DNA from: Nesterenkonia cremea
GTDB lineage: Bacteria > Actinomycetota > Actinomycetes > Actinomycetales > Micrococcaceae
DNA length: 64,000 nt
Direction of reading: 5' to 3'
Assembly (NCBI RefSeq): GCF_014642675.1
Contig: NZ_BMIS01000006.1
Span: 62,001 to 126,000 of the forward strand
Both the position numbers and the translations under genes were made by a program. The notes beneath the pieces are model-generated. The model was given only the letters and a program-made list of their open reading frames with translations. It did no database searches and was not told the origin of the DNA. Each line of letters begins with the position of its first letter. Position 1 is the stretch's first letter. Positions 1 to 64,000 of the stretch are shown piece by piece.

Positions 1-109
1 CGCCGCCGGGCTCACAGCGCCTGTCATGCTCGCTGGATAGGCGCCAGCACGCACCCTCCCAGCTCTCACCGGCGGACGTGAATCCCACACAATCCTGAAA
101 GGCAGATCT

Positions 110-1687
110 ATGACTCAGGCCCCACACTCGAAGCGCCCCACCGACGACCAGTACGTCTTGGCCATCGACCAAGGCACCACCTCGACCCGTGCCGTCGTAT
201 TCGATCACGCAGGTCGGGTCATCTCCTCGGGTCAGCGTGAACACCAGCAGATCTTCCCTCAGCCGGGCTGGGTGGAGCACAGCGCCGAGGAGATCCTGCG
301 CAATACCCGGGAAGTCATCGGTCTGGCCCTGGCGGACGCTGATGTGAACCGGCATTCTTTGGCCGCGGTCGGCATCACCAACCAGCGCGAGACCACGGTG
401 GTCTGGGACCGGCATACCGGCAAGCCGGTCTACAATGCGATCGTCTGGCAGGACACCCGCACCCAGGTCATCTGCGATGAGCTCGAAGACTCCCACGGCA
501 GTGCTGCCTTCCGGGAGTCCACCGGTCTGCCGTTGGCCACCTATTTCGCCGGCCCGAAGATCCGTTGGATCCTGGACAACGTCGACGGCGCCCGGGAGCG
601 TGCCGAGAACGGGGACCTGCTCTTCGGGACGATGGACACCTGGGTGATTTGGAACCTCACTGGAGGTGCCGGTTCCCCGGAAGGGGAAGGCCGGGGAGTC
701 CACATCACCGATGTCACCAACGCTTCGCGGACGCTGCTGATGAACATAGACACCCTCGACTGGAACGGCGATCTCGCTGAGGCGATGGGCATTCCGCTGA
801 GCATGCTCCCGCACATCCGCAGCTCCTCGGAAGTGTACGGCTACGGCCGCAGAGAGTCGTTGCTGATCGACACGCCGATCACCGGAATCCTGGGGGATCA
901 GCAGGCTGCGACGTTCGGGCAGGCCTGCTACGAACCCGGACAGGGCAAGAACACCTATGGGACCGGCAACTTCATGCTGATGAACACTGGTGAAGACATC
1001 GTCCGCTCAGAGAACGGACTGCTGACCACTGTGGCCTACCAGCTCGGTGGACAGAAGCCGATCTATGCCCTGGAGGGCTCCATCGCAGTGACCGGCTCGC
1101 TGGTGCAGTGGCTGAGGGACAACCTCGGCCTGATCTCCTCGGCGCAGGAGGTCGAATCCAAGGCCAAGAAGGTCGAAGACAACGGCGGAGCCTATATCGT
1201 CCCGGCCTTCTCCGGGCTCTTCGCACCGCATTGGCGCCCTGATGCCCGTGGTGTGATCGTGGGGCTGACCCGGTATGTCAACCAGAACCACCTCTGCCGG
1301 GCGGCCCTGGAGTCGGTGGCCTACCAGTCGGCCGAAGTGGTCGAGGCGATGGGTGCTGATGCCTCCGATGAGCTCACAGAGCTCAAGGTCGACGGCGGCA
1401 TGGTGGTCAATGAGACGCTGATGCAGTTCCAGGCCGATGTGCTCGGCGTGGATGTGGTCCGGCCCAAGGTCATCGAGACCACAGCGCTCGGCGCAGCATA
1501 TGCGGCCGGGCTCGCTGTCGGCTTCTGGGAGTCCACCGAGGAGGTCGCAGCCAACTGGGCCGAGGACACCCGCTGGAGCCCACAGATCGAGGCCGCGGCC
1601 CGGGAGCAGCTGCTGCACCAGTGGTCCAAAGCGGTGGAGAAGTCCTTCGACTGGGTCGATCAGGACGTCGCCCAGCCTGGCCGGTAA
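110..1687 (+). CDS. glpK: glycerol kinase
   Basis: Phosphorylates glycerol to sn-glycerol 3-phosphate with ATP in the cytoplasm, the entry step of glycerol use. The 525 residues cover a complete FGGY-family kinase. The N-terminal phosphate-binding stretch [13 protein letters not shown] lies at about 20-32, a GDQQAA segment and YGTGNFML follow in the middle, and the C-terminal motif around [18 protein letters not shown] is intact. A GAAAGG ribosome site lies 7 bases before the ATG. Its usual partners (glpF, glpD) would lie to the left, outside the window. Identity is secure from the sequence; regulation is not visible here. Confidence 0.97.
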
Positions 1688-1698
1688 TATGACCAGCG

Positions 1699-2025
1699 AT
1701 GAACACTGCGCCCAACCAGCCTCCGCGGTTCGACCCGTGGACCAACGGAACGCCGGCCTATCGCCGCACGTTGGTGACCGGGATGGCCTGTACCTTCGGC
1801 GGCGTGATCCTGCTGGTGCTCGCTGCGATCAGCGGCGGGTCGGCTGAGGGGACGCTGCGGACCTTCGGGATCCTGCTGGTCGGCGTCGGGATCTTCAGCC
1901 ACCTGATCTCCATCCTGCTGCGCCGCCGTCAGGCCAAGGAGATCATCCAGGCCCACCGTGAACGTCAGCAGGCCCAGCGGGCCAAGGGCACGGGCGCGAA
2001 CAAATCCAAGAAGAAGGGCTCCTGA
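1699..2025 (+). CDS. small two-TM membrane protein, unknown function
   Basis: 108 residues of unknown function. Two hydrophobic segments are visible at about 25-46 and 53-75, followed by a strongly basic tail (RRRQAKE through KSKKKGS) that should stay in the cytoplasm. It starts 11 bases after the glpK stop and ends 2 bases before the next start, so it is probably co-transcribed with the dehydratase pair and murB. I do not recognise a named family. Confidence 0.75.
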   Translation: MNTAPNQPPRFDPWTNGTPAYRRTLVTGMACTFGGVILLVLAAISGGSAEGTLRTFGILLVGVGIFSHLISILLRRRQAKEIIQAHRERQQAQRAKGTGANKSKKKGS

Positions 2026-2027
2026 GC

Positions 2028-2495
2028 ATGAGCGTGAACACTGCACGGGAGGGTCACCAGTACCCACCCGCAGAGCCGTACCAGGTCAGCCGCGAGGCTG
2101 TCCGCGAGTTCGCCGTCGCGGTGAAGGCGGAGCATCGGGCCCACTATGAGGTCGATGCCGCCGAGCTCCTGGGCCACCGCGACCTGGTGGCACCGCCGAG
2201 CTTCGCCGTCGTCGTCGCCCAGCGGGCTGAGGCCGCGGCCATCGAGGACCCGGAGCTGGGTGTGGACTTCAGCCGCGTGGTCCACGCCGATGAGCGCTTC
2301 TCCCACCACAGCCCCATCCTGGCCGGCGACACCCTGCACGCCCAGGTCACCGTGGACCGCATCCGTGTGATGGGCGCGGGCGCCATGGTCACCACCAAGG
2401 TGGAGATCACGACGCCGGAGGGTGATCTGCGTTCCACGGTCACCTCCAGCCTGCTGGTCCGTGCCGATGAGGAGAATGAGGAGGCCGCCGCGTGA
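2028..2495 (+). CDS. UPF0336/FAS1-like dehydratase-domain protein (HadA-like)
   Basis: 155 residues matching the N-terminal MaoC-like dehydratase half known as UPF0336 or FAS1-like dehydratase. In mycobacteria the related HadA pairs with HadB to form the (3R)-hydroxyacyl-ACP dehydratase of fatty-acid elongation. The stretch HHSPILAGDTLHAQVTVDRI is typical of the hot-dog fold; the catalytic Asp/His pair is expected in the partner. The stop overlaps the next start by 4 bases, supporting a translated heterodimer. The exact substrate in this organism is not shown by the sequence. Confidence 0.85.
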   Translation: MSVNTAREGHQYPPAEPYQVSREAVREFAVAVKAEHRAHYEVDAAELLGHRDLVAPPSFAVVVAQRAEAAAIEDPELGVDFSRVVHADERFSHHSPILAGDTLHAQVTVDRIRVMGAGAMVTTKVEITTPEGDLRSTVTSSLLVRADEENEEAAA

Positions 2496-2992
2496 GCGAC
2501 CAGAGCACCAGCTCCCCAAGCACCCCTGACATCGACACCCTGGAGAAGGGCCAAGAGATCGGCTCCCGCGAGATCACCTTCTCGCGCGCTGATCTGATCG
2601 CCTATGCCGCCGCCTCGGGCGACCACAACCCGATCCACTGGAACGAGCGCTTCGCCCGCGAGGTCGGCTTGGACGGCGTGATCGCCCACGGCATGCTCAC
2701 CATGGGTTCGGCCGTGGACCTGGTCAGCAGCTGGGCCGGGGATCCGGGTGCAGTGCTGGACTACCAGGCCCGCTTCACCAAGCCGGTCCCGGTTCCCGAC
2801 GCCGAGCAGGGCGGTCCGGACACCCCCACGGCCACGCTGCGGATCAGCGGGAAGATCGGCGCGGTGGACGCTGAGGCCGGCACCGCACGGGTCGACCTGA
2901 GCGTGGAGCTGCTGCCGCAGGAGCCCGAGACCGAGGACGCCAAGCCGCAGAAGGTGCTGGCGAAGTCTCAGGCTGTGGTGAAGCTCGCCTGA
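2492..2992 (+). CDS. MaoC-family (R)-hydratase/dehydratase (HadB-like)
   Basis: 166-residue hot-dog protein carrying the hydratase-2 motif YAAASGDHNPIHW with Asp44 and His49 as the probable catalytic pair, followed by GVIAHGML. It should be the active subunit of the dehydratase formed with the upstream protein. The GTG start sits inside the end of the upstream gene (4-base overlap), and its stop overlaps the murB ATG by one base. The C-terminal tail is rich in E and K. Dehydration of 3-hydroxyacyl-ACP is inferred from the family. Confidence 0.88.
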   Translation: MSDQSTSSPSTPDIDTLEKGQEIGSREITFSRADLIAYAAASGDHNPIHWNERFAREVGLDGVIAHGMLTMGSAVDLVSSWAGDPGAVLDYQARFTKPVPVPDAEQGGPDTPTATLRISGKIGAVDAEAGTARVDLSVELLPQEPETEDAKPQKVLAKSQAVVKLA

Positions 2993-4098
2993 TGACTGAA
3001 TTCGCCGAGAACACCACGGCACGGGTCGGTGGCTCCGCGGGGGAGTGGATCATCGCCCGCACCGAGGAGGAGGCGCTGGCCGTCCTGCAGCAGCACCCGC
3101 TGCCCACGCAGGAGCAGCGGGCCGCCGGACAGGACAGCCTGCTGGTCCTCGGCGGAGGATCCAATCTGCTGGTCTCCGACGCCGGCTTCGGCGGCACCGT
3201 GCTGCAGCTGGCCTTCACCGGCATCTCCGCCGAGCTCTCCCCAGACACCGCCGTGGTGACCGTGGCCGCCGGAGCCAACTGGGACCGGACGGTGGCGTGG
3301 ACCGTGGACCACGGCTGCTCCGGCCTGGAGGCGCTCTCCGGGATCCCCGGTTCGGCGGGGGCCACGCCGGTGCAGAACGTGGGTGCCTATGGCGCCGACG
3401 TCTCCCAGACGCTGCTCGACATCCGGGCCTGGGACCGGGCCGCCGGCGAGCTGATCACCCTGGAGGCCGAGCAGCTGGAGTTCGGCTACCGGAATTCGCT
3501 GCTCAAGCGCACCACGCTCAGCGGTTCGCCGCGCTATGTGGTGCTCTCGGTGCGCTTCGCCCTGGAGCACCGCGGGGAGGAGACCCTCTCGGCACCGGTG
3601 CGCTACGGCGAGCTGGCCCGTTCCCTGGGCCTGGAGGCCAACGCGGCCGAGGACGAGCGCCGCGCCCCGCTGCAGGACGTCCGGGCAAAGGTCCTGGCGC
3701 TGCGCGCGGGCAAGGGCATGGTCCTCGACGACGCCGACCCGGACACCTATTCCACCGGCTCCTTCTTCACCAACCCGATCGTCCCGGCCTCTGCCGCGGC
3801 CGGACTGCCCGAGGGCGCCCCGCGGTTCCCCGCCGGGCAGGGCGAGTCCGGTGAGGAGCTGGTGAAGCTCTCGGCAGCCTGGCTGATCGACCAGTCCGGC
3901 TGCGCGAAGGGCTTCGGTGCTGAGCTGACCGGGGGCCGGGCCTCGCTGTCCACCAAACACACTCTGGCGGTGACCAACCGCGGCACGGCCTCGGCCGAGG
4001 ACCTGCTGACGGTGGCCCGCGCCGCGCGCGACGCGGTGAAGGAACGGTTCGGCGTCGAGCTCCGCCCGGAGCCGGTGCTGCTGGGATGCACCCTTTAG
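2992..4098 (+). CDS. murB: UDP-N-acetylenolpyruvoylglucosamine reductase
   Basis: Reduces UDP-GlcNAc-enolpyruvate to UDP-MurNAc with NADPH and FAD, the second committed step of peptidoglycan synthesis. The FAD-binding stretches VLGGGSNLLVSD (52-63) and SGIPGSAGATPVQNVGAYG (116-134) are present. FGYRNS supplies Arg167, Ser257 of GSFFTNP is the proton donor, and the final Glu is in RPEPVLLG. At 368 residues it is a little longer than the usual type I enzyme. The ATG overlaps the previous stop by one base. Confidence 0.96.
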   Translation: MTEFAENTTARVGGSAGEWIIARTEEEALAVLQQHPLPTQEQRAAGQDSLLVLGGGSNLLVSDAGFGGTVLQLAFTGISAELSPDTAVVTVAAGANWDRTVAWTVDHGCSGLEALSGIPGSAGATPVQNVGAYGADVSQTLLDIRAWDRAAGELITLEAEQLEFGYRNSLLKRTTLSGSPRYVVLSVRFALEHRGEETLSAPVRYGELARSLGLEANAAEDERRAPLQDVRAKVLALRAGKGMVLDDADPDTYSTGSFFTNPIVPASAAAGLPEGAPRFPAGQGESGEELVKLSAAWLIDQSGCAKGFGAELTGGRASLSTKHTLAVTNRGTASAEDLLTVARAARDAVKERFGVELRPEPVLLGCTL

Positions 4099-4163
4099 CG
4101 TCTTGCCGGCCTGATCTGAAGAGCTGCGGCGACCTCATGCAACGATCTCGGAAGGACTGTCAT

Positions 4164-5201
4164 ATGCCTGTCGCGGATGTCCGCCTGGGCAGCGGCGACC
4201 ACGCCCTGAACGTGACCTCCATCGGCTATGGGGCGATGTCCATCGCCGGCGCCTACGGGAGCATGGCCGAGGACGCCGCCATCGATCTGCTCCATCACGT
4301 GGAGGAGCGCGGTGTGAACTTCATCGACACCGCCAACATCTATGGCGACGGGGTCAGCGAGCAGGTGGTGGGGAAGTTCCTCGACGGGCGCCGCCACGAC
4401 TTCGTGCTGGCCACCAAGGTGGGGATCGAGAAGGGCGGTGGCGTCGGACAGCGCCGCCCCCGGGGCGATGCCGCCTATATCCGTGAGCAGATCGACCTGA
4501 GCCTGAAGCGGCTGGGCACCGACTATGTGGACCTCTACTACCTGCACCGGGTGGACCCGGAGGTGCCCATCGAGGAGAGCGCCGGGGCGCTGAGCGAGCT
4601 GGTCGAGGCAGGCAAGGTCCGCGCCATCGGGCTCTCCGAGGCCACCGGCGAGGAGATCCGTCGCGCCCACGCCGTGCACCCGGTGACCGCGGTGCAGTCC
4701 GAATGGAGCATCTTCTCCCGGGACGTGGAGACCTATGTGCTGCCCACCTGCGCGGAGCTGGGGGTCGGGTTTGTGCCTTACTCCCCGGTGGGCCGCGGGC
4801 TGATCACTGATCACTTCACCCCGGATGCGCTGGGTGAGGGCGATGGCCGGCATAACTTCCCCTGGTTCCAGGCGGAGAACCTGCCGCTGAACCAGGAGCT
4901 GGCCGAGCAGGTGCTTGCTGAGGCGGCCGCGCTGGACGTCCCCGCGGCGGGGCTGGCGCTGGCCTGGCTCTTCGCCAAGGCCCACGGCCTGGGCGTGGAG
5001 ATCTCCCCTATCCCGGGCACCCGCTATGCCGAGCACTGGGACGAGCTGCAGGCCGGGCTGGGCGCCGGAGGGGCCGGCGTCGAGCTCGATGCCGGCGTCA
5101 TCGCGCGCCTGGACGCCCTGGCCGAGCAGGTCCGGGGTGAGCGCAGCTTCAAGGTGGACTGGGTCTCCGGCGGCCGCGAGGGGCTCATCCCGCGCAGCTG
5201 A
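4164..5201 (+). CDS. aldo/keto reductase
   Basis: 345-residue (alpha/beta)8 NADPH-dependent aldo/keto reductase. The tetrad Asp55, Tyr60, Lys85 and His128 is recognisable in FIDTANIYGDG, LATKVG and YYLHRVD. The reading frame is open from 4086, but the ATG at 4164 is preferred: a GGAAGGA site precedes it and the protein then begins just before the first beta strands. The sequence resembles the AKR13-like group (IGLSEATGEEIRRAHAVHPVTAVQSEWSIF). The substrate cannot be read from the sequence. It stands alone, followed by a strong hairpin. Confidence 0.88.
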   Translation: MPVADVRLGSGDHALNVTSIGYGAMSIAGAYGSMAEDAAIDLLHHVEERGVNFIDTANIYGDGVSEQVVGKFLDGRRHDFVLATKVGIEKGGGVGQRRPRGDAAYIREQIDLSLKRLGTDYVDLYYLHRVDPEVPIEESAGALSELVEAGKVRAIGLSEATGEEIRRAHAVHPVTAVQSEWSIFSRDVETYVLPTCAELGVGFVPYSPVGRGLITDHFTPDALGEGDGRHNFPWFQAENLPLNQELAEQVLAEAAALDVPAAGLALAWLFAKAHGLGVEISPIPGTRYAEHWDELQAGLGAGGAGVELDAGVIARLDALAEQVRGERSFKVDWVSGGREGLIPRS

Positions 5202-5299
5202 GGGCGCGGCCCTCTCTGGTCAGTGCTGGTGCCGGCGCTCCTCGGACGGGGCGGATTTTCTGATGACCTCCGTCTCTGCTGAGTCTATGGCGGTTGCAG

Positions 5300-5336
5300 A
5301 AGGTCCCGGCACCCCTGGATGGGATGCCGGGACCTT
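5300..5336 (+). terminator. 12-bp perfect hairpin after the aldo/keto reductase
   Basis: AAGGTCCCGGCA at 5300-5311 pairs perfectly with TGCCGGGACCTT at 5325-5336. It lies between the convergent aldo/keto reductase gene and the symporter partner gene and could terminate transcription from both sides. There is no long T-tract. Confidence 0.7.
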
Positions 5337-5368
5337 ATGGCCTCACCCAGCGGCTCAGCGCCGGGAAG

Positions 5369-5500
5369 TCAGAGCAGCGTGCGGCCCTCGCGGCGGGCCT
5401 CGCGCCAGTCCGCGACGAATCCCTTGACGAGCAGTGACATCACGGCCAGCACGATGACCGGCCACACCAGCACATAGAGCGTCAGCAGAATGGTCTCCAC
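5369..5500 (-). CDS. putative transporter small subunit, 43 residues
   Basis: A short gene reading VETILLTLYVLVWPVIVLAV at its N-terminus: one hydrophobic helix, then a charged tail DWREARREGRTLL. The GTG start lies 5 bases after the symporter stop, and the symporter's last codons supply a GAGAGGAG ribosome site, so translation should be coupled. Small one-helix proteins of this look are known next to actinobacterial sodium:solute symporters (putative transporter small subunit). Position, size and composition all fit that role. Function is by association. Confidence 0.72.
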   Translation of the reverse strand: METILLTLYVLVWPVIVLAVMSLLVKGFVADWREARREGRTLL

Positions 5501-5505
5501 GTCGT

Positions 5506-7215
5506 TCAGCTCCTCTCTGCGGTCTCGCGGTCGTCGGCATCGGCGTCATCCGGTGCATCCTGATCCGTCTCAGACCGGCGTTCGTCGAAGTCTCCGACCC
5601 GCCGACTGATCACGGAGAAGTCGAAGCTGGCGCCGCTGCGCACGGACATGCCGATGCACACCAGGGTGCTCACGGCGTAGGCCACCAGGGAGGCGCTCAG
5701 GACGGTGTACTCGTGCATCCAGCCGAAGGTCAGCGGCAGGCTGATCACCGTGGCCAGCACACCGGTGACCTGTCCTGCCCGGAGACCGAAGAAGCCGAAG
5801 GCCATGAGCCCCAGGATCACGCCGATGCCCACCGCGTTGAGCAGGTCGACCATCACAGCGAAGAAGGCAGTCTCCATCGGCAGCCAGTCGAAGCGCACCG
5901 GCAGGAAGACCGCCAGGGCGGTCAGCACTGCGGTGACGAAGGCCCGGTTGGTGACCTTCTGCCAGTAGAAGCTGGCGATCACCGGGAACACGAGTGCACC
6001 CCAGAGGGCGCCGACGAGGACCAGCATGTCCAGGATGTCGAGCTGCAGGCCGGCGACGATCACCGCCGCAGCGGTGGCCAGCACCATGGTCATGCGTCCG
6101 ACGAACAGCATCGTCTGAGGGTTGGCCCGGCCGCGCTTCGCGATGTTCTGTCCGTAGATGTCGGCCATGACGATCGAGGACAGCGCGGACAGGTCCGAGT
6201 CCGCAGTCGAGGAGAGCGCACCGATGATGATGATCAGGAACAGTGCGATCAGTGCGGTCGGCAGGTACTCGGCCGCCATCTGCGGCACCAGGTTGTTGCT
6301 GTCGCCGCCGGCCGGCTCCACACCGAGGTACAGGGCCAGGACTCCGAGCATCCCGACGCCGATGACCATCGCTCCGTAGCCCACAGTGGCTGTCACGAAG
6401 GTCTTCTTGATCAGGTCCTCCCGCACGGCGAAGAGGCGCTGCGCGATGGTCTGGTTGCCGATCGCATAGGCCAGGACGGCGGCGATGTAGGGCGCACCTT
6501 GGTTGAGGAAGGCCTCGGAGGAGAAGAAGTTGCCCTGCTCCGGGCTGAGGTTGGCCGATCCGGATTCGAAAGCTTCAGGGAAGCCGGCGGCGAAGAAGAT
6601 GATGGGGATGATGATTCCCACCAGAAGGAGCATCGCCAGCACCTGCATGACGTCGGTCAGGGCTGAGGCGCGGAAGCCGGACCAGAAGGTGTAGAGCAGC
6701 ACGCCTGTGGCCACGGCGATGACGCCGTGGACGAAGCTCAGCGGGGAGAACATGGCGATCAGGGCGCCGCCGGCCACGAAGTTCGTCATCAGGCTCATGA
6801 TGCTTCCGACCACGTTGGAGCCGGCGAGCAGCAGTTGGCTGGAGCTGCCGTGCCGTGCGCGCATGATCTCTGCCAGTGTGTGAGCCCGCGGGGCGATCTG
6901 TCGGATGCGCCGGCCGAACGGGTAGATGAACAGGATCATCAGGGCGCCCCAGAGGCCGTAGTGGATGGGGCCGGAGATCCCGTAGTTGTAGCCGGAGGTG
7001 GCTGATGCGTAGAGCGACGACGCCCAGATCCACGTGGCAGTCATACTTGCGGCTGCCACGCCGAAACCGACTTTGTTGCCCGCGGTCATATAGGCGTCCG
7101 CGTTCTCCTTCTTGCGGCGGATCCTCAGCGCCACATAGAGCGTGATCCCGTAGAAGAGGATCAGAAGCACGACGACGGTAGCCGTGCTGAGGATGGGTGA
7201 ACCGGAGTCCTCCAT
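5506..7215 (-). CDS. sodium:solute symporter (SSS family, DUR3-like)
   Basis: 569-residue integral membrane protein with about 13-14 hydrophobic segments and a charged C-terminal tail. The segment ASMTATWIWASSLYASATSG and the stretch GALSSTADSDLSALSSIVMADIYG are typical of the SSS family, which couples solute uptake to Na+ or H+. The overall pattern is nearer to the urea transporter DUR3 branch than to proline or acetate carriers, but the substrate is not certain. AAGGAAGG precedes the ATG closely. It heads a two-gene unit with the small subunit. Confidence 0.87.
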   Translation of the reverse strand: MEDSGSPILSTATVVVLLILFYGITLYVALRIRRKKENADAYMTAGNKVGFGVAAASMTATWIWASSLYASATSGYNYGISGPIHYGLWGALMILFIYPFGRRIRQIAPRAHTLAEIMRARHGSSSQLLLAGSNVVGSIMSLMTNFVAGGALIAMFSPLSFVHGVIAVATGVLLYTFWSGFRASALTDVMQVLAMLLLVGIIIPIIFFAAGFPEAFESGSANLSPEQGNFFSSEAFLNQGAPYIAAVLAYAIGNQTIAQRLFAVREDLIKKTFVTATVGYGAMVIGVGMLGVLALYLGVEPAGGDSNNLVPQMAAEYLPTALIALFLIIIIGALSSTADSDLSALSSIVMADIYGQNIAKRGRANPQTMLFVGRMTMVLATAAAVIVAGLQLDILDMLVLVGALWGALVFPVIASFYWQKVTNRAFVTAVLTALAVFLPVRFDWLPMETAFFAVMVDLLNAVGIGVILGLMAFGFFGLRAGQVTGVLATVISLPLTFGWMHEYTVLSASLVAYAVSTLVCIGMSVRSGASFDFSVISRRVGDFDERRSETDQDAPDDADADDRETAERS

Positions 7216-7417
7216 ACCTTCCTTTCGTCATACCCTGCGGTGTGTGGTGAACCAGTGTGTCCAGTGTCTGTCCAGCCAGTTCCGACTGATTCGTCAGTTC
7301 TGGGCCGTTGGGCATCATAGGGACTGGTTCTGTGCAGGGTGGGCCGGTTCAGAAGGTCAGAAGGGGTGTTCGGGGCCTCGGCTGGAGTTGCTCCTCCTCA
7401 GGTGCCCCAAGGTATGC

Positions 7418-7459
7418 AGAAGGCCCCGGTGCTCAGTTCAGAGCGCCGGGGCCTTCTGT
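7418..7459 (-). terminator. asd transcript terminator hairpin
   Basis: CAGAAGGCCCCGG and CCGGGGCCTTCTG form a long GC-rich stem with AGCG/TGCT extensions toward the loop. It lies about 55 bases downstream of the asd stop and before the symporter promoter region. Confidence 0.75.
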
Positions 7460-7512
7460 GGTCCTGTGGGATATGCCACAGGAATCTCTCGTCGTGGAGG
7501 CGGGAGAGCGCC

Positions 7513-8676
7513 TCAGAGCTTGCCGACGGCGATCAGCAGCATGCGGCGCAGCGGCTCGGCCGCGCCCCACAGCAGCTGGTCGCCCACGGTGAATGCGGAG
7601 ATGTACTCCGGGCCCATCTCGAGCGTGCGGATGCGGCCCACCGGGATGTCCAGGGAGCCGGTGGCGGCCACGGGAGTCAGCTGCTCCATAGTGGCCTCCT
7701 TCTCGTTGGGCACCAGCTGGGCCCAGTCGGTGCCCTTGGCGACGATGTCCTCGATCTCGCTGACCGGGATGTCCTCGCGCAGCTTCAGCGTCAGCGCCTG
7801 GGAGTGGGAGCGCAGGGCACCCACGCGCACGCAGAGCGAGTCGAAGGGCACTGCGTCCCCGCGGCGGTCCACGCCGGGGGCCAGGTTGTCGCCGCGGCCG
7901 AGGATCTTATTGGTCTCGACGCCGGCCTTCCACTCCTCCTTGGCCACGCCGTTGCCGAGGTCGGCGTCGATCCACGGGATCAGCGACCCGGCCAGCGGCA
8001 CGCCGAACTGGGAGGCGTCCAGGCCCTCACGCTGGGTCTGGAGCACCTTGCGGTCGATGTCGAGGATGGCTGACGCCGGATCGGCCAGCTCGGTGCCCAC
8101 GGCGGAGCTCAGGTCGCCGAACTGGTTCAGCAGCTCGCGCATGTGCTTCGCGCCGCCGCCGGAGGCCGCCTGGTAGGTCATGGCGGTGCCCCACTCGACC
8201 AGGTCCTGCTTGAACAGGCCGCCCAGGCCCATGAGCATGCAGGAGACGGTGCAGTTGCCGCCCACGAACTCCTTGACCCCGGCTGCCAGGCCGGCGTCGA
8301 TGACGTCGCGGTTGATGGGGTCCAGGGTGATGATGGAGGTGTCCTCCATGCGCAGCGTGGAGGCTGCGTCGATCCAGATGCCGTCCCAGCCGGCCTCGCG
8401 CAGCTTGGGGTAGACGGCCTTGGTGTAGTCGCCGCCCTGTGCGGTGACGATGATCGGGAGCTTCTTCAGCGTCTCGATGTCATAGGCGTCCTGGAGGCTG
8501 GTCTCCTCGGCCTCCACGCCGTCGAAGGTCGGGGCGGGGCCGCCGGCGTTCGAGGTGGAGAAGAACACCGGGTTGATGTGGGCGAAGTCGCCTTCGTCGA
8601 GCATGCGCTGGACCAGCACGGAGCCGACCATGCCGCGCCAGCCGATGAGGCCTACGGAAGAAACGGTGGAAGTCAT
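7513..8676 (-). CDS. asd: aspartate-semialdehyde dehydrogenase
   Basis: NADPH-dependent conversion of aspartyl phosphate to aspartate semialdehyde, the branch point to lysine/diaminopimelate, threonine and methionine. The 387 residues begin with [17 protein letters not shown], the nucleotide-binding motif of the gammaproteobacterial-type enzyme. Cys142 in [11 protein letters not shown] is the nucleophile, and [12 protein letters not shown] carries the conserved His. It is longer than the roughly 345-residue form usual in many actinobacteria. It is a single-gene unit, not beside lysC. The ATG at 8676 fits the family start. Confidence 0.95.
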
Positions 8677-8794
8677 GCTCTCCAGCGTATCGAAAAAGCG
8701 CAGCCGCCCGTTCTTGGAGTTGACAGTTCAGCCCGGCCTCGATCAGCCGCTCAGCTCGTCCCCGCTCAAGAGGCCAGGTCAACCCGACGCCGGA

Positions 8795-9094
8795 TCAGGA
8801 CTCGCGCTCTTCGCGCTCCTCGCGGGTCTGGCGCTCCACCACGCGGGTGTCCCGGTTCAGGATCTTTGTGCGGCGGAAATGGGTCCACAGCCCGGCGACC
8901 ACCCAGGCCTGCAGGATCACGGCCAGGAAGATCAGCCCCGGCACCAGCCGGTCGTTGAGGATGAGCACCAGGCCCATCACAGCGGTGATCAGTGCGAGCA
9001 CGGGAAAGACCACATAGGCGGCCAGGCCCAGCACCACGGCGTTGGCGAATCCCGCCTGGGCGGCGTCGTGCTGGAGTTCCGGCTTGTCAGTCAT
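8795..9094 (-). CDS. small two-TM membrane protein, unknown function
   Basis: 99 residues with two hydrophobic segments at about 19-40 and 46-68 and a very charged tail (RRTKILNRDTRVVERQTREEREERES). Its ATG overlaps the dihydrofolate reductase stop by 4 bases, so the two are translationally coupled. I see no catalytic motif and do not assign a function. The pairing with dfrA is probably an operon convenience. Confidence 0.78.
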   Translation of the reverse strand: MTDKPELQHDAAQAGFANAVVLGLAAYVVFPVLALITAVMGLVLILNDRLVPGLIFLAVILQAWVVAGLWTHFRRTKILNRDTRVVERQTREEREERES

Positions 9095-9636
9095 GGGCGA
9101 CCCTCTCTGCGGTAGGTCTCGAAGCGATAGCGCGTACCGTTCTCAGCGGTCTTCCACCCCTGTTCAGGGACCTTCACGACGCCGGCCCAGCCCTCACCCA
9201 GCTGGGGCGCGTAGGTGTCGCCCGCGGTCTGCAGGTCGATCCGGGTGATGGAGGCCAGATCCGCCAGATCCTTCTCCATGGCCTCGGCGTAGATGCGTCC
9301 GCCGCCCATGATCCACGTCATATGGGCCTTGGGCGCCTTCTGCCCGGCCAGATCGACCGCCTCCTTGAGCGAGGAGGCGGTGAGTGCACCCTCGGAGCGC
9401 AGCGAGGCGGCGCGGCCGGCGTCGGAGCTGATGACCACATTGGTGCGTTTGGGCAGCGGCCGGAACTGCTCCGGCAGCGACTCCCAGGTCTTCCGCCCCA
9501 TGATCACCGGACAGTCGGCGGTCATCTTCTTGAAGTAGGCGAGGTCCTCGGGCAGGTGCCAGGGCATGCCGCCCTCATGGCCGATGACGCCCTCGGCGGC
9601 CTCGGCCCAGATCATTCCGACCAGCTGCGTCTTCAC
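9091..9636 (-). CDS. dfrA: dihydrofolate reductase
   Basis: Reduces dihydrofolate to tetrahydrofolate with NADPH, refilling the folate pool used by thymidylate synthase just upstream. The 181 residues carry the conserved block GVIGHEGGMPWHLPEDLAYF with Trp26 and the catalytic Asp31, and the NADPH motif MGRKTWESLP at 47-56. The start is GTG, with GAAGGAG ahead of it. The order thyA - dfrA - small membrane protein on one strand, with a 34-base gap after thyA, suggests a folate/dTMP unit. Confidence 0.95.
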   Translation of the reverse strand: MKTQLVGMIWAEAAEGVIGHEGGMPWHLPEDLAYFKKMTADCPVIMGRKTWESLPEQFRPLPKRTNVVISSDAGRAASLRSEGALTASSLKEAVDLAGQKAPKAHMTWIMGGGRIYAEAMEKDLADLASITRIDLQTAGDTYAPQLGEGWAGVVKVPEQGWKTAENGTRYRFETYRREGRP

Positions 9637-9670
9637 AGTGCTCCTTCCCTCGGTGCGGACCTCAGGCGCC

Positions 9671-10486
9671 TCAGACGGCTACGGGGGCCTTGATGGCGGG
9701 GTGGTGCTGGTAGTCGAGGACCTCGAAGTCCTCCAGCTCGTAGTCGAAGATCGTCTCCGGGGTGCGGGCCAGCTTCAGCTGCGGGGCGGGGTAGGCCTCG
9801 CGGGAGAGCTGCTCCTGGACCTGCTCCACGTGGTTGTCGTAGATGTGGCAGTCGCCGCCGGTCCAGACGAACTCACCGGGCTCCAGGCCCACCTGCTGGG
9901 CCACCATGAGGGTCAGCAGCGAGTAGCTGGCGATGTTGAAGGGCACGCCCAGGAGCATGTCTGCACTGCGCTGGTAGAGCTGGCAGGACAGCTTGCCGTC
10001 GGCCACGTAGAACTGGAAGAGGATGTGGCAGGGCGGCAGGGCCATCTCCTCGAGCTGGCCCGGGTTCCATGCGGAGACCACATGGCGGCGGGAGTCGGGG
10101 CTGGACTTCAGCTGCTCGATGACCTGGCTGATCTGGTCCAGGGAGCCGCCGTCGGGAGTGGGCCAGCTGCGCCACTGCACGCCGTAGATGGGGCCGAGCT
10201 CGCCGTCCTGGTCCGCCCATTCGTTCCAGATGCGCACACCGCGCTCCTGCAGCCAGGTGGCGTTGGAATCGCCGCGCAGGAACCAGAGCAGCTCCAGGGC
10301 CACAGACTTGAAGTGGACCCGCTTGGTGGTGATCAGCGGGAAGGACTCGGCCAGGTCGAACCGGATCTGGCGGCCGAAGACGCTGCGCGTCCCGGTGCCG
10401 GTGCGGTCCGACTTATGGGTGCCGTTGGCCATCACATCGGCCAGCAGGTCCTCATAGGGCGTGGGGATTGCATCAGCTGAGCTCAC
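9671..10486 (-). CDS. thyA: thymidylate synthase
   Basis: Methylates dUMP to dTMP using methylene-tetrahydrofolate, producing the dihydrofolate that the neighbouring DfrA recycles. All landmarks of a ThyA-type enzyme are visible in 271 residues: [12 protein letters not shown] near the N-terminus, the nucleophile Cys153 in [12 protein letters not shown], and [18 protein letters not shown]. The start is GTG. A TAGACT box at 10493-10498 lies only 6 bases before it, which suggests a leaderless mRNA. Confidence 0.97.
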
Positions 10487-10492
10487 GCAGCC

Positions 10493-10498
10493 AGTCTA
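10493..10498 (-). promoter_or_regulatory. -10 box for leaderless thyA
   Basis: TAGACT on the minus strand, 6 bases upstream of the thyA GTG, so that transcription would begin at or next to the start codon. No good -35 was found and no ribosome site is visible. Confidence 0.45.
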
Positions 10499-10562
10499 CC
10501 GCCCGGGGCCTGGACGCGGATCGACGCAGATCGTGTACCGGAATGTGGCGAATACGGGGATC

Positions 10563-10592
10563 GCGTACCTCAATCTCGACAATGAGGTACGC
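10563..10592 (-). terminator. 10-bp perfect hairpin between the Nudix gene and thyA
   Basis: GCGTACCTCA at 10563-10572 and TGAGGTACGC at 10583-10592 pair perfectly around a 10-base loop. It lies 50 bases after the stop of the Nudix gene on the minus strand and before the thyA promoter, a position that suits a terminator. An imperfect GTACC/GCGTAC repetition precedes it. Confidence 0.5.
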
Positions 10593-10641
10593 AATTCGGC
10601 AGGTGGGGCGGCCCCAGGGCCGGAGGCCGGAGCCAGCCCGC

Positions 10642-11679
10642 TCAGTCGTCGAAGGGGTCGTAGACCTCCACGGAGACGACCTCTCCGCTGCGGTCGGTGG
10701 CCTGCTGGGCGACGATCACCGCGCCCGGGGCCAGATAGGGGTCCTCTGCGGGCAGGGCCTCGCGGATGAACTCATCCTTGATCCAGCCGCGCAGCTCCTC
10801 CAGCACCAGCGGCAGCACCGGCCGGTGGGTGCACAGGCAGCTGGGTTGCAGCAGCTCCAGGGACTTATGCGTCCGGTTCTGCGGCTTCTTCGGATTCTCC
10901 TGGGCCCGCTTCTCGGTCAGCGACTTCCGGTACTTGATCTTGTGCCGGTGCTGCTTCACATAGGGCGCCACCGTCTCCACACAGCGCTTCCACGGACTGG
11001 ACTCCAGGTGGCGGGGTCGCCAGGCGGCCAGCAGCCGCTCCACCGCCTTGGCCTGCCGCTTGCCGGTGGCGGCCAGCGGCCGCTCTCCCTCGGCACGGGA
11101 CCAGGAGGAGCGGGGCTTGGCCTTGGCATGGCGCAGCACCACGAACGGTGTGGTGCGCAGCCGCTGCTCATCGTGCAGACGCTCCAGGGCATCCAGCGGG
11201 ACGATGTCGCCACTCTGGGTCAGCATCTCTCGGGCGGCGTCGATGGTCACCCAGCGGACTTCGTCGGTCTCCTCGGCGTCGGGGCGCGGAGTGCCCTCTT
11301 TGACCTCGGCGGCCCAGTACCAGACCGCTTTGCTGCGCCGCTTCTCCGCCCGAGGGTTGCCCTGGGCGTCGTCGCTGCGCGCCTTGACCACGTCATAGCG
11401 GGTGATCGGCAGCGGGATGCCCAGCCGAACCTTCAGCCCGATCTCCTCGGACACCTCGCGCACGGCACATTCGGGCAGGGTCTCGTCATCGTCCAGCTTC
11501 CCCTTGGGGAAGGACCAGTCGTCATAGCGCGGACGGTGGATCAGCAGGACTTCGAGCTCGCCGCGATGAAGCCGCCAGCAGAGAGCCCCGGCGGCCAGGA
11601 TCTGCGCATCGGTGCCGTCATCGGCGGAATCAGCGGTTCGGCGGCGGGGGCCCTGATGCAGAAGTGCTCCGGTGCTCAC
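10642..11679 (-). CDS. Nudix hydrolase fused to histidine phosphatase (MutT1-like)
   Basis: 345 residues in two domains. The N-terminal Nudix domain has the complete box GKLDDDETLPECAVREVSEE (60-79) continuing IGL. The C-terminal histidine-phosphatase domain begins with VVLRHAKAKPRSSW, where Arg183-His184 form the RH motif. Mycobacterial MutT1 has this architecture and hydrolyses 8-oxo-(d)GTP and diadenosine polyphosphates; the same sanitising role is inferred here. The start is GTG, with TATCTT 6 bases upstream (11686-11691) as a likely leaderless -10 box. Confidence 0.88.
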   Translation of the reverse strand: MSTGALLHQGPRRRTADSADDGTDAQILAAGALCWRLHRGELEVLLIHRPRYDDWSFPKGKLDDDETLPECAVREVSEEIGLKVRLGIPLPITRYDVVKARSDDAQGNPRAEKRRSKAVWYWAAEVKEGTPRPDAEETDEVRWVTIDAAREMLTQSGDIVPLDALERLHDEQRLRTTPFVVLRHAKAKPRSSWSRAEGERPLAATGKRQAKAVERLLAAWRPRHLESSPWKRCVETVAPYVKQHRHKIKYRKSLTEKRAQENPKKPQNRTHKSLELLQPSCLCTHRPVLPLVLEELRGWIKDEFIREALPAEDPYLAPGAVIVAQQATDRSGEVVSVEVYDPFDD

Positions 11680-11751
11680 ACCTGAAAGATACCAGCCCGG
11701 TGCACTCCGGGCGTCACGCAGAGACCTACGCAGAGGCTCATAGCAGCAGGC

Positions 11752-12834
11752 CTACTGATAGGAGGGCGCGAACTGGGTGTCCACGTCCCAGCGGGTGAAG
11801 CCCAGCGTCCGGTAGAGCCCCACCGCAGGCTCATTGTCCGCATCTACGTAGAGCATGATGGCGCTGAGCCCCTCGCGGTGCAGATGCTCGATGCCGGCCA
11901 GGGTGAGTGAGCGCCCCAGGCCGCGTCCCTGCGCCTCAGGCGCGACGCCGACCACATAGACCTCACCGACGGTCTCGTGCTCCTCGGCCCCCTCCTCGGG
12001 GTGGTGGACCTTGGTCCAGTGGAAGCCCAGCAGCGTCTCCTCGCCGTCGGCACCTTTCTCCCAGGCCAGCAGGAAGCCGGCCGGATCGAACCAGTCCTCG
12101 GCCATGCGCGCCTGCAGATCTTCCAGCGTCAGCCGACCCTGCTCGGGGTGATCGGCGAAGGCTGCGGCATTGGTGCGCAGCCAGGCCTGCTCGTCCTGAC
12201 CGGGGCGGAAGGGGCGGATCTCCATGCCCTCGGGGAGCTGTGCGCTGGGCAGGTCCTCGGAGGACATCTGGTCCACTGCGGAGAGCCGCATCCGCCAGAG
12301 TTCGCGGACCGGGGTCCAGCTGAACCGCGAGGCCAGCCGCTGCGCCGCAGCATGCTCACCGTGGGCCCACGCGCGCTGCAGCCGTCCGGTGGTGGGGGAG
12401 AGGGTGCCCTGGGAGAGCGCGGCGGCCAGCATTCCGCCGATGCCCTGATTGCGGCAGTCGGGGCGGACCACCATCTCGAGCACATCCGGGCTCTCCTGGC
12501 CGTCCTGGGGATCACTCATGACCACGACGCCGGCCCCGGCCAGCAGTCCGCGGTAGGCGTCGTCGGTGCGGACCTCGGTCTCAGCGGCGGTGTCTGCGCC
12601 CGCCCAGGCGTAGGCGATGGTCAGCGGAGCCTCGCCGACGTCGCTCTCCAGGGCCTTGGTCAGCTCGATGAGCGTCTGTTCGGAGAAAGGAGGGTTGCCG
12701 TCGGCGTCCTCGGCCGCCCGGGCCAGCTCGTTCAGCGCCTCCACGCGCTCGCGGCTGGGTGCCTCGCGCAGCGTCTCCACGGTGATGTCCTGGGGCTGGG
12801 CCCTCTCGGCCTGACTCTGAGCCTCGGTGCTCAT
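11752..12834 (-). CDS. mshD: mycothiol synthase
   Basis: Acetylates Cys-GlcN-Ins with acetyl-CoA, the last step of mycothiol synthesis, a thiol found only in actinobacteria. It has two tandem GNAT domains. The first carries the acetyl-CoA loop RNQGIGGMLAAAL, the second QGRGLGRSLTLAGIEHLH, and the protein ends RTLGFTRWDVDTQFA. The ATG at 12834, with GGGAG ahead, is preferred over an upstream in-frame codon. At 360 residues it is longer than the usual 300-315. Adjacency to a GlnR-type gene matches mycobacterial Rv0818-Rv0819. Confidence 0.93.
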   Translation of the reverse strand: MSTEAQSQAERAQPQDITVETLREAPSRERVEALNELARAAEDADGNPPFSEQTLIELTKALESDVGEAPLTIAYAWAGADTAAETEVRTDDAYRGLLAGAGVVVMSDPQDGQESPDVLEMVVRPDCRNQGIGGMLAAALSQGTLSPTTGRLQRAWAHGEHAAAQRLASRFSWTPVRELWRMRLSAVDQMSSEDLPSAQLPEGMEIRPFRPGQDEQAWLRTNAAAFADHPEQGRLTLEDLQARMAEDWFDPAGFLLAWEKGADGEETLLGFHWTKVHHPEEGAEEHETVGEVYVVGVAPEAQGRGLGRSLTLAGIEHLHREGLSAIMLYVDADNEPAVGLYRTLGFTRWDVDTQFAPSYQ

Positions 12835-12858
12835 GGATCTCACACTCCCTGCGCCGCT

Positions 12859-12877
12859 GCCCCTCCGGGCGAGGGGC
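12859..12877 (-). terminator. 7-bp hairpin between glnR-type gene and mshD
   Basis: GCCCCTC (12859-12865) and GAGGGGC (12871-12877) flank a 5-base loop in the 57-base gap. It is downstream of the regulator gene and upstream of mshD, so it may reduce read-through or be part of the mshD leader. Confidence 0.35.
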
Positions 12878-12891
12878 ACTGTGTCATGGAC

Positions 12892-13608
12892 TTACACAGT
12901 ATCTGAGGAGAGGCTGTCTGCGGCAGGGATATCTTCGCCCTCGCCGTTGTCATCGCTTCCGGAGACCACCAGGCGGTAGCCCACGTTGCGGACGGTGCCG
13001 ATCAGCGTCTCGTGCTCGGAGCCGAGCTTGGCGCGCAGGCGTCGGATGTGGACGTCCACGGTGCGGGTGCCGCCGAAGTAGTCGTAGCCCCAGACGTCGT
13101 GGAGCAGGCGGTCACGGGTGAAGACCTGGCCCGGGTGCAGGGCCAGATGCTTCAGCAGCTCGAACTCCTTATAGGTGAGGTTGAGCAGCCGGCCGTTGAT
13201 CGTGGCCATGTAGGTGGTCTCATCGATGCTGATGGCGCCGGCGCGGATCTCGCCGCTGGGCGCCTCATCCTCCACCTCGACGGCGGCCAGGCGGATGCGT
13301 GCGTCGATCTCTCCGGGGCTGGAGTCGGTGAGCAGGAAGTCATCGGTGTGCCAGGACTCGTTGAGCGTGGGCAGGCCGGTCTCGGAGACGATCACCATCA
13401 CTGGGGAGAGCATCGAGGACTTGACCAGCTGGCACAGCGATCGTGCGTGGGCCAGGTTCTTCCTTGCGTCGATCAACGTGATGTCTACGTTCGGCGCGCG
13501 GACGATGCTCGAAGCCTCAGAAGGGAAGGAGCGAACCCGGTGATTGAGCAGCTCCAAGGAGGGCAGAGCGTCGTCGGGGGCGTCAGAGAGCAGCAACACC
13601 TGTGCCAT
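12892..13608 (-). CDS. glnR: GlnR-type winged-helix response regulator
   Basis: 238-residue OmpR/PhoP-fold regulator. The receiver half has Asp47 in DITLIDARKNLAHARSLCQL, the signature of actinobacterial GlnR, where the acidic pocket is atypical and phosphorylation doubtful. The DNA-binding half (about 120-215) has LTYKEFELLKHLALHPGQVF and WGYDYFGGTRTVDVHIRRLR. GlnR controls nitrogen assimilation genes in streptomycetes and mycobacteria. No sensor kinase lies beside it. The ATG at 13608 follows GGGAGGACGACGG; a longer frame from 13704 is unlikely to be translated. Confidence 0.9.
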   Translation of the reverse strand: MAQVLLLSDAPDDALPSLELLNHRVRSFPSEASSIVRAPNVDITLIDARKNLAHARSLCQLVKSSMLSPVMVIVSETGLPTLNESWHTDDFLLTDSSPGEIDARIRLAAVEVEDEAPSGEIRAGAISIDETTYMATINGRLLNLTYKEFELLKHLALHPGQVFTRDRLLHDVWGYDYFGGTRTVDVHIRRLRAKLGSEHETLIGTVRNVGYRLVVSGSDDNGEGEDIPAADSLSSDTV

Positions 13609-13767
13609 CCGTCGTCCTCCCTCTCGACTGCTTGTCACCAGTGTGGCGGCTGAGCCCCTCCCCATGGTGGCCATAGGTCCGTGAGTTGCCTCACAGCGGG
13701 GCATCGAGCCCGGTTCATCTGGACGTCATGCACCGTTGATGCCGGGTCCGAGTAAACCAGTCCCGTT

Positions 13768-13783
13768 GTTACAGCGCCGTTAC
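13768..13783. promoter_or_regulatory. possible GlnR-type box (two GTTAC, 11 bp apart)
   Basis: GTTAC at 13768 and again at 13779, separated by 6 bases, in the divergent region upstream of the GlnR-type gene. GlnR sites are described as GTnAC-n6-GaAAC, so this is a partial match and a candidate autoregulatory or divergent operator. Confidence 0.3.
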
Positions 13784-13962
13784 AGGTCTCCAACGCGCCG
13801 ATGCGCGCCGCGGGACTGGTCAAGGAGTATAGCCGAGGTGATGTCGCCTCCGTCGCCCTCTGTCCCACAGGACTCATGAGCCCTGATCCGGGCGGCGGAA
13901 GTCCCATCCCCGGCATGAGCGCTGAGCGAGCCGTTCAGCCCCCTCTGGCAGGATGGTCTCCT

Positions 13963-14808
13963 GTGAAGTATCTACCAGTGGCCGCTTCCGCTCTGATCTC
14001 CGCGGCGGCGCTCGCGCTGACCTCCTGGCTGGGCACCGCCGCACTCACCGTGGTGGTGTGCCTGATCTGTGCCGTCGTCGCACTGGGCTGGCCTCAGCTG
14101 ATGGGGGTCACCGCCCGAGGCTCCCTGTCCGCGGTGATCGCCGCCGCCGGCATCGTCGCCGCCGTCGGCGCGTCCATCGCCGCGGCGGTGGACACCCTCT
14201 TCTTCTGGTCCTCAGTCTCCCTGGCCTTCGGCATCATCGCCGTCTTCCTGATCCAGGTGCTGCGCGGCACCGGCCGGCCGCACCGGCTGGAGTCCACGCT
14301 GGGCGCCTGCGCCGGCGTCGTCGTCACCACCACCGCTGCGGGCTGGGTGGCCGGCCTGCGCTACCCGGCCAGCCTGGCCGAGGGCGGCGAGCAGTCCGAT
14401 GTCATGGGCTTCCTGAGCGTGCGCGGCCTGATGCCCTACGAGGACTGGGGCATGCTGGGCGTGACCGGCCCCGGCGGCGAGCTGAGCGTGGTGGGACTGG
14501 CCGCGGCCACGCTGTTCATCGGCTCGCTCATCGCCTGCCTTCCCTGGCGCGACGCGCTGAGCCTGCCGCTGGTGGTGCTGGGCAGTGCGGCCGCCGCCGT
14601 CGGGCTGGCTGTGTTCTGGGGTGAGCTGACGCTGCTCTTCGCCGGGATCATCGGGCTCAGTGCCGGTGCGCTGCTGGCCTGCTTCCGCCGCTTCCTGATC
14701 CAACAGGGGGCGCCGTCGGGCCTGCTCTCCGGGACGGCCGTGGGTGCGGCGCCCATCGCCGCAACAGGTGTTCTCATCTACTTCACGGAACGCGTCCTGC
14801 TGGTGTGA
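13963..14808 (+). CDS. multi-pass membrane protein, unknown function
   Basis: 281 residues with about eight hydrophobic segments, no recognised motif and a short C-terminal periplasmic or membrane end (YFTERVLLV). The frame is open from 13801, but the part before 13963 is proline/glycine-rich and atypical. GTG at 13963, after AGGATGG, puts the first membrane helix directly after VKYLPV. ATGs at 13876 and 13915 are alternatives. It diverges from the GlnR-type gene. I cannot name the family. Confidence 0.7.
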   Translation: MKYLPVAASALISAAALALTSWLGTAALTVVVCLICAVVALGWPQLMGVTARGSLSAVIAAAGIVAAVGASIAAAVDTLFFWSSVSLAFGIIAVFLIQVLRGTGRPHRLESTLGACAGVVVTTTAAGWVAGLRYPASLAEGGEQSDVMGFLSVRGLMPYEDWGMLGVTGPGGELSVVGLAAATLFIGSLIACLPWRDALSLPLVVLGSAAAAVGLAVFWGELTLLFAGIIGLSAGALLACFRRFLIQQGAPSGLLSGTAVGAAPIAATGVLIYFTERVLLV

Positions 14809-14813
14809 CCAGC

Positions 14814-14819
14814 TACACT
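14814..14819 (+). promoter_or_regulatory. -10 box for the leaderless 44-residue gene
   Basis: TACACT, with exactly 7 bases between it and the ATG at 14827, the geometry of leaderless actinobacterial transcripts. It begins just after the stop codon of the upstream membrane protein gene. Confidence 0.5.
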
Positions 14820-14826
14820 GCTGACT

Positions 14827-14961
14827 ATGAACTTCGCACTGCAGAACGTCTCGCTTCTGGCCATGGAGATCTTCTTCATCGGGCTGATCGTGCTGTGCGC
14901 ACTGATCGTCGCCGGTATCTCCTGGGTCGTCGTCTCCCGCCTGTACAAGGGACAGCGCTGA
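14827..14961 (+). CDS. 44-residue single-helix membrane peptide
   Basis: Reads MNFALQNVSLLAMEIFFIGL, continues through one long hydrophobic helix (about 10-37) and ends SRLYKGQR. The hydrophobic helix with a positive end is a proper membrane-anchor design rather than random sequence. There is no ribosome site, but a TACACT box lies 7 bases before the ATG. It ends 6 bases before the nitrobindin-like gene. Function unknown. Confidence 0.65.
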   Translation: MNFALQNVSLLAMEIFFIGLIVLCALIVAGISWVVVSRLYKGQR

Positions 14962-14967
14962 CCTTCT

Positions 14968-15564
14968 ATGGCACCTATGGAGCTGCCCACTGACCTGACT
15001 CCTGAGCTCGCACCGCTGTACTGGCTGCTGGGCGAGTGGGAAGGCCAGGGACGGCTGGGCGAAGGTGAGGAGTCCGACCCCACCTTCACCCAGAAGGTCA
15101 CCTTCCGTGACTCGGGGCTGGAATTCGTCGAGTACCGCGCCGAATCCTGGCTGACCGATCACGACGGCACCCGGTTGCGCCCGCTGAGCGTGGAGACCGG
15201 CTTCTGGTCCCTGGACCGCCAGCGCACCGACGCCGACGTCGGGCCCGGTCTGGACCCCGCCGATGTGGTCCCCGCCTTCAAGAGTGCCTCCGAGGTGGAG
15301 GAGCTGGCCAATGAGGACGGCTCCTACCCGATCACGGCGACGATCTCGCATCCGGGCAGCATCACCGAGCTCTACTACGGGCGCATCAAGGGCCCGCAGC
15401 TGCAGATCGCCACCGACGCTGTGATGCGCGGTGAGCAGGCGGCGGAATACCCGGGCGCCACGCGCATGTTCGGACTGGTGAACAACCAGCTGTTCTGGCG
15501 TTGGGATGTGCAGGAGGGTGTGGGCATGACCGCCCACGCCTCCGCCATCCTCGACCGCGTCTGA
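14968..15564 (+). CDS. nitrobindin-like heme-binding beta-barrel (FABP family)
   Basis: 198-residue protein of the DUF1794/FABP-like family. The signature GEWEGQG (22-28), the equivalent of GxWxGxG, opens the barrel. The C-terminal TAHASAILDRV holds His190, which by comparison with nitrobindins should ligate heme iron. Nitrobindins bind ferric heme in a ten-strand barrel and isomerise or scavenge peroxynitrite. It lies in the + strand run before ygfZ. Confidence 0.87.
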   Translation: MAPMELPTDLTPELAPLYWLLGEWEGQGRLGEGEESDPTFTQKVTFRDSGLEFVEYRAESWLTDHDGTRLRPLSVETGFWSLDRQRTDADVGPGLDPADVVPAFKSASEVEELANEDGSYPITATISHPGSITELYYGRIKGPQLQIATDAVMRGEQAAEYPGATRMFGLVNNQLFWRWDVQEGVGMTAHASAILDRV

Positions 15565-15602
15565 GCAACGCCTGGTCTCCCAGACCTCCAAGGAGCCGTC
15601 CT

Positions 15603-16856
15603 GTGACCGAGTATTCCTCCCCTCTTCTGCAGCGTCCCGGTGCTGTGGCAGACTCCGGCGACGACGCCGGCCTGGCCGCCCACTACGGGGACCCCACCAA
15701 GGAGCAGCGGACTCTGGACCGGGGTCGCGCAGCGGTGGATCTCTCCAACCGCTCCGTGGTGACGGTGACCGGTCCGGACCGGCTGAGCTGGCTGACCACC
15801 CTGTCCTCGCAGAAGGTGGACGGACTGAAGCCGGGGGAGTCCTCCGAGCTGCTGCTGCTGGACATCTCCGGGCGCATCGAGCACGACGCGGTGATCACCG
15901 ATGACGGCGAGACCGCTTGGCTGATCACTGAGAACACCCACGGCGGCGTCCTGGCCGAATGGCTGGACGCGATGAAGTTCATGCTGCGGGTGGAGATCAC
16001 CGATCGCACGGACGACTACGCCGTGCTGGGCTCGGTGCAGCCGCTTCCTGAGGAACTTCCCGACGCCGTCTCCGCGGCCGCCCGCTGGGAGGACCCGTGG
16101 CCCCAGCTGGGGCCGGGTGCCGCCAGCTATGCCGCTGTGGAGGAGACGGGTCATCCCGGGGCCGACTGGTCCTGGCATCTGACGGTGATCCCGCGGGAGA
16201 GCCTGGCCGCCGTGGTCGAGGGCCTGGAGGCCCAGGACTGGACGCTGGCCGGGACCTTCGCAGCCGAGGCCCTGCGCGTGGCCGCCTGGCGTCCGCGCCT
16301 TGCCCGTGAGGTCGATGAGAAGGCCATCCCGCATGAGCTGGACCTGATCCGCACCGCCGTCCACCTCTCCAAGGGCTGCTATAAGGGCCAGGAGACTGTG
16401 GCTCGGGTGCACAATCTGGGGCATCCGCCGCGCCGCCTGGTCTTCCTGCACCTGGACGGCTCCGAGCACACGCTGCCCGCCGTGGGCGCCGAGGTGCTGG
16501 CCCCCAAGGAGCCCACCGCCGACGCCGAGGCTCTGGCAGCTGAGCGCGCCGTGGGCGTGGTGACCTCTGCGGTCCGGCACCACGAGATGGGTCCGATCGC
16601 TCTGGCCCTGGTCAAGCGCCGTGTGGACCCGGAAGCGGGGCTGGTGGTCCGCGACGCCGTCGCGAGCGCCGCCGAGCCGCAGGAGGGCGCTGAGGAGGCC
16701 AGTGCTGAGGGTCTCGCGGAGGAGGCGCCCGCACCCACCTTCTACGCCGCGGCTCAGGAGCTGATCGTCCGTCCCGACGCCGGCAAGACTGTCGGCCGTC
16801 CGCAGGGCGATTTCGTCCGCGCGCCCCGCCGCCCTTCAGGCACCGGAACCCGCTGA
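15603..16856 (+). CDS. ygfZ: folate-binding YgfZ/GcvT-like protein
   Basis: 417 residues related to the aminomethyltransferase GcvT. YgfZ proteins bind tetrahydrofolate and help assemble or repair Fe-S enzymes. The family motif KGCYKGQETVAR, with its essential Cys, is near residue 257. Close to the C-terminus is an acidic, alanine-rich stretch (QEGAEEASAEGLAEE) of about 25 residues. The GTG at 15603 is chosen because AAGGAG lies 8 bases before it; the open frame continues upstream without a likely start. Confidence 0.9.
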   Translation: MTEYSSPLLQRPGAVADSGDDAGLAAHYGDPTKEQRTLDRGRAAVDLSNRSVVTVTGPDRLSWLTTLSSQKVDGLKPGESSELLLLDISGRIEHDAVITDDGETAWLITENTHGGVLAEWLDAMKFMLRVEITDRTDDYAVLGSVQPLPEELPDAVSAAARWEDPWPQLGPGAASYAAVEETGHPGADWSWHLTVIPRESLAAVVEGLEAQDWTLAGTFAAEALRVAAWRPRLAREVDEKAIPHELDLIRTAVHLSKGCYKGQETVARVHNLGHPPRRLVFLHLDGSEHTLPAVGAEVLAPKEPTADAEALAAERAVGVVTSAVRHHEMGPIALALVKRRVDPEAGLVVRDAVASAAEPQEGAEEASAEGLAEEAPAPTFYAAAQELIVRPDAGKTVGRPQGDFVRAPRRPSGTGTR

Positions 16857-16868
16857 GTCTCTCCCACT

Positions 16869-16933
16869 GTGTGATCAGATAAGGCCGTCATATCGCCAGA
16901 TTCGGCGGTCATTACGCGCGTATCTGATCACAC
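16869..16933 (+). terminator. 13-bp perfect inverted repeat after ygfZ
   Basis: GTGTGATCAGATA (16869-16881) pairs perfectly with TATCTGATCACAC (16921-16933) across a 39-base spacer that contains a smaller CGCC/GGCG stem. It starts 13 bases after the ygfZ stop, so termination is likely. The arms are AT-richer than the other hairpins of the window and contain the palindrome TGATCA, so a protein-binding site is an alternative. Confidence 0.5.
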
Positions 16934-17004
16934 CTCGTTGCCCCGACTGCCAGTCACGCCGCCCCGCACTATTCATCCGACAGAGGGCGGGCCCAGATAC
17001 GACG

Positions 17005-17043
17005 ACGCCGGCGACCTCACAGAGAAGGAGAGGTCGCCGGCGT
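17005..17043 (-). terminator. pfkA terminator, 14-bp perfect stem
   Basis: ACGCCGGCGACCTC (17005-17018) and GAGGTCGCCGGCGT (17030-17043) pair perfectly with an 11-base loop, 70 bases after the pfkA stop on the minus strand. Confidence 0.75.
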
Positions 17044-17115
17044 GGGGAACTCCGGTGCACAGCGAAGAGGTCGAGGCACCACAAGGGTTCCCCGGCCTCT
17101 CTCAGTTCGGGCAGA

Positions 17116-18159
17116 TCACCGGCCGAAGAGGATCTTGGCCTCTTCGTAGCGCTCGGCGGGGACCGCCTTGAGGCCGTCCAGCGCGCTGGCGAGGTCCTCC
17201 TGGACGATCTCGGTGCCGCGCAGCGATGCCATGTGGCCCCAGGCCTTCTCATGGGCCAGGTCCAGGGCCTTCATGCCGAAGCGGGTGGCCAGGACGCGGT
17301 CGTAGCCGGTGGGGTTACCACCGCGCTGGATGTGGCCCAGCGTGGTGTTGCGGGTCTCGATGCCGGTGCGCTCTTCGATGCGCCCGGTCAGCCACTCGCC
17401 GATGCCGCCCAGGCGGGGGCGTCCGTCGGCCTCGTGGCCCTTGCCGGCAAGGGCCTCGTCGTCGCCCTCGGGGATGAAGCCCTCGGCCACCACGACCAGT
17501 GGGGAGCGGCCGCGGGAGTGGACCTGCTCCACCCATTCGCAGACCTGGTCGAGGTCGACCTTCTGCTCGGGGATGAGGATGGCGTGGGCGCCGGCGGCCA
17601 TACCGGAGTGCAGGGCGATCCAGCCCACATGGCGGCCCATGACCTCGGCGACCATGCAGCGGTGGTGGGATTCGCCGGTGGTGCGCAGCCGGTCCATGGC
17701 GTCGGTGGCGATGGAGATCGCCGTGTCGAAGCCGAAGGTGTAGTCGGTGGCCTTCAGATCATTGTCGATGGTCTTGGGCACGCCGACCACGGGGACCCCG
17801 TCGTCGGCCAGGCGCTTGGCGCCGGCCAGGGTTCCCTCGCCGCCGATGGCGATGACGGCGTCGATGTCGTGACGCTTCATCTGCTTGGCGATGTTCTCCG
17901 GGCCACCCTTGGGATGGTTGTACGGGTGGGTGCGGGAGGTGCCCAGGATGGTGCCGCCTTCGCGTGCGAGGCCGCGGACGTCGTGGCGGGTGATCTCGGT
18001 GTAGTCGCCCTCGATCAGGCCGCGCCAGCCGCCTTTGAAACCGACGAACTCGTCGCCGTAGCTCTTGATGCCGTGCAGAACGGCGGAGCGGATCACGGCG
18101 TTGAGACCGGGGCAGTCCCCGCCGGAGGTCAGCAGTCCGATGCGCATACTTGTGCTCAT
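17116..18159 (-). CDS. pfkA: 6-phosphofructokinase
   Basis: Phosphorylates fructose 6-phosphate to fructose 1,6-bisphosphate. 347 residues with the family landmarks TSGGDCPGLNAVIRS, IGGEGTLAGAKRLADD and PKTIDNDL, where the aspartates of TIDND are catalytic. The donor-specificity positions are Gly109 (GGEGT) and Lys129 (PKTIDND). Gly at the first indicates ATP rather than pyrophosphate, while Lys at the second is shared with pyrophosphate enzymes; this mixed pattern is known in ATP enzymes of actinobacteria. Two in-frame ATGs (18159, 18147) are possible; GAAGGG suits the second. Confidence 0.94.
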   Translation of the reverse strand: MSTSMRIGLLTSGGDCPGLNAVIRSAVLHGIKSYGDEFVGFKGGWRGLIEGDYTEITRHDVRGLAREGGTILGTSRTHPYNHPKGGPENIAKQMKRHDIDAVIAIGGEGTLAGAKRLADDGVPVVGVPKTIDNDLKATDYTFGFDTAISIATDAMDRLRTTGESHHRCMVAEVMGRHVGWIALHSGMAAGAHAILIPEQKVDLDQVCEWVEQVHSRGRSPLVVVAEGFIPEGDDEALAGKGHEADGRPRLGGIGEWLTGRIEERTGIETRNTTLGHIQRGGNPTGYDRVLATRFGMKALDLAHEKAWGHMASLRGTEIVQEDLASALDGLKAVPAERYEEAKILFGR

Positions 18160-18234
18160 CCCTTCATCAGATGACGAATGGTCCTGGCGACGTCGGCAGG
18201 CTGGAGAATCTTCCGGGGTTCAGTCTAATCCTCG

Positions 18235-19467
18235 TCAGCTTCCGGCGATGAGCGAACGGATCCGCTCGATGCCGCGTGCCAGGTCCTCATCGCCCAGAGC
18301 GTAGGACAGGCGCAGGAAGCCGCTGGGGCCGAAGGCCTCTCCGGGCACCACGGCCACCTTGGCCTCCTCGAGGATGAGCTCCGCCAGCTCGGCGGAGGTG
18401 GTGGGGGTCTTTCCGGCGATCCCGGCGGCGGTGCCGTCCTCGCCGAGTGCCCCGCGGACGTCCACATAGGCGTAGAAGGCGCCTTCCGGGGTGGGGCAGT
18501 CGAAGCCCGGGATGGCGTTGAGGCCCTCCACGATGGCACGACGGCGCCGATCGAAGGCGGTCTTCATCTCTTCCACCGCATCCAGCGGTCCGGTCACGGC
18601 GGTCAGCGCGGCGACCTGGGAGACGTTGGCGACGTTGGAGGTGGCGTGGGACTGCAGGTTGGAGGCGGCCTTGATGACGTCTGCGGGTCCAACCATCCAG
18701 CCTACGCGCCAGCCGGTCATGGCGTAGGTCTTGGCCACACCGTTGAGCACGACCACCTGGTCGGCCAGCTCGGGCAGCGAGGCGATGGAGGTGAACTCGG
18801 CGCCGTCGTAGGTCAGGTGCTCATATATCTCATCGGTGACCACCCACAGGCCCTTCGACGCCGCCCAGCGGCCGATCTCTGCCACGGCCTCGGGAGAGTA
18901 GACGGCACCGGTGGGGTTGGAGGGGGAGACGAAGACCAGCACCTTGGTGCGCTCGGTGACCGCGGCCTCGAGCTGGTCCACGGTGACGCGGTAGCCCTGC
19001 TCGGGTCCGGCGAAGACGTCCACGGGGACGCCGCCGGCCAGCTTGATGGACTCGGGGTAGGTGGTCCAGTACGGTGCTGGGACGATGACCTCGTCGCCGG
19101 GGTTCAGCAGCGTGGCGAAGGTGTTGTACACCGCCTGTTTGCCGCCGTTGGTGACCAGGACGTTGGAGGCGGCCAGCGGCTGACCGTCGATCCGGTATCC
19201 GGAGTCGCGGGTGGTCTTCTCGGCCAGGGCCTCGCGCAGCTCGGGCAGACCCGCTGCGGGGGAGTAGCGGTGGTGCTTGGGGTTCCGTGTGGCCTCAGCG
19301 GCGGCGTCGACGATATACTCCGGCGTCGGGAAGTCCGGTTCTCCGGCGCCGAAGCCGATGACGTCTTCGCCGGCGGCCTTCATGGCCTTGGCCTTGGCAT
19401 CGACGGCGAGTGTCGCTGATTCGGCGATGGAGCCGATGCGGTCGGAGATGCGGGAGGCAACAGGCAT
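18235..19467 (-). CDS. aspC: pyridoxal-phosphate aminotransferase, aspartate type (class I)
   Basis: Transfers the amino group between aspartate (or a related amino acid) and 2-oxoglutarate. The 410 residues hold the class I features: NPTG with Asn184, DEIYEH with Asp212 and Tyr215, and the PLP lysine Lys246 in [15 protein letters not shown]. The open frame runs far upstream across the tRNA gene; the ATG at 19467, after GAAGGA, matches the family start ([22 protein letters not shown]). Prephenate or tyrosine transamination cannot be excluded. Its position before tRNA-Trp and secE is conserved in related actinobacteria. Confidence 0.92.
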
Positions 19468-19544
19468 GGTGGTTCCTTCGTCGTTCGAGGAGGTCATCAT
19501 CAACCACCCTACCGGGATCGGTGAAGCGGCGTCAGGATCGCGGT

Positions 19545-19574
19545 TTGTCGTTCCGGACAGCTTCGGCGTAGACT
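19545..19574 (+). promoter_or_regulatory. promoter for tRNA-Trp and probably secE-nusG
   Basis: TTGTCG (19545-19550), an 18-base spacer and TAGACT (19569-19574), about 75 bases before the tRNA. It is the best sigma-70-like match upstream of the tRNA and secE genes. Confidence 0.5.
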
Positions 19575-19650
19575 GTTTCACCGGTGTCTTGAACACCTCT
19601 ACTGACCGTGCCTGCTGATGTAGGCTCGTGACGCTGGAGCAGGACCCCGA

Positions 19651-19723
19651 AGGGCAGTGGCGCAATTGGTAGCGCAACGGTCTCCAAAACCGTAGGTTGC
19701 AGGTTCGAGTCCTGTCTGCCCTG
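19651..19723 (+). tRNA. tRNA-Trp (CCA)
   Basis: A 73-base cloverleaf. The acceptor stem AGGGCAG pairs with CTGCCCT (19716-19722) followed by discriminator G. The anticodon stem ACGGT/ACCGT encloses loop CTCCAAA with anticodon CCA at 19684-19686, and GGTTCGAGTCC gives the T arm. CCA is not encoded at the 3' end. It sits 60 bases before secE, as in many actinobacteria. Confidence 0.97.
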
Positions 19724-19783
19724 CGCTGAGTCTCGTTTCTCGGCGGAAACACCACCCGATCCGTTCTGACAGATGGAGCCTTC

Positions 19784-20212
19784 GTGTCGCAGACGCCTTC
19801 GACTGATGAGCAGGGCTCCCCTGCTGGAGGCGACCCCAAGGGCCCGTTCGGCAAGGTGTGGCTGTTCCTCCGCCAGGTGATCGATGAGCTCAAGAAGGTC
19901 GTTGTTCCGACCCGCAGGGAGCTGACCAACTACACGCTGGTCGTCCTGGTGTTCGTGATCATCGTCATCCTGATCGTCTCCGGCCTGGACCGTGTGTTCA
20001 GCACCGGCGCAGATTGGATCTTCGGTGGGGACGGCCCGATCGAGGAGGAGGGTGTCGACGCCCCCGCTCCCGGTCCGGAGCAGGCCCCCGGCGAGGAGCT
20101 GGCCCCTGAGGATCTCGAGGATATGAACCTCGAAGACCTCGACATCGAAGGTGGCGAGGACGGCGAGCAGCTGGAGATGGAAGAGCCCGAGGGCGACGAC
20201 GCCGCCGAGTGA
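19784..20212 (+). CDS. secE: preprotein translocase subunit SecE with acidic C-terminal tail
   Basis: SecE clamps SecY in the SecYEG membrane channel. The core is clear: [20 protein letters not shown] (26-45) followed by one membrane helix at about 50-68. At 142 residues it is far longer than the usual 60-90, because of a C-terminal tail (about 85-142) with 25 acidic residues and no lysine or arginine. In the normal topology that tail is outside the membrane. The start is GTG. It is followed by nusG as in most bacteria. Confidence 0.93.
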
Positions 20213-20260
20213 TGCAGCAGATCGCTGCGTCAGCTGAGCATCACGGAAAGCAGGAGAGAA

Positions 20261-20968
20261 GTGTCTGAGCAGGATCTTTCGCAGGAGACTCCCGAGCAGG
20301 AGGCGACTCCCGAGGAGGAGAAGTCCTACGAGGAGCGCGCCGAGGAGCTCAGGGCTAAGCTGCGCCGTCAGCTCGGCGACTGGTACGTCGTCCACACCTA
20401 CGCCGGCTACGAGAAGCGCGTGAAGTCCAATCTGGAGACCCGTATCCAGACCCAGGACATGGAGGACTACATCTTCGAGATCCAGGTCCCCATGGAAGAG
20501 GTCGTGGAGATCAAGGGCACCCAGCGCAAGGTCGTCAACCGCGTGCGCATCCCCGGCTACGTGGTGGTCCGTATGGAGCTCACCGACGCCTCTTGGGGCG
20601 TCGTCCGCCACACCCCCGGTGTGACCGGCTTCGTGGGCAACGCCCATGACCCGCACCCGCTGACCACCAACGAGGTCTTCGACATGCTGGCCGAGCACCT
20701 GCTGGGCAAGCCGGACGCTCCGCGCAAGGCCGTCGTCGACGGCGAAGAGACGGTGGAGGGCGAAGGCACCGCCGCACCGGCATCGGATGTGAAGGTCGAC
20801 TTCGAGGTCGGCGAGTCCGTGACCGTCACCGATGGTCCGTTCGCCACCCTGCCGGCCACGATCTCCGAGATCCAGCCGGACTCCCGCCAGCTGGTGGTCC
20901 TGGTCTCGATCTTCGAGCGTGAGACCCCGGTGACCCTGAACTTCAACCAGGTCGAGAAGATCTACTGA
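20261..20968 (+). CDS. nusG: transcription antitermination factor NusG
   Basis: Binds RNA polymerase and links it to Rho or the ribosome. The NGN domain begins [20 protein letters not shown] after an acidic N-terminal extension of about 38 residues. The C-terminal KOW domain carries [20 protein letters not shown]. Between them is a longer linker (about 150-185) that is typical of actinobacterial NusG. The GTG start at 20261 follows GGAGAG. Confidence 0.96.
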
Positions 20969-21129
20969 TCTGATCCTCTCGGCTGGGCTGCGTTCCAGCA
21001 CAACTACAGATGTCCGACGTCGCAGGTTCGCTTTGGCCTGCGGCGTCGAGCTGGTCGCTGCGCCACAGCGGCCGACCCCTCCGCCCTCGCTCCTGAGGCC
21101 GGAGGAAGCACGGAGAGTAAGGACAGATT

Positions 21130-21561
21130 ATGGCCCCCAAGAAGAAGGTCGCCGGTCTGATCAAGCTGCAGATCGAGGCAGGTGCCGCGAACCCGGCTCC
21201 GCCCATCGGTCCCGCACTGGGTCAGCACGGCGTCAACATCATGGAGTTCTGCAAGGCTTACAACGCCGCGACTGAGTCCCAGCGCGGCAATGTGATCCCT
21301 GTGGAGATCACGGTCTACGAGGACCGCTCCTTCACCTTCATCACCAAGACCCCGCCGGCAGCTGAGCTGATCAAGAAGGCCGCAGGCGTGCAGAAGGGCT
21401 CCGGTGTTCCGCACACCGAGAAGGTCGGCAAGCTGACCCAGGCCCAGGTCGAGGAGATCGCTCAGACCAAGATGGAAGACCTCAACGCGAACGACATCGC
21501 CGCCGCATCCAAGATCGTGTCCGGCACCGCTCGTTCCATGGGCATCACCGTCGACGGCTGA
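21130..21561 (+). CDS. rplK: 50S ribosomal protein L11
   Basis: 143 residues, full length. It opens with the proline-rich N-domain [20 protein letters not shown] (17-36) that contacts the GTPase centre of 23S rRNA and thiopeptide antibiotics. The C-terminal RNA-binding part ends [15 protein letters not shown]. The start is ATG behind GGAG. L11 and L1 are separated by 99 bases and should be co-transcribed from the secE-nusG region. Confidence 0.98.
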
Positions 21562-21660
21562 ACAGCCGTACCAGACATATAGGAAGGCCCGACGCCGTCG
21601 GGCCGGTGGGAAGGGCCGAGCGCGGTCCGCGTACCACAACTGCTAAGGAGAACATCGCAG

Positions 21661-22365
21661 ATGGCAAAGCGCAGCAAAGCATACAAGGCGGCACTCGAGA
21701 AGATCGGCGAGGACGTCGTCTACTCCCCGGCTGAGGCAGTCGCACTGGCCAAGGAGATCAACCCCTCCAAGACCGACGCCACCGTCGAGGTCGCCATGCG
21801 CCTCTCGGTCGACCCCCGCAAGGCCGACCAGATGGTGCGCGGCACCGTGAACCTGCCCCACGGCACCGGTAAGACCGCCCGCGTGGTCGTCTTCACCCAG
21901 GGTGACAACGTGGTCAAGGCAGAGGAGGCCGGCGCCGACTTCGTGGGCGGCGATGAGCTGATCGCCAAAGTCGCCGACGGCTGGACCGACTTCGACGCAG
22001 CCGTGGCCTCCCCGGACATGATGGGTAAGGTCGGCCGCCTCGGTAAGGTGCTGGGTCCCCGCAACCTGATGCCGAACCCGAAGACCGGTACGGTGACCCC
22101 CGACGTCGCCAAGGCTGTCGGCGACATCAAGGGCGGCAAGATCGACTTCCGCGTCGACAAGCACTCCAACCTTCACTTCATCGTCGGTAAGACCAGCTTC
22201 GATCAGCAGCAGCTGGCGGAGAACTACGCCGCTGCTCTGGACGAGATCCTGCGTCTGAAGCCCAGCGCCTCCAAGGGTCGCTACATCCAGAGGGTCACCG
22301 TCTCCACCACCTTCGGCCCCGGCATCGCCGTGGACCCGAACGTGACCAAGGTGGTCTCCGAGTGA
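21661..22365 (+). CDS. rplA: 50S ribosomal protein L1
   Basis: 234 residues with the L1 signature around [21 protein letters not shown]1 binds the mobile L1 stalk of 23S rRNA and, in many bacteria, represses its own operon by binding the mRNA. The ATG is preceded by AAGGAGA. Two hairpins follow the stop, which separates this unit from rplJL. Confidence 0.98.
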
Positions 22366-22398
22366 GCCTCTAGGATCTCCTGACCGGAGATCCGCACG

Positions 22399-22436
22399 CA
22401 GAGGCCCCGTTCCCTTCGCAGGGAACGGGGCCTCTG
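22399..22436 (+). terminator. rplA terminator, 16-bp perfect stem
   Basis: CAGAGGCCCCGTTCCC (22399-22414) and GGGAACGGGGCCTCTG (22421-22436) pair perfectly around TTCGCA. A smaller perfect hairpin, GGATCTCC/GGAGATCC at 22373-22393, lies just before it. Between 22437 and 22600 I see nothing else. Confidence 0.8.
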
Positions 22437-22603
22437 TCGTATCTGGCGTGTGACGTCTCCCCATGGATCCGCTGAGGTGCACAGAGGTGTCATGCCCGTG
22501 TCCAGGAAGGTGTCCACATGCCGGAAGACTGATCGAAGTCATGGGTGAGCATGAGGCTCCGGGCGCTGCGGCACTGAGGCACTGAGAGATGCAGGGTCCT
22601 CGA

Positions 22604-22633
22604 TTATGACGGCCCCGCATCTGCGTGTATAGT
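22604..22633 (+). promoter_or_regulatory. promoter of the rplJL unit
   Basis: TTATGA (22604-22609), an 18-base spacer and TATAGT (22628-22633). It lies about 270 bases before rplJ, leaving room for a long regulatory leader. Confidence 0.5.
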
Positions 22634-22639
22634 TGCATC

Positions 22640-22852
22640 TGACCAAAGACCGCCGGTCGTTGTCGTCGTGTGCAGATCAGTGGCACTGAGAAGCACGGTC
22701 ATCTGGCACCGCCAGAGTTGCGACGCAACTGTAAAGACCCTTTCGGGCGACCTGCGCAGGTGCGATGAAAGCCATTGGATCTCTCTGTTGGGACTCTGTC
22801 CTGCGGAAGAGATGAGATGAGCCCCATGCGCCTGCGCATCGGGGCATTTTTT
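22640..22852 (+). ncRNA. rplJL leader with attenuator (L10 leader type)
   Basis: About 210 transcribed bases before rplJ without a reading frame. It contains several pairable segments (for example TTGCG..CGCAA near 22717) and ends in a real intrinsic terminator: GCCCCATGCGC at 22821-22831, GCGCAT plus GGGGC, then six T at 22847-22852. In other bacteria L10 (or the L10-L12 complex) binds the leader to control read-through. The architecture fits; the exact L10 binding fold was not verified. Confidence 0.65.
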
Positions 22853-22902
22853 ATGCCTTGCGTCCGTCAGGATCGACCGGCCCACTGACCGGAAGGAGTG
22901 CC

Positions 22903-23424
22903 ATGGCGAATCCTGAGAAGGCTGCCGCCGTCGAGGAGCTGAAGGAACTCTTCAGCAGCTCGACCGCCGCAGTGCTCACGGAATACCGCGGCCTCTCCGT
23001 GGACAAGCTGCAGACCCTGCGGCGGTCCGTGCGGGAGAACGCACAGTACGCCGTGGTGAAGAACACGCTCACCGAGATTGCGGCTGAGGAATCCGGCATC
23101 GAGGCCTTCGCAGGCAAGATGACCGGCCCGTCCGCTATCGCCTTCGTGCACGGCGACGCCATCGACGTGGCCAAGGCACTGCGTGACTTCGCCAAGGACA
23201 ACCCCGAACTCATCGTCAAGGGCGGCTACATGGATGGCGCCATTCTCGATGAAGCGGGAGTGAAGAAGCTCGCGGATCTTGAATCCCGTGAGGTTCTGCT
23301 GAGCAAGATGGCTGGCGCTCTCATCGGCGCCCAGTCCAAGGCTGCGGCTACCTTCCAGGCACCGCTGTCCAAGGCCGTTCGTACGGCTGAGGCGCTGCGT
23401 GCCAAGCAGGAAGAAGCAGCCTGA
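22903..23424 (+). CDS. rplJ: 50S ribosomal protein L10
   Basis: 173 residues that form the base of the L7/L12 stalk. The N-terminal part contains AAVLTEYRGLSVDKLQTLRR, which binds the GTPase-associated centre, and the alanine-rich C-terminal helix that holds the L7/L12 dimers ends ALRAKQEEAA. The frame is open from 22858, but the ATG at 22903 has GGAAGGAG and the family start MANPEKAAAVEEL. It lies downstream of the attenuated leader. Confidence 0.97.
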   Translation: MANPEKAAAVEELKELFSSSTAAVLTEYRGLSVDKLQTLRRSVRENAQYAVVKNTLTEIAAEESGIEAFAGKMTGPSAIAFVHGDAIDVAKALRDFAKDNPELIVKGGYMDGAILDEAGVKKLADLESREVLLSKMAGALIGAQSKAAATFQAPLSKAVRTAEALRAKQEEAA

Positions 23425-23482
23425 GCTTTCAGCGCATCAACATCGCAAGATCCGCATCTAGCAACATTAAGGAGCCACTCTC

Positions 23483-23869
23483 ATGGCTAAGCTGAGCAAC
23501 GAAGAACTGATCGAGCAGTTCAAGGAGATGACCCTGATCGAGCTCTCTGAGTTCGTCAAGGAGTTCGAAGAGGTCTTCGACGTGACCGCAGCAGCTCCGG
23601 CCGCTGTCGCTGCCGCTCCGGCAGCCGGTGGCGGCGAGGCTGAGGCTGCTGAGGAGCAGACCGAGTTCGACGTCGTCCTCGAGGACGCCGGCGACAAGAA
23701 GATCGGCGTCATCAAGGAGGTGCGCGGTCTGACCTCCCTCGGTCTGAAGGAGGCCAAGGAGCTCGTCGACGGCGCTCCGAAGCCCGTCCTGGAGGGCGTG
23801 GACAAGGACGCTGCTGAGAAGGCCAAGGAGACCCTGGAGGGCGCAGGCGCCAAGATCACCCTCAAGTGA
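23483..23869 (+). CDS. rplL: 50S ribosomal protein L7/L12
   Basis: 128-residue stalk protein, present in multiple copies per ribosome. It has the N-terminal dimer domain ([17 protein letters not shown]), the alanine/proline hinge ([20 protein letters not shown]) and the factor-binding C-terminal domain EKTEFDV-like [13 protein letters not shown] through [19 protein letters not shown] precedes the ATG. The strong hairpin after it ends the rplJL unit. Confidence 0.98.
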
Positions 23870-23913
23870 TCTGTGCGGCCTGAGCCGCATTCTCCAGCTT
23901 CTGAAGCTGCATC

Positions 23914-23947
23914 GAAGGACCCCGGAGGTGAACCTCCGGGGTCCTTC
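23914..23947 (+). terminator. rplL terminator, 16-bp perfect stem
   Basis: GAAGGACCCCGGAGGT (23914-23929) and ACCTCCGGGGTCCTTC (23932-23947) are exact reverse complements, 44 bases after the rplL stop. Confidence 0.8.
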
Positions 23948-24034
23948 TGCATCTGCAGCACTTCTCCGAGCAGCCTGACCTGGGCAGGCGTCGTCGAGAG
24001 CGCTGGGGATGCTCAGCGCCGATCTGGCGGATGC

Positions 24035-24178
24035 GTGGAGCGCCTCAGGCAATACGCCCTGGACGGATGGCAGGCCTTCTTGGATCAGCTGGCCGATGCC
24101 GACCGATCGGCGGACCTCTCCACGCGGTACGACGAGCTGCAGGAGCAGTACGGGCCCCTCACCGCTGAGCGGCAGTGA
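24035..24178 (+). CDS. possible 47-residue protein or gene remnant
   Basis: From a GTG the frame reads VERLRQYALDGWQAFLDQLA, then DADRSADLSTRYDELQEQYG and ends PLTAERQ. Composition (Leu, Asp, Gln, Glu, amphipathic pattern) resembles a real helical protein more than out-of-frame GC-rich DNA. There is no good ribosome site. It could be the tail of a decayed gene, since the frame upstream to 23873 runs through the rplL terminator. Listed with low confidence. Confidence 0.3.
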   Translation: MERLRQYALDGWQAFLDQLADADRSADLSTRYDELQEQYGPLTAERQ

Positions 24179-24180
24179 AA

Positions 24181-24254
24181 TGCCGATGCACGGTGGTTCT
24201 GCGCCTGAATGTCCTAGGCGGGCTGTCCAGAGACAGAACCCCCATGCATCGGCA
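24181..24254. repeat. 21-nt imperfect inverted repeat, 74 bp across
   Basis: TGCCGATGCACGGTGGTTCT at 24181 onward and its complement ending GCATCGGCA at 24254 match at 18 of 21 positions. The 32-base centre contains CCTAGG. It lies between a weak + strand frame and the 3' end of the 164-residue minus-strand gene. A bidirectional terminator is the simplest reading; a decayed small mobile element is possible. Confidence 0.45.
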
Positions 24255-24270
24255 GGGGAGGGCGGCGGCG

Positions 24271-24765
24271 CTAGATGCGCCGGCCGCTGCGGGGGAGCAG
24301 TCCTCCCACCACCAGCGCCAGACCGGCCAGGGTGCAGATGCCCAGCGCCACCAGCAGTGGGTCCAGGAAGACGCCGAACAGCACGGTCATCACCGTCCAG
24401 AGGGCCAGGATCAGGCACATGGCCGCGAAGACGAGTTGACCCAGCCGCGGCCCCGACTTCTGCGAAGACGACGACGCCGGCGCGGTCATAGGGGCCGAGT
24501 GCTGAGCCGTCGAGAGCGCGCCCCCGGAGTCTCCAGCCTCGGTGCCCTGCTCCGCCTCGGCGCGCTGCCACCAGCGAGGCTTCTTCTCCGGCTCCTTCCA
24601 GGTGAAGTCCTGCTCGGACTGGGCCTTCAGCGAGTCGGCCAGCAGCTCATCGATGTTCTCCGGCTCCGGAGGCATCGGCATCGTGGCGGCGGGGTCGGTC
24701 TGTTGGGGCGCCGGCCTGCGCACCTGACGGGTCGGCTCCTCGGAGGGGTTCTGGGTGGGGCTCAT
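24271..24765 (-). CDS. membrane protein coupled to the PspC/toastrack gene
   Basis: 164 residues: a proline- and acid-rich cytoplasmic N-terminal half, with ENIDELLADSLKAQSEQDF as a probable helix, then two membrane segments at about 112-132 and 136-156 and a basic end. The ATG overlaps the upstream stop by 4 bases, so it is made together with the PspC protein. No known family is recognised. It may be an accessory of the envelope-stress sensor. Confidence 0.75.
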   Translation of the reverse strand: MSPTQNPSEEPTRQVRRPAPQQTDPAATMPMPPEPENIDELLADSLKAQSEQDFTWKEPEKKPRWWQRAEAEQGTEAGDSGGALSTAQHSAPMTAPASSSSQKSGPRLGQLVFAAMCLILALWTVMTVLFGVFLDPLLVALGICTLAGLALVVGGLLPRSGRRI

Positions 24766-26279
24766 CGTCCTTCGACCTCTTCTGCGTAAGTGGTGGCGTC
24801 GTAGATCTCGACATTGCCGAAGCCTGAGTTCAGGTCCAGCTCGATCACGCTCTCGGCATCTTCAGGTCCCAGCTCGTGGTCCGCGCCGGCGATCCCGCTC
24901 TCGTCGAACCAGCCGTCCTGGGTGCGGACGTTCAGGCTGCCCATGGCGTGGCCGTTGTCCACCAGCACTCGGGCCTCGTCCGGAACGACCACTGTGGCGT
25001 TGGCGAAGGCCATGTTGACCTCAGCGTGGTGAACTTCGGCGCCGTCCTCCGGCGCCGCGTCCAGGTCCCGCAGATCCACCAACGTGTTGGAGAAGGCGGT
25101 GCTGGTCGAGGAGCCGCTGGTGGAGTAGTTGCCGAAGAGGAAGTGGTCCGAGCCGTCGCTGGGGCCTGTGCTCGAACCCGGGCCAGGGGCCAGCAGGGTC
25201 AGCCCCACCATCACGCTGGCGGCCATGCCCAACACGAAGCCGTTGCCCTTCTTCCCGCGCGCCGCGGAGATCATGTGCCGGAAGGCCAGCAGGACCACCA
25301 GGGCGGCGGTGCCCAGGGCCAGCACGCTCAGTGTGGAGAGGCCGAACCACCCGCTGACGATGGACAGCGCCACGGTCACCGGGATGACCAGCAGGAGCAG
25401 CCCCCAGGTGAGCATCCGGCGTCGGCGGCGCTCGGCCCGCTCCTGCGGGCTCTCTGAGGCCGGCGTCGGGTACTGATAGCTGTAGTCATAGCTGTACTGG
25501 TAGTCCGCGGCAGGGTACGACGCCGACGCCGCGGCAGAGCCTCCGTGCTCGGCTCCGCAGCCGGAACCGGCGTTCTGCCACTTCCCGGCGGTCTGCCCAG
25601 ACTCAGCGCCGTAGGCAGCGCCCTGCCCAGCACCGGATCCGGAGGAGGGCTCGGAGTCCTTGGGGTACCAGGCCGGCTTGCCGTCCGCGCGGGAGGGAGC
25701 CTCAGCAGACCCGCCCTTCGAGGATGTCGCCGGCCCCTGTGCTTTTCCCCGACCACCGGCCTGGTCAGCGCCGGAGCCATCACCGCCAGCACCGTCGGCA
25801 TCCTCGCCGTCCTGGTGCCGACCGCAGCCGCCGTTCCTGCTGATGAAAACATAGACGCCCCAGACCACTGCGCCGATCACCAGCAGGTTGATCAGGATGG
25901 CGAAGGGTCCGCCGATGTTGATGGGGGTGAAGACATTCGCCGCGCCCAGCACCGCCAGCAGGCCTGAGGTCACCACGGCCCCGTTGAACTGGCCGCGCAT
26001 CGCGGACTCGGCGTGGATCCGGCCGCGCTGATCGGGGACCAGCAGCCAGGCCAGGCCGTAGAGCATGGCTGTGGGGGAGGCGACGAGGATCAGAGCGATG
26101 ACGCCGATGCCGCGCAGCAGCGTGGCGTCCCATCCGGTGCGCTGGGAGACGGCGGAGAAGACGCCGCCGATCCAGCCGCCGTCGGCGCGGCGGACGCCCG
26201 TGGAGCGCAGCCAGTCGAAGAACTGGCGGCCGGTCTCCGGCTTCTCCTCAGAGGGCTGAGTGTTGGTGTGCTGTTCCAT
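24762..26279 (-). CDS. PspC-domain membrane protein with C-terminal toastrack-like domain
   Basis: 505 residues. The N-terminal PspC domain (about 25-85) contains GWIGGVFSAVSQRTGWDATL and one membrane helix. Two more helices follow, then a long Gly/Ser/Ala linker that ends in a tyrosine cluster (YQYSYDYSYQYP). Three further helices precede a beta-rich C-terminal domain (about 395-500) with repeated segments like VNMAFANATVVVPDEARVLV and LNSGFGNVEIYD, as in LiaF/toastrack domains. The family senses envelope stress. It diverges from the PspC-fused kinase; GGAGG precedes the ATG. Confidence 0.85.
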   Translation of the reverse strand: MEQHTNTQPSEEKPETGRQFFDWLRSTGVRRADGGWIGGVFSAVSQRTGWDATLLRGIGVIALILVASPTAMLYGLAWLLVPDQRGRIHAESAMRGQFNGAVVTSGLLAVLGAANVFTPINIGGPFAILINLLVIGAVVWGVYVFISRNGGCGRHQDGEDADGAGGDGSGADQAGGRGKAQGPATSSKGGSAEAPSRADGKPAWYPKDSEPSSGSGAGQGAAYGAESGQTAGKWQNAGSGCGAEHGGSAAASASYPAADYQYSYDYSYQYPTPASESPQERAERRRRRMLTWGLLLLVIPVTVALSIVSGWFGLSTLSVLALGTAALVVLLAFRHMISAARGKKGNGFVLGMAASVMVGLTLLAPGPGSSTGPSDGSDHFLFGNYSTSGSSTSTAFSNTLVDLRDLDAAPEDGAEVHHAEVNMAFANATVVVPDEARVLVDNGHAMGSLNVRTQDGWFDESGIAGADHELGPEDAESVIELDLNSGFGNVEIYDATTYAEEVEGR

Positions 26280-26415
26280 GCCTCCAGCTTCCTGTGCGCA
26301 GCCTGACCGCCGCTACTGGGGTCCACCCTGAGATGACCCTGATTGTGCCTTGGGATCCCCGGATATCCGGGCGGATCCGGGATTCAGGGGCACCGGGACG
26401 TGGCAGGATGGGCCC

Positions 26416-27810
26416 ATGAGCATCCCTGCGAGCCGGCCCCCGCTGCGGCGCGGCCTGGACACTCCCGTGGCCGGAGTGTGCCTGGGTCTGGCTCGTCATC
26501 TGGGCGTCTCGGTGCCGGTGATGCGTACCGTGATGATCGCGCTGACCGTCGCCGGGGGCATCGGCCTGATCCTCTACTGCTGGCTCTGGGCCTTCGTTCC
26601 GGTGGAGACTGAGCCGGAGCCTGAGGCGGCTCGCCGCGGGCTCTCCGGTCCGGCGGTGGAGAGTCCCGACGCCGGCACCCACACCTCGGACGCCGGCTTC
26701 GACGCCGCCTCCGCAGCTTCAGGAACAGGCCCCGGCGAGGAGGACGTCTCCGCACGTCTGCGCCGCGGCCTCGATGTGATCACCCGCTCCCCGGAGGTGC
26801 TGGCCGGAGGCCTGCTGCTGGGTATCGCCGGGATCATGATGCTGCAGCTGGTGGGCATCCGGGTGGACTGGTGGCTGATCGGCCCGCCGGCCATCCTGGT
26901 GGTCGGACTGCTGCTGGCCTGGTCCCAGGTGGACGCCGGAGAGGGCGCCGGGACCACCCGCAGCCGTCAGTCGGTTCTGTGGCAGTTCGCCGCCGGAACC
27001 TTCCTGGTGCTGGTGGCCCTGCTGGTCATGGCCGGAGGCTTCGTCCCCGCGGGCGAGCTGATCCTGAGCCTGGTGCTGGCCGGAATGCTGCTGGCCGGCG
27101 TCGCGCTGGTGATCGCACCCTGGCTGATCAAGATGTACCGGACCATGTCGGTGGAGCGGGCGCGCGCCGTCGCGGAGGCCGAGCGGGCCGATATCGCGGC
27201 GCATCTGCACGATTCGGTGCTGCAGACCCTCGCGATGATCCAGAAGCAGCGCCACGATCCGGCGGCGGTGGGTCAGTTGGCCCGCAGCCAGGAGCGTCAG
27301 CTGCGCGACTGGCTCTATCGGCAGCAGGAGGCCCGCGGACAGGGCCCGAGCAGGCAGGGAGCCGGTGCGCAGGGCTCTCAGCCGGGCGCGGACGGCGTCG
27401 GGCAGCAGCCGCAGAGTCTGCGCGAGAAGCTGATGGCCGCGGCCGCCGAGCTGGAGGAGCTATACACGGTTCCGGTGGAGGTGGTGACCGTGGGAGAGTC
27501 TCACCGGGAGGACCATGAGGCGCTGGTGGCGGCCGCTCGCGAGGCGATCGTCAACGCACTCAAGCATGCCGGGCCGGCCTCGGTCTATGCGGAGTCGGAT
27601 GCGCGCGAGGACGCGGTGTTCATCCGCGACCGCGGGCAGGGCTTCGATGTGGATGCCATCGAGGAGGACCGGCTGGGCGTACGCGAATCGATCATCGGCC
27701 GGATGCGGCGAGCCGGCGGCCGGGCCCGGATCCGTTCCTCGGAGAGCGGCACCGAGGTCCAGCTGTTCCTGCCCGCTGAGGCACGAGTCCAGGAGGAGAC
27801 GGAGTCATGA
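26416..27810 (+). CDS. PspC-fused sensor histidine kinase (HisKA_3 type)
   Basis: 464 residues. The PspC domain at about 8-68 (TPVAGVCLGLARHLGVSVPV) is followed by about four membrane segments and a cytoplasmic NarL/DesK-class kinase. His265 in IAAHLHDSVLQTLAMI is the phosphorylation site. The ATPase part has EAIVNALKHAG (N box) and IRDRGQGFDVD (G box). The ATG at 26416 is preferred over the open frame from 26350. The 4-base overlap with the response regulator shows a two-component pair. It probably reads out envelope stress together with the divergent toastrack protein. Confidence 0.9.
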   Translation: MSIPASRPPLRRGLDTPVAGVCLGLARHLGVSVPVMRTVMIALTVAGGIGLILYCWLWAFVPVETEPEPEAARRGLSGPAVESPDAGTHTSDAGFDAASAASGTGPGEEDVSARLRRGLDVITRSPEVLAGGLLLGIAGIMMLQLVGIRVDWWLIGPPAILVVGLLLAWSQVDAGEGAGTTRSRQSVLWQFAAGTFLVLVALLVMAGGFVPAGELILSLVLAGMLLAGVALVIAPWLIKMYRTMSVERARAVAEAERADIAAHLHDSVLQTLAMIQKQRHDPAAVGQLARSQERQLRDWLYRQQEARGQGPSRQGAGAQGSQPGADGVGQQPQSLREKLMAAAAELEELYTVPVEVVTVGESHREDHEALVAAAREAIVNALKHAGPASVYAESDAREDAVFIRDRGQGFDVDAIEEDRLGVRESIIGRMRRAGGRARIRSSESGTEVQLFLPAEARVQEETES

Positions 27811-28481
27811 GTTCGACGACGGGCGCCCAGTCGCTGCGGCGTGTGGTGATCGTGGATGATCACGGGATCTTCCGCGCCGGTCTGAAGGCTGAGATGCAGG
27901 GCCGCGTGGATGTGGTGGGCGAGGCCCATGACGTGGAGACGGCCGCGGCCGCAGTGCGCGAGCGTATGCCCGAGGTGGTGCTGCTGGATGTGCACCTGCC
28001 CGGCGGCACCGGCGGCGGTGGGGCCGAGGTGGTCACCCGCTGCCGGGACCTGCTGGAGGAGGTCCGCTTCCTGGCCATCAGCGTCTCTGACCAGGCGGAA
28101 GATGTGGTCTCGGTGATCCGTGCGGGGGCCCGCGGCTATGTCACCAAGACCATCAGCACGGCGGATCTGGCCGATGCGGTGGAATCGGTGGCCACCGGCG
28201 ACGCCGTCTTCTCGCCCCGGCTGGCCGGCTTCGTCCTGGACGCCTTCGGCACCTCCGGACTGGTCGAGGATGTGCGCGATGAGGAGCTGGACCGGCTCTC
28301 GGCCCGGGAGGTGGAGGTCATGCGGCTGATCGCCCGCGGCTACACCTACCGGGAGATCGCCTCGGAGCTGTTCATCTCCATCAAGACGGTGGAGACCCAT
28401 GTCTCCAAGGTGCTGCGGAAGCTGCAGCTGTCCTCACGGCACGAGCTGACCCGCTGGGCGGAGCGCCGCCGGATCGTCTGA
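27807..28481 (+). CDS. LuxR/NarL-family response regulator
   Basis: 224 residues: receiver domain with the acidic pair in VIVDDHG, phospho-acceptor Asp61 in VVLLDVHLPGG and Lys in YVTKTIS, then a LuxR helix-turn-helix (about 155-219) with LSAREVEVMRLIARGYTYRE and IKTVETHVSKVLRKL. It is the cognate regulator of the overlapping kinase gene. From residue 132 to the stop the gene is present a second time at 39613-39896. An imperfect hairpin follows at about 28485-28504. Confidence 0.93.
   Translation: MSSTTGAQSLRRVVIVDDHGIFRAGLKAEMQGRVDVVGEAHDVETAAAAVRERMPEVVLLDVHLPGGTGGGGAEVVTRCRDLLEEVRFLAISVSDQAEDVVSVIRAGARGYVTKTISTADLADAVESVATGDAVFSPRLAGFVLDAFGTSGLVEDVRDEELDRLSAREVEVMRLIARGYTYREIASELFISIKTVETHVSKVLRKLQLSSRHELTRWAERRRIV
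28198..28481 (+). repeat. 284-bp direct repeat, copy 1 (3' end of the LuxR-type gene)
   Basis: This 3' part of the response regulator gene matches 39613-39896 base for base without indels, with about 16 mismatches by eye (about 94% identity). The match starts at GCGACGCCGTCTTCTC and stops exactly at the stop codon. The two copies bracket the molybdenum-hydroxylase block. Confidence 0.9.
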
Positions 28482-28550
28482 GACCCGCGGTACCGGTGCT
28501 GCGGGCCGTGAGGTCGGACGCAGCCCGGTGCGACAGTGTGCAGCCGGCTC

Positions 28551-29282
28551 TCAGCTGCGGTGCCAGAAGTCTTCCAGGACCTCGTTGAGGGCGGATCCCA
28601 CCTGCGGGACCATATGCCGCTTCCCCCCGAGGATGGTCCTCTCCGCGCCGGTGCGCTCAGCGATCACGTCGCAGACTGCTTCGAAGGCGGGATGATGTCC
28701 TCCGGAGATGCTGAGGAGGGGGAAGGGTGCGGCGGCTAGGGCCTCGAAGTCGGGGTGGGCGTGCCACGGAGCTCTTTCCCGCATGAGGGAGGCGACTCCG
28801 TCCTCGAGGGCAGCCGGGAGCGGACGGTCGGGCCACTCGCGCTCGCCGATGGCCCGTGAGAAGCGCCGGTAGAACTCGAGGGTCGGGAGCTCCTCGGTCC
28901 AGAGGGCATTCAGCTCGTGGCGGGTGCGGACGACGGCGGGATGCTCGGTGATCCCGAAGGCGGGCGGCTCGATCACAGTCAGCGAACGTACACGGTCAGG
29001 ATTCTGGGCGGCGAGCAGCAGGGCGACGACGCCGCCGTAGGAGTGTCCTACCAGGTGGGCGCCGTCACCGAGCAGAGGCCGGTGAGCCTCGGTTTCAACG
29101 AGGAAGTCCACCCGCACCCGCGGGCTCTCTCCGTAGCCGGGACGGTCCGGGATGATCAGCTGCCATCGCTCGGCCAAGACTTCCTGCTTCCGCCAGTCGG
29201 CGGCACCGGTCGAGGCGTCGCAGTGCAGCATCACCACCCGTGGCCCCTCGCCGAGGCTCCGCACGGCGATCTCAGCAGTCAT
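28551..29282 (-). CDS. alpha/beta hydrolase
   Basis: 243 residues with the nucleophile Ser81 in LVGHSYGGVVALLLA, the oxyanion region VVMLHCDAST near the N-terminus and a C-terminal His in KRHMVPQVG. This is the general fold of esterases, thioesterases and C-C bond hydrolases. It starts 4 bases after the padR stop, so both form one unit facing the molybdenum-hydroxylase operon. A role in that pathway, for example hydrolysing a CoA or ring-cleavage intermediate, is a guess from position. Confidence 0.85.
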   Translation of the reverse strand: MTAEIAVRSLGEGPRVVMLHCDASTGAADWRKQEVLAERWQLIIPDRPGYGESPRVRVDFLVETEAHRPLLGDGAHLVGHSYGGVVALLLAAQNPDRVRSLTVIEPPAFGITEHPAVVRTRHELNALWTEELPTLEFYRRFSRAIGEREWPDRPLPAALEDGVASLMRERAPWHAHPDFEALAAAPFPLLSISGGHHPAFEAVCDVIAERTGAERTILGGKRHMVPQVGSALNEVLEDFWHRS

Positions 29283-29286
29283 CAGC

Positions 29287-29829
29287 TCACCCTTCCAGCT
29301 CGGAGCTCAGGTCCTTCCAGAAGTCGAGGGCGGCACGCTCCATGGCCAGGCCGAGCTTGAGCGGGACGAGGCGCGGCGCGACAGTGTCGACGGAGCCGAA
29401 ACGCTCTTGCATTTCCTCATAGGTGCCGATCCGTTCCGTGTGCTGGCGGATCTGCTCCTGTGCCAGGGTCAGCATGTCCCCCTCCTGGGCGAGCTCGGAG
29501 AAGAAGAGCTTCAGCTCGGCCACATCGCGGACCTGCATCGGTTCGGTCTCCGGCTCGGCCAGCCAGTGCTGCAGTGCGCGACGGCCTTCCTCGGTGAGGG
29601 AGAAGGTCTGCTTCCGCCGCCCCCCGTCCTCCGTGCAGATGTCCAGCAGCCCTGCCTCGGCCAGTCGGCGCGGCTCAGAGTAGAGCTGCGCGTGGGGGAA
29701 GTGCCAGAAGTAGCCCACGGAGTGCCCCACCGCGCGCTTGAGGTCATAGGACGTCGAAGGGCCGCGCAGGCCCAGGAGGCCAAGCACGACGTACGACGTC
29801 GTTGTGAGTCGAACCATATCGAGGTTCAT
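29287..29829 (-). CDS. PadR-family transcriptional regulator
   Basis: 180 residues. The winged helix covers about 9-80 (TTSYVVLGLLGLRGPSTSYDLKR, with YSEPRRLAEAGLLD as the recognition part), and the C-terminal helical dimer domain is of the Vir_act_alpha type (VRDVAELKLFFSELA). PadR proteins repress genes for phenolic or drug metabolism and release DNA when a small aromatic ligand binds. Its place divergent from an aromatic-acid type operon fits. GGAAAGG precedes the ATG. Confidence 0.9.
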   Translation of the reverse strand: MNLDMVRLTTTSYVVLGLLGLRGPSTSYDLKRAVGHSVGYFWHFPHAQLYSEPRRLAEAGLLDICTEDGGRRKQTFSLTEEGRRALQHWLAEPETEPMQVRDVAELKLFFSELAQEGDMLTLAQEQIRQHTERIGTYEEMQERFGSVDTVAPRLVPLKLGLAMERAALDFWKDLSSELEG

Positions 29830-29877
29830 TCTGTCACCTTTCCGGAAGTCTCTCCGGAGACTCCGTCACACACGGAA

Positions 29878-29906
29878 TTGTGCTTCCGGCCACAATGCTG
29901 TAACTT
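29878..29906 (+). promoter_or_regulatory. promoter of the molybdenum-hydroxylase operon
   Basis: TTGTGC (29878-29883), 17 bases, TAACTT (29901-29906). The predicted start at about 29913 falls inside the inverted repeat just downstream. Confidence 0.45.
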
Positions 29907-29911
29907 AAGTC

Positions 29912-29936
29912 ACATAGTATGAAACAGAACGTATGT
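29912..29936. promoter_or_regulatory. candidate PadR operator ACATA-N15-TATGT
   Basis: A perfect 5-bp inverted repeat, ACATA at 29912-29916 and TATGT at 29932-29936. PadR sites are commonly ATGT/ACAT-type palindromes. Binding here would cover the transcription start of the operon. Further small repeats (AGTCTC/GAGACT at about 29848-29863) lie nearer padR. Confidence 0.4.
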
Positions 29937-29994
29937 AATAGAAGGTCGGTTGGACTGCAGCTTCAACCGGTCTCCTGACCGAGAAGGGGCATCG

Positions 29995-32427
29995 ATGGCA
30001 TCAGCCGAGAGCAGCACCGGGTCCTACGTCGGGCAGCCCCTGGCGCGCATCGAGGACCCTGCTCTGGTGACCGGTCGAGGACGTTTTCTCGATGACCTCG
30101 ATCCGCTCCCCGGGACCCTAGTCGCCGCCGTGGTGCGCAGCCCGCATCCCCACGCCCGCATCCGGGGCGTGGACCTGGAGCGTGCCCGCCGGCACCCGGG
30201 TGTGGCCGCGGTGATCGGCCCGGAGGAGGTGCTGGAGACCCTCCGGCCCTTCCCGCTTTCCCTGAAGACTCCCATGCCCTACTACCCGACGGGTACGGAC
30301 AAGGTCCGCTTCGTCGGTGAGCCCGTCGCCGTCGTTGTCGCGACCGACCGCTACACCGCTGAGGACGCCGCCGAGCTGGTCCACATCGACTACGAGCTGC
30401 TGCCGGCCGTGGTCGAGACCGCCGACGCCGTGCGGGAGGACGCCCCGCTGCTGCATGACTCCGCCGGGAGCAACATCGCCAGCGACCGGCTCTTCGACTT
30501 CGGTGAGGTCGACTCCGCCTTCGAGGCAGCCGCCCACGTGGTCGCCGGCGAATACAGCTTTCCCCGTTACTCCTCCACCCCTATGGAGTGCTATTCGGTG
30601 ATCTCCGAATGGCGGGAGGAGGCCGGGGGGCCGCAGGTGACGGCATGGTCCAATTTCCACGGTCCTTTCTCTATGGTGCCGGTGCTGGCCGGGGCTCTCG
30701 GCATCGGGGCAGCCCAGCTCCGGCTCATCATTCCCCAGGACAACGGCGGCAGCTTCGGGATCAAGGCCGGCATCTATCCCTATGTCGCGCTGATGGCGGT
30801 GGCCAGCAAATACGCAGGACGGCCGGTGCGCTGGACTGAGGACCGCATCGAGCACCTGCTCGCCTCTTCCGCCGGTTCCGACCGGGTGATGCGCTTCTCC
30901 GCGGCAGTGGATGCGGAAGGCATCGTCCAGGCACTCGACGTCGACTTCCGGGAGAACGTCGGCGCCTACCTCCGTCCCCCGGAGCCGGCGACCCTCTACC
31001 GGTGCTTCGGGAACATCACCGGGGCCTACCGGATCGACAACGTCCGGCTGCGCTCGCGGGCGGTGGTCACGAACAAGGCACCCACCGGTCTCAACCGAGG
31101 ATTCGGCGGCCAACAGCTGTACTTCGGCCTGGAGCGGCTGATGGACAGGATCGCCCGCACCCTCGGCCAGAACCCGGCTGAGCTGCGCCGCCGCAATCTG
31201 GTCCCCACCGCGGCCTTCCCCTACGCCACTCCCACCGGCGGCATCTACGACTCCGGTGACTACGAGCAGGCGGTGGCAAAGGTCCTGGAGTCCAGCCGGT
31301 ACCAGCAGCTGCGGAAGGAGCAGGAAGAGGCCCGGGCCCGCGGGGAACTCGTCGGCACCGGCATCGCGCTCGCCGTCGAGCCCTCGGCCACCAACATCGG
31401 CTACGTCGGTCTGGCCACCCCTGCTGAGGAACGACCCCCGGGCCGGGACAAATCCGGCTCCACCGAACATGTGCGGGTCACCGTTGACCCCTCCGGCACC
31501 GTCTCGGTGCTCCTGGGCACCGTCCCTCAGGGTCAGGGTCATGCCACCGTGGCCCGGCAGGTGGTGGCCGACCGTCTGGGCCTGCCGCTGGAGAAGGTGG
31601 TCCCCAAGGTCGACATGGACACCGACAGCACCCCTTGGACGGTCACCTCCGGCAGCTACTCCTCCCGCTTCTCACCCTTGCTGACCTCTGCGCTGGTGGA
31701 GGCGGCGGACCGTGTGGCCGAGACCATCAAGGTGGCCGCCGGCGTGCTGCTGGAAGCGCCCCCGCAGGATCTTGAGCTCGACGGCGGGTTGGTGCGGGTC
31801 GCCGGGGCCGAAGAGCGTTCGGTCGCCTTCCGCCATGCCGCAGGGCTGGTGCATTGGGACCCGGGAGCGCTGCCCGACGGCGTGGACGCCCAGCTCTACG
31901 CAGAAGCGGCCTTCACTCCGCCGGAGTCCACCGCCCCCTCCCGCACCGACCAGATCAACTCTTCGCTGTGCTACGGGTTCGTCGCCGAGGTGGTCCAGGT
32001 GCGCATCGATCCGGAGACCTATGAGATCTCCATCCAGCAGGTCAACGCCGTCCACGACGCCGGAACCGTGCTGAACCCGCTGCTCATCGAGGGCCAGGTG
32101 CACGGGGCCATGGTCCACGGGCTGGGCGGCGCCCTCTACGAGGAGATGTCCTATACCGACAGCGGCCAGCCCACCTCCACCTTCATGGACTACCTCGTGC
32201 CGACCTCTGCCGAGGCGGACTTCCCCCTCACCGGAGATCGGGTGGTGACACCCTCACCGGTGACCAAGCTCGGAGCCAAGGGTTCCGGAGAGGGAAGCAG
32301 CATGAGCTTCCCGGCCGCCGTCGCTAGTGCGGTGGAAGACGCCCTCTCGGCCCACGGGATCGAGATCACCGCGCTGCCGCTGCACGGCAATGTCATCAAC
32401 GACCTGCTCACCCGCGCCACACCCTGA
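29995..32427 (+). CDS. molybdenum hydroxylase large (molybdopterin-binding) subunit
   Basis: 810 residues of the xanthine dehydrogenase/CO dehydrogenase large-subunit family, which carries the Mo-cytosine-dinucleotide cofactor. The Mo-site segments QDNGGSFGIKAG and KGSGEGSSMSFPAAVASA are present, with Glu766 the probable catalytic base. The active-site loop is LNRGFGGQQ (366-374), not the AYxCSFR of form I CO dehydrogenase or the AYRGAGR of form II, so CO is an unlikely substrate. The ATG at 29995 follows GAGAAGGGG. It is the first gene of a seven-gene operon. Confidence 0.9.
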   Translation: MASAESSTGSYVGQPLARIEDPALVTGRGRFLDDLDPLPGTLVAAVVRSPHPHARIRGVDLERARRHPGVAAVIGPEEVLETLRPFPLSLKTPMPYYPTGTDKVRFVGEPVAVVVATDRYTAEDAAELVHIDYELLPAVVETADAVREDAPLLHDSAGSNIASDRLFDFGEVDSAFEAAAHVVAGEYSFPRYSSTPMECYSVISEWREEAGGPQVTAWSNFHGPFSMVPVLAGALGIGAAQLRLIIPQDNGGSFGIKAGIYPYVALMAVASKYAGRPVRWTEDRIEHLLASSAGSDRVMRFSAAVDAEGIVQALDVDFRENVGAYLRPPEPATLYRCFGNITGAYRIDNVRLRSRAVVTNKAPTGLNRGFGGQQLYFGLERLMDRIARTLGQNPAELRRRNLVPTAAFPYATPTGGIYDSGDYEQAVAKVLESSRYQQLRKEQEEARARGELVGTGIALAVEPSATNIGYVGLATPAEERPPGRDKSGSTEHVRVTVDPSGTVSVLLGTVPQGQGHATVARQVVADRLGLPLEKVVPKVDMDTDSTPWTVTSGSYSSRFSPLLTSALVEAADRVAETIKVAAGVLLEAPPQDLELDGGLVRVAGAEERSVAFRHAAGLVHWDPGALPDGVDAQLYAEAAFTPPESTAPSRTDQINSSLCYGFVAEVVQVRIDPETYEISIQQVNAVHDAGTVLNPLLIEGQVHGAMVHGLGGALYEEMSYTDSGQPTSTFMDYLVPTSAEADFPLTGDRVVTPSPVTKLGAKGSGEGSSMSFPAAVASAVEDALSAHGIEITALPLHGNVINDLLTRATP

Positions 32428-32469
32428 CACGCTCCCGAGCAACAGCCCCAAGGAAGAAGGAGAAGGAAG

Positions 32470-33249
32470 ATGCCCCTCACCGGTGGAGAGATCCGGCTCG
32501 AGCGCAGCCACGACGGCCGAGTCGCCAACCTCACTCTGGACCACGGCCGGTTCAACATCATCACCTTGGAGACCCGCAGCCTCATGGCGGAGCGGTTCGC
32601 AGAGATCGACGCCGACGATCGCATCCAGGCCGTCGTCATCCGTGCCGAGGGGGAGCACTTCACCTCCGGCGGCGACATCGCCGGCTTCATGGAGGTTGAG
32701 CCTTTCGACCTCACCGACCTCGGCCAGGACATCACCGCCCCCGCACGTTCCCCGAAGCCCGTGATCACCGCGGTGGACGGCTACTGCTTCGGGGTGGGCT
32801 TCGAATTGGCGCTCTCCACCGATATCCGTCTGATCACCGACCGCACGGAGTTCGCCCTGCCGGAGATGCGTCTGGGCATGATCCCCGGCTCTGGCGGGAC
32901 CCAGCGCCTCGCCCGGCTGATCGGGCTCTCCCGGGCCAAGTACCACGTGATGACCGCTGAGCGGATCAAGGCGCGGCAGGCACTGGACTGGGGGCTGGCA
33001 GCCTCCGTCAGCGAGGATGCCGATGGGCTGGAGGCCGAGGTCGAGCGTGTGGTCTCAACACTGCTTGGCTACTCCCCGGTTGCGCTGCGGACCGTCAAGG
33101 AGGTGCTGGACCGCGGAATCGATGCTCCGCTCTACTCCGGCATCGAGCTGGAGCGGAAGTCCTACGCCATGCTGCGCGCCACCCATGACTTCGGTGAAGG
33201 CGTCGCAGCCTTCAATGAGAAGCGAACCCCCCGCTTCGAAGGCCGCTGA
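32470..33249 (+). CDS. enoyl-CoA hydratase/isomerase family protein
   Basis: 259-residue crotonase-fold protein. Oxyanion-hole residues sit in HFTSGGDIAGF (64-73). Both acids of true hydratases are present: Glu112 in GVGFELALSTDIRL and Glu132 in FALPEMRLGMIPGSGGTQRL. So it probably adds water to an unsaturated acyl- or cyclic-CoA. It is embedded between the large and FAD subunits of the molybdenum enzyme, with a 1-base gap to the latter, implying that the pathway works on CoA thioesters. Confidence 0.9.
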   Translation: MPLTGGEIRLERSHDGRVANLTLDHGRFNIITLETRSLMAERFAEIDADDRIQAVVIRAEGEHFTSGGDIAGFMEVEPFDLTDLGQDITAPARSPKPVITAVDGYCFGVGFELALSTDIRLITDRTEFALPEMRLGMIPGSGGTQRLARLIGLSRAKYHVMTAERIKARQALDWGLAASVSEDADGLEAEVERVVSTLLGYSPVALRTVKEVLDRGIDAPLYSGIELERKSYAMLRATHDFGEGVAAFNEKRTPRFEGR

Positions 33250-33250
33250 C

Positions 33251-34150
33251 GTGAAGCCTGCACCTTTCTCCTACGTCCGCCCCACCCGGCTCGACGACGT
33301 CGTCGGAGAGCTTGAGGAGGCGGAGAGCGCGGGCAGCGGCAAGGTGATCGCCGGAGGGCAGTCCCTGCTCCCGGTGCTCGCCATGCGCCTGGGCAGGCCG
33401 AGGACCCTGGTGGACATCACCAGGGTTCCGGAGCTGGCCGGTCTGCGGGAAGAGGGCGGAAGCATACGCATCGGAGCCGCCGTCCGTCAGCGGCAGGTCG
33501 AGCGGGAAGCCGCTCAACGGATCCCCCTGGTGGGTCACGCACTGCCGTGGATCGGACACCGGGAGATCCGCAGCCGCGGCACCGTCTGCGGATCGCTCGC
33601 CCATGCCGACCCTTCCGCCGAACTGCCCGCCGTCGCGCTCTGCCTTGGTGCCGTGCTCACCGTCACCGGCTCGCGGGGCAGCAGAGAGGTCCCGGCGGCG
33701 GACTTCTTCACCGGAGCCATGTCCACTGTGCTCGGCGGAACAGAGCTGGTCACCGCGGTCCGCTTCCCGGCACCGCGGGCAGGCGAGGGATTCGGCTTCG
33801 GGGAGATGGCCCGGCGCCATGGGGATTTCGCCCTGGCCGGGGCCGCCGCGCGGGTCCGCCTGGACGGGGGAGGGGTCGTCGAGGCCCAGCTGGTCGGCTT
33901 CGGCGTCGCGGACCGCGCCCGTTCTCAGGACTTTACCGGGCCGCTGGCCGAGGCGGTCAGCCGGCACGGCCAGGACGAGAAGGCCCTCACCGCAGTTATG
34001 ACCGAGGCAGTCAGCGAGATGGCGGAGGACGTGGTCACCGCCGGAGACGCGCATGCCTCGCAGGACTACCGCCGGCGCCTCATCCGGGTCCTCGGCACCC
34101 GGGCGCTGGTGCGGGCCTGCGCCGACAGCAGGAGGAGAGCGAAGAGATGA
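33251..34150 (+). CDS. molybdenum hydroxylase FAD-binding subunit
   Basis: 299 residues of the CoxM/XdhB-type FAD subunit. FAD pyrophosphate-binding stretches are VIAGGQSLLPVLAMRLGRP and TVCGSLAHADPSAELPAVAL. It passes electrons from the Fe-S subunit to an outside acceptor. The GTG at 33251 is taken as start: it follows the enoyl-CoA hydratase stop by one base and gives the family start VKPAPFSYVRPTRLDDVV. Its stop overlaps the Fe-S gene by 4 bases. Confidence 0.92.
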   Translation: MKPAPFSYVRPTRLDDVVGELEEAESAGSGKVIAGGQSLLPVLAMRLGRPRTLVDITRVPELAGLREEGGSIRIGAAVRQRQVEREAAQRIPLVGHALPWIGHREIRSRGTVCGSLAHADPSAELPAVALCLGAVLTVTGSRGSREVPAADFFTGAMSTVLGGTELVTAVRFPAPRAGEGFGFGEMARRHGDFALAGAAARVRLDGGGVVEAQLVGFGVADRARSQDFTGPLAEAVSRHGQDEKALTAVMTEAVSEMAEDVVTAGDAHASQDYRRRLIRVLGTRALVRACADSRRRAKR

Positions 34151-35400
34151 GCCGGAGCGCCACACTCAGAAGGACACTGAAAAACCCCCTGAAGGGCTTA
34201 CGGAACGGCCGGGGCAGTGCAGGAGAGGAGACCCTGCGCGTGGAGGCCGAGGAGACCGTCCGGGTCTCCTTCACGGTCAACGGCCGGCCGGCCGAGGTGG
34301 ACGTCGCACCCCGGGTGACGCTCTCCGACGCCCTGCGCGACCACCTCTCCCTGACCGGCACCCACATCGGGTGCGAGCACGGGGTCTGCGGGATGTGCAC
34401 CGTCATCGTCGACGGCGACGCCGCACGCGCCTGTCTGCTGCTGGCCTGCCAGCTCGAGGGTGCAGAGATCATGACGGTGGAGGGCCTCGGCACGCCAGAC
34501 GACCTCCACCCGCTGCAGGACTCGTTCAGCCGCCACCATGCCCTGCAGTGCGGATTCTGCACCCCCGGCATGCTGATGAGCGCCTATGAGCTCCTCGACC
34601 ATGAGCCTGGGGTGCCGAAGGAGGAGCTGCCGGAGAAGATGTCCGGGGTGCTCTGCCGCTGCACGGGCTACCGGCACATCATGGACGCGGTCTCCGACGT
34701 CGCCGAGCAACACCCTGAAGGTGCTCCGGCACCCCGGAACTGCGGCACCGCGCAGCTGTTGCCCCGCACCACCGCCGGAGGTCCCGGATCGACGGCTGAA
34801 GAGGATCTGCAGCACCGCGCACCGGCAGAGATCACCCTCCCCAGCTCCGAACCCACGGTCACAGTCGGTGTGGAGGAGCATATCCGCGCCACCCCGGAGG
34901 AGATCTGGGAGGTGCTGCAGGACACAGACCGTGTGGCCCGGTGCCTGCCAGGGGCTGAGCTCATCGAAGATTTCGGTGAGGACCGGTATCTGGGACGCAT
35001 CAGAGTCGCCCTGGGGCCGGTGAAACTCTCCTTCATCGGAGACATCCATGTCACCGAACGCAGTGAGGAGAACCGCTCCATCCGGGCGCTGGCCCAGGCC
35101 GAGGACGCCGCCGGAGGCAGTGTGCAGGCCGGCGTCGCCCTCTCCGCGCAGCCGCACGAGGGAGGCAGCCTGCTCAGCGCGGACGCCGACCTGTTCATGG
35201 TCGGGAAGATCGCCCAGATGGGCCGCTCGCTGGCCGGAGACGTCAGCGCCGACATGTTCGCCCAGTTCACCAGGGCCCTCGATGCCACGGCTCGAGGGGA
35301 GGAACCGACCGACACCCAAGCGCCCAGCTCTGTCGCAATGTTCACCCGCCTGATGTCCACCCGCGCGAAGGCGCTGGTGGGCCGCCTGAGAAGGAGATGA
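34147..35400 (+). CDS. fusion of [2Fe-2S] small subunit and CoxG/SRPBCC domain
   Basis: 417 residues. Residues 38-190 form a CoxS-type small subunit with both clusters complete: Cys76, Cys81, Cys84, Cys96 (plant type) and Cys135, Cys138, Cys170, Cys172. After a linker (about 190-238) comes a CoxG-like SRPBCC domain starting VGVEEHIRATPEEIWEVLQD, with LPGAELIEDFG. In CO dehydrogenase operons CoxG is a separate protein, thought to recruit the enzyme to the membrane. The basic C-terminal end (STRAKALVGRLRRR) could support membrane contact. Confidence 0.9.
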   Translation: MSRSATLRRTLKNPLKGLRNGRGSAGEETLRVEAEETVRVSFTVNGRPAEVDVAPRVTLSDALRDHLSLTGTHIGCEHGVCGMCTVIVDGDAARACLLLACQLEGAEIMTVEGLGTPDDLHPLQDSFSRHHALQCGFCTPGMLMSAYELLDHEPGVPKEELPEKMSGVLCRCTGYRHIMDAVSDVAEQHPEGAPAPRNCGTAQLLPRTTAGGPGSTAEEDLQHRAPAEITLPSSEPTVTVGVEEHIRATPEEIWEVLQDTDRVARCLPGAELIEDFGEDRYLGRIRVALGPVKLSFIGDIHVTERSEENRSIRALAQAEDAAGGSVQAGVALSAQPHEGGSLLSADADLFMVGKIAQMGRSLAGDVSADMFAQFTRALDATARGEEPTDTQAPSSVAMFTRLMSTRAKALVGRLRRR

Positions 35401-35401
35401 C

Positions 35402-36967
35402 ATGCAGTTAGGCCGCACCTTGGAATGGACGGCAGCCCGCTTCCCGGAGCGCACCGGGTTCGCCGGAGAGCGCCGAATGACCTATCAGGAGTGGGACGGG
35501 CGCACCAACCAGATCGCCAATGCGCTCAGCTCCGCCGGGATCCGGCGCGGAGACCGCGTCGCCACCTTCCTGGCCAATACGGAGGTCATGGCCTCCACCC
35601 ACCTGGCGCTGCAGAAGCTCGGAGTGATGTCCACGCCGCTGAACATCCGGCTCTCCCCGCCGGAATTGGCCTATTGCCTCGACGACGCCGAACCCTCGCT
35701 GGTGATCACCGATGATCATGCCAGGAAAGTGGCACAAGCGGCCCTGGGACAGAGCCGGTACAGCCCCCGCGTGCTCCATGCCGGCTCGTCACCGGTGGAG
35801 GGGGCGAAGGAGTTCGAGACGCTGGTGGCTCAGGCCGATTCCTCCGCCCCCGGCATCGCAGTGGAGGAATCCGATCCCAGCGTGATGCTCTACACCTCCG
35901 GCACCACCGGCAAGCCCAAGGGTGTCCCGCGCACCCAGCGCAACGAGTATGCGGCCTCCGTGGCTCATATCATGCAGTGTCAATACGCCTACGGAGAGGC
36001 CACGCTGGGGGCGATGCCCATGTATCACACCATGGGGCTGCGCTCGCTGCTGTCCATGGTGGTCATCGGAGGGAAGTTCGTGGAGCTGCCGGCCTATGAG
36101 GCGCGCCGGGCTCTGGAGCTCATCGTCTCCGAGGGGATCAGCGCCCTCTACCTGGTCCCCACCGCCTATTGGGCGCTGGCGCAGACCGGGGAGCTCGGCC
36201 GCATCTCCTCTACCGTGAAGAAGCTGGCCTTCGCCGGGGCTCCGATGACCTCCGCCCTGTGCGAAAAGCTCATCGCGGAGCTGAAGCCGGAGGTCTTCGT
36301 CAACCATTACGGCTCCAGCGAGATCTATACCTTCTCCATCGAGGAGGACGCCACCCGTAAACCTGGCTGCGCGGGTCGGGCCGGGCTGCACTCGCGGCTG
36401 ATGGTCGTGGACCCACAGACGGAGTCCGGGCATCGCCAGCTGCCCGTCGGCGAGGTCGGGGAGATCGTCGCCTCGCTGGAGTCTGACGAGTCCTTCCAGG
36501 GGTACTGGAAGCGGCCCGATGCCGATGCCAAATCCCTGCGCAGCGGCTGGTACCACACCGGGGACCTCGGCCATCTCGACGAGGACGGCGATCTCTGGGT
36601 GGATGGCCGGGTCGACGACATGATCATCACCGGCGGAGAGAACGTCCACCCCGTAGAGGTGGAGGACGTGCTCTCCCACCATCCGGAGATCGCCGAGGTG
36701 ACGGTCGTCGGCCTGCAGGACGAGAAGTGGGGCCAGGCGGTCACCGCGTTCGTCGTGCTCCATGACGAGACCAAGGATGCTGCCGCCCTGGCTGAAGAGA
36801 TCAGGGAATGGGCCGGCACCGAGGCCCCGCTCTCCCCTTATAAACGGCCCAAGCGAGTCCACATCGTCAATGCCATCCCCAAGTCCCCCGTGGGTAAGAT
36901 TCTCCGCCGCAAGCTTGTGGCCGGGGAAGCCGGAGAGTACGAGTCCCGGAACAGCAATCCATCGTGA
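35402..36967 (+). CDS. AMP-forming acyl/aryl-CoA ligase
   Basis: 521 residues of the ANL superfamily; activates a carboxylic acid to its CoA thioester through an acyl-AMP. Motifs are complete: VMLYTSGTTGKPKGVPRTQ (A3), FVNHYGSSEIYTFS (A5), HTGDLGHLDEDGDLWVDGR (A7/A8), ITGGENVHPVEVE, and the catalytic lysine in PKSPVGKILRRK. The substrate pocket cannot be decoded by eye; the BenE-type carrier downstream suggests an aromatic acid. It starts one base after the Fe-S gene. Confidence 0.92.
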   Translation: MQLGRTLEWTAARFPERTGFAGERRMTYQEWDGRTNQIANALSSAGIRRGDRVATFLANTEVMASTHLALQKLGVMSTPLNIRLSPPELAYCLDDAEPSLVITDDHARKVAQAALGQSRYSPRVLHAGSSPVEGAKEFETLVAQADSSAPGIAVEESDPSVMLYTSGTTGKPKGVPRTQRNEYAASVAHIMQCQYAYGEATLGAMPMYHTMGLRSLLSMVVIGGKFVELPAYEARRALELIVSEGISALYLVPTAYWALAQTGELGRISSTVKKLAFAGAPMTSALCEKLIAELKPEVFVNHYGSSEIYTFSIEEDATRKPGCAGRAGLHSRLMVVDPQTESGHRQLPVGEVGEIVASLESDESFQGYWKRPDADAKSLRSGWYHTGDLGHLDEDGDLWVDGRVDDMIITGGENVHPVEVEDVLSHHPEIAEVTVVGLQDEKWGQAVTAFVVLHDETKDAAALAEEIREWAGTEAPLSPYKRPKRVHIVNAIPKSPVGKILRRKLVAGEAGEYESRNSNPS

Positions 36968-37010
36968 CGCTCAGGAAGTCTCATCACTTGAACCGAAGAA
37001 GGTGGCCATC

Positions 37011-38303
37011 ATGGCTGTACCCGACACCCCTCAGAGAGCAGAGACCGTAGAAGAGAAGCATCTCCTGGAGCGGGGGCCAGGTTTCCGATCCGGCCTCCGC
37101 GATCTCCCGGGGAATCTCAACTCGGCGACCATCGGCGCCGGCCTCATCGCAACGATCTTCGGCTGCACCGGCCCAGCCCTCATCGTCATCAACGGCGCCA
37201 ACGAGGCCGGCCTCAGCGCCGGGCTGATCGCCTCATGGATCTTCGGGATCTATGTCTTCGGCGGCCTCATCTCCATCATCATGGCGCTGCACTACAAGCA
37301 GCCGATCACCGGTGCCTTCTCCATCCCCGGAGCGGCTCTGGTCACCGCCGCGCTTCCCAACTTCACCTTCCCCGAGATGGTTGGCGCCTTCCTCATGGCG
37401 GGGCTGATCGTGCTGCTGGTCGGGGTGACCGGCCTGGTGCGTAAGGTGGCCCATTGGATTCCATTCCCCATCGTGATGGCGATGATAGCCGGTGCCCTCA
37501 TCCGCTTCGGCGTGGACATCGTGAACTCCGCGGCTGCTGCGCCTGCCGTCGCCGGCGCGGCTCTGCTCGGCTTCGTCCTGCTCAGCCGTTTCCTCCCGAA
37601 GGTTCCCGGGGTGCTCGGCGCGCTGGTCCTGGGGCTCATCGCCGCGGGCGTGATGGGCAGCTTCGGCAGCCTTGAGGGCGGGCTGGGTCTCACCGCTCCG
37701 GAGCTGGTCGCGCCCTCCTTCGACCTGGGCGCCATGCTCGCCGTCGCGATTCCGCTGGCCCTGCTGGTCATCGGTGCGGAGAATGCACAAGCCATGGGAG
37801 TTCTCATGGCCGAGAGGTACAAGCCTCCCTTCAACGTCATGACCATCATCAGCGGGGTCGGCGGGATCCTCGCACCGCTCTTCGGCGGGCACAACGCCAA
37901 CATCGCCGGGCCGATGACGGCCATCTGCTCCTCCGACCAGGCTGGTGAGGAGCGCTCCGGACGTTATGCCGCCACTGTGGTCAACGGAGTACTGTTCGCG
38001 CTCTTCGGCATCTTCGCCGGAGTGACGGTGGCTCTGGTCACGGTGATGCCCGCTGAGCTGACCGCCATGGTGGCCGGCCTGGCGATGATTGGAGTGTTGG
38101 TCAGGTCCTTCAGGGCGAGCTTCTCTGAAGCTCGGTTTCAGCTCGGGGCCTTCTTCGCCCTCGTCATCGCCATGAGCGGTATTGCGATGTTCAACATCTC
38201 CGCCCCCTTCTGGGCGCTGATCGGCGGCGTGCTGGCCTCCCTGCTCCTGGAGCCACGGGACTTCCGGGCACGCCGCGAGGAGGAAGAGGCCGGAAGCGCC
38301 TGA
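37011..38303 (+). CDS. BenE-family membrane transporter (benzoate/H+ symport type)
   Basis: 430 residues with about 12 membrane segments. FSIPGAALVTAALPNFTFPE and the late GGHNANIAGPMTAICSS are the hallmarks of BenE transporters, which import benzoate with protons. The late motif deviates somewhat from the usual NLAAITAAIC, so another aromatic or heteroaromatic acid is possible. The ATG at 37011 is preferred; GTG at 37002 is an alternative. It supplies the likely substrate to the CoA ligase encoded just before it. Confidence 0.87.
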   Translation: MAVPDTPQRAETVEEKHLLERGPGFRSGLRDLPGNLNSATIGAGLIATIFGCTGPALIVINGANEAGLSAGLIASWIFGIYVFGGLISIIMALHYKQPITGAFSIPGAALVTAALPNFTFPEMVGAFLMAGLIVLLVGVTGLVRKVAHWIPFPIVMAMIAGALIRFGVDIVNSAAAAPAVAGAALLGFVLLSRFLPKVPGVLGALVLGLIAAGVMGSFGSLEGGLGLTAPELVAPSFDLGAMLAVAIPLALLVIGAENAQAMGVLMAERYKPPFNVMTIISGVGGILAPLFGGHNANIAGPMTAICSSDQAGEERSGRYAATVVNGVLFALFGIFAGVTVALVTVMPAELTAMVAGLAMIGVLVRSFRASFSEARFQLGAFFALVIAMSGIAMFNISAPFWALIGGVLASLLLEPRDFRARREEEEAGSA

Positions 38304-38329
38304 TCCGTCCGCACCCTGAGAGGACATCC

Positions 38330-39544
38330 ATGCGTGAACTCGCCAGTCGGCTCCGTGACGCCTGGGGGGCGGGAGAGCCCGTCGCCCTGGCCACGGTGGT
38401 CTCCACCTTCCGCTCCGCCCCGCGGGACCCCGGCGCCTCCATGTTGGTCACCGCACAGGGGGAGGTGGTGGGCTCCGTCTCCGGCGGCTGTGTGGAGGGC
38501 GCTCTCTACGAGACCGGCCGGGAAGTCCTGGAGACGGGTGCTCCGCGGCTGGAGCGCTACGGAGTCAGCGACGACGACGCCTTCTCCGTCGGGCTCACCT
38601 GCGGCGGCACACTGGAGATTTTTGTGGAGCGGGTCTCTCCACGGGAGTTCCCGGAGCTGGGCGGCGTCCTCGCTGATATGGAGGCCGGGCGGCCGGTAGC
38701 GGTGGCGACTGTCGTCGACCACCCGGACGCCGCCCAGCGGGGCAGGCGGGCCGTGCTGCGTCCGGAGGACCCCGGTCCCGGCTGCGAGGCTCTGGGCGCT
38801 TCCTCCCCGGGGAACCCCGTCTCTGGGGGGCTCGCCCCTGCTTTCTCCTTCGGTTGGGAGGATGAGAGGGCCGAGCATGCCGTCCTCCAGGACGCACGGG
38901 CTCTCTTGGAGGCCGGCCGCAGCGGCATTCTGGAATACAGTCCGGCGGGGGAGCGGCAGGGGCCTGGGCAGCGCATCTTCGTCTCCTCCTTCGCCCCGCG
39001 GGACCGGATGATCATCTTCGGAGCCATCGACTTCGCCGCCGCGGTCGCCGAGATCGGAGCCTTCCTCGGCTACTGTGTCACCGTCTGCGACGCCCGGCCG
39101 GTCTTCGCCACGGCGGAACGCTTCCCTCACGCCGAGGAGGTCGTGGTGCAGTGGCCGGACGAATACCTCCGGCAGGAGAAGGAGGCCGGCCGGATCGATG
39201 GCAGCACCGTCCTCTGCGTGCTCACCCACGAGGCCAAGTTCGATGTCCCCGTCCTGCAGGAGGCGTTGTCCGGGCCGCCGCTGGGATACATCGGCGTCAT
39301 GGGTTCTCGGCGCACCCATGAGGAACGGCTGCGGCGTCTCGGGGAGGCCGGTCTGAGGGAGGAGCAGCTTGAGCGCCTCTCCAGCCCCATCGGCTTGGAC
39401 CTGGGCGGGCGCACACCGGCGGAGACGGCGGTCAGCATCGCCGCCGAGATCGTCGCCTCCCGCCGCGGCGGCAGCGGGCTGCCCCTGCGGGAGCGCCACG
39501 GTCCCATCCATCGTTCCGCAGAGGTGTCAGAACTCAAGGGATAG
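38330..39544 (+). CDS. XdhC/CoxF-type molybdenum cofactor maturation protein
   Basis: 404 residues. The N-terminal XdhC_CoxI domain has GSVSGGCVEGALYE with Cys54 and LTCGGTLEIFVE. The C-terminal Rossmann domain has RMIIFGAIDFAAAVAEIGAF and GYIGVMGSRRTHEER. XdhC proteins bind the Mo cofactor, protect it during sulfuration and insert it into the partner enzyme. It closes the operon, so the molybdenum enzyme carries its own dedicated maturase. GAGAGGA precedes the ATG. Confidence 0.9.
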   Translation: MRELASRLRDAWGAGEPVALATVVSTFRSAPRDPGASMLVTAQGEVVGSVSGGCVEGALYETGREVLETGAPRLERYGVSDDDAFSVGLTCGGTLEIFVERVSPREFPELGGVLADMEAGRPVAVATVVDHPDAAQRGRRAVLRPEDPGPGCEALGASSPGNPVSGGLAPAFSFGWEDERAEHAVLQDARALLEAGRSGILEYSPAGERQGPGQRIFVSSFAPRDRMIIFGAIDFAAAVAEIGAFLGYCVTVCDARPVFATAERFPHAEEVVVQWPDEYLRQEKEAGRIDGSTVLCVLTHEAKFDVPVLQEALSGPPLGYIGVMGSRRTHEERLRRLGEAGLREEQLERLSSPIGLDLGGRTPAETAVSIAAEIVASRRGGSGLPLRERHGPIHRSAEVSELKG

Positions 39545-39612
39545 CCGGTGTGGATGCGCCGTCCCCCGAGCGCTGACGCGCTCAGCTAAAATTTCCACAG
39601 CCTCATCACGCC

Positions 39613-39896
39613 GCGACGCCGTCTTCTCTCCCCGGCTGGCCGGCTTCGTGCTGGACGCCTGCGGCACCTCCGGGCTGGCCGAGGATGTGCGGGATGAGGA
39701 GCTGGACCGGCTCTCCGCCCGGGAGGTAGAGGTCATGCGGCTGATCGCCCGGGGCTACACCTACCGGGAGATCGCCTCCGAGCTGTTCATCTCGATCAAG
39801 ACGGTGGAGACCCATGTCGCCAAGGGGCTGCGGAAGCTGCAGCTGTCCTCGCGGCATGAGCTGACCCGCTGGGCGGAGCGCCGGCGGATCGTCTGA
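39613..39896 (+). pseudogene. fragment of the LuxR-type response regulator (3' end only)
   Basis: Encodes residues 132-224 of the regulator at 27807-28481 with only a few changes (for example F to C, V to A, S to A, V to G), including the whole helix-turn-helix. No ATG, GTG or TTG occurs in frame in the 68 bases between the XdhC stop and the fragment, so it lacks a start and a receiver domain. An internal GTG at about 39648 could in principle give a small DNA-binding-only protein. A 20-bp perfect hairpin follows it. Confidence 0.88.
39613..39896 (+). repeat. 284-bp direct repeat, copy 2
   Basis: Second copy of 28198-28481, about 94% identical and same orientation. Homology ends at the stop codon on the right and at GCGACGCCG on the left. 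The bases just left of it include the small palindrome GAGCGCTGACGCGCTC and an AT-rich CTAAAATTT. Confidence 0.9.
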
Positions 39897-39913
39897 TGCT
39901 CTGAACGGCCCCA

Positions 39914-39976
39914 GATGTGTTGAGGTCCCGGGATCTGACCCTCTCAGGGAGGGAGTTCCCGGGACCTCAACACATC
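39914..39976. terminator. 20-bp perfect hairpin, bidirectional terminator
   Basis: The 20 bases 39914-39933 (GATGTGTTGAGGTCCC..) are the exact reverse complement of 39957-39976. The loop has a small CCCT/AGGG stem. It separates the regulator fragment from the convergent alpha-glucosidase gene. It looks like the natural end of the regulator transcript. Confidence 0.75.
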
Positions 39977-40007
39977 GGGCAGGCGGTGGCGTGCCCTGGG
40001 GCGCAGC

Positions 40008-41810
40008 TCAGCCGCGCACGGCCCACACGGTGGTGTCCGCAGGGACCACGACGCCGTCCGTGCCGCTGCTGCTCCCGGCCGCAGCATCTGCCGCGGAGCT
40101 CAGCACCACGGACCAGCCCGCCGGCAGCTCCACCGGTTCGGTGCCGGTGATGGTCAGCAGCAGCACGTCGGGGCGCTCGCCGGCTGGGTCGCTGCTCACC
40201 AGAGCCAGCACACCTCCGGCACCGGCCAGCTGAGGCTCATCGGCCAGGGAAGCGGTCCCCAGGCCGTACTCCCGGCGCAGCCGCAGCGCCTGACGGTGCA
40301 GCTCCAGCGTGGAGCCGGCGTCGCCGCGCTGGGAGCTCACCGCATAGGCGTCCCAATCATCGGGCTGGGGCAGCCAGGACTCTCCGGTGGGGGAGAAGCC
40401 ATAGGCCGGGGTCCCCGCCTCCCATGGGATGGGGACCCGGCAGCCGTCGCGGCCGCGCTCTTCGCCGCCGGTCCGGTGGAAGGTGGGGTCCTCGCGGGAT
40501 TCGGCGGGCAGCGTGGTGTGTTCGGGCAGCGCCAGCTCGTCGCCCTGGTAGAGGTAGGCGGAGCCGGGCAGTCCCAGCATCAGCAGCGACGCCGCACGGG
40601 CCCGGCGCAGTCCGAGCTCCCGGTCCGGCTGGGGATCCTGCGGGCCGATGCCCTTGTTCGGGCCGGAGGCGGCACCCTCGGCGAAGCCCAGCCGGGAGGC
40701 GTGCCGGACGACGTCGTGGTTGGAGAGCACCCAGGTGGTCGGAGCGTCCACCGAATCGTTGACCGCATAGGACTCGGCGATGGTCGCGCGCAGCGCGGAG
40801 GCTTCCCAGGGCTGGGTCAGGAAGGCGAAGTTGAAGGCCTGGTGCATCTCATCGGAGCGGACGTAGCGGGCCAGCCGCTCCAGCGGATCCACCCATGCCT
40901 CGGCCACCAGAATCCGTTGGCCCTCATACTCGTCCAGGATGGTGCGCCAGTGCCGGTAGATCTCGTGGACGCCGTCCTGGTCGAAGTAGGGCGGCATGCC
41001 CGGGTTGTCCCCGGGGGGCCGGGCCGCATCGCCGCCGGGGGTCTCCTCGGTGCCGGCGACCATCTCCACATGGCCTGACCAGTCCGGCAGCCCCTCAGCC
41101 TTGACCATGCCGTGGGCGACGTCCACCCGGAAGCCGTCCACGCCGCGGTCCAGCCAGAAGCGCAGGATGCTGTCGAACTCGCCGCGGACCTCGGGGTTCT
41201 CCCAGTTCAGGTCTGGCTGGGAGGTGTCGAAGAGGTGCAGGTACCACTGGCCGTCCTCGGCCCAGGCGGAGCCCGGGGCGTCCTCGCGCTCGCGGACCCG
41301 GGTCCAGGCCGCTCCGCCGAAGATGGATTCCCAGTCGTTGGGCGGCTGGTCTCCGCCGGGACCCTTGCCCTCACGGAACATGTATCGGTCCCGCTCCGGG
41401 CTGCCGGGTCCGGCGGCCAGGGCGGCCCGGAACCATCCGTGCTGGTCAGAGGTGTGGTTGGGCACCAGGTCCACCACCACGCGGATGCCCAGGCGGTGGG
41501 CCTCGGCGATCAGCGCATCGGCGTCCTCCAGGGTGCCGAAGAGCGGATCGATGTCCCGGTAGTCGGCCACGTCGTAGCCGGCGTCCTTCTGCGGGGAGCG
41601 GTAGAAGGGGGAGATCCAGACGGCGTCCACGCCCAGCTCCGCTAGGTGGTCCAGGCGGGAGGTGATGCCGGGCAGGTCGCCCATACCGTCGCCGTCGGCG
41701 TCGGCGAAGGAGCGCGGGTAGATCTGGTAGATCACCGCATGGCGCCACCATTCGGTCTGCTCGGGTGCCTGGAGGTGGAGGTGCTGGTCAGCGTCGGGCA
41801 GGGGGGACAT
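40008..41810 (-). CDS. GH13 alpha-glucosidase (oligo-1,6-glucosidase/maltase type)
   Basis: 600-residue cytoplasmic glycoside hydrolase; no signal peptide. It starts WWRHAVIYQIYPRSFADADG, typical of the alpha-glucosidase branch of GH13. Catalytic residues are the nucleophile Asp230 (GFRVDVAHG), acid/base Glu304 (LVAEAWVD) and Asp366 (LSNHD); DLVPNHTSD is region I. It should cleave glucose from maltose or isomaltose-like oligosaccharides taken up by the adjacent transporter. It lies 33 bases after the LacI gene on the same strand. Confidence 0.93.
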   Translation of the reverse strand: MSPLPDADQHLHLQAPEQTEWWRHAVIYQIYPRSFADADGDGMGDLPGITSRLDHLAELGVDAVWISPFYRSPQKDAGYDVADYRDIDPLFGTLEDADALIAEAHRLGIRVVVDLVPNHTSDQHGWFRAALAAGPGSPERDRYMFREGKGPGGDQPPNDWESIFGGAAWTRVREREDAPGSAWAEDGQWYLHLFDTSQPDLNWENPEVRGEFDSILRFWLDRGVDGFRVDVAHGMVKAEGLPDWSGHVEMVAGTEETPGGDAARPPGDNPGMPPYFDQDGVHEIYRHWRTILDEYEGQRILVAEAWVDPLERLARYVRSDEMHQAFNFAFLTQPWEASALRATIAESYAVNDSVDAPTTWVLSNHDVVRHASRLGFAEGAASGPNKGIGPQDPQPDRELGLRRARAASLLMLGLPGSAYLYQGDELALPEHTTLPAESREDPTFHRTGGEERGRDGCRVPIPWEAGTPAYGFSPTGESWLPQPDDWDAYAVSSQRGDAGSTLELHRQALRLRREYGLGTASLADEPQLAGAGGVLALVSSDPAGERPDVLLLTITGTEPVELPAGWSVVLSSAADAAAGSSSGTDGVVVPADTTVWAVRG

Positions 41811-41843
41811 ATCGCTCCTGTGGGTGAGGGGTCGGTACGGGTC

Positions 41844-42872
41844 TCAGTCGGTGGGGGCCGCAGCGGTGGAGCCGCGCACCACCAGCTCTGGTTCGAAGAG
41901 CAGCTCTGCGGCGGCGGGCTGCGGCGCCTCAGCTGGGCTGTTCTGGATCTGCCGCAGCAGGGTGGCCATGGCGGAGCGGCATAGCGCGTCCACCGGTTGG
42001 CGCAGCGTGGTCAGCGGGGGGTCGGTGAAGGCGACCATGCCGGAGTCGTCGAAGCCCATCACGGAGAGGTCCCGGGGCACCTGAAGCCCGGCGGAGCGGG
42101 CCGCCCGGATCACTCCCAGGGCCATGACGTCGGAGCCGCAGACCACGGCGGTGCAGCCCCGCTGGATCAGGTCGCCTCCCGCGGCGACGCCGCCTTCCAG
42201 GGTGAACAGCGAGTTCGCCAGCTCCCCGCCGTCGGGATCCTGGGGCAGGTGGCGCGCGACGGCGGTCTGGAAGCCTTCGATCTTGCGCAGGGTGGGCACG
42301 AACTGGGTGGGCCCGGTGGCCAGCCCGATCCGCCGGTGCCCCTGGGTGGCCAGGTGCCGTACGGCCAGGTCCATGGCGGCGTGCTCGTCGGTGGAGAGCG
42401 CCGGTACCCGGATCTCCTCCTGGGTTCCGTTGATGACCACCAGCGGGATGCTCAGGTCGTCCAGCTGCCGGTAGCGGCTCAGGTCGGCCTCGGTGTCCGA
42501 ATGCTGTCCGGAGACGATGACGATCCCGTCCACCTGGTGACGCTGGAGCATGTCCAGATAGTCGTGCTCGCTGATCCCGCCGGGGGAGCCGGTGCACAGC
42601 AGCTGGGTATAGCCGGCTCCTGCCGCGGCATGCTCGATCCCCTGGGCGAAGGCGGGGAAGATCGGGTTGGACATCTCTCCCACGATCAAGCCGATCAGCC
42701 CGGTGGGGCGGTGGCGCGGCCGTCCGGCCTCCGCGCGGGTGTAGCCCAGCTCCTCCACGGCGGTCATCACCGCAGCTCTGGTCTCCTCCCCGACGCCGGG
42801 GCGCCCGTTGAGCACGCGGGAGACGGTGGCGGTGGAGACACCTGCCCGTGCGGCGATGTCGGTGAGGCGCAT
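41844..42872 (-). CDS. LacI-family transcriptional regulator
   Basis: 342 residues: N-terminal helix-turn-helix LTDIAARAGVSTATVSRVLNGRPGVG, a hinge helix, and a periplasmic-binding-protein-like sugar domain with GLIVGEMSNPIFPAFAQGIE and GFDDSGMVAFTDPPLTTLRQP. It should repress the divergent transporter operon and its own operon with the alpha-glucosidase, and be released by an oligosaccharide. AAGGAGAT precedes the ATG. Confidence 0.93.
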   Translation of the reverse strand: MRLTDIAARAGVSTATVSRVLNGRPGVGEETRAAVMTAVEELGYTRAEAGRPRHRPTGLIGLIVGEMSNPIFPAFAQGIEHAAAGAGYTQLLCTGSPGGISEHDYLDMLQRHQVDGIVIVSGQHSDTEADLSRYRQLDDLSIPLVVINGTQEEIRVPALSTDEHAAMDLAVRHLATQGHRRIGLATGPTQFVPTLRKIEGFQTAVARHLPQDPDGGELANSLFTLEGGVAAGGDLIQRGCTAVVCGSDVMALGVIRAARSAGLQVPRDLSVMGFDDSGMVAFTDPPLTTLRQPVDALCRSAMATLLRQIQNSPAEAPQPAAAELLFEPELVVRGSTAAAPTD

Positions 42873-42912
42873 AGATCTCCTTCGGTCGGGATCAGCTTAG
42901 AGGCTGCACACG

Positions 42913-42942
42913 TTGCACGAAAGTTTCTGAAAAATTTTGCAC
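42913..42942. promoter_or_regulatory. candidate LacI-family operator
   Basis: Two TTGCAC copies 24 bases apart (42913 and 42937) frame the palindrome GAAAGTTTC (42919-42927) and an AAAATTTT core. The region overlaps the -35 of the transporter promoter and lies 40-70 bases before the LacI start, so one site could control both directions. Confidence 0.5.
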
Positions 42943-42966
42943 AAGGATTCCGGGCGGTGCTATGGT
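42937..42966 (+). promoter_or_regulatory. promoter of the malEFG-like operon
   Basis: TTGCAC (42937-42942), 18 bases, TATGGT (42961-42966); the start codon follows 64 bases downstream. Confidence 0.6.
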
Positions 42967-43030
42967 CGGCTCAATGTGATCAGCGCCACTGCGCCGATCG
43001 ACCTGACCGCCCTCGACTCCGGGAGTCCTG

Positions 43031-44233
43031 ATGCAACGAGGAATCGTCGCCGCATCCGCCGCCGCTGCGCTGCTCGCCCTCTCCAGCTGTGCTGGGGACG
43101 GTGTGGCGCTGGAGGACCAGAGCCGCAGCCTGACCGTCTGGGTGGATGACGACCGCCAGGAGCCGGTGACCCGCGCCGTCGAGCAGTTCACCGCGGACAC
43201 CGGGGTCGAGGTGGAGATCGTGCTGCGCAACTATGAGGAGATCCGCAACGACTTCATCTCCCAGGTCCCCACCGGGGAGGGCCCCGACATCACCGTGGGG
43301 GCCAATGACTGGCTGGGCGAGCTGGCCCTCAACGGGGTGATCAGCCCGATCGAACCCGGGGAGATGACTGAGGAGATGGAGCCGGTCTCCTTGGAGGCCT
43401 TCACCTATGAGGGCCAGATCTGGGCGGTCCCCTATGCGATCGAGAATCTAGCGCTGATCCGCAACACAGAGATGACCGACGTGACCCCCGAGACCTGGGA
43501 CGAGGCCGTGGAGGTGGGGGAGGAGCTCGACGCCGACTACCCGATCCTGCTGCAGATGGACACCGAGGGCGATCCCTACAACATGTACCCCATGCAGACC
43601 TCCTTCGGCGCGGAGGTCTTCGAGCGTACCGAGGACGGCAGCTATGAGCCGCAGATGGCCATGGGCGGGGAGCCCGGGGCGGAGTTCGCCGAGTGGCTTC
43701 AGACCCAGGGCGAGGCCGGGGTGCTGGACACCACGGTCACCTTCGACATCGCCCAGGAGGCCTTCGCCAACGGGGAGTCCCCGTACCTGATCTCCGGGCC
43801 GTGGGCGCTGCCGGAGGTGGAGCACCTGGACGTGGCCGTGGAGCCCATCCCGCGCCCCGGGGACCAGGAGGCCGTGCCGTTCGTCGGGGCTCAGGGCTTC
43901 TACATCTCCTCCCAGACGGAGAGTCCGCTGCTGGCCACCGAACTGGTGACCGACTATCTGGCCAGCCATGAGGCGCAGGTGTCCATGTTCGAGGCCGGCG
44001 GGCGCACGCCTGCGCTGCTCTCCGCGGCCGAGGTCGCCGCAGAGGACCCGCGGATGGACGGATTCGCCCAGGTGGGCGCTGAGGGCCTGCCCATGCCCGG
44101 GATCCCGGAGATGGCCATCGTCTTCGACTACTGGGGCGTGGCCCATGCGCAGATCGTGGACGGGCGCAGCCAGGACCCGGCCGTGACATGGGAGCAGACC
44201 GTGGACACCATCCAATCGCAGCTCGATGACTGA
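43031..44233 (+). CDS. sugar-binding lipoprotein of an ABC importer (MalE-like)
   Basis: 400-residue solute-binding protein. A short positively charged start, hydrophobic stretch and the lipobox LSSC, with Cys20 the lipid anchor, mark a secreted lipoprotein. The mature part (SLTVWVDDDRQEPVTRAVEQ, QIWAVPYAIENLALIRNTEM, ESPYLISGPWALPE) matches the maltose/maltodextrin-binding group. It delivers the sugar to the two permeases encoded next. The downstream permease ATG overlaps its last 8 bases. Confidence 0.92.
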   Translation: MQRGIVAASAAAALLALSSCAGDGVALEDQSRSLTVWVDDDRQEPVTRAVEQFTADTGVEVEIVLRNYEEIRNDFISQVPTGEGPDITVGANDWLGELALNGVISPIEPGEMTEEMEPVSLEAFTYEGQIWAVPYAIENLALIRNTEMTDVTPETWDEAVEVGEELDADYPILLQMDTEGDPYNMYPMQTSFGAEVFERTEDGSYEPQMAMGGEPGAEFAEWLQTQGEAGVLDTTVTFDIAQEAFANGESPYLISGPWALPEVEHLDVAVEPIPRPGDQEAVPFVGAQGFYISSQTESPLLATELVTDYLASHEAQVSMFEAGGRTPALLSAAEVAAEDPRMDGFAQVGAEGLPMPGIPEMAIVFDYWGVAHAQIVDGRSQDPAVTWEQTVDTIQSQLDD

Positions 44234-45848
44234 GCGCAGCCCGACGACTGAGGGGACAGCAGTGAGGCAGACAGCAGGGACGTCACATGCCGGCTACGGC
44301 CGCGGCTTCTGGGTGAAGCTGGCCGTCATGGCGGTCATCAACGCCGTCGGCGTGATGATCATCCTCTCTGCGGCCCAGGCCCAGAGCTGGGGGATCCTGG
44401 CCGGGATGGCGGTCCTGCTGGTCGCGGCCGACTGGGTCTACTTCTCCCGGCGGGCCCTGCCGCTGAAGTACATCCTCCCCGGCTTCGCGTTCTTGCTGGT
44501 CTATCAGGTCTTCGTGGTCCTCTACACCGCCGGCATCGCCTTCACCAACTACGGCACCGGGCATATCGGCTCCCAGCAGGACGCGGCCGATCAGCTCGTG
44601 GCCCAGAACGAACAGCGGGTGGAGGGCAGCGAGTCCTACCCGGTCGCCGTCGTGCTGCCGGAGGGCGAGGACGGCGGACTGCTGGGCGAGGAGGAGCTGG
44701 GCTTCGCCGTCGTCGTGGACTCCGACGTGCTGGTGGGCACCGCCGAGCAGCCGCTGCGGCCGGCGGAGGGCGCCGAGGTCGACGGCGATCAGGTCACCTC
44801 TGTGCCCGGCTACCAGGTGCTGGACCGCGAGGAGGTCCTGGACCGGCAGACCGAGATAGCGGAGCTGCGGGTGCCCTTCGGCGAGGATGAGGCCGAGGGA
44901 GCGCTGCTGACCCAGGACGGGCGCACCGCCCATGTCTATGAGCAGACCCTGGTCTATGACGAGGAGGCCGAGACCCTGACCCATGTGGAGGACGGGACGG
45001 TCTACTCGCCCACGGAGGAGGGGCTCTTCGCCGCCGAGGACGGCACGGAGCTGGCCGTGGGATGGCGGGTGTTCGTCGGCTTCGACAACTTCGTCACCGG
45101 CATCGCCGACACCCAGACCGCCGGGCCGTTCTTCGAGGTGCTGGCCTGGACCTTCGTCTTCGCCCTGGCCTCGGTGGTGCTGACCTACCTGGTGGGCATG
45201 TTCCTGGCCATCGCCTTCCAGCACGAGCGGCTGCGGGGTCGGAGGATCTACCGGGTGCTGGTGATCCTGCCCTATGCCTTCCCCGGCTTCCTCTCCGCGC
45301 TGCTGTTCGCCGGCATGCTCAACGAACGCTTCGGCTTCATCAACGAGGTGCTGCTGGGCGGGGCCTCGATCCCCTGGCTGACCGATCCCTGGCTGGCCAA
45401 GCTCTCCGTCATCCTGGTCAACACGTGGCTGGGCTTCCCCTATATGTTCCTGGTCTGCATGGGCGCCCTGCAGTCCATCCCCAAGGACACCCTGGAGGCG
45501 GCGTCCATCGACGGCGCCGGGGCGCTGCGCCGCTGGTGGTCGGTCACCCTGCCCATGCTGATGGTCCCCACCGCGCCTCTGCTCATCGCGACCTTCGCCT
45601 TCAACTTCAACAACTTCAACCTGGTCTACATGCTCACCGGGGGTGGTCCGCGGATGGAGGGCGTGGAGGCTCCGGTGGGCCACACCGACATCCTGATCAC
45701 CATGGTCTTCAAGATCTCGGGGCTGGCCAGCGGGCAGGCCACCGACTACGGCCTGGCCGCAGCGATGTCGCTGGTGATCTTCCTGATCGTCACGGTCATC
45801 GCGGTGATCAGCTTCCGCCGGACCCGATCCCTGGAGGAGATCAACTGA
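44226..45848 (+). CDS. ABC sugar permease with large external insert (MalF-like)
   Basis: 540 residues. About three membrane helices at the N-terminus are followed by a soluble insert (about 115-275), similar in place to the periplasmic P2 domain of MalF, then the conserved permease core with the EAA loop EAASIDGAGALRRWWSVTLP. Only MalF-type maltose/maltodextrin permeases have such an insert. It pairs with the MalG-like protein; their genes overlap by one base. Confidence 0.92.
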   Translation: MTERSPTTEGTAVRQTAGTSHAGYGRGFWVKLAVMAVINAVGVMIILSAAQAQSWGILAGMAVLLVAADWVYFSRRALPLKYILPGFAFLLVYQVFVVLYTAGIAFTNYGTGHIGSQQDAADQLVAQNEQRVEGSESYPVAVVLPEGEDGGLLGEEELGFAVVVDSDVLVGTAEQPLRPAEGAEVDGDQVTSVPGYQVLDREEVLDRQTEIAELRVPFGEDEAEGALLTQDGRTAHVYEQTLVYDEEAETLTHVEDGTVYSPTEEGLFAAEDGTELAVGWRVFVGFDNFVTGIADTQTAGPFFEVLAWTFVFALASVVLTYLVGMFLAIAFQHERLRGRRIYRVLVILPYAFPGFLSALLFAGMLNERFGFINEVLLGGASIPWLTDPWLAKLSVILVNTWLGFPYMFLVCMGALQSIPKDTLEAASIDGAGALRRWWSVTLPMLMVPTAPLLIATFAFNFNNFNLVYMLTGGGPRMEGVEAPVGHTDILITMVFKISGLASGQATDYGLAAAMSLVIFLIVTVIAVISFRRTRSLEEIN

Positions 45849-46738
45849 TGTCTGAGAACACACTGTCTGCTCACGGGCGATCGGGCCGCAGCGGCGTCGC
45901 ACGCTGGTTCGCGGAGCTGGGCTGGCGCCATCTGGTGGCGGTGATCGCCTCGGCCGTCGCGGTCTTCCCGATCATCTACATCGTCTCCGCCTCCCTGGCC
46001 GAGCGCGGAACCCTGACCGGTTCCAACGAGCTCTTCCGCACCATCACCTTCAGCCACTACGCAGGACTGGGGGACACGTACTTCTGGACCTGGGTGGTCA
46101 ACACGTTGGTGATCGGGCTGGTGACCGCCGTCGGGACGGTGCTCATGGGTGCGGCCGCGGCCTATGCCTTCTCCCGCTTCCGCTTCACCGGGCGGCGCGC
46201 GGGGCTGGCCACGCTGCTGGTGCTGCAGATGTTCCCGCAGGTGCTGGCCTTCGTGGCGATCTTCATCCTGGTCCTGGGGCTGCGCGAGGTGGTCCCGGTG
46301 CTGGGGCTCAACAGTCAGCTGGCGCTGATCTTCGTCTACCTCGGCGGAGCGCTGGGCGTGAACACCTTCCTGATCTACGGATTCTTCAACACCATCCCCC
46401 GGGATCTGGACGAGGCGGCCAGGATTGACGGCGCGAGCCATGCCCAGATCTACTGGACGATCATCCTGCCCCTGGTGCGGCCCGTGCTCGCCGTGGTCGG
46501 GCTGCTGGCCTTCATCGCGACCTTCTCCGACTTCGTGCTGGCCCGGCTGATCCTGGTCTCCGAGGAGCGCTGGACCCTGGCCGTGGGCCTCTACAGCTGG
46601 GTGGCGGGTGAGCTCGACGCCAACTGGGGGCTGTTCGCGGCAGGGGCGGTGATTTCAGCGGCTCCGGTGCTGATCCTCTTCCTGGCGCTGCAGCGGTACA
46701 TCGTCGGAGGGTTGACCGCCGGTGCGGTGAAGGGCTGA
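45848..46738 (+). CDS. ABC sugar permease (MalG-like)
   Basis: 296 residues with six membrane helices and the EAA loop EAARIDGASHAQIYWTIILP that docks the ATPase. YGFFNTIPRDLDEAARIDGA and the C-terminal RYIVGGLTAGAVKG are typical of MalG. The frame is open far upstream in the shadow of the MalF-like gene, but the ATG at 45848 overlaps the previous stop by one base and is the natural start. No ATPase gene follows; a shared MsmK/MalK-type ATPase encoded elsewhere is needed. Confidence 0.93.
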   Translation: MSENTLSAHGRSGRSGVARWFAELGWRHLVAVIASAVAVFPIIYIVSASLAERGTLTGSNELFRTITFSHYAGLGDTYFWTWVVNTLVIGLVTAVGTVLMGAAAAYAFSRFRFTGRRAGLATLLVLQMFPQVLAFVAIFILVLGLREVVPVLGLNSQLALIFVYLGGALGVNTFLIYGFFNTIPRDLDEAARIDGASHAQIYWTIILPLVRPVLAVVGLLAFIATFSDFVLARLILVSEERWTLAVGLYSWVAGELDANWGLFAAGAVISAAPVLILFLALQRYIVGGLTAGAVKG

Positions 46739-46805
46739 GGGCAGCGGCCGGCGTCGTCGGACTCGGCCTCCGGAACTCAGCCCATCTGGCCCGAGGCCGG
46801 CACGT

Positions 46806-49163
46806 TCAGTCCTTCTGGGTCAGGGCGATGAGCTCCTGGGCCTTCTGGGCGTCCAGCCCGGAGTTGCCGAAGCTGCTGATCCGGCCCAGCGGGAAGGACT
46901 TCATCATCCGCAGCGTCCCCTCGGCGCTGAAGACGGAGGTGTCGGCGCCTGCTGCCTGCTCCAGCTGGGAACGGATCATCGGGCCGGTGACCGGATGGGC
47001 CAGGGCATCGTCCAAGGTGGACTCCTCGCTCAGCGGCAGCGCGATCTCATCCTCGGGAAGCTCCACGGAGGTCTCCAGGCGCAGATCCCGGGAGCTGGCG
47101 CCCACCGCCACCACATGGCGGCCGCCCTCCACCGCCCAGTCCTCCAGGCGGATGTCCCAGTGGGCGAGGTCCTGCCGCGGGACGCTCAGCTCCACAGCCT
47201 GAGACTCCCCCGCAGCGAGCTCCACTGAGGCGAAGGCCTTCAGCTCCCGCGGAGGCCGCGCCACCGAGGACTCCGGGCGGCTCGCGTAGGCCTGGACGAC
47301 CTCCCGGCCGCTGCGCTCGCCGGTGTTGGTGACCGTGACGCGCAGCTGCAGTCCGGCGTCGTCGGCCTCGACCTGCAGATCCGCGTACTCGAACTGGGTG
47401 TAGCTCAGTCCGTGCCCGAACGGGAAGGCCACCTCCATCTGCCGGGCGTCATACCAGCGGTAGCCCACGAAGATGCCTTCGCCGTAGCGCACGTGCCCGT
47501 GCTCCCCGGGGAAGTCCAGATAGGCGGGAGTGTCCGCCAGGCGCAGCGGAATGGTCTCGGTCAGCCGGCCGGAGGGGTTCGCCGCGCCGAAGAGCAGATC
47601 AGCCGTGGCTGACCCGCCGGCCTGGCCCAGCAGCCAGGCATCCAGAATGGCCGGAACGCGGTGGGCGAAGGGCAGCGCCACGACGCCGCCATGGGAGAGC
47701 ACCACCGCGGTGCTGGGATTCGCGGCGAGCACCGCGTCCAACAGCTCCAGCTGTTCGGCAGGAAGATCGAGGTGCGCCCGGTCGAAGCCCTCGGACTCCT
47801 CCTCCGCGGGCAGCCCCAGGAAGACGACGGCGACGTCGGCGCTGGACGCCGCCTCCGCGGCCTCCTCGCGGAGCCCGGCTGGGTCGGATTCCTCTGGGCT
47901 GCCGTCGGGCTCCTCCCCGGGGAGGGCGAAGCCGGGGGCGAAGCTCACCGGGCCCTCGGCAACCTCAGCGATGGCGCTGTAGGCGTCCTCCACGCGGATC
48001 GGATTGATCTGCGAGCTGCCCGCTCCCTGGAACCGCGGACGGCGCGCGAACTCGCCGATCACCGCCACGGAGCTCTGCGGGTGCAGCGGCAGCAGCTGCC
48101 CCTCGTTCTTCAGCAGCACAGCGGAGCGCGCGGCGGCCTCCCGGGCCAACTCGTGGTGGGCGCCTGCGCTCGCAGCGGCGTCGGCGGAGGCGGGGGAACC
48201 GGCGTCGTCGGCTTCAGCCCCGGCCTCAGCCCCGCGCAGCACCTGCTGGATCAGCCGAATGACGCGCTCCGCGCAGTCGTCCAGTGCCGTCTCCTCCAGC
48301 TCGCCGGAGCGCACCGCCTCCAGCACATGCTGCTGGCTCACTCCGCCGGTGGTGGGCATCTCCAGGTCCAGGCCTGCCTGCAGCGCTTGTGCGCGGTCGG
48401 CCACGGCGAACCAGTCGGAGACCACCAGTCCCTCGAAGCTCCAGTCCTCGCGCAGCACCTCGGTGAGCAGCCAGCGGTTCTCCGAGGCTGAGACCCCGTT
48501 GATCCGGTTATAGGCGCTCATCACCGTCCACGGCCGCGCCTGCTTCACTGCTCGCTCGAAGCCGCGCAGATAGATCTCCCGCAGCGGCCGGGCATCCACA
48601 TCGCTGGAGCTGCGCATCCGGTCATGCTCCTGATTGTTCGCCGCGAAATGCTTCAGCGAGGCGCCGACACCGCGGCTCTGGATCCCCTGAGTGAGTGCAG
48701 CGGCCATCTCCCCGGAGACCAGCGGATCCTCGGAGAGATACTCGAAGTTCCGTCCGCACAGCGGGGAACGCTTGATGTTCAGCCCCGGGCCCAGCACGAC
48801 GCCGACCCCTTCGGCGCGCGCCTCCGATGCGATGGCTGCGCCCACGCGGTGGGCGAGGTCACGGTCGAAGGCGGAGCCCAGCGCCACGGCCGGCGGAAAG
48901 CAGGTGGCCGGCACGCTCTGCTCCAGGCCCAGGTGGTCGGCGGCTGCGACCTGTCTGCGCAGCCCGTGGGGGCCGTCGGCCAGCATGATCGAAGGGATCT
49001 CTGGGGCCCTGCCCGACCGGGGGATGCCTGCCGTGGTCCAGAAGGTGTCCCCAGTGACCAGGTCGGCCTTCTGCTCAAGGCTCAGGCCGGCCACCATCTC
49101 GGCGGGATCGGCGGATGCGAAGTCGGGGGAGCGGTTCTCAGCGGAAGTGGGGTCAGCAGACAC
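46806..49163 (-). CDS. GH3 beta-glucosidase
   Basis: 785 residues, no signal peptide, so intracellular. GH3 N-domain with KHFAANNQEHDRMRSSSDVD and the nucleophile Asp250 in LVVSDWFAVAD; C-domain with LLLKNEG-like AVLLKNEGQLLPL and AEEESEGFDRAHLDLP, which holds the probable acid/base; then a fibronectin type III-like domain (GRSGREVVQAYASRP). It hydrolyses beta-linked glucosides or xylosides. The GTG start has GGAGG ahead. It diverges from a TetR gene over a shared operator. Confidence 0.93.
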   Translation of the reverse strand: MSADPTSAENRSPDFASADPAEMVAGLSLEQKADLVTGDTFWTTAGIPRSGRAPEIPSIMLADGPHGLRRQVAAADHLGLEQSVPATCFPPAVALGSAFDRDLAHRVGAAIASEARAEGVGVVLGPGLNIKRSPLCGRNFEYLSEDPLVSGEMAAALTQGIQSRGVGASLKHFAANNQEHDRMRSSSDVDARPLREIYLRGFERAVKQARPWTVMSAYNRINGVSASENRWLLTEVLREDWSFEGLVVSDWFAVADRAQALQAGLDLEMPTTGGVSQQHVLEAVRSGELEETALDDCAERVIRLIQQVLRGAEAGAEADDAGSPASADAAASAGAHHELAREAAARSAVLLKNEGQLLPLHPQSSVAVIGEFARRPRFQGAGSSQINPIRVEDAYSAIAEVAEGPVSFAPGFALPGEEPDGSPEESDPAGLREEAAEAASSADVAVVFLGLPAEEESEGFDRAHLDLPAEQLELLDAVLAANPSTAVVLSHGGVVALPFAHRVPAILDAWLLGQAGGSATADLLFGAANPSGRLTETIPLRLADTPAYLDFPGEHGHVRYGEGIFVGYRWYDARQMEVAFPFGHGLSYTQFEYADLQVEADDAGLQLRVTVTNTGERSGREVVQAYASRPESSVARPPRELKAFASVELAAGESQAVELSVPRQDLAHWDIRLEDWAVEGGRHVVAVGASSRDLRLETSVELPEDEIALPLSEESTLDDALAHPVTGPMIRSQLEQAAGADTSVFSAEGTLRMMKSFPLGRISSFGNSGLDAQKAQELIALTQKD

Positions 49164-49233
49164 GAGGTCCTCCGTCGGCGTCGTCGGCGTGGATGGGGAG
49201 CCGGCGGAACGGAGTCCGTACGGCCCTCTCAGC

Positions 49234-49258
49234 GAAAACTGTATGTCACTCGGTTTTC
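49234..49258. promoter_or_regulatory. TetR-type operator GAAAAC-N13-GTTTTC
   Basis: A perfect 6-bp inverted repeat (49234-49239 and 49253-49258), extended imperfectly outward. It overlaps the -10 of the minus-strand GH3 promoter and the probable -35 of the plus-strand tetR promoter, so one dimer could shut both. Confidence 0.55.
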
Positions 49259-49266
49259 ATGGACAA
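49238..49266 (-). promoter_or_regulatory. promoter of the GH3 beta-glucosidase gene
   Basis: On the minus strand TTGTCC (49266-49261), 17 bases, TACAGT (49243-49238). The predicted start is about 68 bases before the GTG. Confidence 0.6.
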
Positions 49267-49276
49267 GAGGCCTGGA

Positions 49277-49282
49277 TAGACT
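49277..49282 (+). promoter_or_regulatory. -10 box for leaderless tetR
   Basis: TAGACT with exactly 7 bases to the ATG at 49290; TTTTCA at 49254-49259, 17 bases upstream, can serve as -35 and lies in the operator. Confidence 0.5.
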
Positions 49283-49289
49283 CCTCGGC

Positions 49290-49940
49290 ATGGCGAGACG
49301 GGGTCCCTATGCCAAAGGGCTGAGCAGGCGGCGCGAGATTCTGCGCACCGCTCTGGAGGTCATCGTCCGCACCGGCTACTCCAGCGCCTCCGTGCGGGAG
49401 CTGGCCGAGCGGGTGGGGCTCAGCCAGGCCGGGCTGCTGCACCACTTCGGCACCAAGGAGGAGCTCTTCGTGGAGGTCCTGCGCGCCCGCGATGAGGTGG
49501 ACGCCGGCCTGGCTGAAGTCGGCGAAGCTGGGCCTGGAGAAGAGGAGGCTGGGTCTGACGAAGGCGAGGCTGGGGGAGCCCCGGCTGGGCGGCAGGAGGA
49601 CATCGGCGTCGATCGCTTCCTGAACATCATCCGCCGCAACGCTGTGGTCCCCGGGCTGGTGCATCTCTACGTGCGGCTGCAGGCGGAGGCGGCTGACTCC
49701 TCCCATGTGGCCGCGGAGTATTTCCGGCAGCGTCAGCAGCGGGTGCGCCAGGGTCTGGTCCAGGCGATCAGCGCCGAGCAGCGGCAGGGTCGGATGCCTG
49801 CTGACCTGGACCCGGAGGCGGTGGCGCGGACGCTGATGGCCTTGGCCGACGGCGCCCAGGCGCAGTGGCTGCACGATCCCGCGGTGGACATGGCCGGGCT
49901 GGTCGCCGGCTATGTCGAGCAGCTGCGGCAGCAGGCCTGA
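49290..49940 (+). CDS. TetR-family transcriptional regulator
   Basis: 216 residues. Helix-turn-helix: LRTALEVIVRTGYSSASVRE and LSQAGLLHHFGTKEELFVEV. After helix 4 there is an unusual Glu/Gly/Ala-rich insertion (about 74-100, for example GEAGPGEEEAGSDEGEAGG) of low complexity, then a normal ligand/dimer domain. The ATG at 49290 gives a start MARRGPYAKGLSRRREIL. It probably controls itself and the divergent beta-glucosidase. Confidence 0.9.
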   Translation: MARRGPYAKGLSRRREILRTALEVIVRTGYSSASVRELAERVGLSQAGLLHHFGTKEELFVEVLRARDEVDAGLAEVGEAGPGEEEAGSDEGEAGGAPAGRQEDIGVDRFLNIIRRNAVVPGLVHLYVRLQAEAADSSHVAAEYFRQRQQRVRQGLVQAISAEQRQGRMPADLDPEAVARTLMALADGAQAQWLHDPAVDMAGLVAGYVEQLRQQA

Positions 49941-50027
49941 TGAGCGCCTCGCGCCCGCGGCGAGCATGCTCAGCGGGGCCAGGATCGTGTACTCTCGTCG
50001 TGTCGTCTTTCACAGGCAGCCCAGGGC

Positions 50028-50055
50028 TTGCTAAGATCGCCGGCTCTCGTATAGT
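50028..50055 (+). promoter_or_regulatory. rpoB promoter
   Basis: TTGCTA (50028-50033), 16 bases, TATAGT (50050-50055), leaving a leader of about 100 bases before rpoB. Confidence 0.6.
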
Positions 50056-50163
50056 CTGTACCTTTGCGCTTCCCCTCTACTTTCGTGCCTTCAAATAGCG
50101 GTGGGCATCCTGGTGTGAGCGCATTTCCTACGGAAGCTACGAAGGTCTGTGGAAGGATCCCTC

Positions 50164-53667
<3,504 letters not shown>

Positions 53668-53752
53668 CGCGAAGAGGTCTGAGCGAACTCCTTGAGCGCG
53701 CAGCGCTCTCCACTGACGTCACGATTTTTAGAGAAAAGAGAGATACAGGACT

Positions 53753-57640
<3,888 letters not shown>

Positions 57641-57678
57641 TCAGCTGATCACCGTGAAGGCCTGACCGAGGTCTGACG

Positions 57679-57711
57679 AAGGTCCGGGTCCCGACAAGGG
57701 GCCCGGGCCTT
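57679..57711 (+). terminator. rpoBC terminator hairpin
   Basis: AAGGTCCGGGTCCC (57679-57692) and GGGGCCCGGGCCTT (57698-57711) form a 14-bp stem with two G-U pairs and a 5-base loop, 38 bases after the rpoC stop. Confidence 0.7.
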
Positions 57712-57733
57712 CGCGCGTCCGGGGGAGACGCTG

Positions 57734-57817
57734 ATGCGCATCATCGAGCAGGACCTGGGCTTCGGCCTCCCGAACCTGCAGGTCCCCATCACTGCCCGCC
57801 CCGCCCTGGACGAGTAG
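57734..57817 (+). CDS. possible 27-residue peptide
   Basis: Reads MRIIEQDLGFGLPNLQVPIT and ends ARPALDE. GGGGGAGA lies 8 bases before the ATG, a good ribosome site, but the peptide has no known relative I can name and follows a terminator without an obvious promoter. It may be a remnant. The remaining 449 bases between rpoC and rpsL hold only the terminator and the rpsL promoter region. Confidence 0.25.
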   Translation: MRIIEQDLGFGLPNLQVPITARPALDE

Positions 57818-57897
57818 CGCCGCGAGGACGGGATCCGCAGCACCGGCCCCGGACCCCACCTCCGACGCTGCCCCTGGCGTGACGCGCCGGTACCTGC

Positions 57898-57903
57898 TAC
57901 AGT
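57898..57903 (+). promoter_or_regulatory. -10 box of the rpsL-rpsG unit
   Basis: TACAGT, with a weak CTGGCG 18 bases upstream as possible -35. The transcript would have a leader of about 180 bases before rpsL. Confidence 0.35.
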
Positions 57904-58089
57904 TGATTCGATTGTTTCTGTGTGGCAGAGGGACTCGGTCCGGGTTGCGGGGAAGTTGCGCAACGAATGCCACATTTTTGCACGCCTAGGGGCCCTTCCC
58001 GCGGAGTGTGTGAGAACTGATCGCCCGCGGGAGACTGCCAGAGGCCCGGCCTCGAACATCACCCCTGAACCACGTATGGAGAACGCATA

Positions 58090-58464
58090 GTGCCTACTAT
58101 TCAGCAGCTGGTGCGCAAGGGCCGTTCGCCCAAGCGCGCAAAGAACGCCACCCCTGCTCTGCAGGGTTCCCCGATGCGTCGTGGCGTGTGCACCCGCGTG
58201 TACACCACGACCCCCAAGAAGCCGAACTCCGCTCTCCGTAAGGTCGCCCGTGTGCGCCTCGGCGGCGGCGTTGAGGTCACCGCCTACATCCCGGGCGAGG
58301 GTCACAACCTGCAGGAGCACTCCATCGTGCTCGTGCGCGGCGGCCGTGTGAAGGATCTTCCCGGTGTCCGTTACAAGATCGTCCGCGGCGCCCTCGACAC
58401 CCAGGGTGTCAAGGGCCGTGGCCAGGCCCGCTCCCGCTACGGTGCGAAGAAGGAGAAGAAGTAA
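58090..58464 (+). CDS. rpsL: 30S ribosomal protein S12
   Basis: 124 residues at the decoding centre. [18 protein letters not shown] and [17 protein letters not shown] hold the lysines whose mutation gives streptomycin resistance; both are wild type here. GTG start with GGAGAA upstream. The stop overlaps the rpsG ATG by one base. Confidence 0.98.
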
Positions 58465-58934
58465 TGCCTCGTAAGGGACCCGCTCCTAAGCGCCCTCTCG
58501 TCCAGGACCCCGTACACGGCTCCCCGCTGGTCACTCAGCTGATCAACAAGGTGCTCGTCGACGGCAAGAAGTCCACTGCTGAGCGCATCGTCTACGGCGC
58601 ACTCAACGGTGTGGCTCAGAAGACCGGCGAGAACGCTGTCGACACTCTCAAGACTGCGATGGACAACATCCGTCCCGCTCTCGAGGTGCGCTCCCGCCGC
58701 GTCGGCGGTGCCACCTACCAGGTGCCCGTCGAGGTCAAGCCGGGCCGCGCCACCGCGCTGGCTCTGCGCTGGCTGGTCGGCTACTCCAAGGACCGCCGCG
58801 AGAAGACGATGACCGACCGTCTGATGAACGAGATCCTCGACGCCTCCAACGGCCTGGGTGCCGCTGTGAAGCGCCGCGAGGACACTCACAAGATGGCCGA
58901 GTCCAACAAGGCCTTCGCCCACTACCGCTGGTAG
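58464..58934 (+). CDS. rpsG: 30S ribosomal protein S7
   Basis: 156 residues, full length, starting [20 protein letters not shown] with the conserved helical segment [21 protein letters not shown]7 nucleates assembly of the 30S head. Its overlap with rpsL and the strong hairpin after the stop define a two-gene transcript, with fusA probably expressed separately or by read-through. Confidence 0.98.
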
Positions 58935-58940
58935 TCCCAT

Positions 58941-58980
58941 CGATGCCCGTGCCGAGCTGCTCAGCTCGGCACGGGCATCG
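58941..58980 (+). terminator. rpsG terminator, 18-bp perfect stem
   Basis: CGATGCCCGTGCCGAGCT (58941-58958) and its exact complement at 58963-58980 with a 4-base loop GCTC, 6 bases after the rpsG stop. Confidence 0.8.
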
Positions 58981-59076
58981 GAGGATCAGAGACCCCTGGC
59001 GACCTGTCTAGGCCGTCAGGACCTCGTCGGAGTAACCTGAAGACCGAGAAAAACCGCTTATCTAAGGGGATTCACC

Positions 59077-61197
59077 GTGGCACAAGACGTGCTCACCGAC
59101 CTGAACAAGGTCCGCAACATCGGCATCATGGCTCACATCGATGCCGGTAAGACCACCACCACCGAACGCATCCTGTTCTACACCGGCCTGAACCACAAGA
59201 TCGGTGAGACTCACGATGGTGCCTCGACGACGGACTGGATGGAGCAGGAGAAGGAGCGCGGCATCACCATCACCTCCGCCGCGGTGACCTGCTTCTGGGA
59301 GAACAACCAGATCAACATCATCGACACCCCCGGCCACGTCGACTTCACCGTCGAGGTCGAGCGCTCCCTGCGCGTGCTCGACGGCGCCGTCGCCGTCTTC
59401 GACGCCAAGGAGGGTGTGGAGCCGCAGTCCGAGACTGTGTGGCGCCAGGCCGATAAGTACAACGTCCCGCGCATCTGTTTCGTCAACAAGATGGACAAGC
59501 TGGGCGCTGACTTCTACTTCACCCTGGACACCATCAAGGAGCGCCTCGGCGCCAAGCCGCTGGTGATGCAGCTGCCGATCGGCTCCGAGTCCGACTTCGT
59601 CGGCGTCGTGGACCTGCTCTCCATGAAGGCTCTCGTGTGGCCCGGCGACGCCAAGGGCGACGTGACCATGGGCGCTGCCTACGAGACCCAGGAGATCCCG
59701 GAGGACCTCAAGGAGCGCGCCGAGGAGTACCGCAACGAGCTCATCGAGAACGTCGCAGAGGCCGACGAGGAGCTCATGGAGAAGTACCTCAACGGCGAGG
59801 AGCTCACCATCGACGAGCTCAAGAAGGGCATCCGTGACCTGACCGTCGCCGGCGAGGCCTACCCCGTGTTCTGCGGCTCCGCCTTCAAGAACCGCGGTGT
59901 GCAGCCGATGCTCGACGCCGTCGTGGACTTCCTGCCTTCCCCGGCAGACATCTCCTCCATGGAGGGCCACAAGCCGGGCGACGAGGAAGAGATCCGCACC
60001 CGTAAGCCCTCCAAGCAGGATCCGTTCTCGGCACTGGTCTTCAAGATCGCGTCCCACCCGTTCTTCGGCCAGCTGACCTTCATCCGCGTCTACTCGGGCC
60101 ACCTGTCCTCGGGTACGCAGATCCTGAACTCCACCAAGGGCAAGAAGGAGCGCATCGGAAAGCTCTTCCAGATGCACGCCAACAAGGAGAACCCGGTGGA
60201 GGAGGTCCAGGCGGGCCACATCTACGCGGTGATCGGTCTGAAGGACGTCACCACCGGCGACACCCTCTCCAACCTCGAAGAGCCGATCGTCCTGGAGTCC
60301 ATGAGCTTCCCGGAGCCGGTCATCAACGTGGCCATCGAGCCGAAGTCCAAGGGCGACCAGGAGAAGCTGTCCACCGCCATCCAGAAGCTCGTGGCCGAGG
60401 ACCCGACCTTCACCGTCTCCCTGGACGAGGAGACCGGCCAGACCGTCATCGGCGGTATGGGCGAGCTGCACCTCGACGTCTTCGTGGACCGCATGAAGCG
60501 CGAGTTCAAGGTGGAGGCCAACGTCGGCAAGCCGCAGGTGGCCTACCGCGAGACCATCCGCCAGAAGGTCGAGAGCGTCGACTACACCCACAAGAAGCAG
60601 ACCGGTGGCTCCGGTCAGTTCGCAAAGGTGATCCTCGACTTCGAGCCCCTGGACGTGGACGCCGCCGACGAGGAGATGTACGAGTTCGAGAATGCCGTCA
60701 CCGGCGGCCGCATCCCGCGCGAGTACATCCCGTCCGTGGATGCCGGCATCCAGGACGCCATGCAGCTGGGCATCCTGGCCGGCTACCCGCTGGTCGGTGT
60801 CAAGGCCACCCTGAAGGATGGCCAGTACCACGACGTCGACTCCTCCGAGATGGCGTTCAAACTCGCCGGCTCGCAGGCCTTCAAGGAGGGTGCGAGGCGC
60901 GCCAAGCCGGTGCTGCTCGAGCCCACCATGGCCGTCGAGGTCCGTACTCCCGAGGAGTACATGGGCGACGTCATCGGTGACCTGAACTCCCGCCGCGGTC
61001 ACATCCAGTCCATGGAGGACGCGGCAGGCGTGAAGGTCGTCAAGGCCTCTGTGCCGCTGTCGGAGATGTTCGGCTACATCGGTGAGCTGCGTTCGCGCAC
61101 TCAGGGACGTGCCGTCTTCACCATGACCTTCGACTCCTATGCTGAGGTGCCGAAGGCTGTGGCAGAGGAGATCATCGAGAAGAGCCGCGGCGAGTGA
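59077..61197 (+). CDS. fusA: elongation factor G
   Basis: 706-residue translocase GTPase. G1 is [16 protein letters not shown]3 is [17 protein letters not shown] and G4 is NKMDKLG; the tip of domain IV is in the region [13 protein letters not shown]. The GTG start follows AAGGGGATTCACC. It completes the usual order rpsL-rpsG-fusA-tuf, but is separated from rpsG by a strong hairpin. Confidence 0.98.
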
Positions 61198-61245
61198 GCA
61201 CCCAGCTCATTCCCGCCTGATTTCCCCAAACAAACACACACTTAG

Positions 61246-61251
61246 TAGACT
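61246..61251 (+). promoter_or_regulatory. -10 box of tuf
   Basis: TAGACT about 75 bases before tuf; TTCCCC 18 bases upstream is only a weak -35. A TTCAGCC/GGCTGAA stem (61261-61287) lies in the leader. It suggests that tuf has its own promoter. Confidence 0.4.
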
Positions 61252-61327
61252 TGCGAAAGTTTCAGCCTCGACACCCGTGCGGCTGAAGTAAGTCTTCTGA
61301 CCTGAACAAGTTCTATAGGAGGAACCT

Positions 61328-62518
61328 GTGGCCAAGGCAAAGTTCGAGCGGAGCAAGCCGCACCTCAACATCGGCACCATCGGTCACGTCGACCACGGCA
61401 AGACCACCCTGACTGCCGCCATCTCCAAGGTTCTGGGCGACAAGTACCCGGAGCTGAACGACCAGCGTGACTTCGCGTCCATCGACAACGCTCCCGAGGA
61501 GCGCGAGCGCGGCATCACGATCAATGTGTCCCACGTGGAGTACCAGACCGAGAAGCGTCACTACGCACACGTCGACGCTCCGGGTCACGCTGACTACGTG
61601 AAGAACATGATCACCGGTGCTGCTCAGATGGACGGCGCGATCCTCGTGGTCGCCGCCACCGACGGCCCGATGGCACAGACCCGCGAGCACGTGCTGCTGG
61701 CCCGCCAGGTGGGCGTCCCGGCACTGCTGGTGGCTCTGAACAAGTCCGACATGGTCGAGGACGAGGAGCTGCTGGACCTCGTCGAGATGGAGGTCCGCGA
61801 GCTGCTGTCCGAGCAGGAGTTCGACGGCGACAACGCACCGGTCATCCGCACCTCCGGCCTGAAGGCCCTCGAGGGCGACGCCGAGTGGGTCAAGACCGTC
61901 GAGGACCTGATGGACGCCGTCGACGAGTACATCCCCGAGCCGGAGCGTGACAAGGACAAGCCGTTCCTCATGCCCATCGAGGACGTCTTCACCATCACCG
62001 GCCGCGGCACCGTGGTCACCGGTCGTGCCGAGCGTGGCACCCTGGGCATCAACTCCGACGTCGAGATCCTCGGCATCCGCGAGAAGCAGAAGACCACCGT
62101 CACCGGTATCGAGATGTTCCACAAGCAGCTCGACGAGGCATGGGCAGGCGAGAACTGCGGTCTGCTGCTTCGCGGTCTGAAGCGTGACGACGTTGAGCGC
62201 GGCCAGGTCGTGGCAGCCCCCGGCTCCATCACCCCGCACACCAACTTCGAGGCGAACGTCTACATCCTGTCCAAGGATGAGGGCGGCCGTCACAACCCCT
62301 TCTACACCAACTACCGTCCGCAGTTCTACTTCCGGACTACTGACGTGACCGGTGTCATCGAGCTGCCCGAGGGTACCGAGATGGTCATGCCCGGTGACAA
62401 CACCGAGATGACGGTCGAGCTCATCCAGCCGATCGCAATGGAGGAGGGCCTCGGCTTCGCCATCCGTGAGGGTGGCCGCACCGTGGGCTCCGGCAAGGTC
62501 ACCAAGATCATCAAGTGA
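61328..62518 (+). CDS. tuf: elongation factor Tu
   Basis: 396 residues; delivers aminoacyl-tRNA. G1 is [18 protein letters not shown], the switch I region [17 protein letters not shown]3 [12 protein letters not shown] and G4 NKSD. The C-terminus [11 protein letters not shown] is intact. GTG start after TAGGAGGAACCT, a near-perfect ribosome site as expected for one of the most abundant proteins. Confidence 0.99.
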
Positions 62519-62547
62519 TGATCCTGGGCTCCTAGTCAGCCTCTGAT

Positions 62548-62588
62548 ACACGAAGGCCCCCGACGCTTTGCGTCGGGGGCCTTCGTGT
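62548..62588 (+). terminator. tuf terminator, 19-bp perfect stem
   Basis: The arms 62548-62566 (ACACGAAGGCCCCCGACGC) and 62570-62588 are exact complements with a TTT loop, 29 bases after the tuf stop. The -35 of the putative S10 promoter lies inside this hairpin. Confidence 0.85.
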
Positions 62589-62596
62589 GTCAGAAT
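62568..62596 (+). promoter_or_regulatory. candidate promoter of the S10 operon
   Basis: TTGCGT (62568-62573), 17 bases, CAGAAT (62591-62596). The -35 begins in the loop of the tuf terminator and runs into its right arm. Confidence 0.4.
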
Positions 62597-62602
62597 AGAC
62601 AA

Positions 62603-62929
62603 GTTGTTCACGCAGAGGTATGTCTTCATGGCAACTGATTGTGTGAGCTGATAGACCACCACATCGAAGCCGGCACACCGCGGGTGTACTGCTGTGCGCA
62701 GAAATCTTCTGCTCATCTAAGCGACACGCCCGACCGCGGGGGCCGGTCACCGGCAGGGTGAGGAACCCACTGAGGCCATCAGGGCCTGCAGCGGATTCAT
62801 CCTGTCGGGCAGCCCATAACAGCAGAAGGTCCCCACTGTGGAAGACGCCTTTCTGTGAGTTCGCGAGGACTCGCGTCACTGGGCTGCGACGAATGACGAG
62901 ACGAACCATGAACAGAGAGGCTTGTCGCC
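62603..62929 (+). other. S10 operon 5' leader, about 330 bases without a gene
   Basis: No convincing reading frame. Small pairable elements are visible (GCAGAAATCTTCTGC near 62698, CCGGTCACCGG near 62742). Long leaders that bind a ribosomal protein (L4 in Escherichia coli) control S10 operons in other bacteria; here a regulatory role is inferred only from length, structure and position. A GAGAGG site precedes rpsJ. Confidence 0.35.
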
Positions 62930-63238
62930 ATGGCGGGACAGAAAATCCGCATCCGGCTGAAGTCCTATGACCACGAGGTCATCGACACTTCGGCCCGGAA
63001 GATCGTCGACACGGTCACGCGTGCAGGTGCAACGGTCGTCGGCCCCGTGCCGCTTCCCACCGAGAAGAACGTGTACGCCGTGATCCGTTCTCCCCACAAG
63101 TACAAGGACAGCCGCGAGCACTTCGAGATGCGCACCCACAAGCGCCTCATCGACATCGTGGACCCGACGCCGAAGGCCGTCGACTCGCTCATGCGGCTCG
63201 ACCTGCCTGCTGACGTCAACATCGAGATCAAGCTCTGA
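62930..63238 (+). CDS. rpsJ: 30S ribosomal protein S10
   Basis: 102 residues, full length, starting [20 protein letters not shown] and containing the conserved loop [15 protein letters not shown]10 is part of the 30S head and, as NusE, binds NusB and NusG in transcription complexes. First gene of the S10 ribosomal operon. Confidence 0.98.
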
Positions 63239-63260
63239 AGCAGGGAGGTGCTGAGAGACT

Positions 63261-63923
63261 ATGACCAACATTTCCCGCGTTGAACTGAACGTCAAGGGGC
63301 TGCTGGGCACGAAGCTCGGCATGACCCAGGTCTGGGACGAGGACAACACCCTCATCCCGGTCACTGTCGTGCAGGCCGACTCCAACGTCGTCACCCAGAT
63401 CCGCAACAGCGAGAACGACGGCTACAACGCCGTCCAGATCGGCTACGGCCAGATCGATCCTCGCAAGGTCACCAAGCCGCTGGCCGGACACTTCGAGAAG
63501 GCAGGCGTGACCCCGCGCCGCCACGTCGTCGAGGTCCGTACCGCTGACGCCTCCGAGTACGACCTCGGTCAGGACCTGAACGTCGAGGCATTCGAGGCCG
63601 GACAGAAGGTCGACGTCGTCGGCAAGACCAAGGGCAAGGGCTTCGCCGGTGTCATGAAGCGTCACGGCTTCGCCGGTGTGGGCGCATCCCACGGTCAGCA
63701 CAAGAACCACCGCAAGCCGGGTGCCATCGGTGGCGCAGCCACCCCTGGCCGCGTCTTCAAGGGTGTGCGCATGGCCGGCCGCATGGGCAACAACCGCCAG
63801 ACCACGCACAACCTCACCGTTCACGCAGTGGACGCCGAGAAGAACCTGCTGCTCATCAAGGGCGCCGTTCCCGGTGCTCGTGGCCAGGTCGTCCTGGTCC
63901 GCACCGCAGTGAAGGGAGCATGA
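63261..63923 (+). CDS. rplC: 50S ribosomal protein L3
   Basis: 220 residues. [20 protein letters not shown] at the start and the loop [20 protein letters not shown] that reaches toward the peptidyl transferase centre identify L3. GGGAGG lies ahead of the ATG. It follows rpsJ by 22 bases. Confidence 0.98.
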
Positions 63924-63928
63924 TCCAC

Positions 63929-64000
63929 ATGGCCAACAAGGTTTCCGTCGACCTCCCCGCAGAGGTCTTCGACGCCAACACCAACGTCTCGCTGATCCAC
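63929..64000 (+). CDS. rplD: 50S ribosomal protein L4 (5' part only)
   Basis: The first 24 codons, MANKVSVDLPAEVFDANTNV and SLIH, match the actinobacterial L4 start; the gene runs out of the window. The ATG at 63929 lies 11 bases after GGGAG. An ATG at 63920 overlaps the rplC stop and would add MIH; it is the alternative. The place after rplC is the standard S10 operon order. Confidence 0.9.
   Translation, partial: MANKVSVDLPAEVFDANTNVSLIH

Follow-up and report, generated by a model that had tools for sequence, protein, structure and literature searches.

The operon at positions 28551 to 39544 of the window (the whole 64,000-nucleotide stretch of Nesterenkonia cremea DNA analyzed here) very probably, at roughly 85%, encodes an actinobacterial version of the furoate lower pathway (hmf). 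The first-pass annotation had read these genes as import, CoA activation and molybdenum-dependent hydroxylation of an aromatic-type acid, and it had the right class, the gene set being of the hmf type. Its description of the pathway as undescribed does not stand: the known furoate-degradation genes hmfABCDE make up the same set, to which Pseudomonas pseudoalcaligenes adds BenE and the XdhC-like maturase PsfD (excerpt of PMC6678421). What appeared to be an unknown pathway would thus become a named one, and the hmf furoate pathway would extend to an actinobacterial operon type. Furoate stood among the test substrates that the first-pass annotation itself had listed.

In the proposed pathway, BenE would bring in 2-furoate and the ligase would convert it to 2-furoyl-CoA. 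The molybdenum hydroxylase, matured by XdhC, would then hydroxylate C5 of the furan with oxygen from water. The 5-oxo tautomer would give 2-oxoglutaroyl-CoA, its ring opening either spontaneously or through the adjacent alpha/beta hydrolase, and the crotonase-family enzyme would free 2-oxoglutarate for the TCA cycle. Electrons may pass from the [2Fe-2S] centers through FAD to membrane quinone, with the fused CoxG domain docking the enzyme, and PadR is the likely controller of the operon.

Operon Organization

Open reading frames and Pfam profile searches show that the operon is real and intact, with every gene previously named present as an intact frame of the expected family. The interval first given, 29287–39544, holds the seven operon genes and padR; the alpha/beta hydrolase gene (28551–29282, minus strand; PF00561/PF12697), directly downstream of padR, lies just outside its start. 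padR itself (29287–29829, minus strand; PF03551, 37.5 bits, and PF10400) is divergent from the operon. On the plus strand, the large molybdopterin subunit (29995–32427; PF02738, PF20256, PF01315), assigned as an HmfA-type 2-furoyl-CoA dehydrogenase by its tree position, loop motif and active-site Glu, is followed by the crotonase (enoyl-CoA hydratase) family gene (32470–33249; PF00378), the HmfB-type FAD subunit with a GTG start (33251–34150; PF00941, PF03450) and the HmfC-type [2Fe-2S] subunit (34147–35400; PF01799, PF00111, PF06240). For the large subunit, ATG 29995 was picked as the start by comparison, the listed frame opening at TTG 29950. The AMP-forming acyl-CoA ligase, by plasmid search an HmfD-type 2-furoyl-CoA synthetase (35402–36967; PF00501, PF13193), the BenE-family protein, a probable furoate importer (37011–38303; PF03594), and a PsfD-like XdhC-family maturase of the molybdenum cofactor (38330–39544; PF13478, PF02625) complete the run, and moaA is present in the genome.

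With the start codons chosen here, gaps between the seven plus-strand genes range from −4 to 43 bp, the FAD-subunit gene overlapping the iron–sulfur gene by 4 bases, and a consensus scan of the plus strand from 29877 to 38823 found no terminator-like site. Because the gaps are short and no such site intervenes, the ligase and BenE genes look cotranscribed with the hydroxylase; the single operon originally proposed is upheld, and the suggestion that ligase and BenE might belong to an unrelated transcript is not borne out.

Relatives of the Operon Proteins

In a quick large-subunit tree that kept 69 of 102 rows after thinning, with SH-aLRT support only and long-branch warnings, the window protein and the actinobacterial, Bacilli and proteobacterial hmf-type rows form one 46-row group (SH-aLRT 99); its hmf rows were identified by gene content and are not biochemically studied proteins. 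Six CO dehydrogenase rows scoring over the cut-off fall outside this group, and the row L118, labeled "HBCRlike," has a very long branch and, scoring 814 bits against a cut-off of 994.55, does not count as a confirmed reference. Novelty had been tied to a large subunit standing apart from enzymes of known substrate; the window's protein largely does not, to the extent that hmf clusters defined by gene content identify such enzymes. The substrate-loop motif LNRG-FGG occurs in the window and in all 41 actinobacterial rows, and LNRG/LVRG-FGG in 7/7 proteobacterial rows, four of them with the window's exact form, as against CSFR in 6/6 CO dehydrogenase rows. The active-site Glu is also kept. Identity to the listed plasmid hmf-type relatives is 43 to 50%. 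Candidatus Tectomicrobia large subunits are 48 to 50% identical, have no clear HmfD or crotonase gene nearby, and fall inside the hmf-type group yet carry another loop motif, while a Halobaculum relative (44%) sits at a locus with two ligases and no crotonase.

The ligase and crotonase have the same 36 hmf-type plasmid records as their best matches, the two genes being adjacent in each record. These are the best 36 of 40 listed for the ligase (45.9–48.5% identity) and the best 36 of 45 for the crotonase (45.2–49.8%); among the matches listed, crotonase identity beyond these records and one Priestia record is at most 39.7%. The catalytic residues of crotonases are numbered Glu144/Glu164. The first Glu is kept in 75/75 rows, and the second site, Tyr in the window, is Tyr, Phe or His in 41/41 actinobacterial rows and Asp in 6/8 proteobacterial and 23/25 other rows, Asp prevailing in both Bacilli and Proteobacteria. 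By homology, this enzyme is probably a 2-oxoglutaroyl-CoA hydrolase of the HmfE type rather than the hydratase first annotated, that activity of HmfE being a proposal from the literature. All five of the best plasmid relatives of BenE (58.5–60.2%) lie beside hmf-type clusters, and other relatives among the matches listed reach at most 41%, except haloarchaeal ones near 50%, a result that backs the published guess that BenE is the furoate carrier. The alpha/beta hydrolase is a possible lactone hydrolase; an excerpted description of the P. umsongensis hmf cluster lists "hyd," a putative 5-hydroxy-2-furoyl-CoA hydrolase gene.

Comparison of the neighborhood across actinobacteria, as the first-pass annotation had suggested, covered 41 loci in which the core genes and PadR are regular members: crotonase and ligase in 40/41 each, the FAD subunit in 39/41, the iron–sulfur subunit in 38/41 and PadR in 36/41. 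This recurrence argues that the core arrangement did not arise by chance. Four of the five PadR-less loci start within ~700 bases of the large-subunit gene; the search found no PadR match at L075 despite 10 kb upstream. The rest of the neighborhood is rare, with BenE at 6 loci and XdhC and the alpha/beta hydrolase at 2 each.

A CoxG Domain Fused to the Iron–Sulfur Subunit

The three-subunit molybdenum hydroxylase is complete, as annotated, but the annotation omitted a CoxG domain at the C terminus of the iron–sulfur subunit (PF06240, 57.9 bits against a cut-off of 22.2). A basic C-terminal tail follows the domain, in the window and in aligned sister proteins. The domain's best match both by sequence (78.7 bits) and by fold is 8uds, the fold match, from the predicted structure of the fusion protein, having a TM score of 0.87 over the target. 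The model as a whole (mean pLDDT 71.7, pTM 0.51) is uninformative on the relative placement of its halves; it is good in the CoxG half, where block means are mostly 84 to 96, and poor in much of the iron–sulfur half, with residues 68 to 115 under 50. The Mycobacterium smegmatis CoxG of 8uds has the same fold and also a C-terminal tail, but it is a separate protein serving CO dehydrogenase, whereas the window's domain is fused to the iron–sulfur subunit of another enzyme.

CoxG is carried on the iron–sulfur subunit in every actinobacterial locus that has that subunit's gene, whereas it is C-terminal on the large subunit in Proteobacteria and has its own gene in most Bacilli loci. A survey of 394 genomes of the class, which scored two to four candidates per genome and so is not exhaustive, found iron–sulfur and CoxG domains in one frame in 7 genomes, all with a large subunit at E ≤ 1e-150. 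In an eighth genome with a large subunit (G249), the match covers the iron–sulfur half only. Three further spans, in G236 and G305, proved to be adjoining separate genes.

These domain arrangements suggest membrane docking of furoyl-CoA dehydrogenase and electron delivery to quinone via CoxG. If the 2-furoyl-CoA dehydrogenases of three phyla all have CoxG as a built-in module, by three different attachments, then the natural acceptor may be the quinone pool of the membrane, with CoxG as the link, a proposal that we regard as tentative and at slightly less than even odds. An electron route to quinone through CoxG has already been proposed for CO dehydrogenase. The P. putida Fu1 furoyl-CoA dehydrogenase reportedly has subunits near 97, 33 and 21 kDa, and the enzyme-nomenclature entry of 2-furoyl-CoA dehydrogenase gives the membrane fraction among the acceptors. 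A literature search, in which the fusion as such was not queried, returned no account of CoxG-linked membrane or quinone coupling of furoyl-CoA dehydrogenase; in the part of PMC8941161 available, furoyl-CoA and CoxG appear in unconnected places. CoxG coupling is a concrete candidate for the electron outlet of furoyl-CoA dehydrogenase. If the proposal is true, three lineages that each attached CoxG independently would amount to a natural experiment in the coupling of molybdenum hydroxylases to respiration, one of value for strains that detoxify furfural-rich biomass.

Alternative Readings

Thiophene- and pyrrole-carboxylates are chemical analogs of furoate, and the same chemistry could act on such a heteroaromatic acid (e.g., thiophene- or pyrrole-2-carboxylate) in a furoyl-CoA-dehydrogenase-like operon of shifted substrate. 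The branch of 0.41 separating actinobacterial large subunits from hmf-type rows of other phyla would fit this, as would the change at one catalytic position of the crotonase and the lack of UbiD in the window's subgroup of loci (ligase downstream). However, four of the seven proteobacterial hmf-type rows have exactly the window's loop motif, and actinobacterial loci that do carry UbiD (e.g., L055) have the same crotonase change; we consider a shifted substrate unlikely. Several points do count against furoate itself: the low large-subunit identity, the similar relatives in Tectomicrobia and Halobaculum without the pathway, the crotonase change, a genome without UbiD, the PadR regulator, and the rarity of BenE and XdhC in sister loci.

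Dehydroxylation as in 4-hydroxybenzoyl-CoA reductase, which the first-pass annotation had entertained, or another benzoyl-CoA pathway is suggested by the combination of BenE, a CoA ligase and a three-subunit molybdenum enzyme with 1rm6 as a distant relative (237 bits), but is very improbable: all three reductase models score below cut-off (TIGR03193, 145.3 against 257.8 bits; TIGR03194, 380.3 against 994.55; TIGR03195, 66 against 404.55), BenE is closest to hmf-linked BenE (58–60%), and the best plasmid matches of crotonase and ligase are of the hmf type. No labeled 4-hydroxybenzoyl-CoA reductase scored over the cut-off in 119 genomes of the phylum. Least credible of all is a CO dehydrogenase or generic aldehyde/xanthine oxidase with coincidental neighbors. 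Among solved structures CoxL does match best (8uem, 417 bits), and CoxG is present, but the copper-binding Cys of the CSFR loop is absent, LNRG-FGG standing in its place, TIGR02416 reaches 421 bits against a cut-off of 991.15, and linkage to ligase and crotonase is conserved across loci. For xanthine or purine catabolism, the best purine models scored far under cut-off.

Comparison with hmf Systems and the Upper Pathway

The furoate operon proposed here shares with hmfABCDE of Cupriavidus basilensis HMF14 (excerpt of PMC6678421) the three hydroxylase subunits, the ligase and the crotonase-family enzyme; the link to the C. basilensis proteins (ADE20399–ADE20403) runs via gene clusters and papers, not direct alignment. 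It differs in having the crotonase gene between the large and FAD genes, CoxG fused to the iron–sulfur subunit and a PadR regulator, and in that no UbiD gene was found in its own genome. P. pseudoalcaligenes CECT 5344 (hmfABCDE, benE, psfD, araC) has, in the same excerpt, the same functional set in another gene order and under another regulator class, described hmf clusters having AraC/LysR-type regulators in place of PadR. Paracoccus yeei plasmid pTT13-3 resembles the window in carrying large, FAD and iron–sulfur subunits, ligase, crotonase, BenE and XdhC in one run, but has CoxG on the large-subunit C terminus (994 aa) and an HTH regulator. Geobacillus kaustophilus pHTA426 (L033) encodes XdhC, large subunit, CoxG, FAD subunit, iron–sulfur subunit, ligase and crotonase, with UbiD nearby; in contrast to the window, CoxG is a separate gene and no BenE lies within the stretch shown. 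The C. necator NH9 cluster adjoins UbiD, UbiX and GMC oxidoreductase genes of the hmfFGH kind. A P. phymatum STM815 plasmid carries an hmf-type cluster, and an excerpted report places this strain among mutualists with HmfABC, D and E.

No UbiD match was found in the Nesterenkonia cremea genome, so that the HmfF-type step of the HMF-to-furoate upper pathway is without a candidate gene there, and none was found in the window's subgroup of loci; 6/41 sister actinobacterial loci have one. The UbiD of L055, the sole one compared, matches 6h6v best among solved structures, scoring 452 bits against 220 with the indole-3-carboxylate enzyme. 6H6V is PtHmfF, and HmfF is a furandicarboxylate decarboxylase, according to excerpted sources. 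The L104 UbiD lacks EHLLLG/EHLILG, and four other UbiD proteins are cut by locus ends. One or the other motif is present in full-length UbiD at the six actinobacterial loci, L033, L034 and L131; assuming a shift of one, H297 of HmfF (excerpt of PMC7976604) corresponds to residue 296 of 6h6v as printed, which is the histidine in EHLLLG.

Gene Content Points to Furoate

The operon, part of a genome of 3.08 Mb, is a seven-gene run on the forward strand (29995–39544) from which padR and an alpha/beta hydrolase gene diverge; the GC content of the region (0.675–0.682) is ordinary for the window. Domain matches bore out the assignments of the first-pass annotation, and its list of gene families stands, with one addition that it did not mention: the iron-sulfur ORF carries [2Fe-2S] domains fused to a CoxG domain. 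The same annotation had proposed an undescribed molybdenum-hydroxylase pathway for an aromatic acid. Instead, the gene set matches the furoate lower pathway, hmfABCDE plus benE and psfD, of PMC6678421, and we put the probability that the operon encodes a furoate pathway at about 0.85. That the substrate is a related heteroaromatic acid rather than furoate is unlikely, and other explanations of the operon have a small probability. According to that study, HmfABC is 2-furoyl-CoA dehydrogenase, HmfD is 2-furoyl-CoA synthetase, HmfE is a proposed 2-oxoglutaroyl-CoA thioesterase, and psfD is a xanthine/CO dehydrogenase-type maturation factor (PMC6678421). The P. pseudoalcaligenes locus has benE and psfD besides hmfABCDE; its authors describe a benE homologue as previously undescribed in furoate assimilation, and furoate as the BenE cargo is their speculation (PMC6678421). 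For the P. umsongensis cluster, a transporter of furoic acid and a putative 5-hydroxy-2-furoyl-CoA hydrolase are tabulated along with the accessory protein psfD (PMC12064950).

The crotonase keeps its first catalytic Glu and has the second replaced, which argues against the plain hydratase role first assigned to it; a hydrolase role would fit, without proof. Lactone hydrolysis has no assigned gene within hmfABCDE in the pathway as outlined in PMC6678421. The alpha/beta hydrolase, found in only 2 of the 41 sister loci, could act as lactone opener.

Large-Subunit Relatives and Alternative Substrates

In a quick maximum-likelihood tree of large subunits covering 69 of 102 rows, the window and 21 actinobacterial rows group together (SH-aLRT 100). 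They lie within a 46-row group (SH-aLRT 99) that also takes in the hmf-type rows of both Bacilli and Proteobacteria plus four others; the six over-cut-off CO dehydrogenase (CODH) rows are outside it. The loop of the CODH copper-binding cysteine reads CSFR in all six CODH rows, LNRG-FGG in the window and 41/41 actinobacterial large subunits, LNRG-FGG or LVRG-FGG in 7/7 proteobacterial ones, and mostly LIRG-YGG in Bacilli (20/26). Candidatus Tectomicrobia rows, with the loop PNRG-YGC, fall inside the same tree group, and no clear hmf-type ligase or crotonase adjoins the large subunit at their loci, in two of three of which it is the sole operon-set gene near the match; large-subunit identity in the mid-40s to 50% is therefore no proof of furoate by itself. 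These three copies (L080, L083, and L103) share a single contig and are 48–50% identical to the window's.

When the window ligase, crotonase, and BenE were compared by tblastn with 72,556 plasmid records, the best 36 of 40 ligase matches listed (45.9–48.5% identity) all lay within 6 kb of a crotonase, located independently with a Cupriavidus query. The best 36 of 45 crotonase matches listed (45.2–49.8%) were in the same 36 records, followed by one Priestia record (42.6%) and then by matches of at most 39.7%. For BenE, the best 5 of 30 matches listed (58.5–60.2%) adjoin hmf-type clusters; next are four haloarchaeal records near 50%, and the remainder reach at most 41.3%. A Halobaculum magnesiiphilum plasmid (L037, 3151–14342) bears a haloarchaeal cluster in which BenE and XdhC accompany two AMP ligases and the subunits of a Mo hydroxylase; it has no crotonase and may encode a related pathway with a different acid as substrate.

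Annotated clusters occur in Geobacillus kaustophilus (with UbiD), Dinoroseobacter (UbiD and UbiX), Bosea, Cupriavidus pinatubonensis, C. necator NH9 (UbiD, UbiX, and a GMC oxidoreductase), Azospirillum, Paracoccus yeei (BenE and XdhC), and Rhizobium sp. TCK (a benzoate transporter). P. phymatum STM815 has the same run of genes, unannotated; HmfABC, HmfD, and HmfE are reported in every mutualist strain of PMC4101177, P. phymatum among them.

The neighborhood singled out in the first-pass annotation recurs only in part across actinobacteria: the exact seven-gene set, with both BenE and XdhC, was found at just 2 of the 41 sister loci (L039 and L047), and other sister loci carry different transporters, such as MFS, SSF, or TRAP-type genes. 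A UbiD gene lies within about 10 kb in six of the 41 (four Saccharopolyspora, one Prauserella, one Amycolatopsis). The one UbiD of the six that was compared with solved structures, that of L055, scores 452 bits against 6H6V and 220 against the next-best family, an indole-3-carboxylate decarboxylase; 6H6V is PtHmfF, HmfF being furandicarboxylate decarboxylase (PMC8988006). The crotonases of these six loci fall in the actinobacterial set, whose second site is Tyr, Phe, or His (Tyr in L055), and the loci are of the ligase-upstream set, outside the window's ten-locus ligase-downstream subset. UbiD is absent from the window's own genome, which would therefore use furoate rather than furandicarboxylate.

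The large-subunit gene is rare, with a patchy distribution. Among named records, a Nesterenkonia metagenome bin matches it best (91%), and 1 of 29 other same-genus genomes has it (91%); these matches make Nesterenkonia the probable host. Across the class, 8 of the 394 genomes carry the gene at E <= 1e-150 (67–100% identity, including the window's own genome).

The CoxG Module

All 38 actinobacterial loci with an iron-sulfur gene in reach encode that subunit as a fusion with CoxG (37 by script; L074, scored as separate owing to a second adjoining cluster, is also fused). Bacilli loci mostly have CoxG as a separate gene: of the 26, 22 carry it within 5 kb and L099 about 6 kb away; none was seen at L082, L101, or L105. 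Among eight proteobacterial loci, hand-picked from plasmid hits, CoxG forms the large-subunit C terminus in seven; in the eighth, on a Bosea vestrisii plasmid (L035), a split large gene carries CoxG on the second of its two parts. This large gene is annotated as two overlapping pieces (9043–11968), possibly through a frameshift.

By fold, the fused domain best matches the crystal structure of M. smegmatis CoxG, whose title includes “minus lipid anchoring C-terminus”; a basic tail, helical in the predicted structure of the window protein, ends the actinobacterial fusions. CoxG is described as a membrane protein that binds menaquinone, with a proposed role in passing CODH electrons to quinone (PMC13240472). 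A Sulfolobus homologue anchors glycerol-3-phosphate dehydrogenase, its authors concluding that it takes no part in electron transfer (PMC11962113), which argues against assuming quinone transfer. By this analogy, CoxG as an anchor alone would be the more cautious reading, and quinone coupling through it is somewhat short of an even bet.

Genomic Surroundings

A PspC-domain sensor histidine kinase and a LuxR-type response regulator (26350–28481) adjoin a second PspC gene (24762–26279, reverse strand). Downstream of the operon is a sugar-use block (40008–49163) with an alpha-amylase family enzyme, a LacI regulator, ABC transporter parts, and a GH3 enzyme. RNA polymerase beta and beta-prime genes occupy 50149–57640, and 63261–63923 matches ribosomal protein L3.
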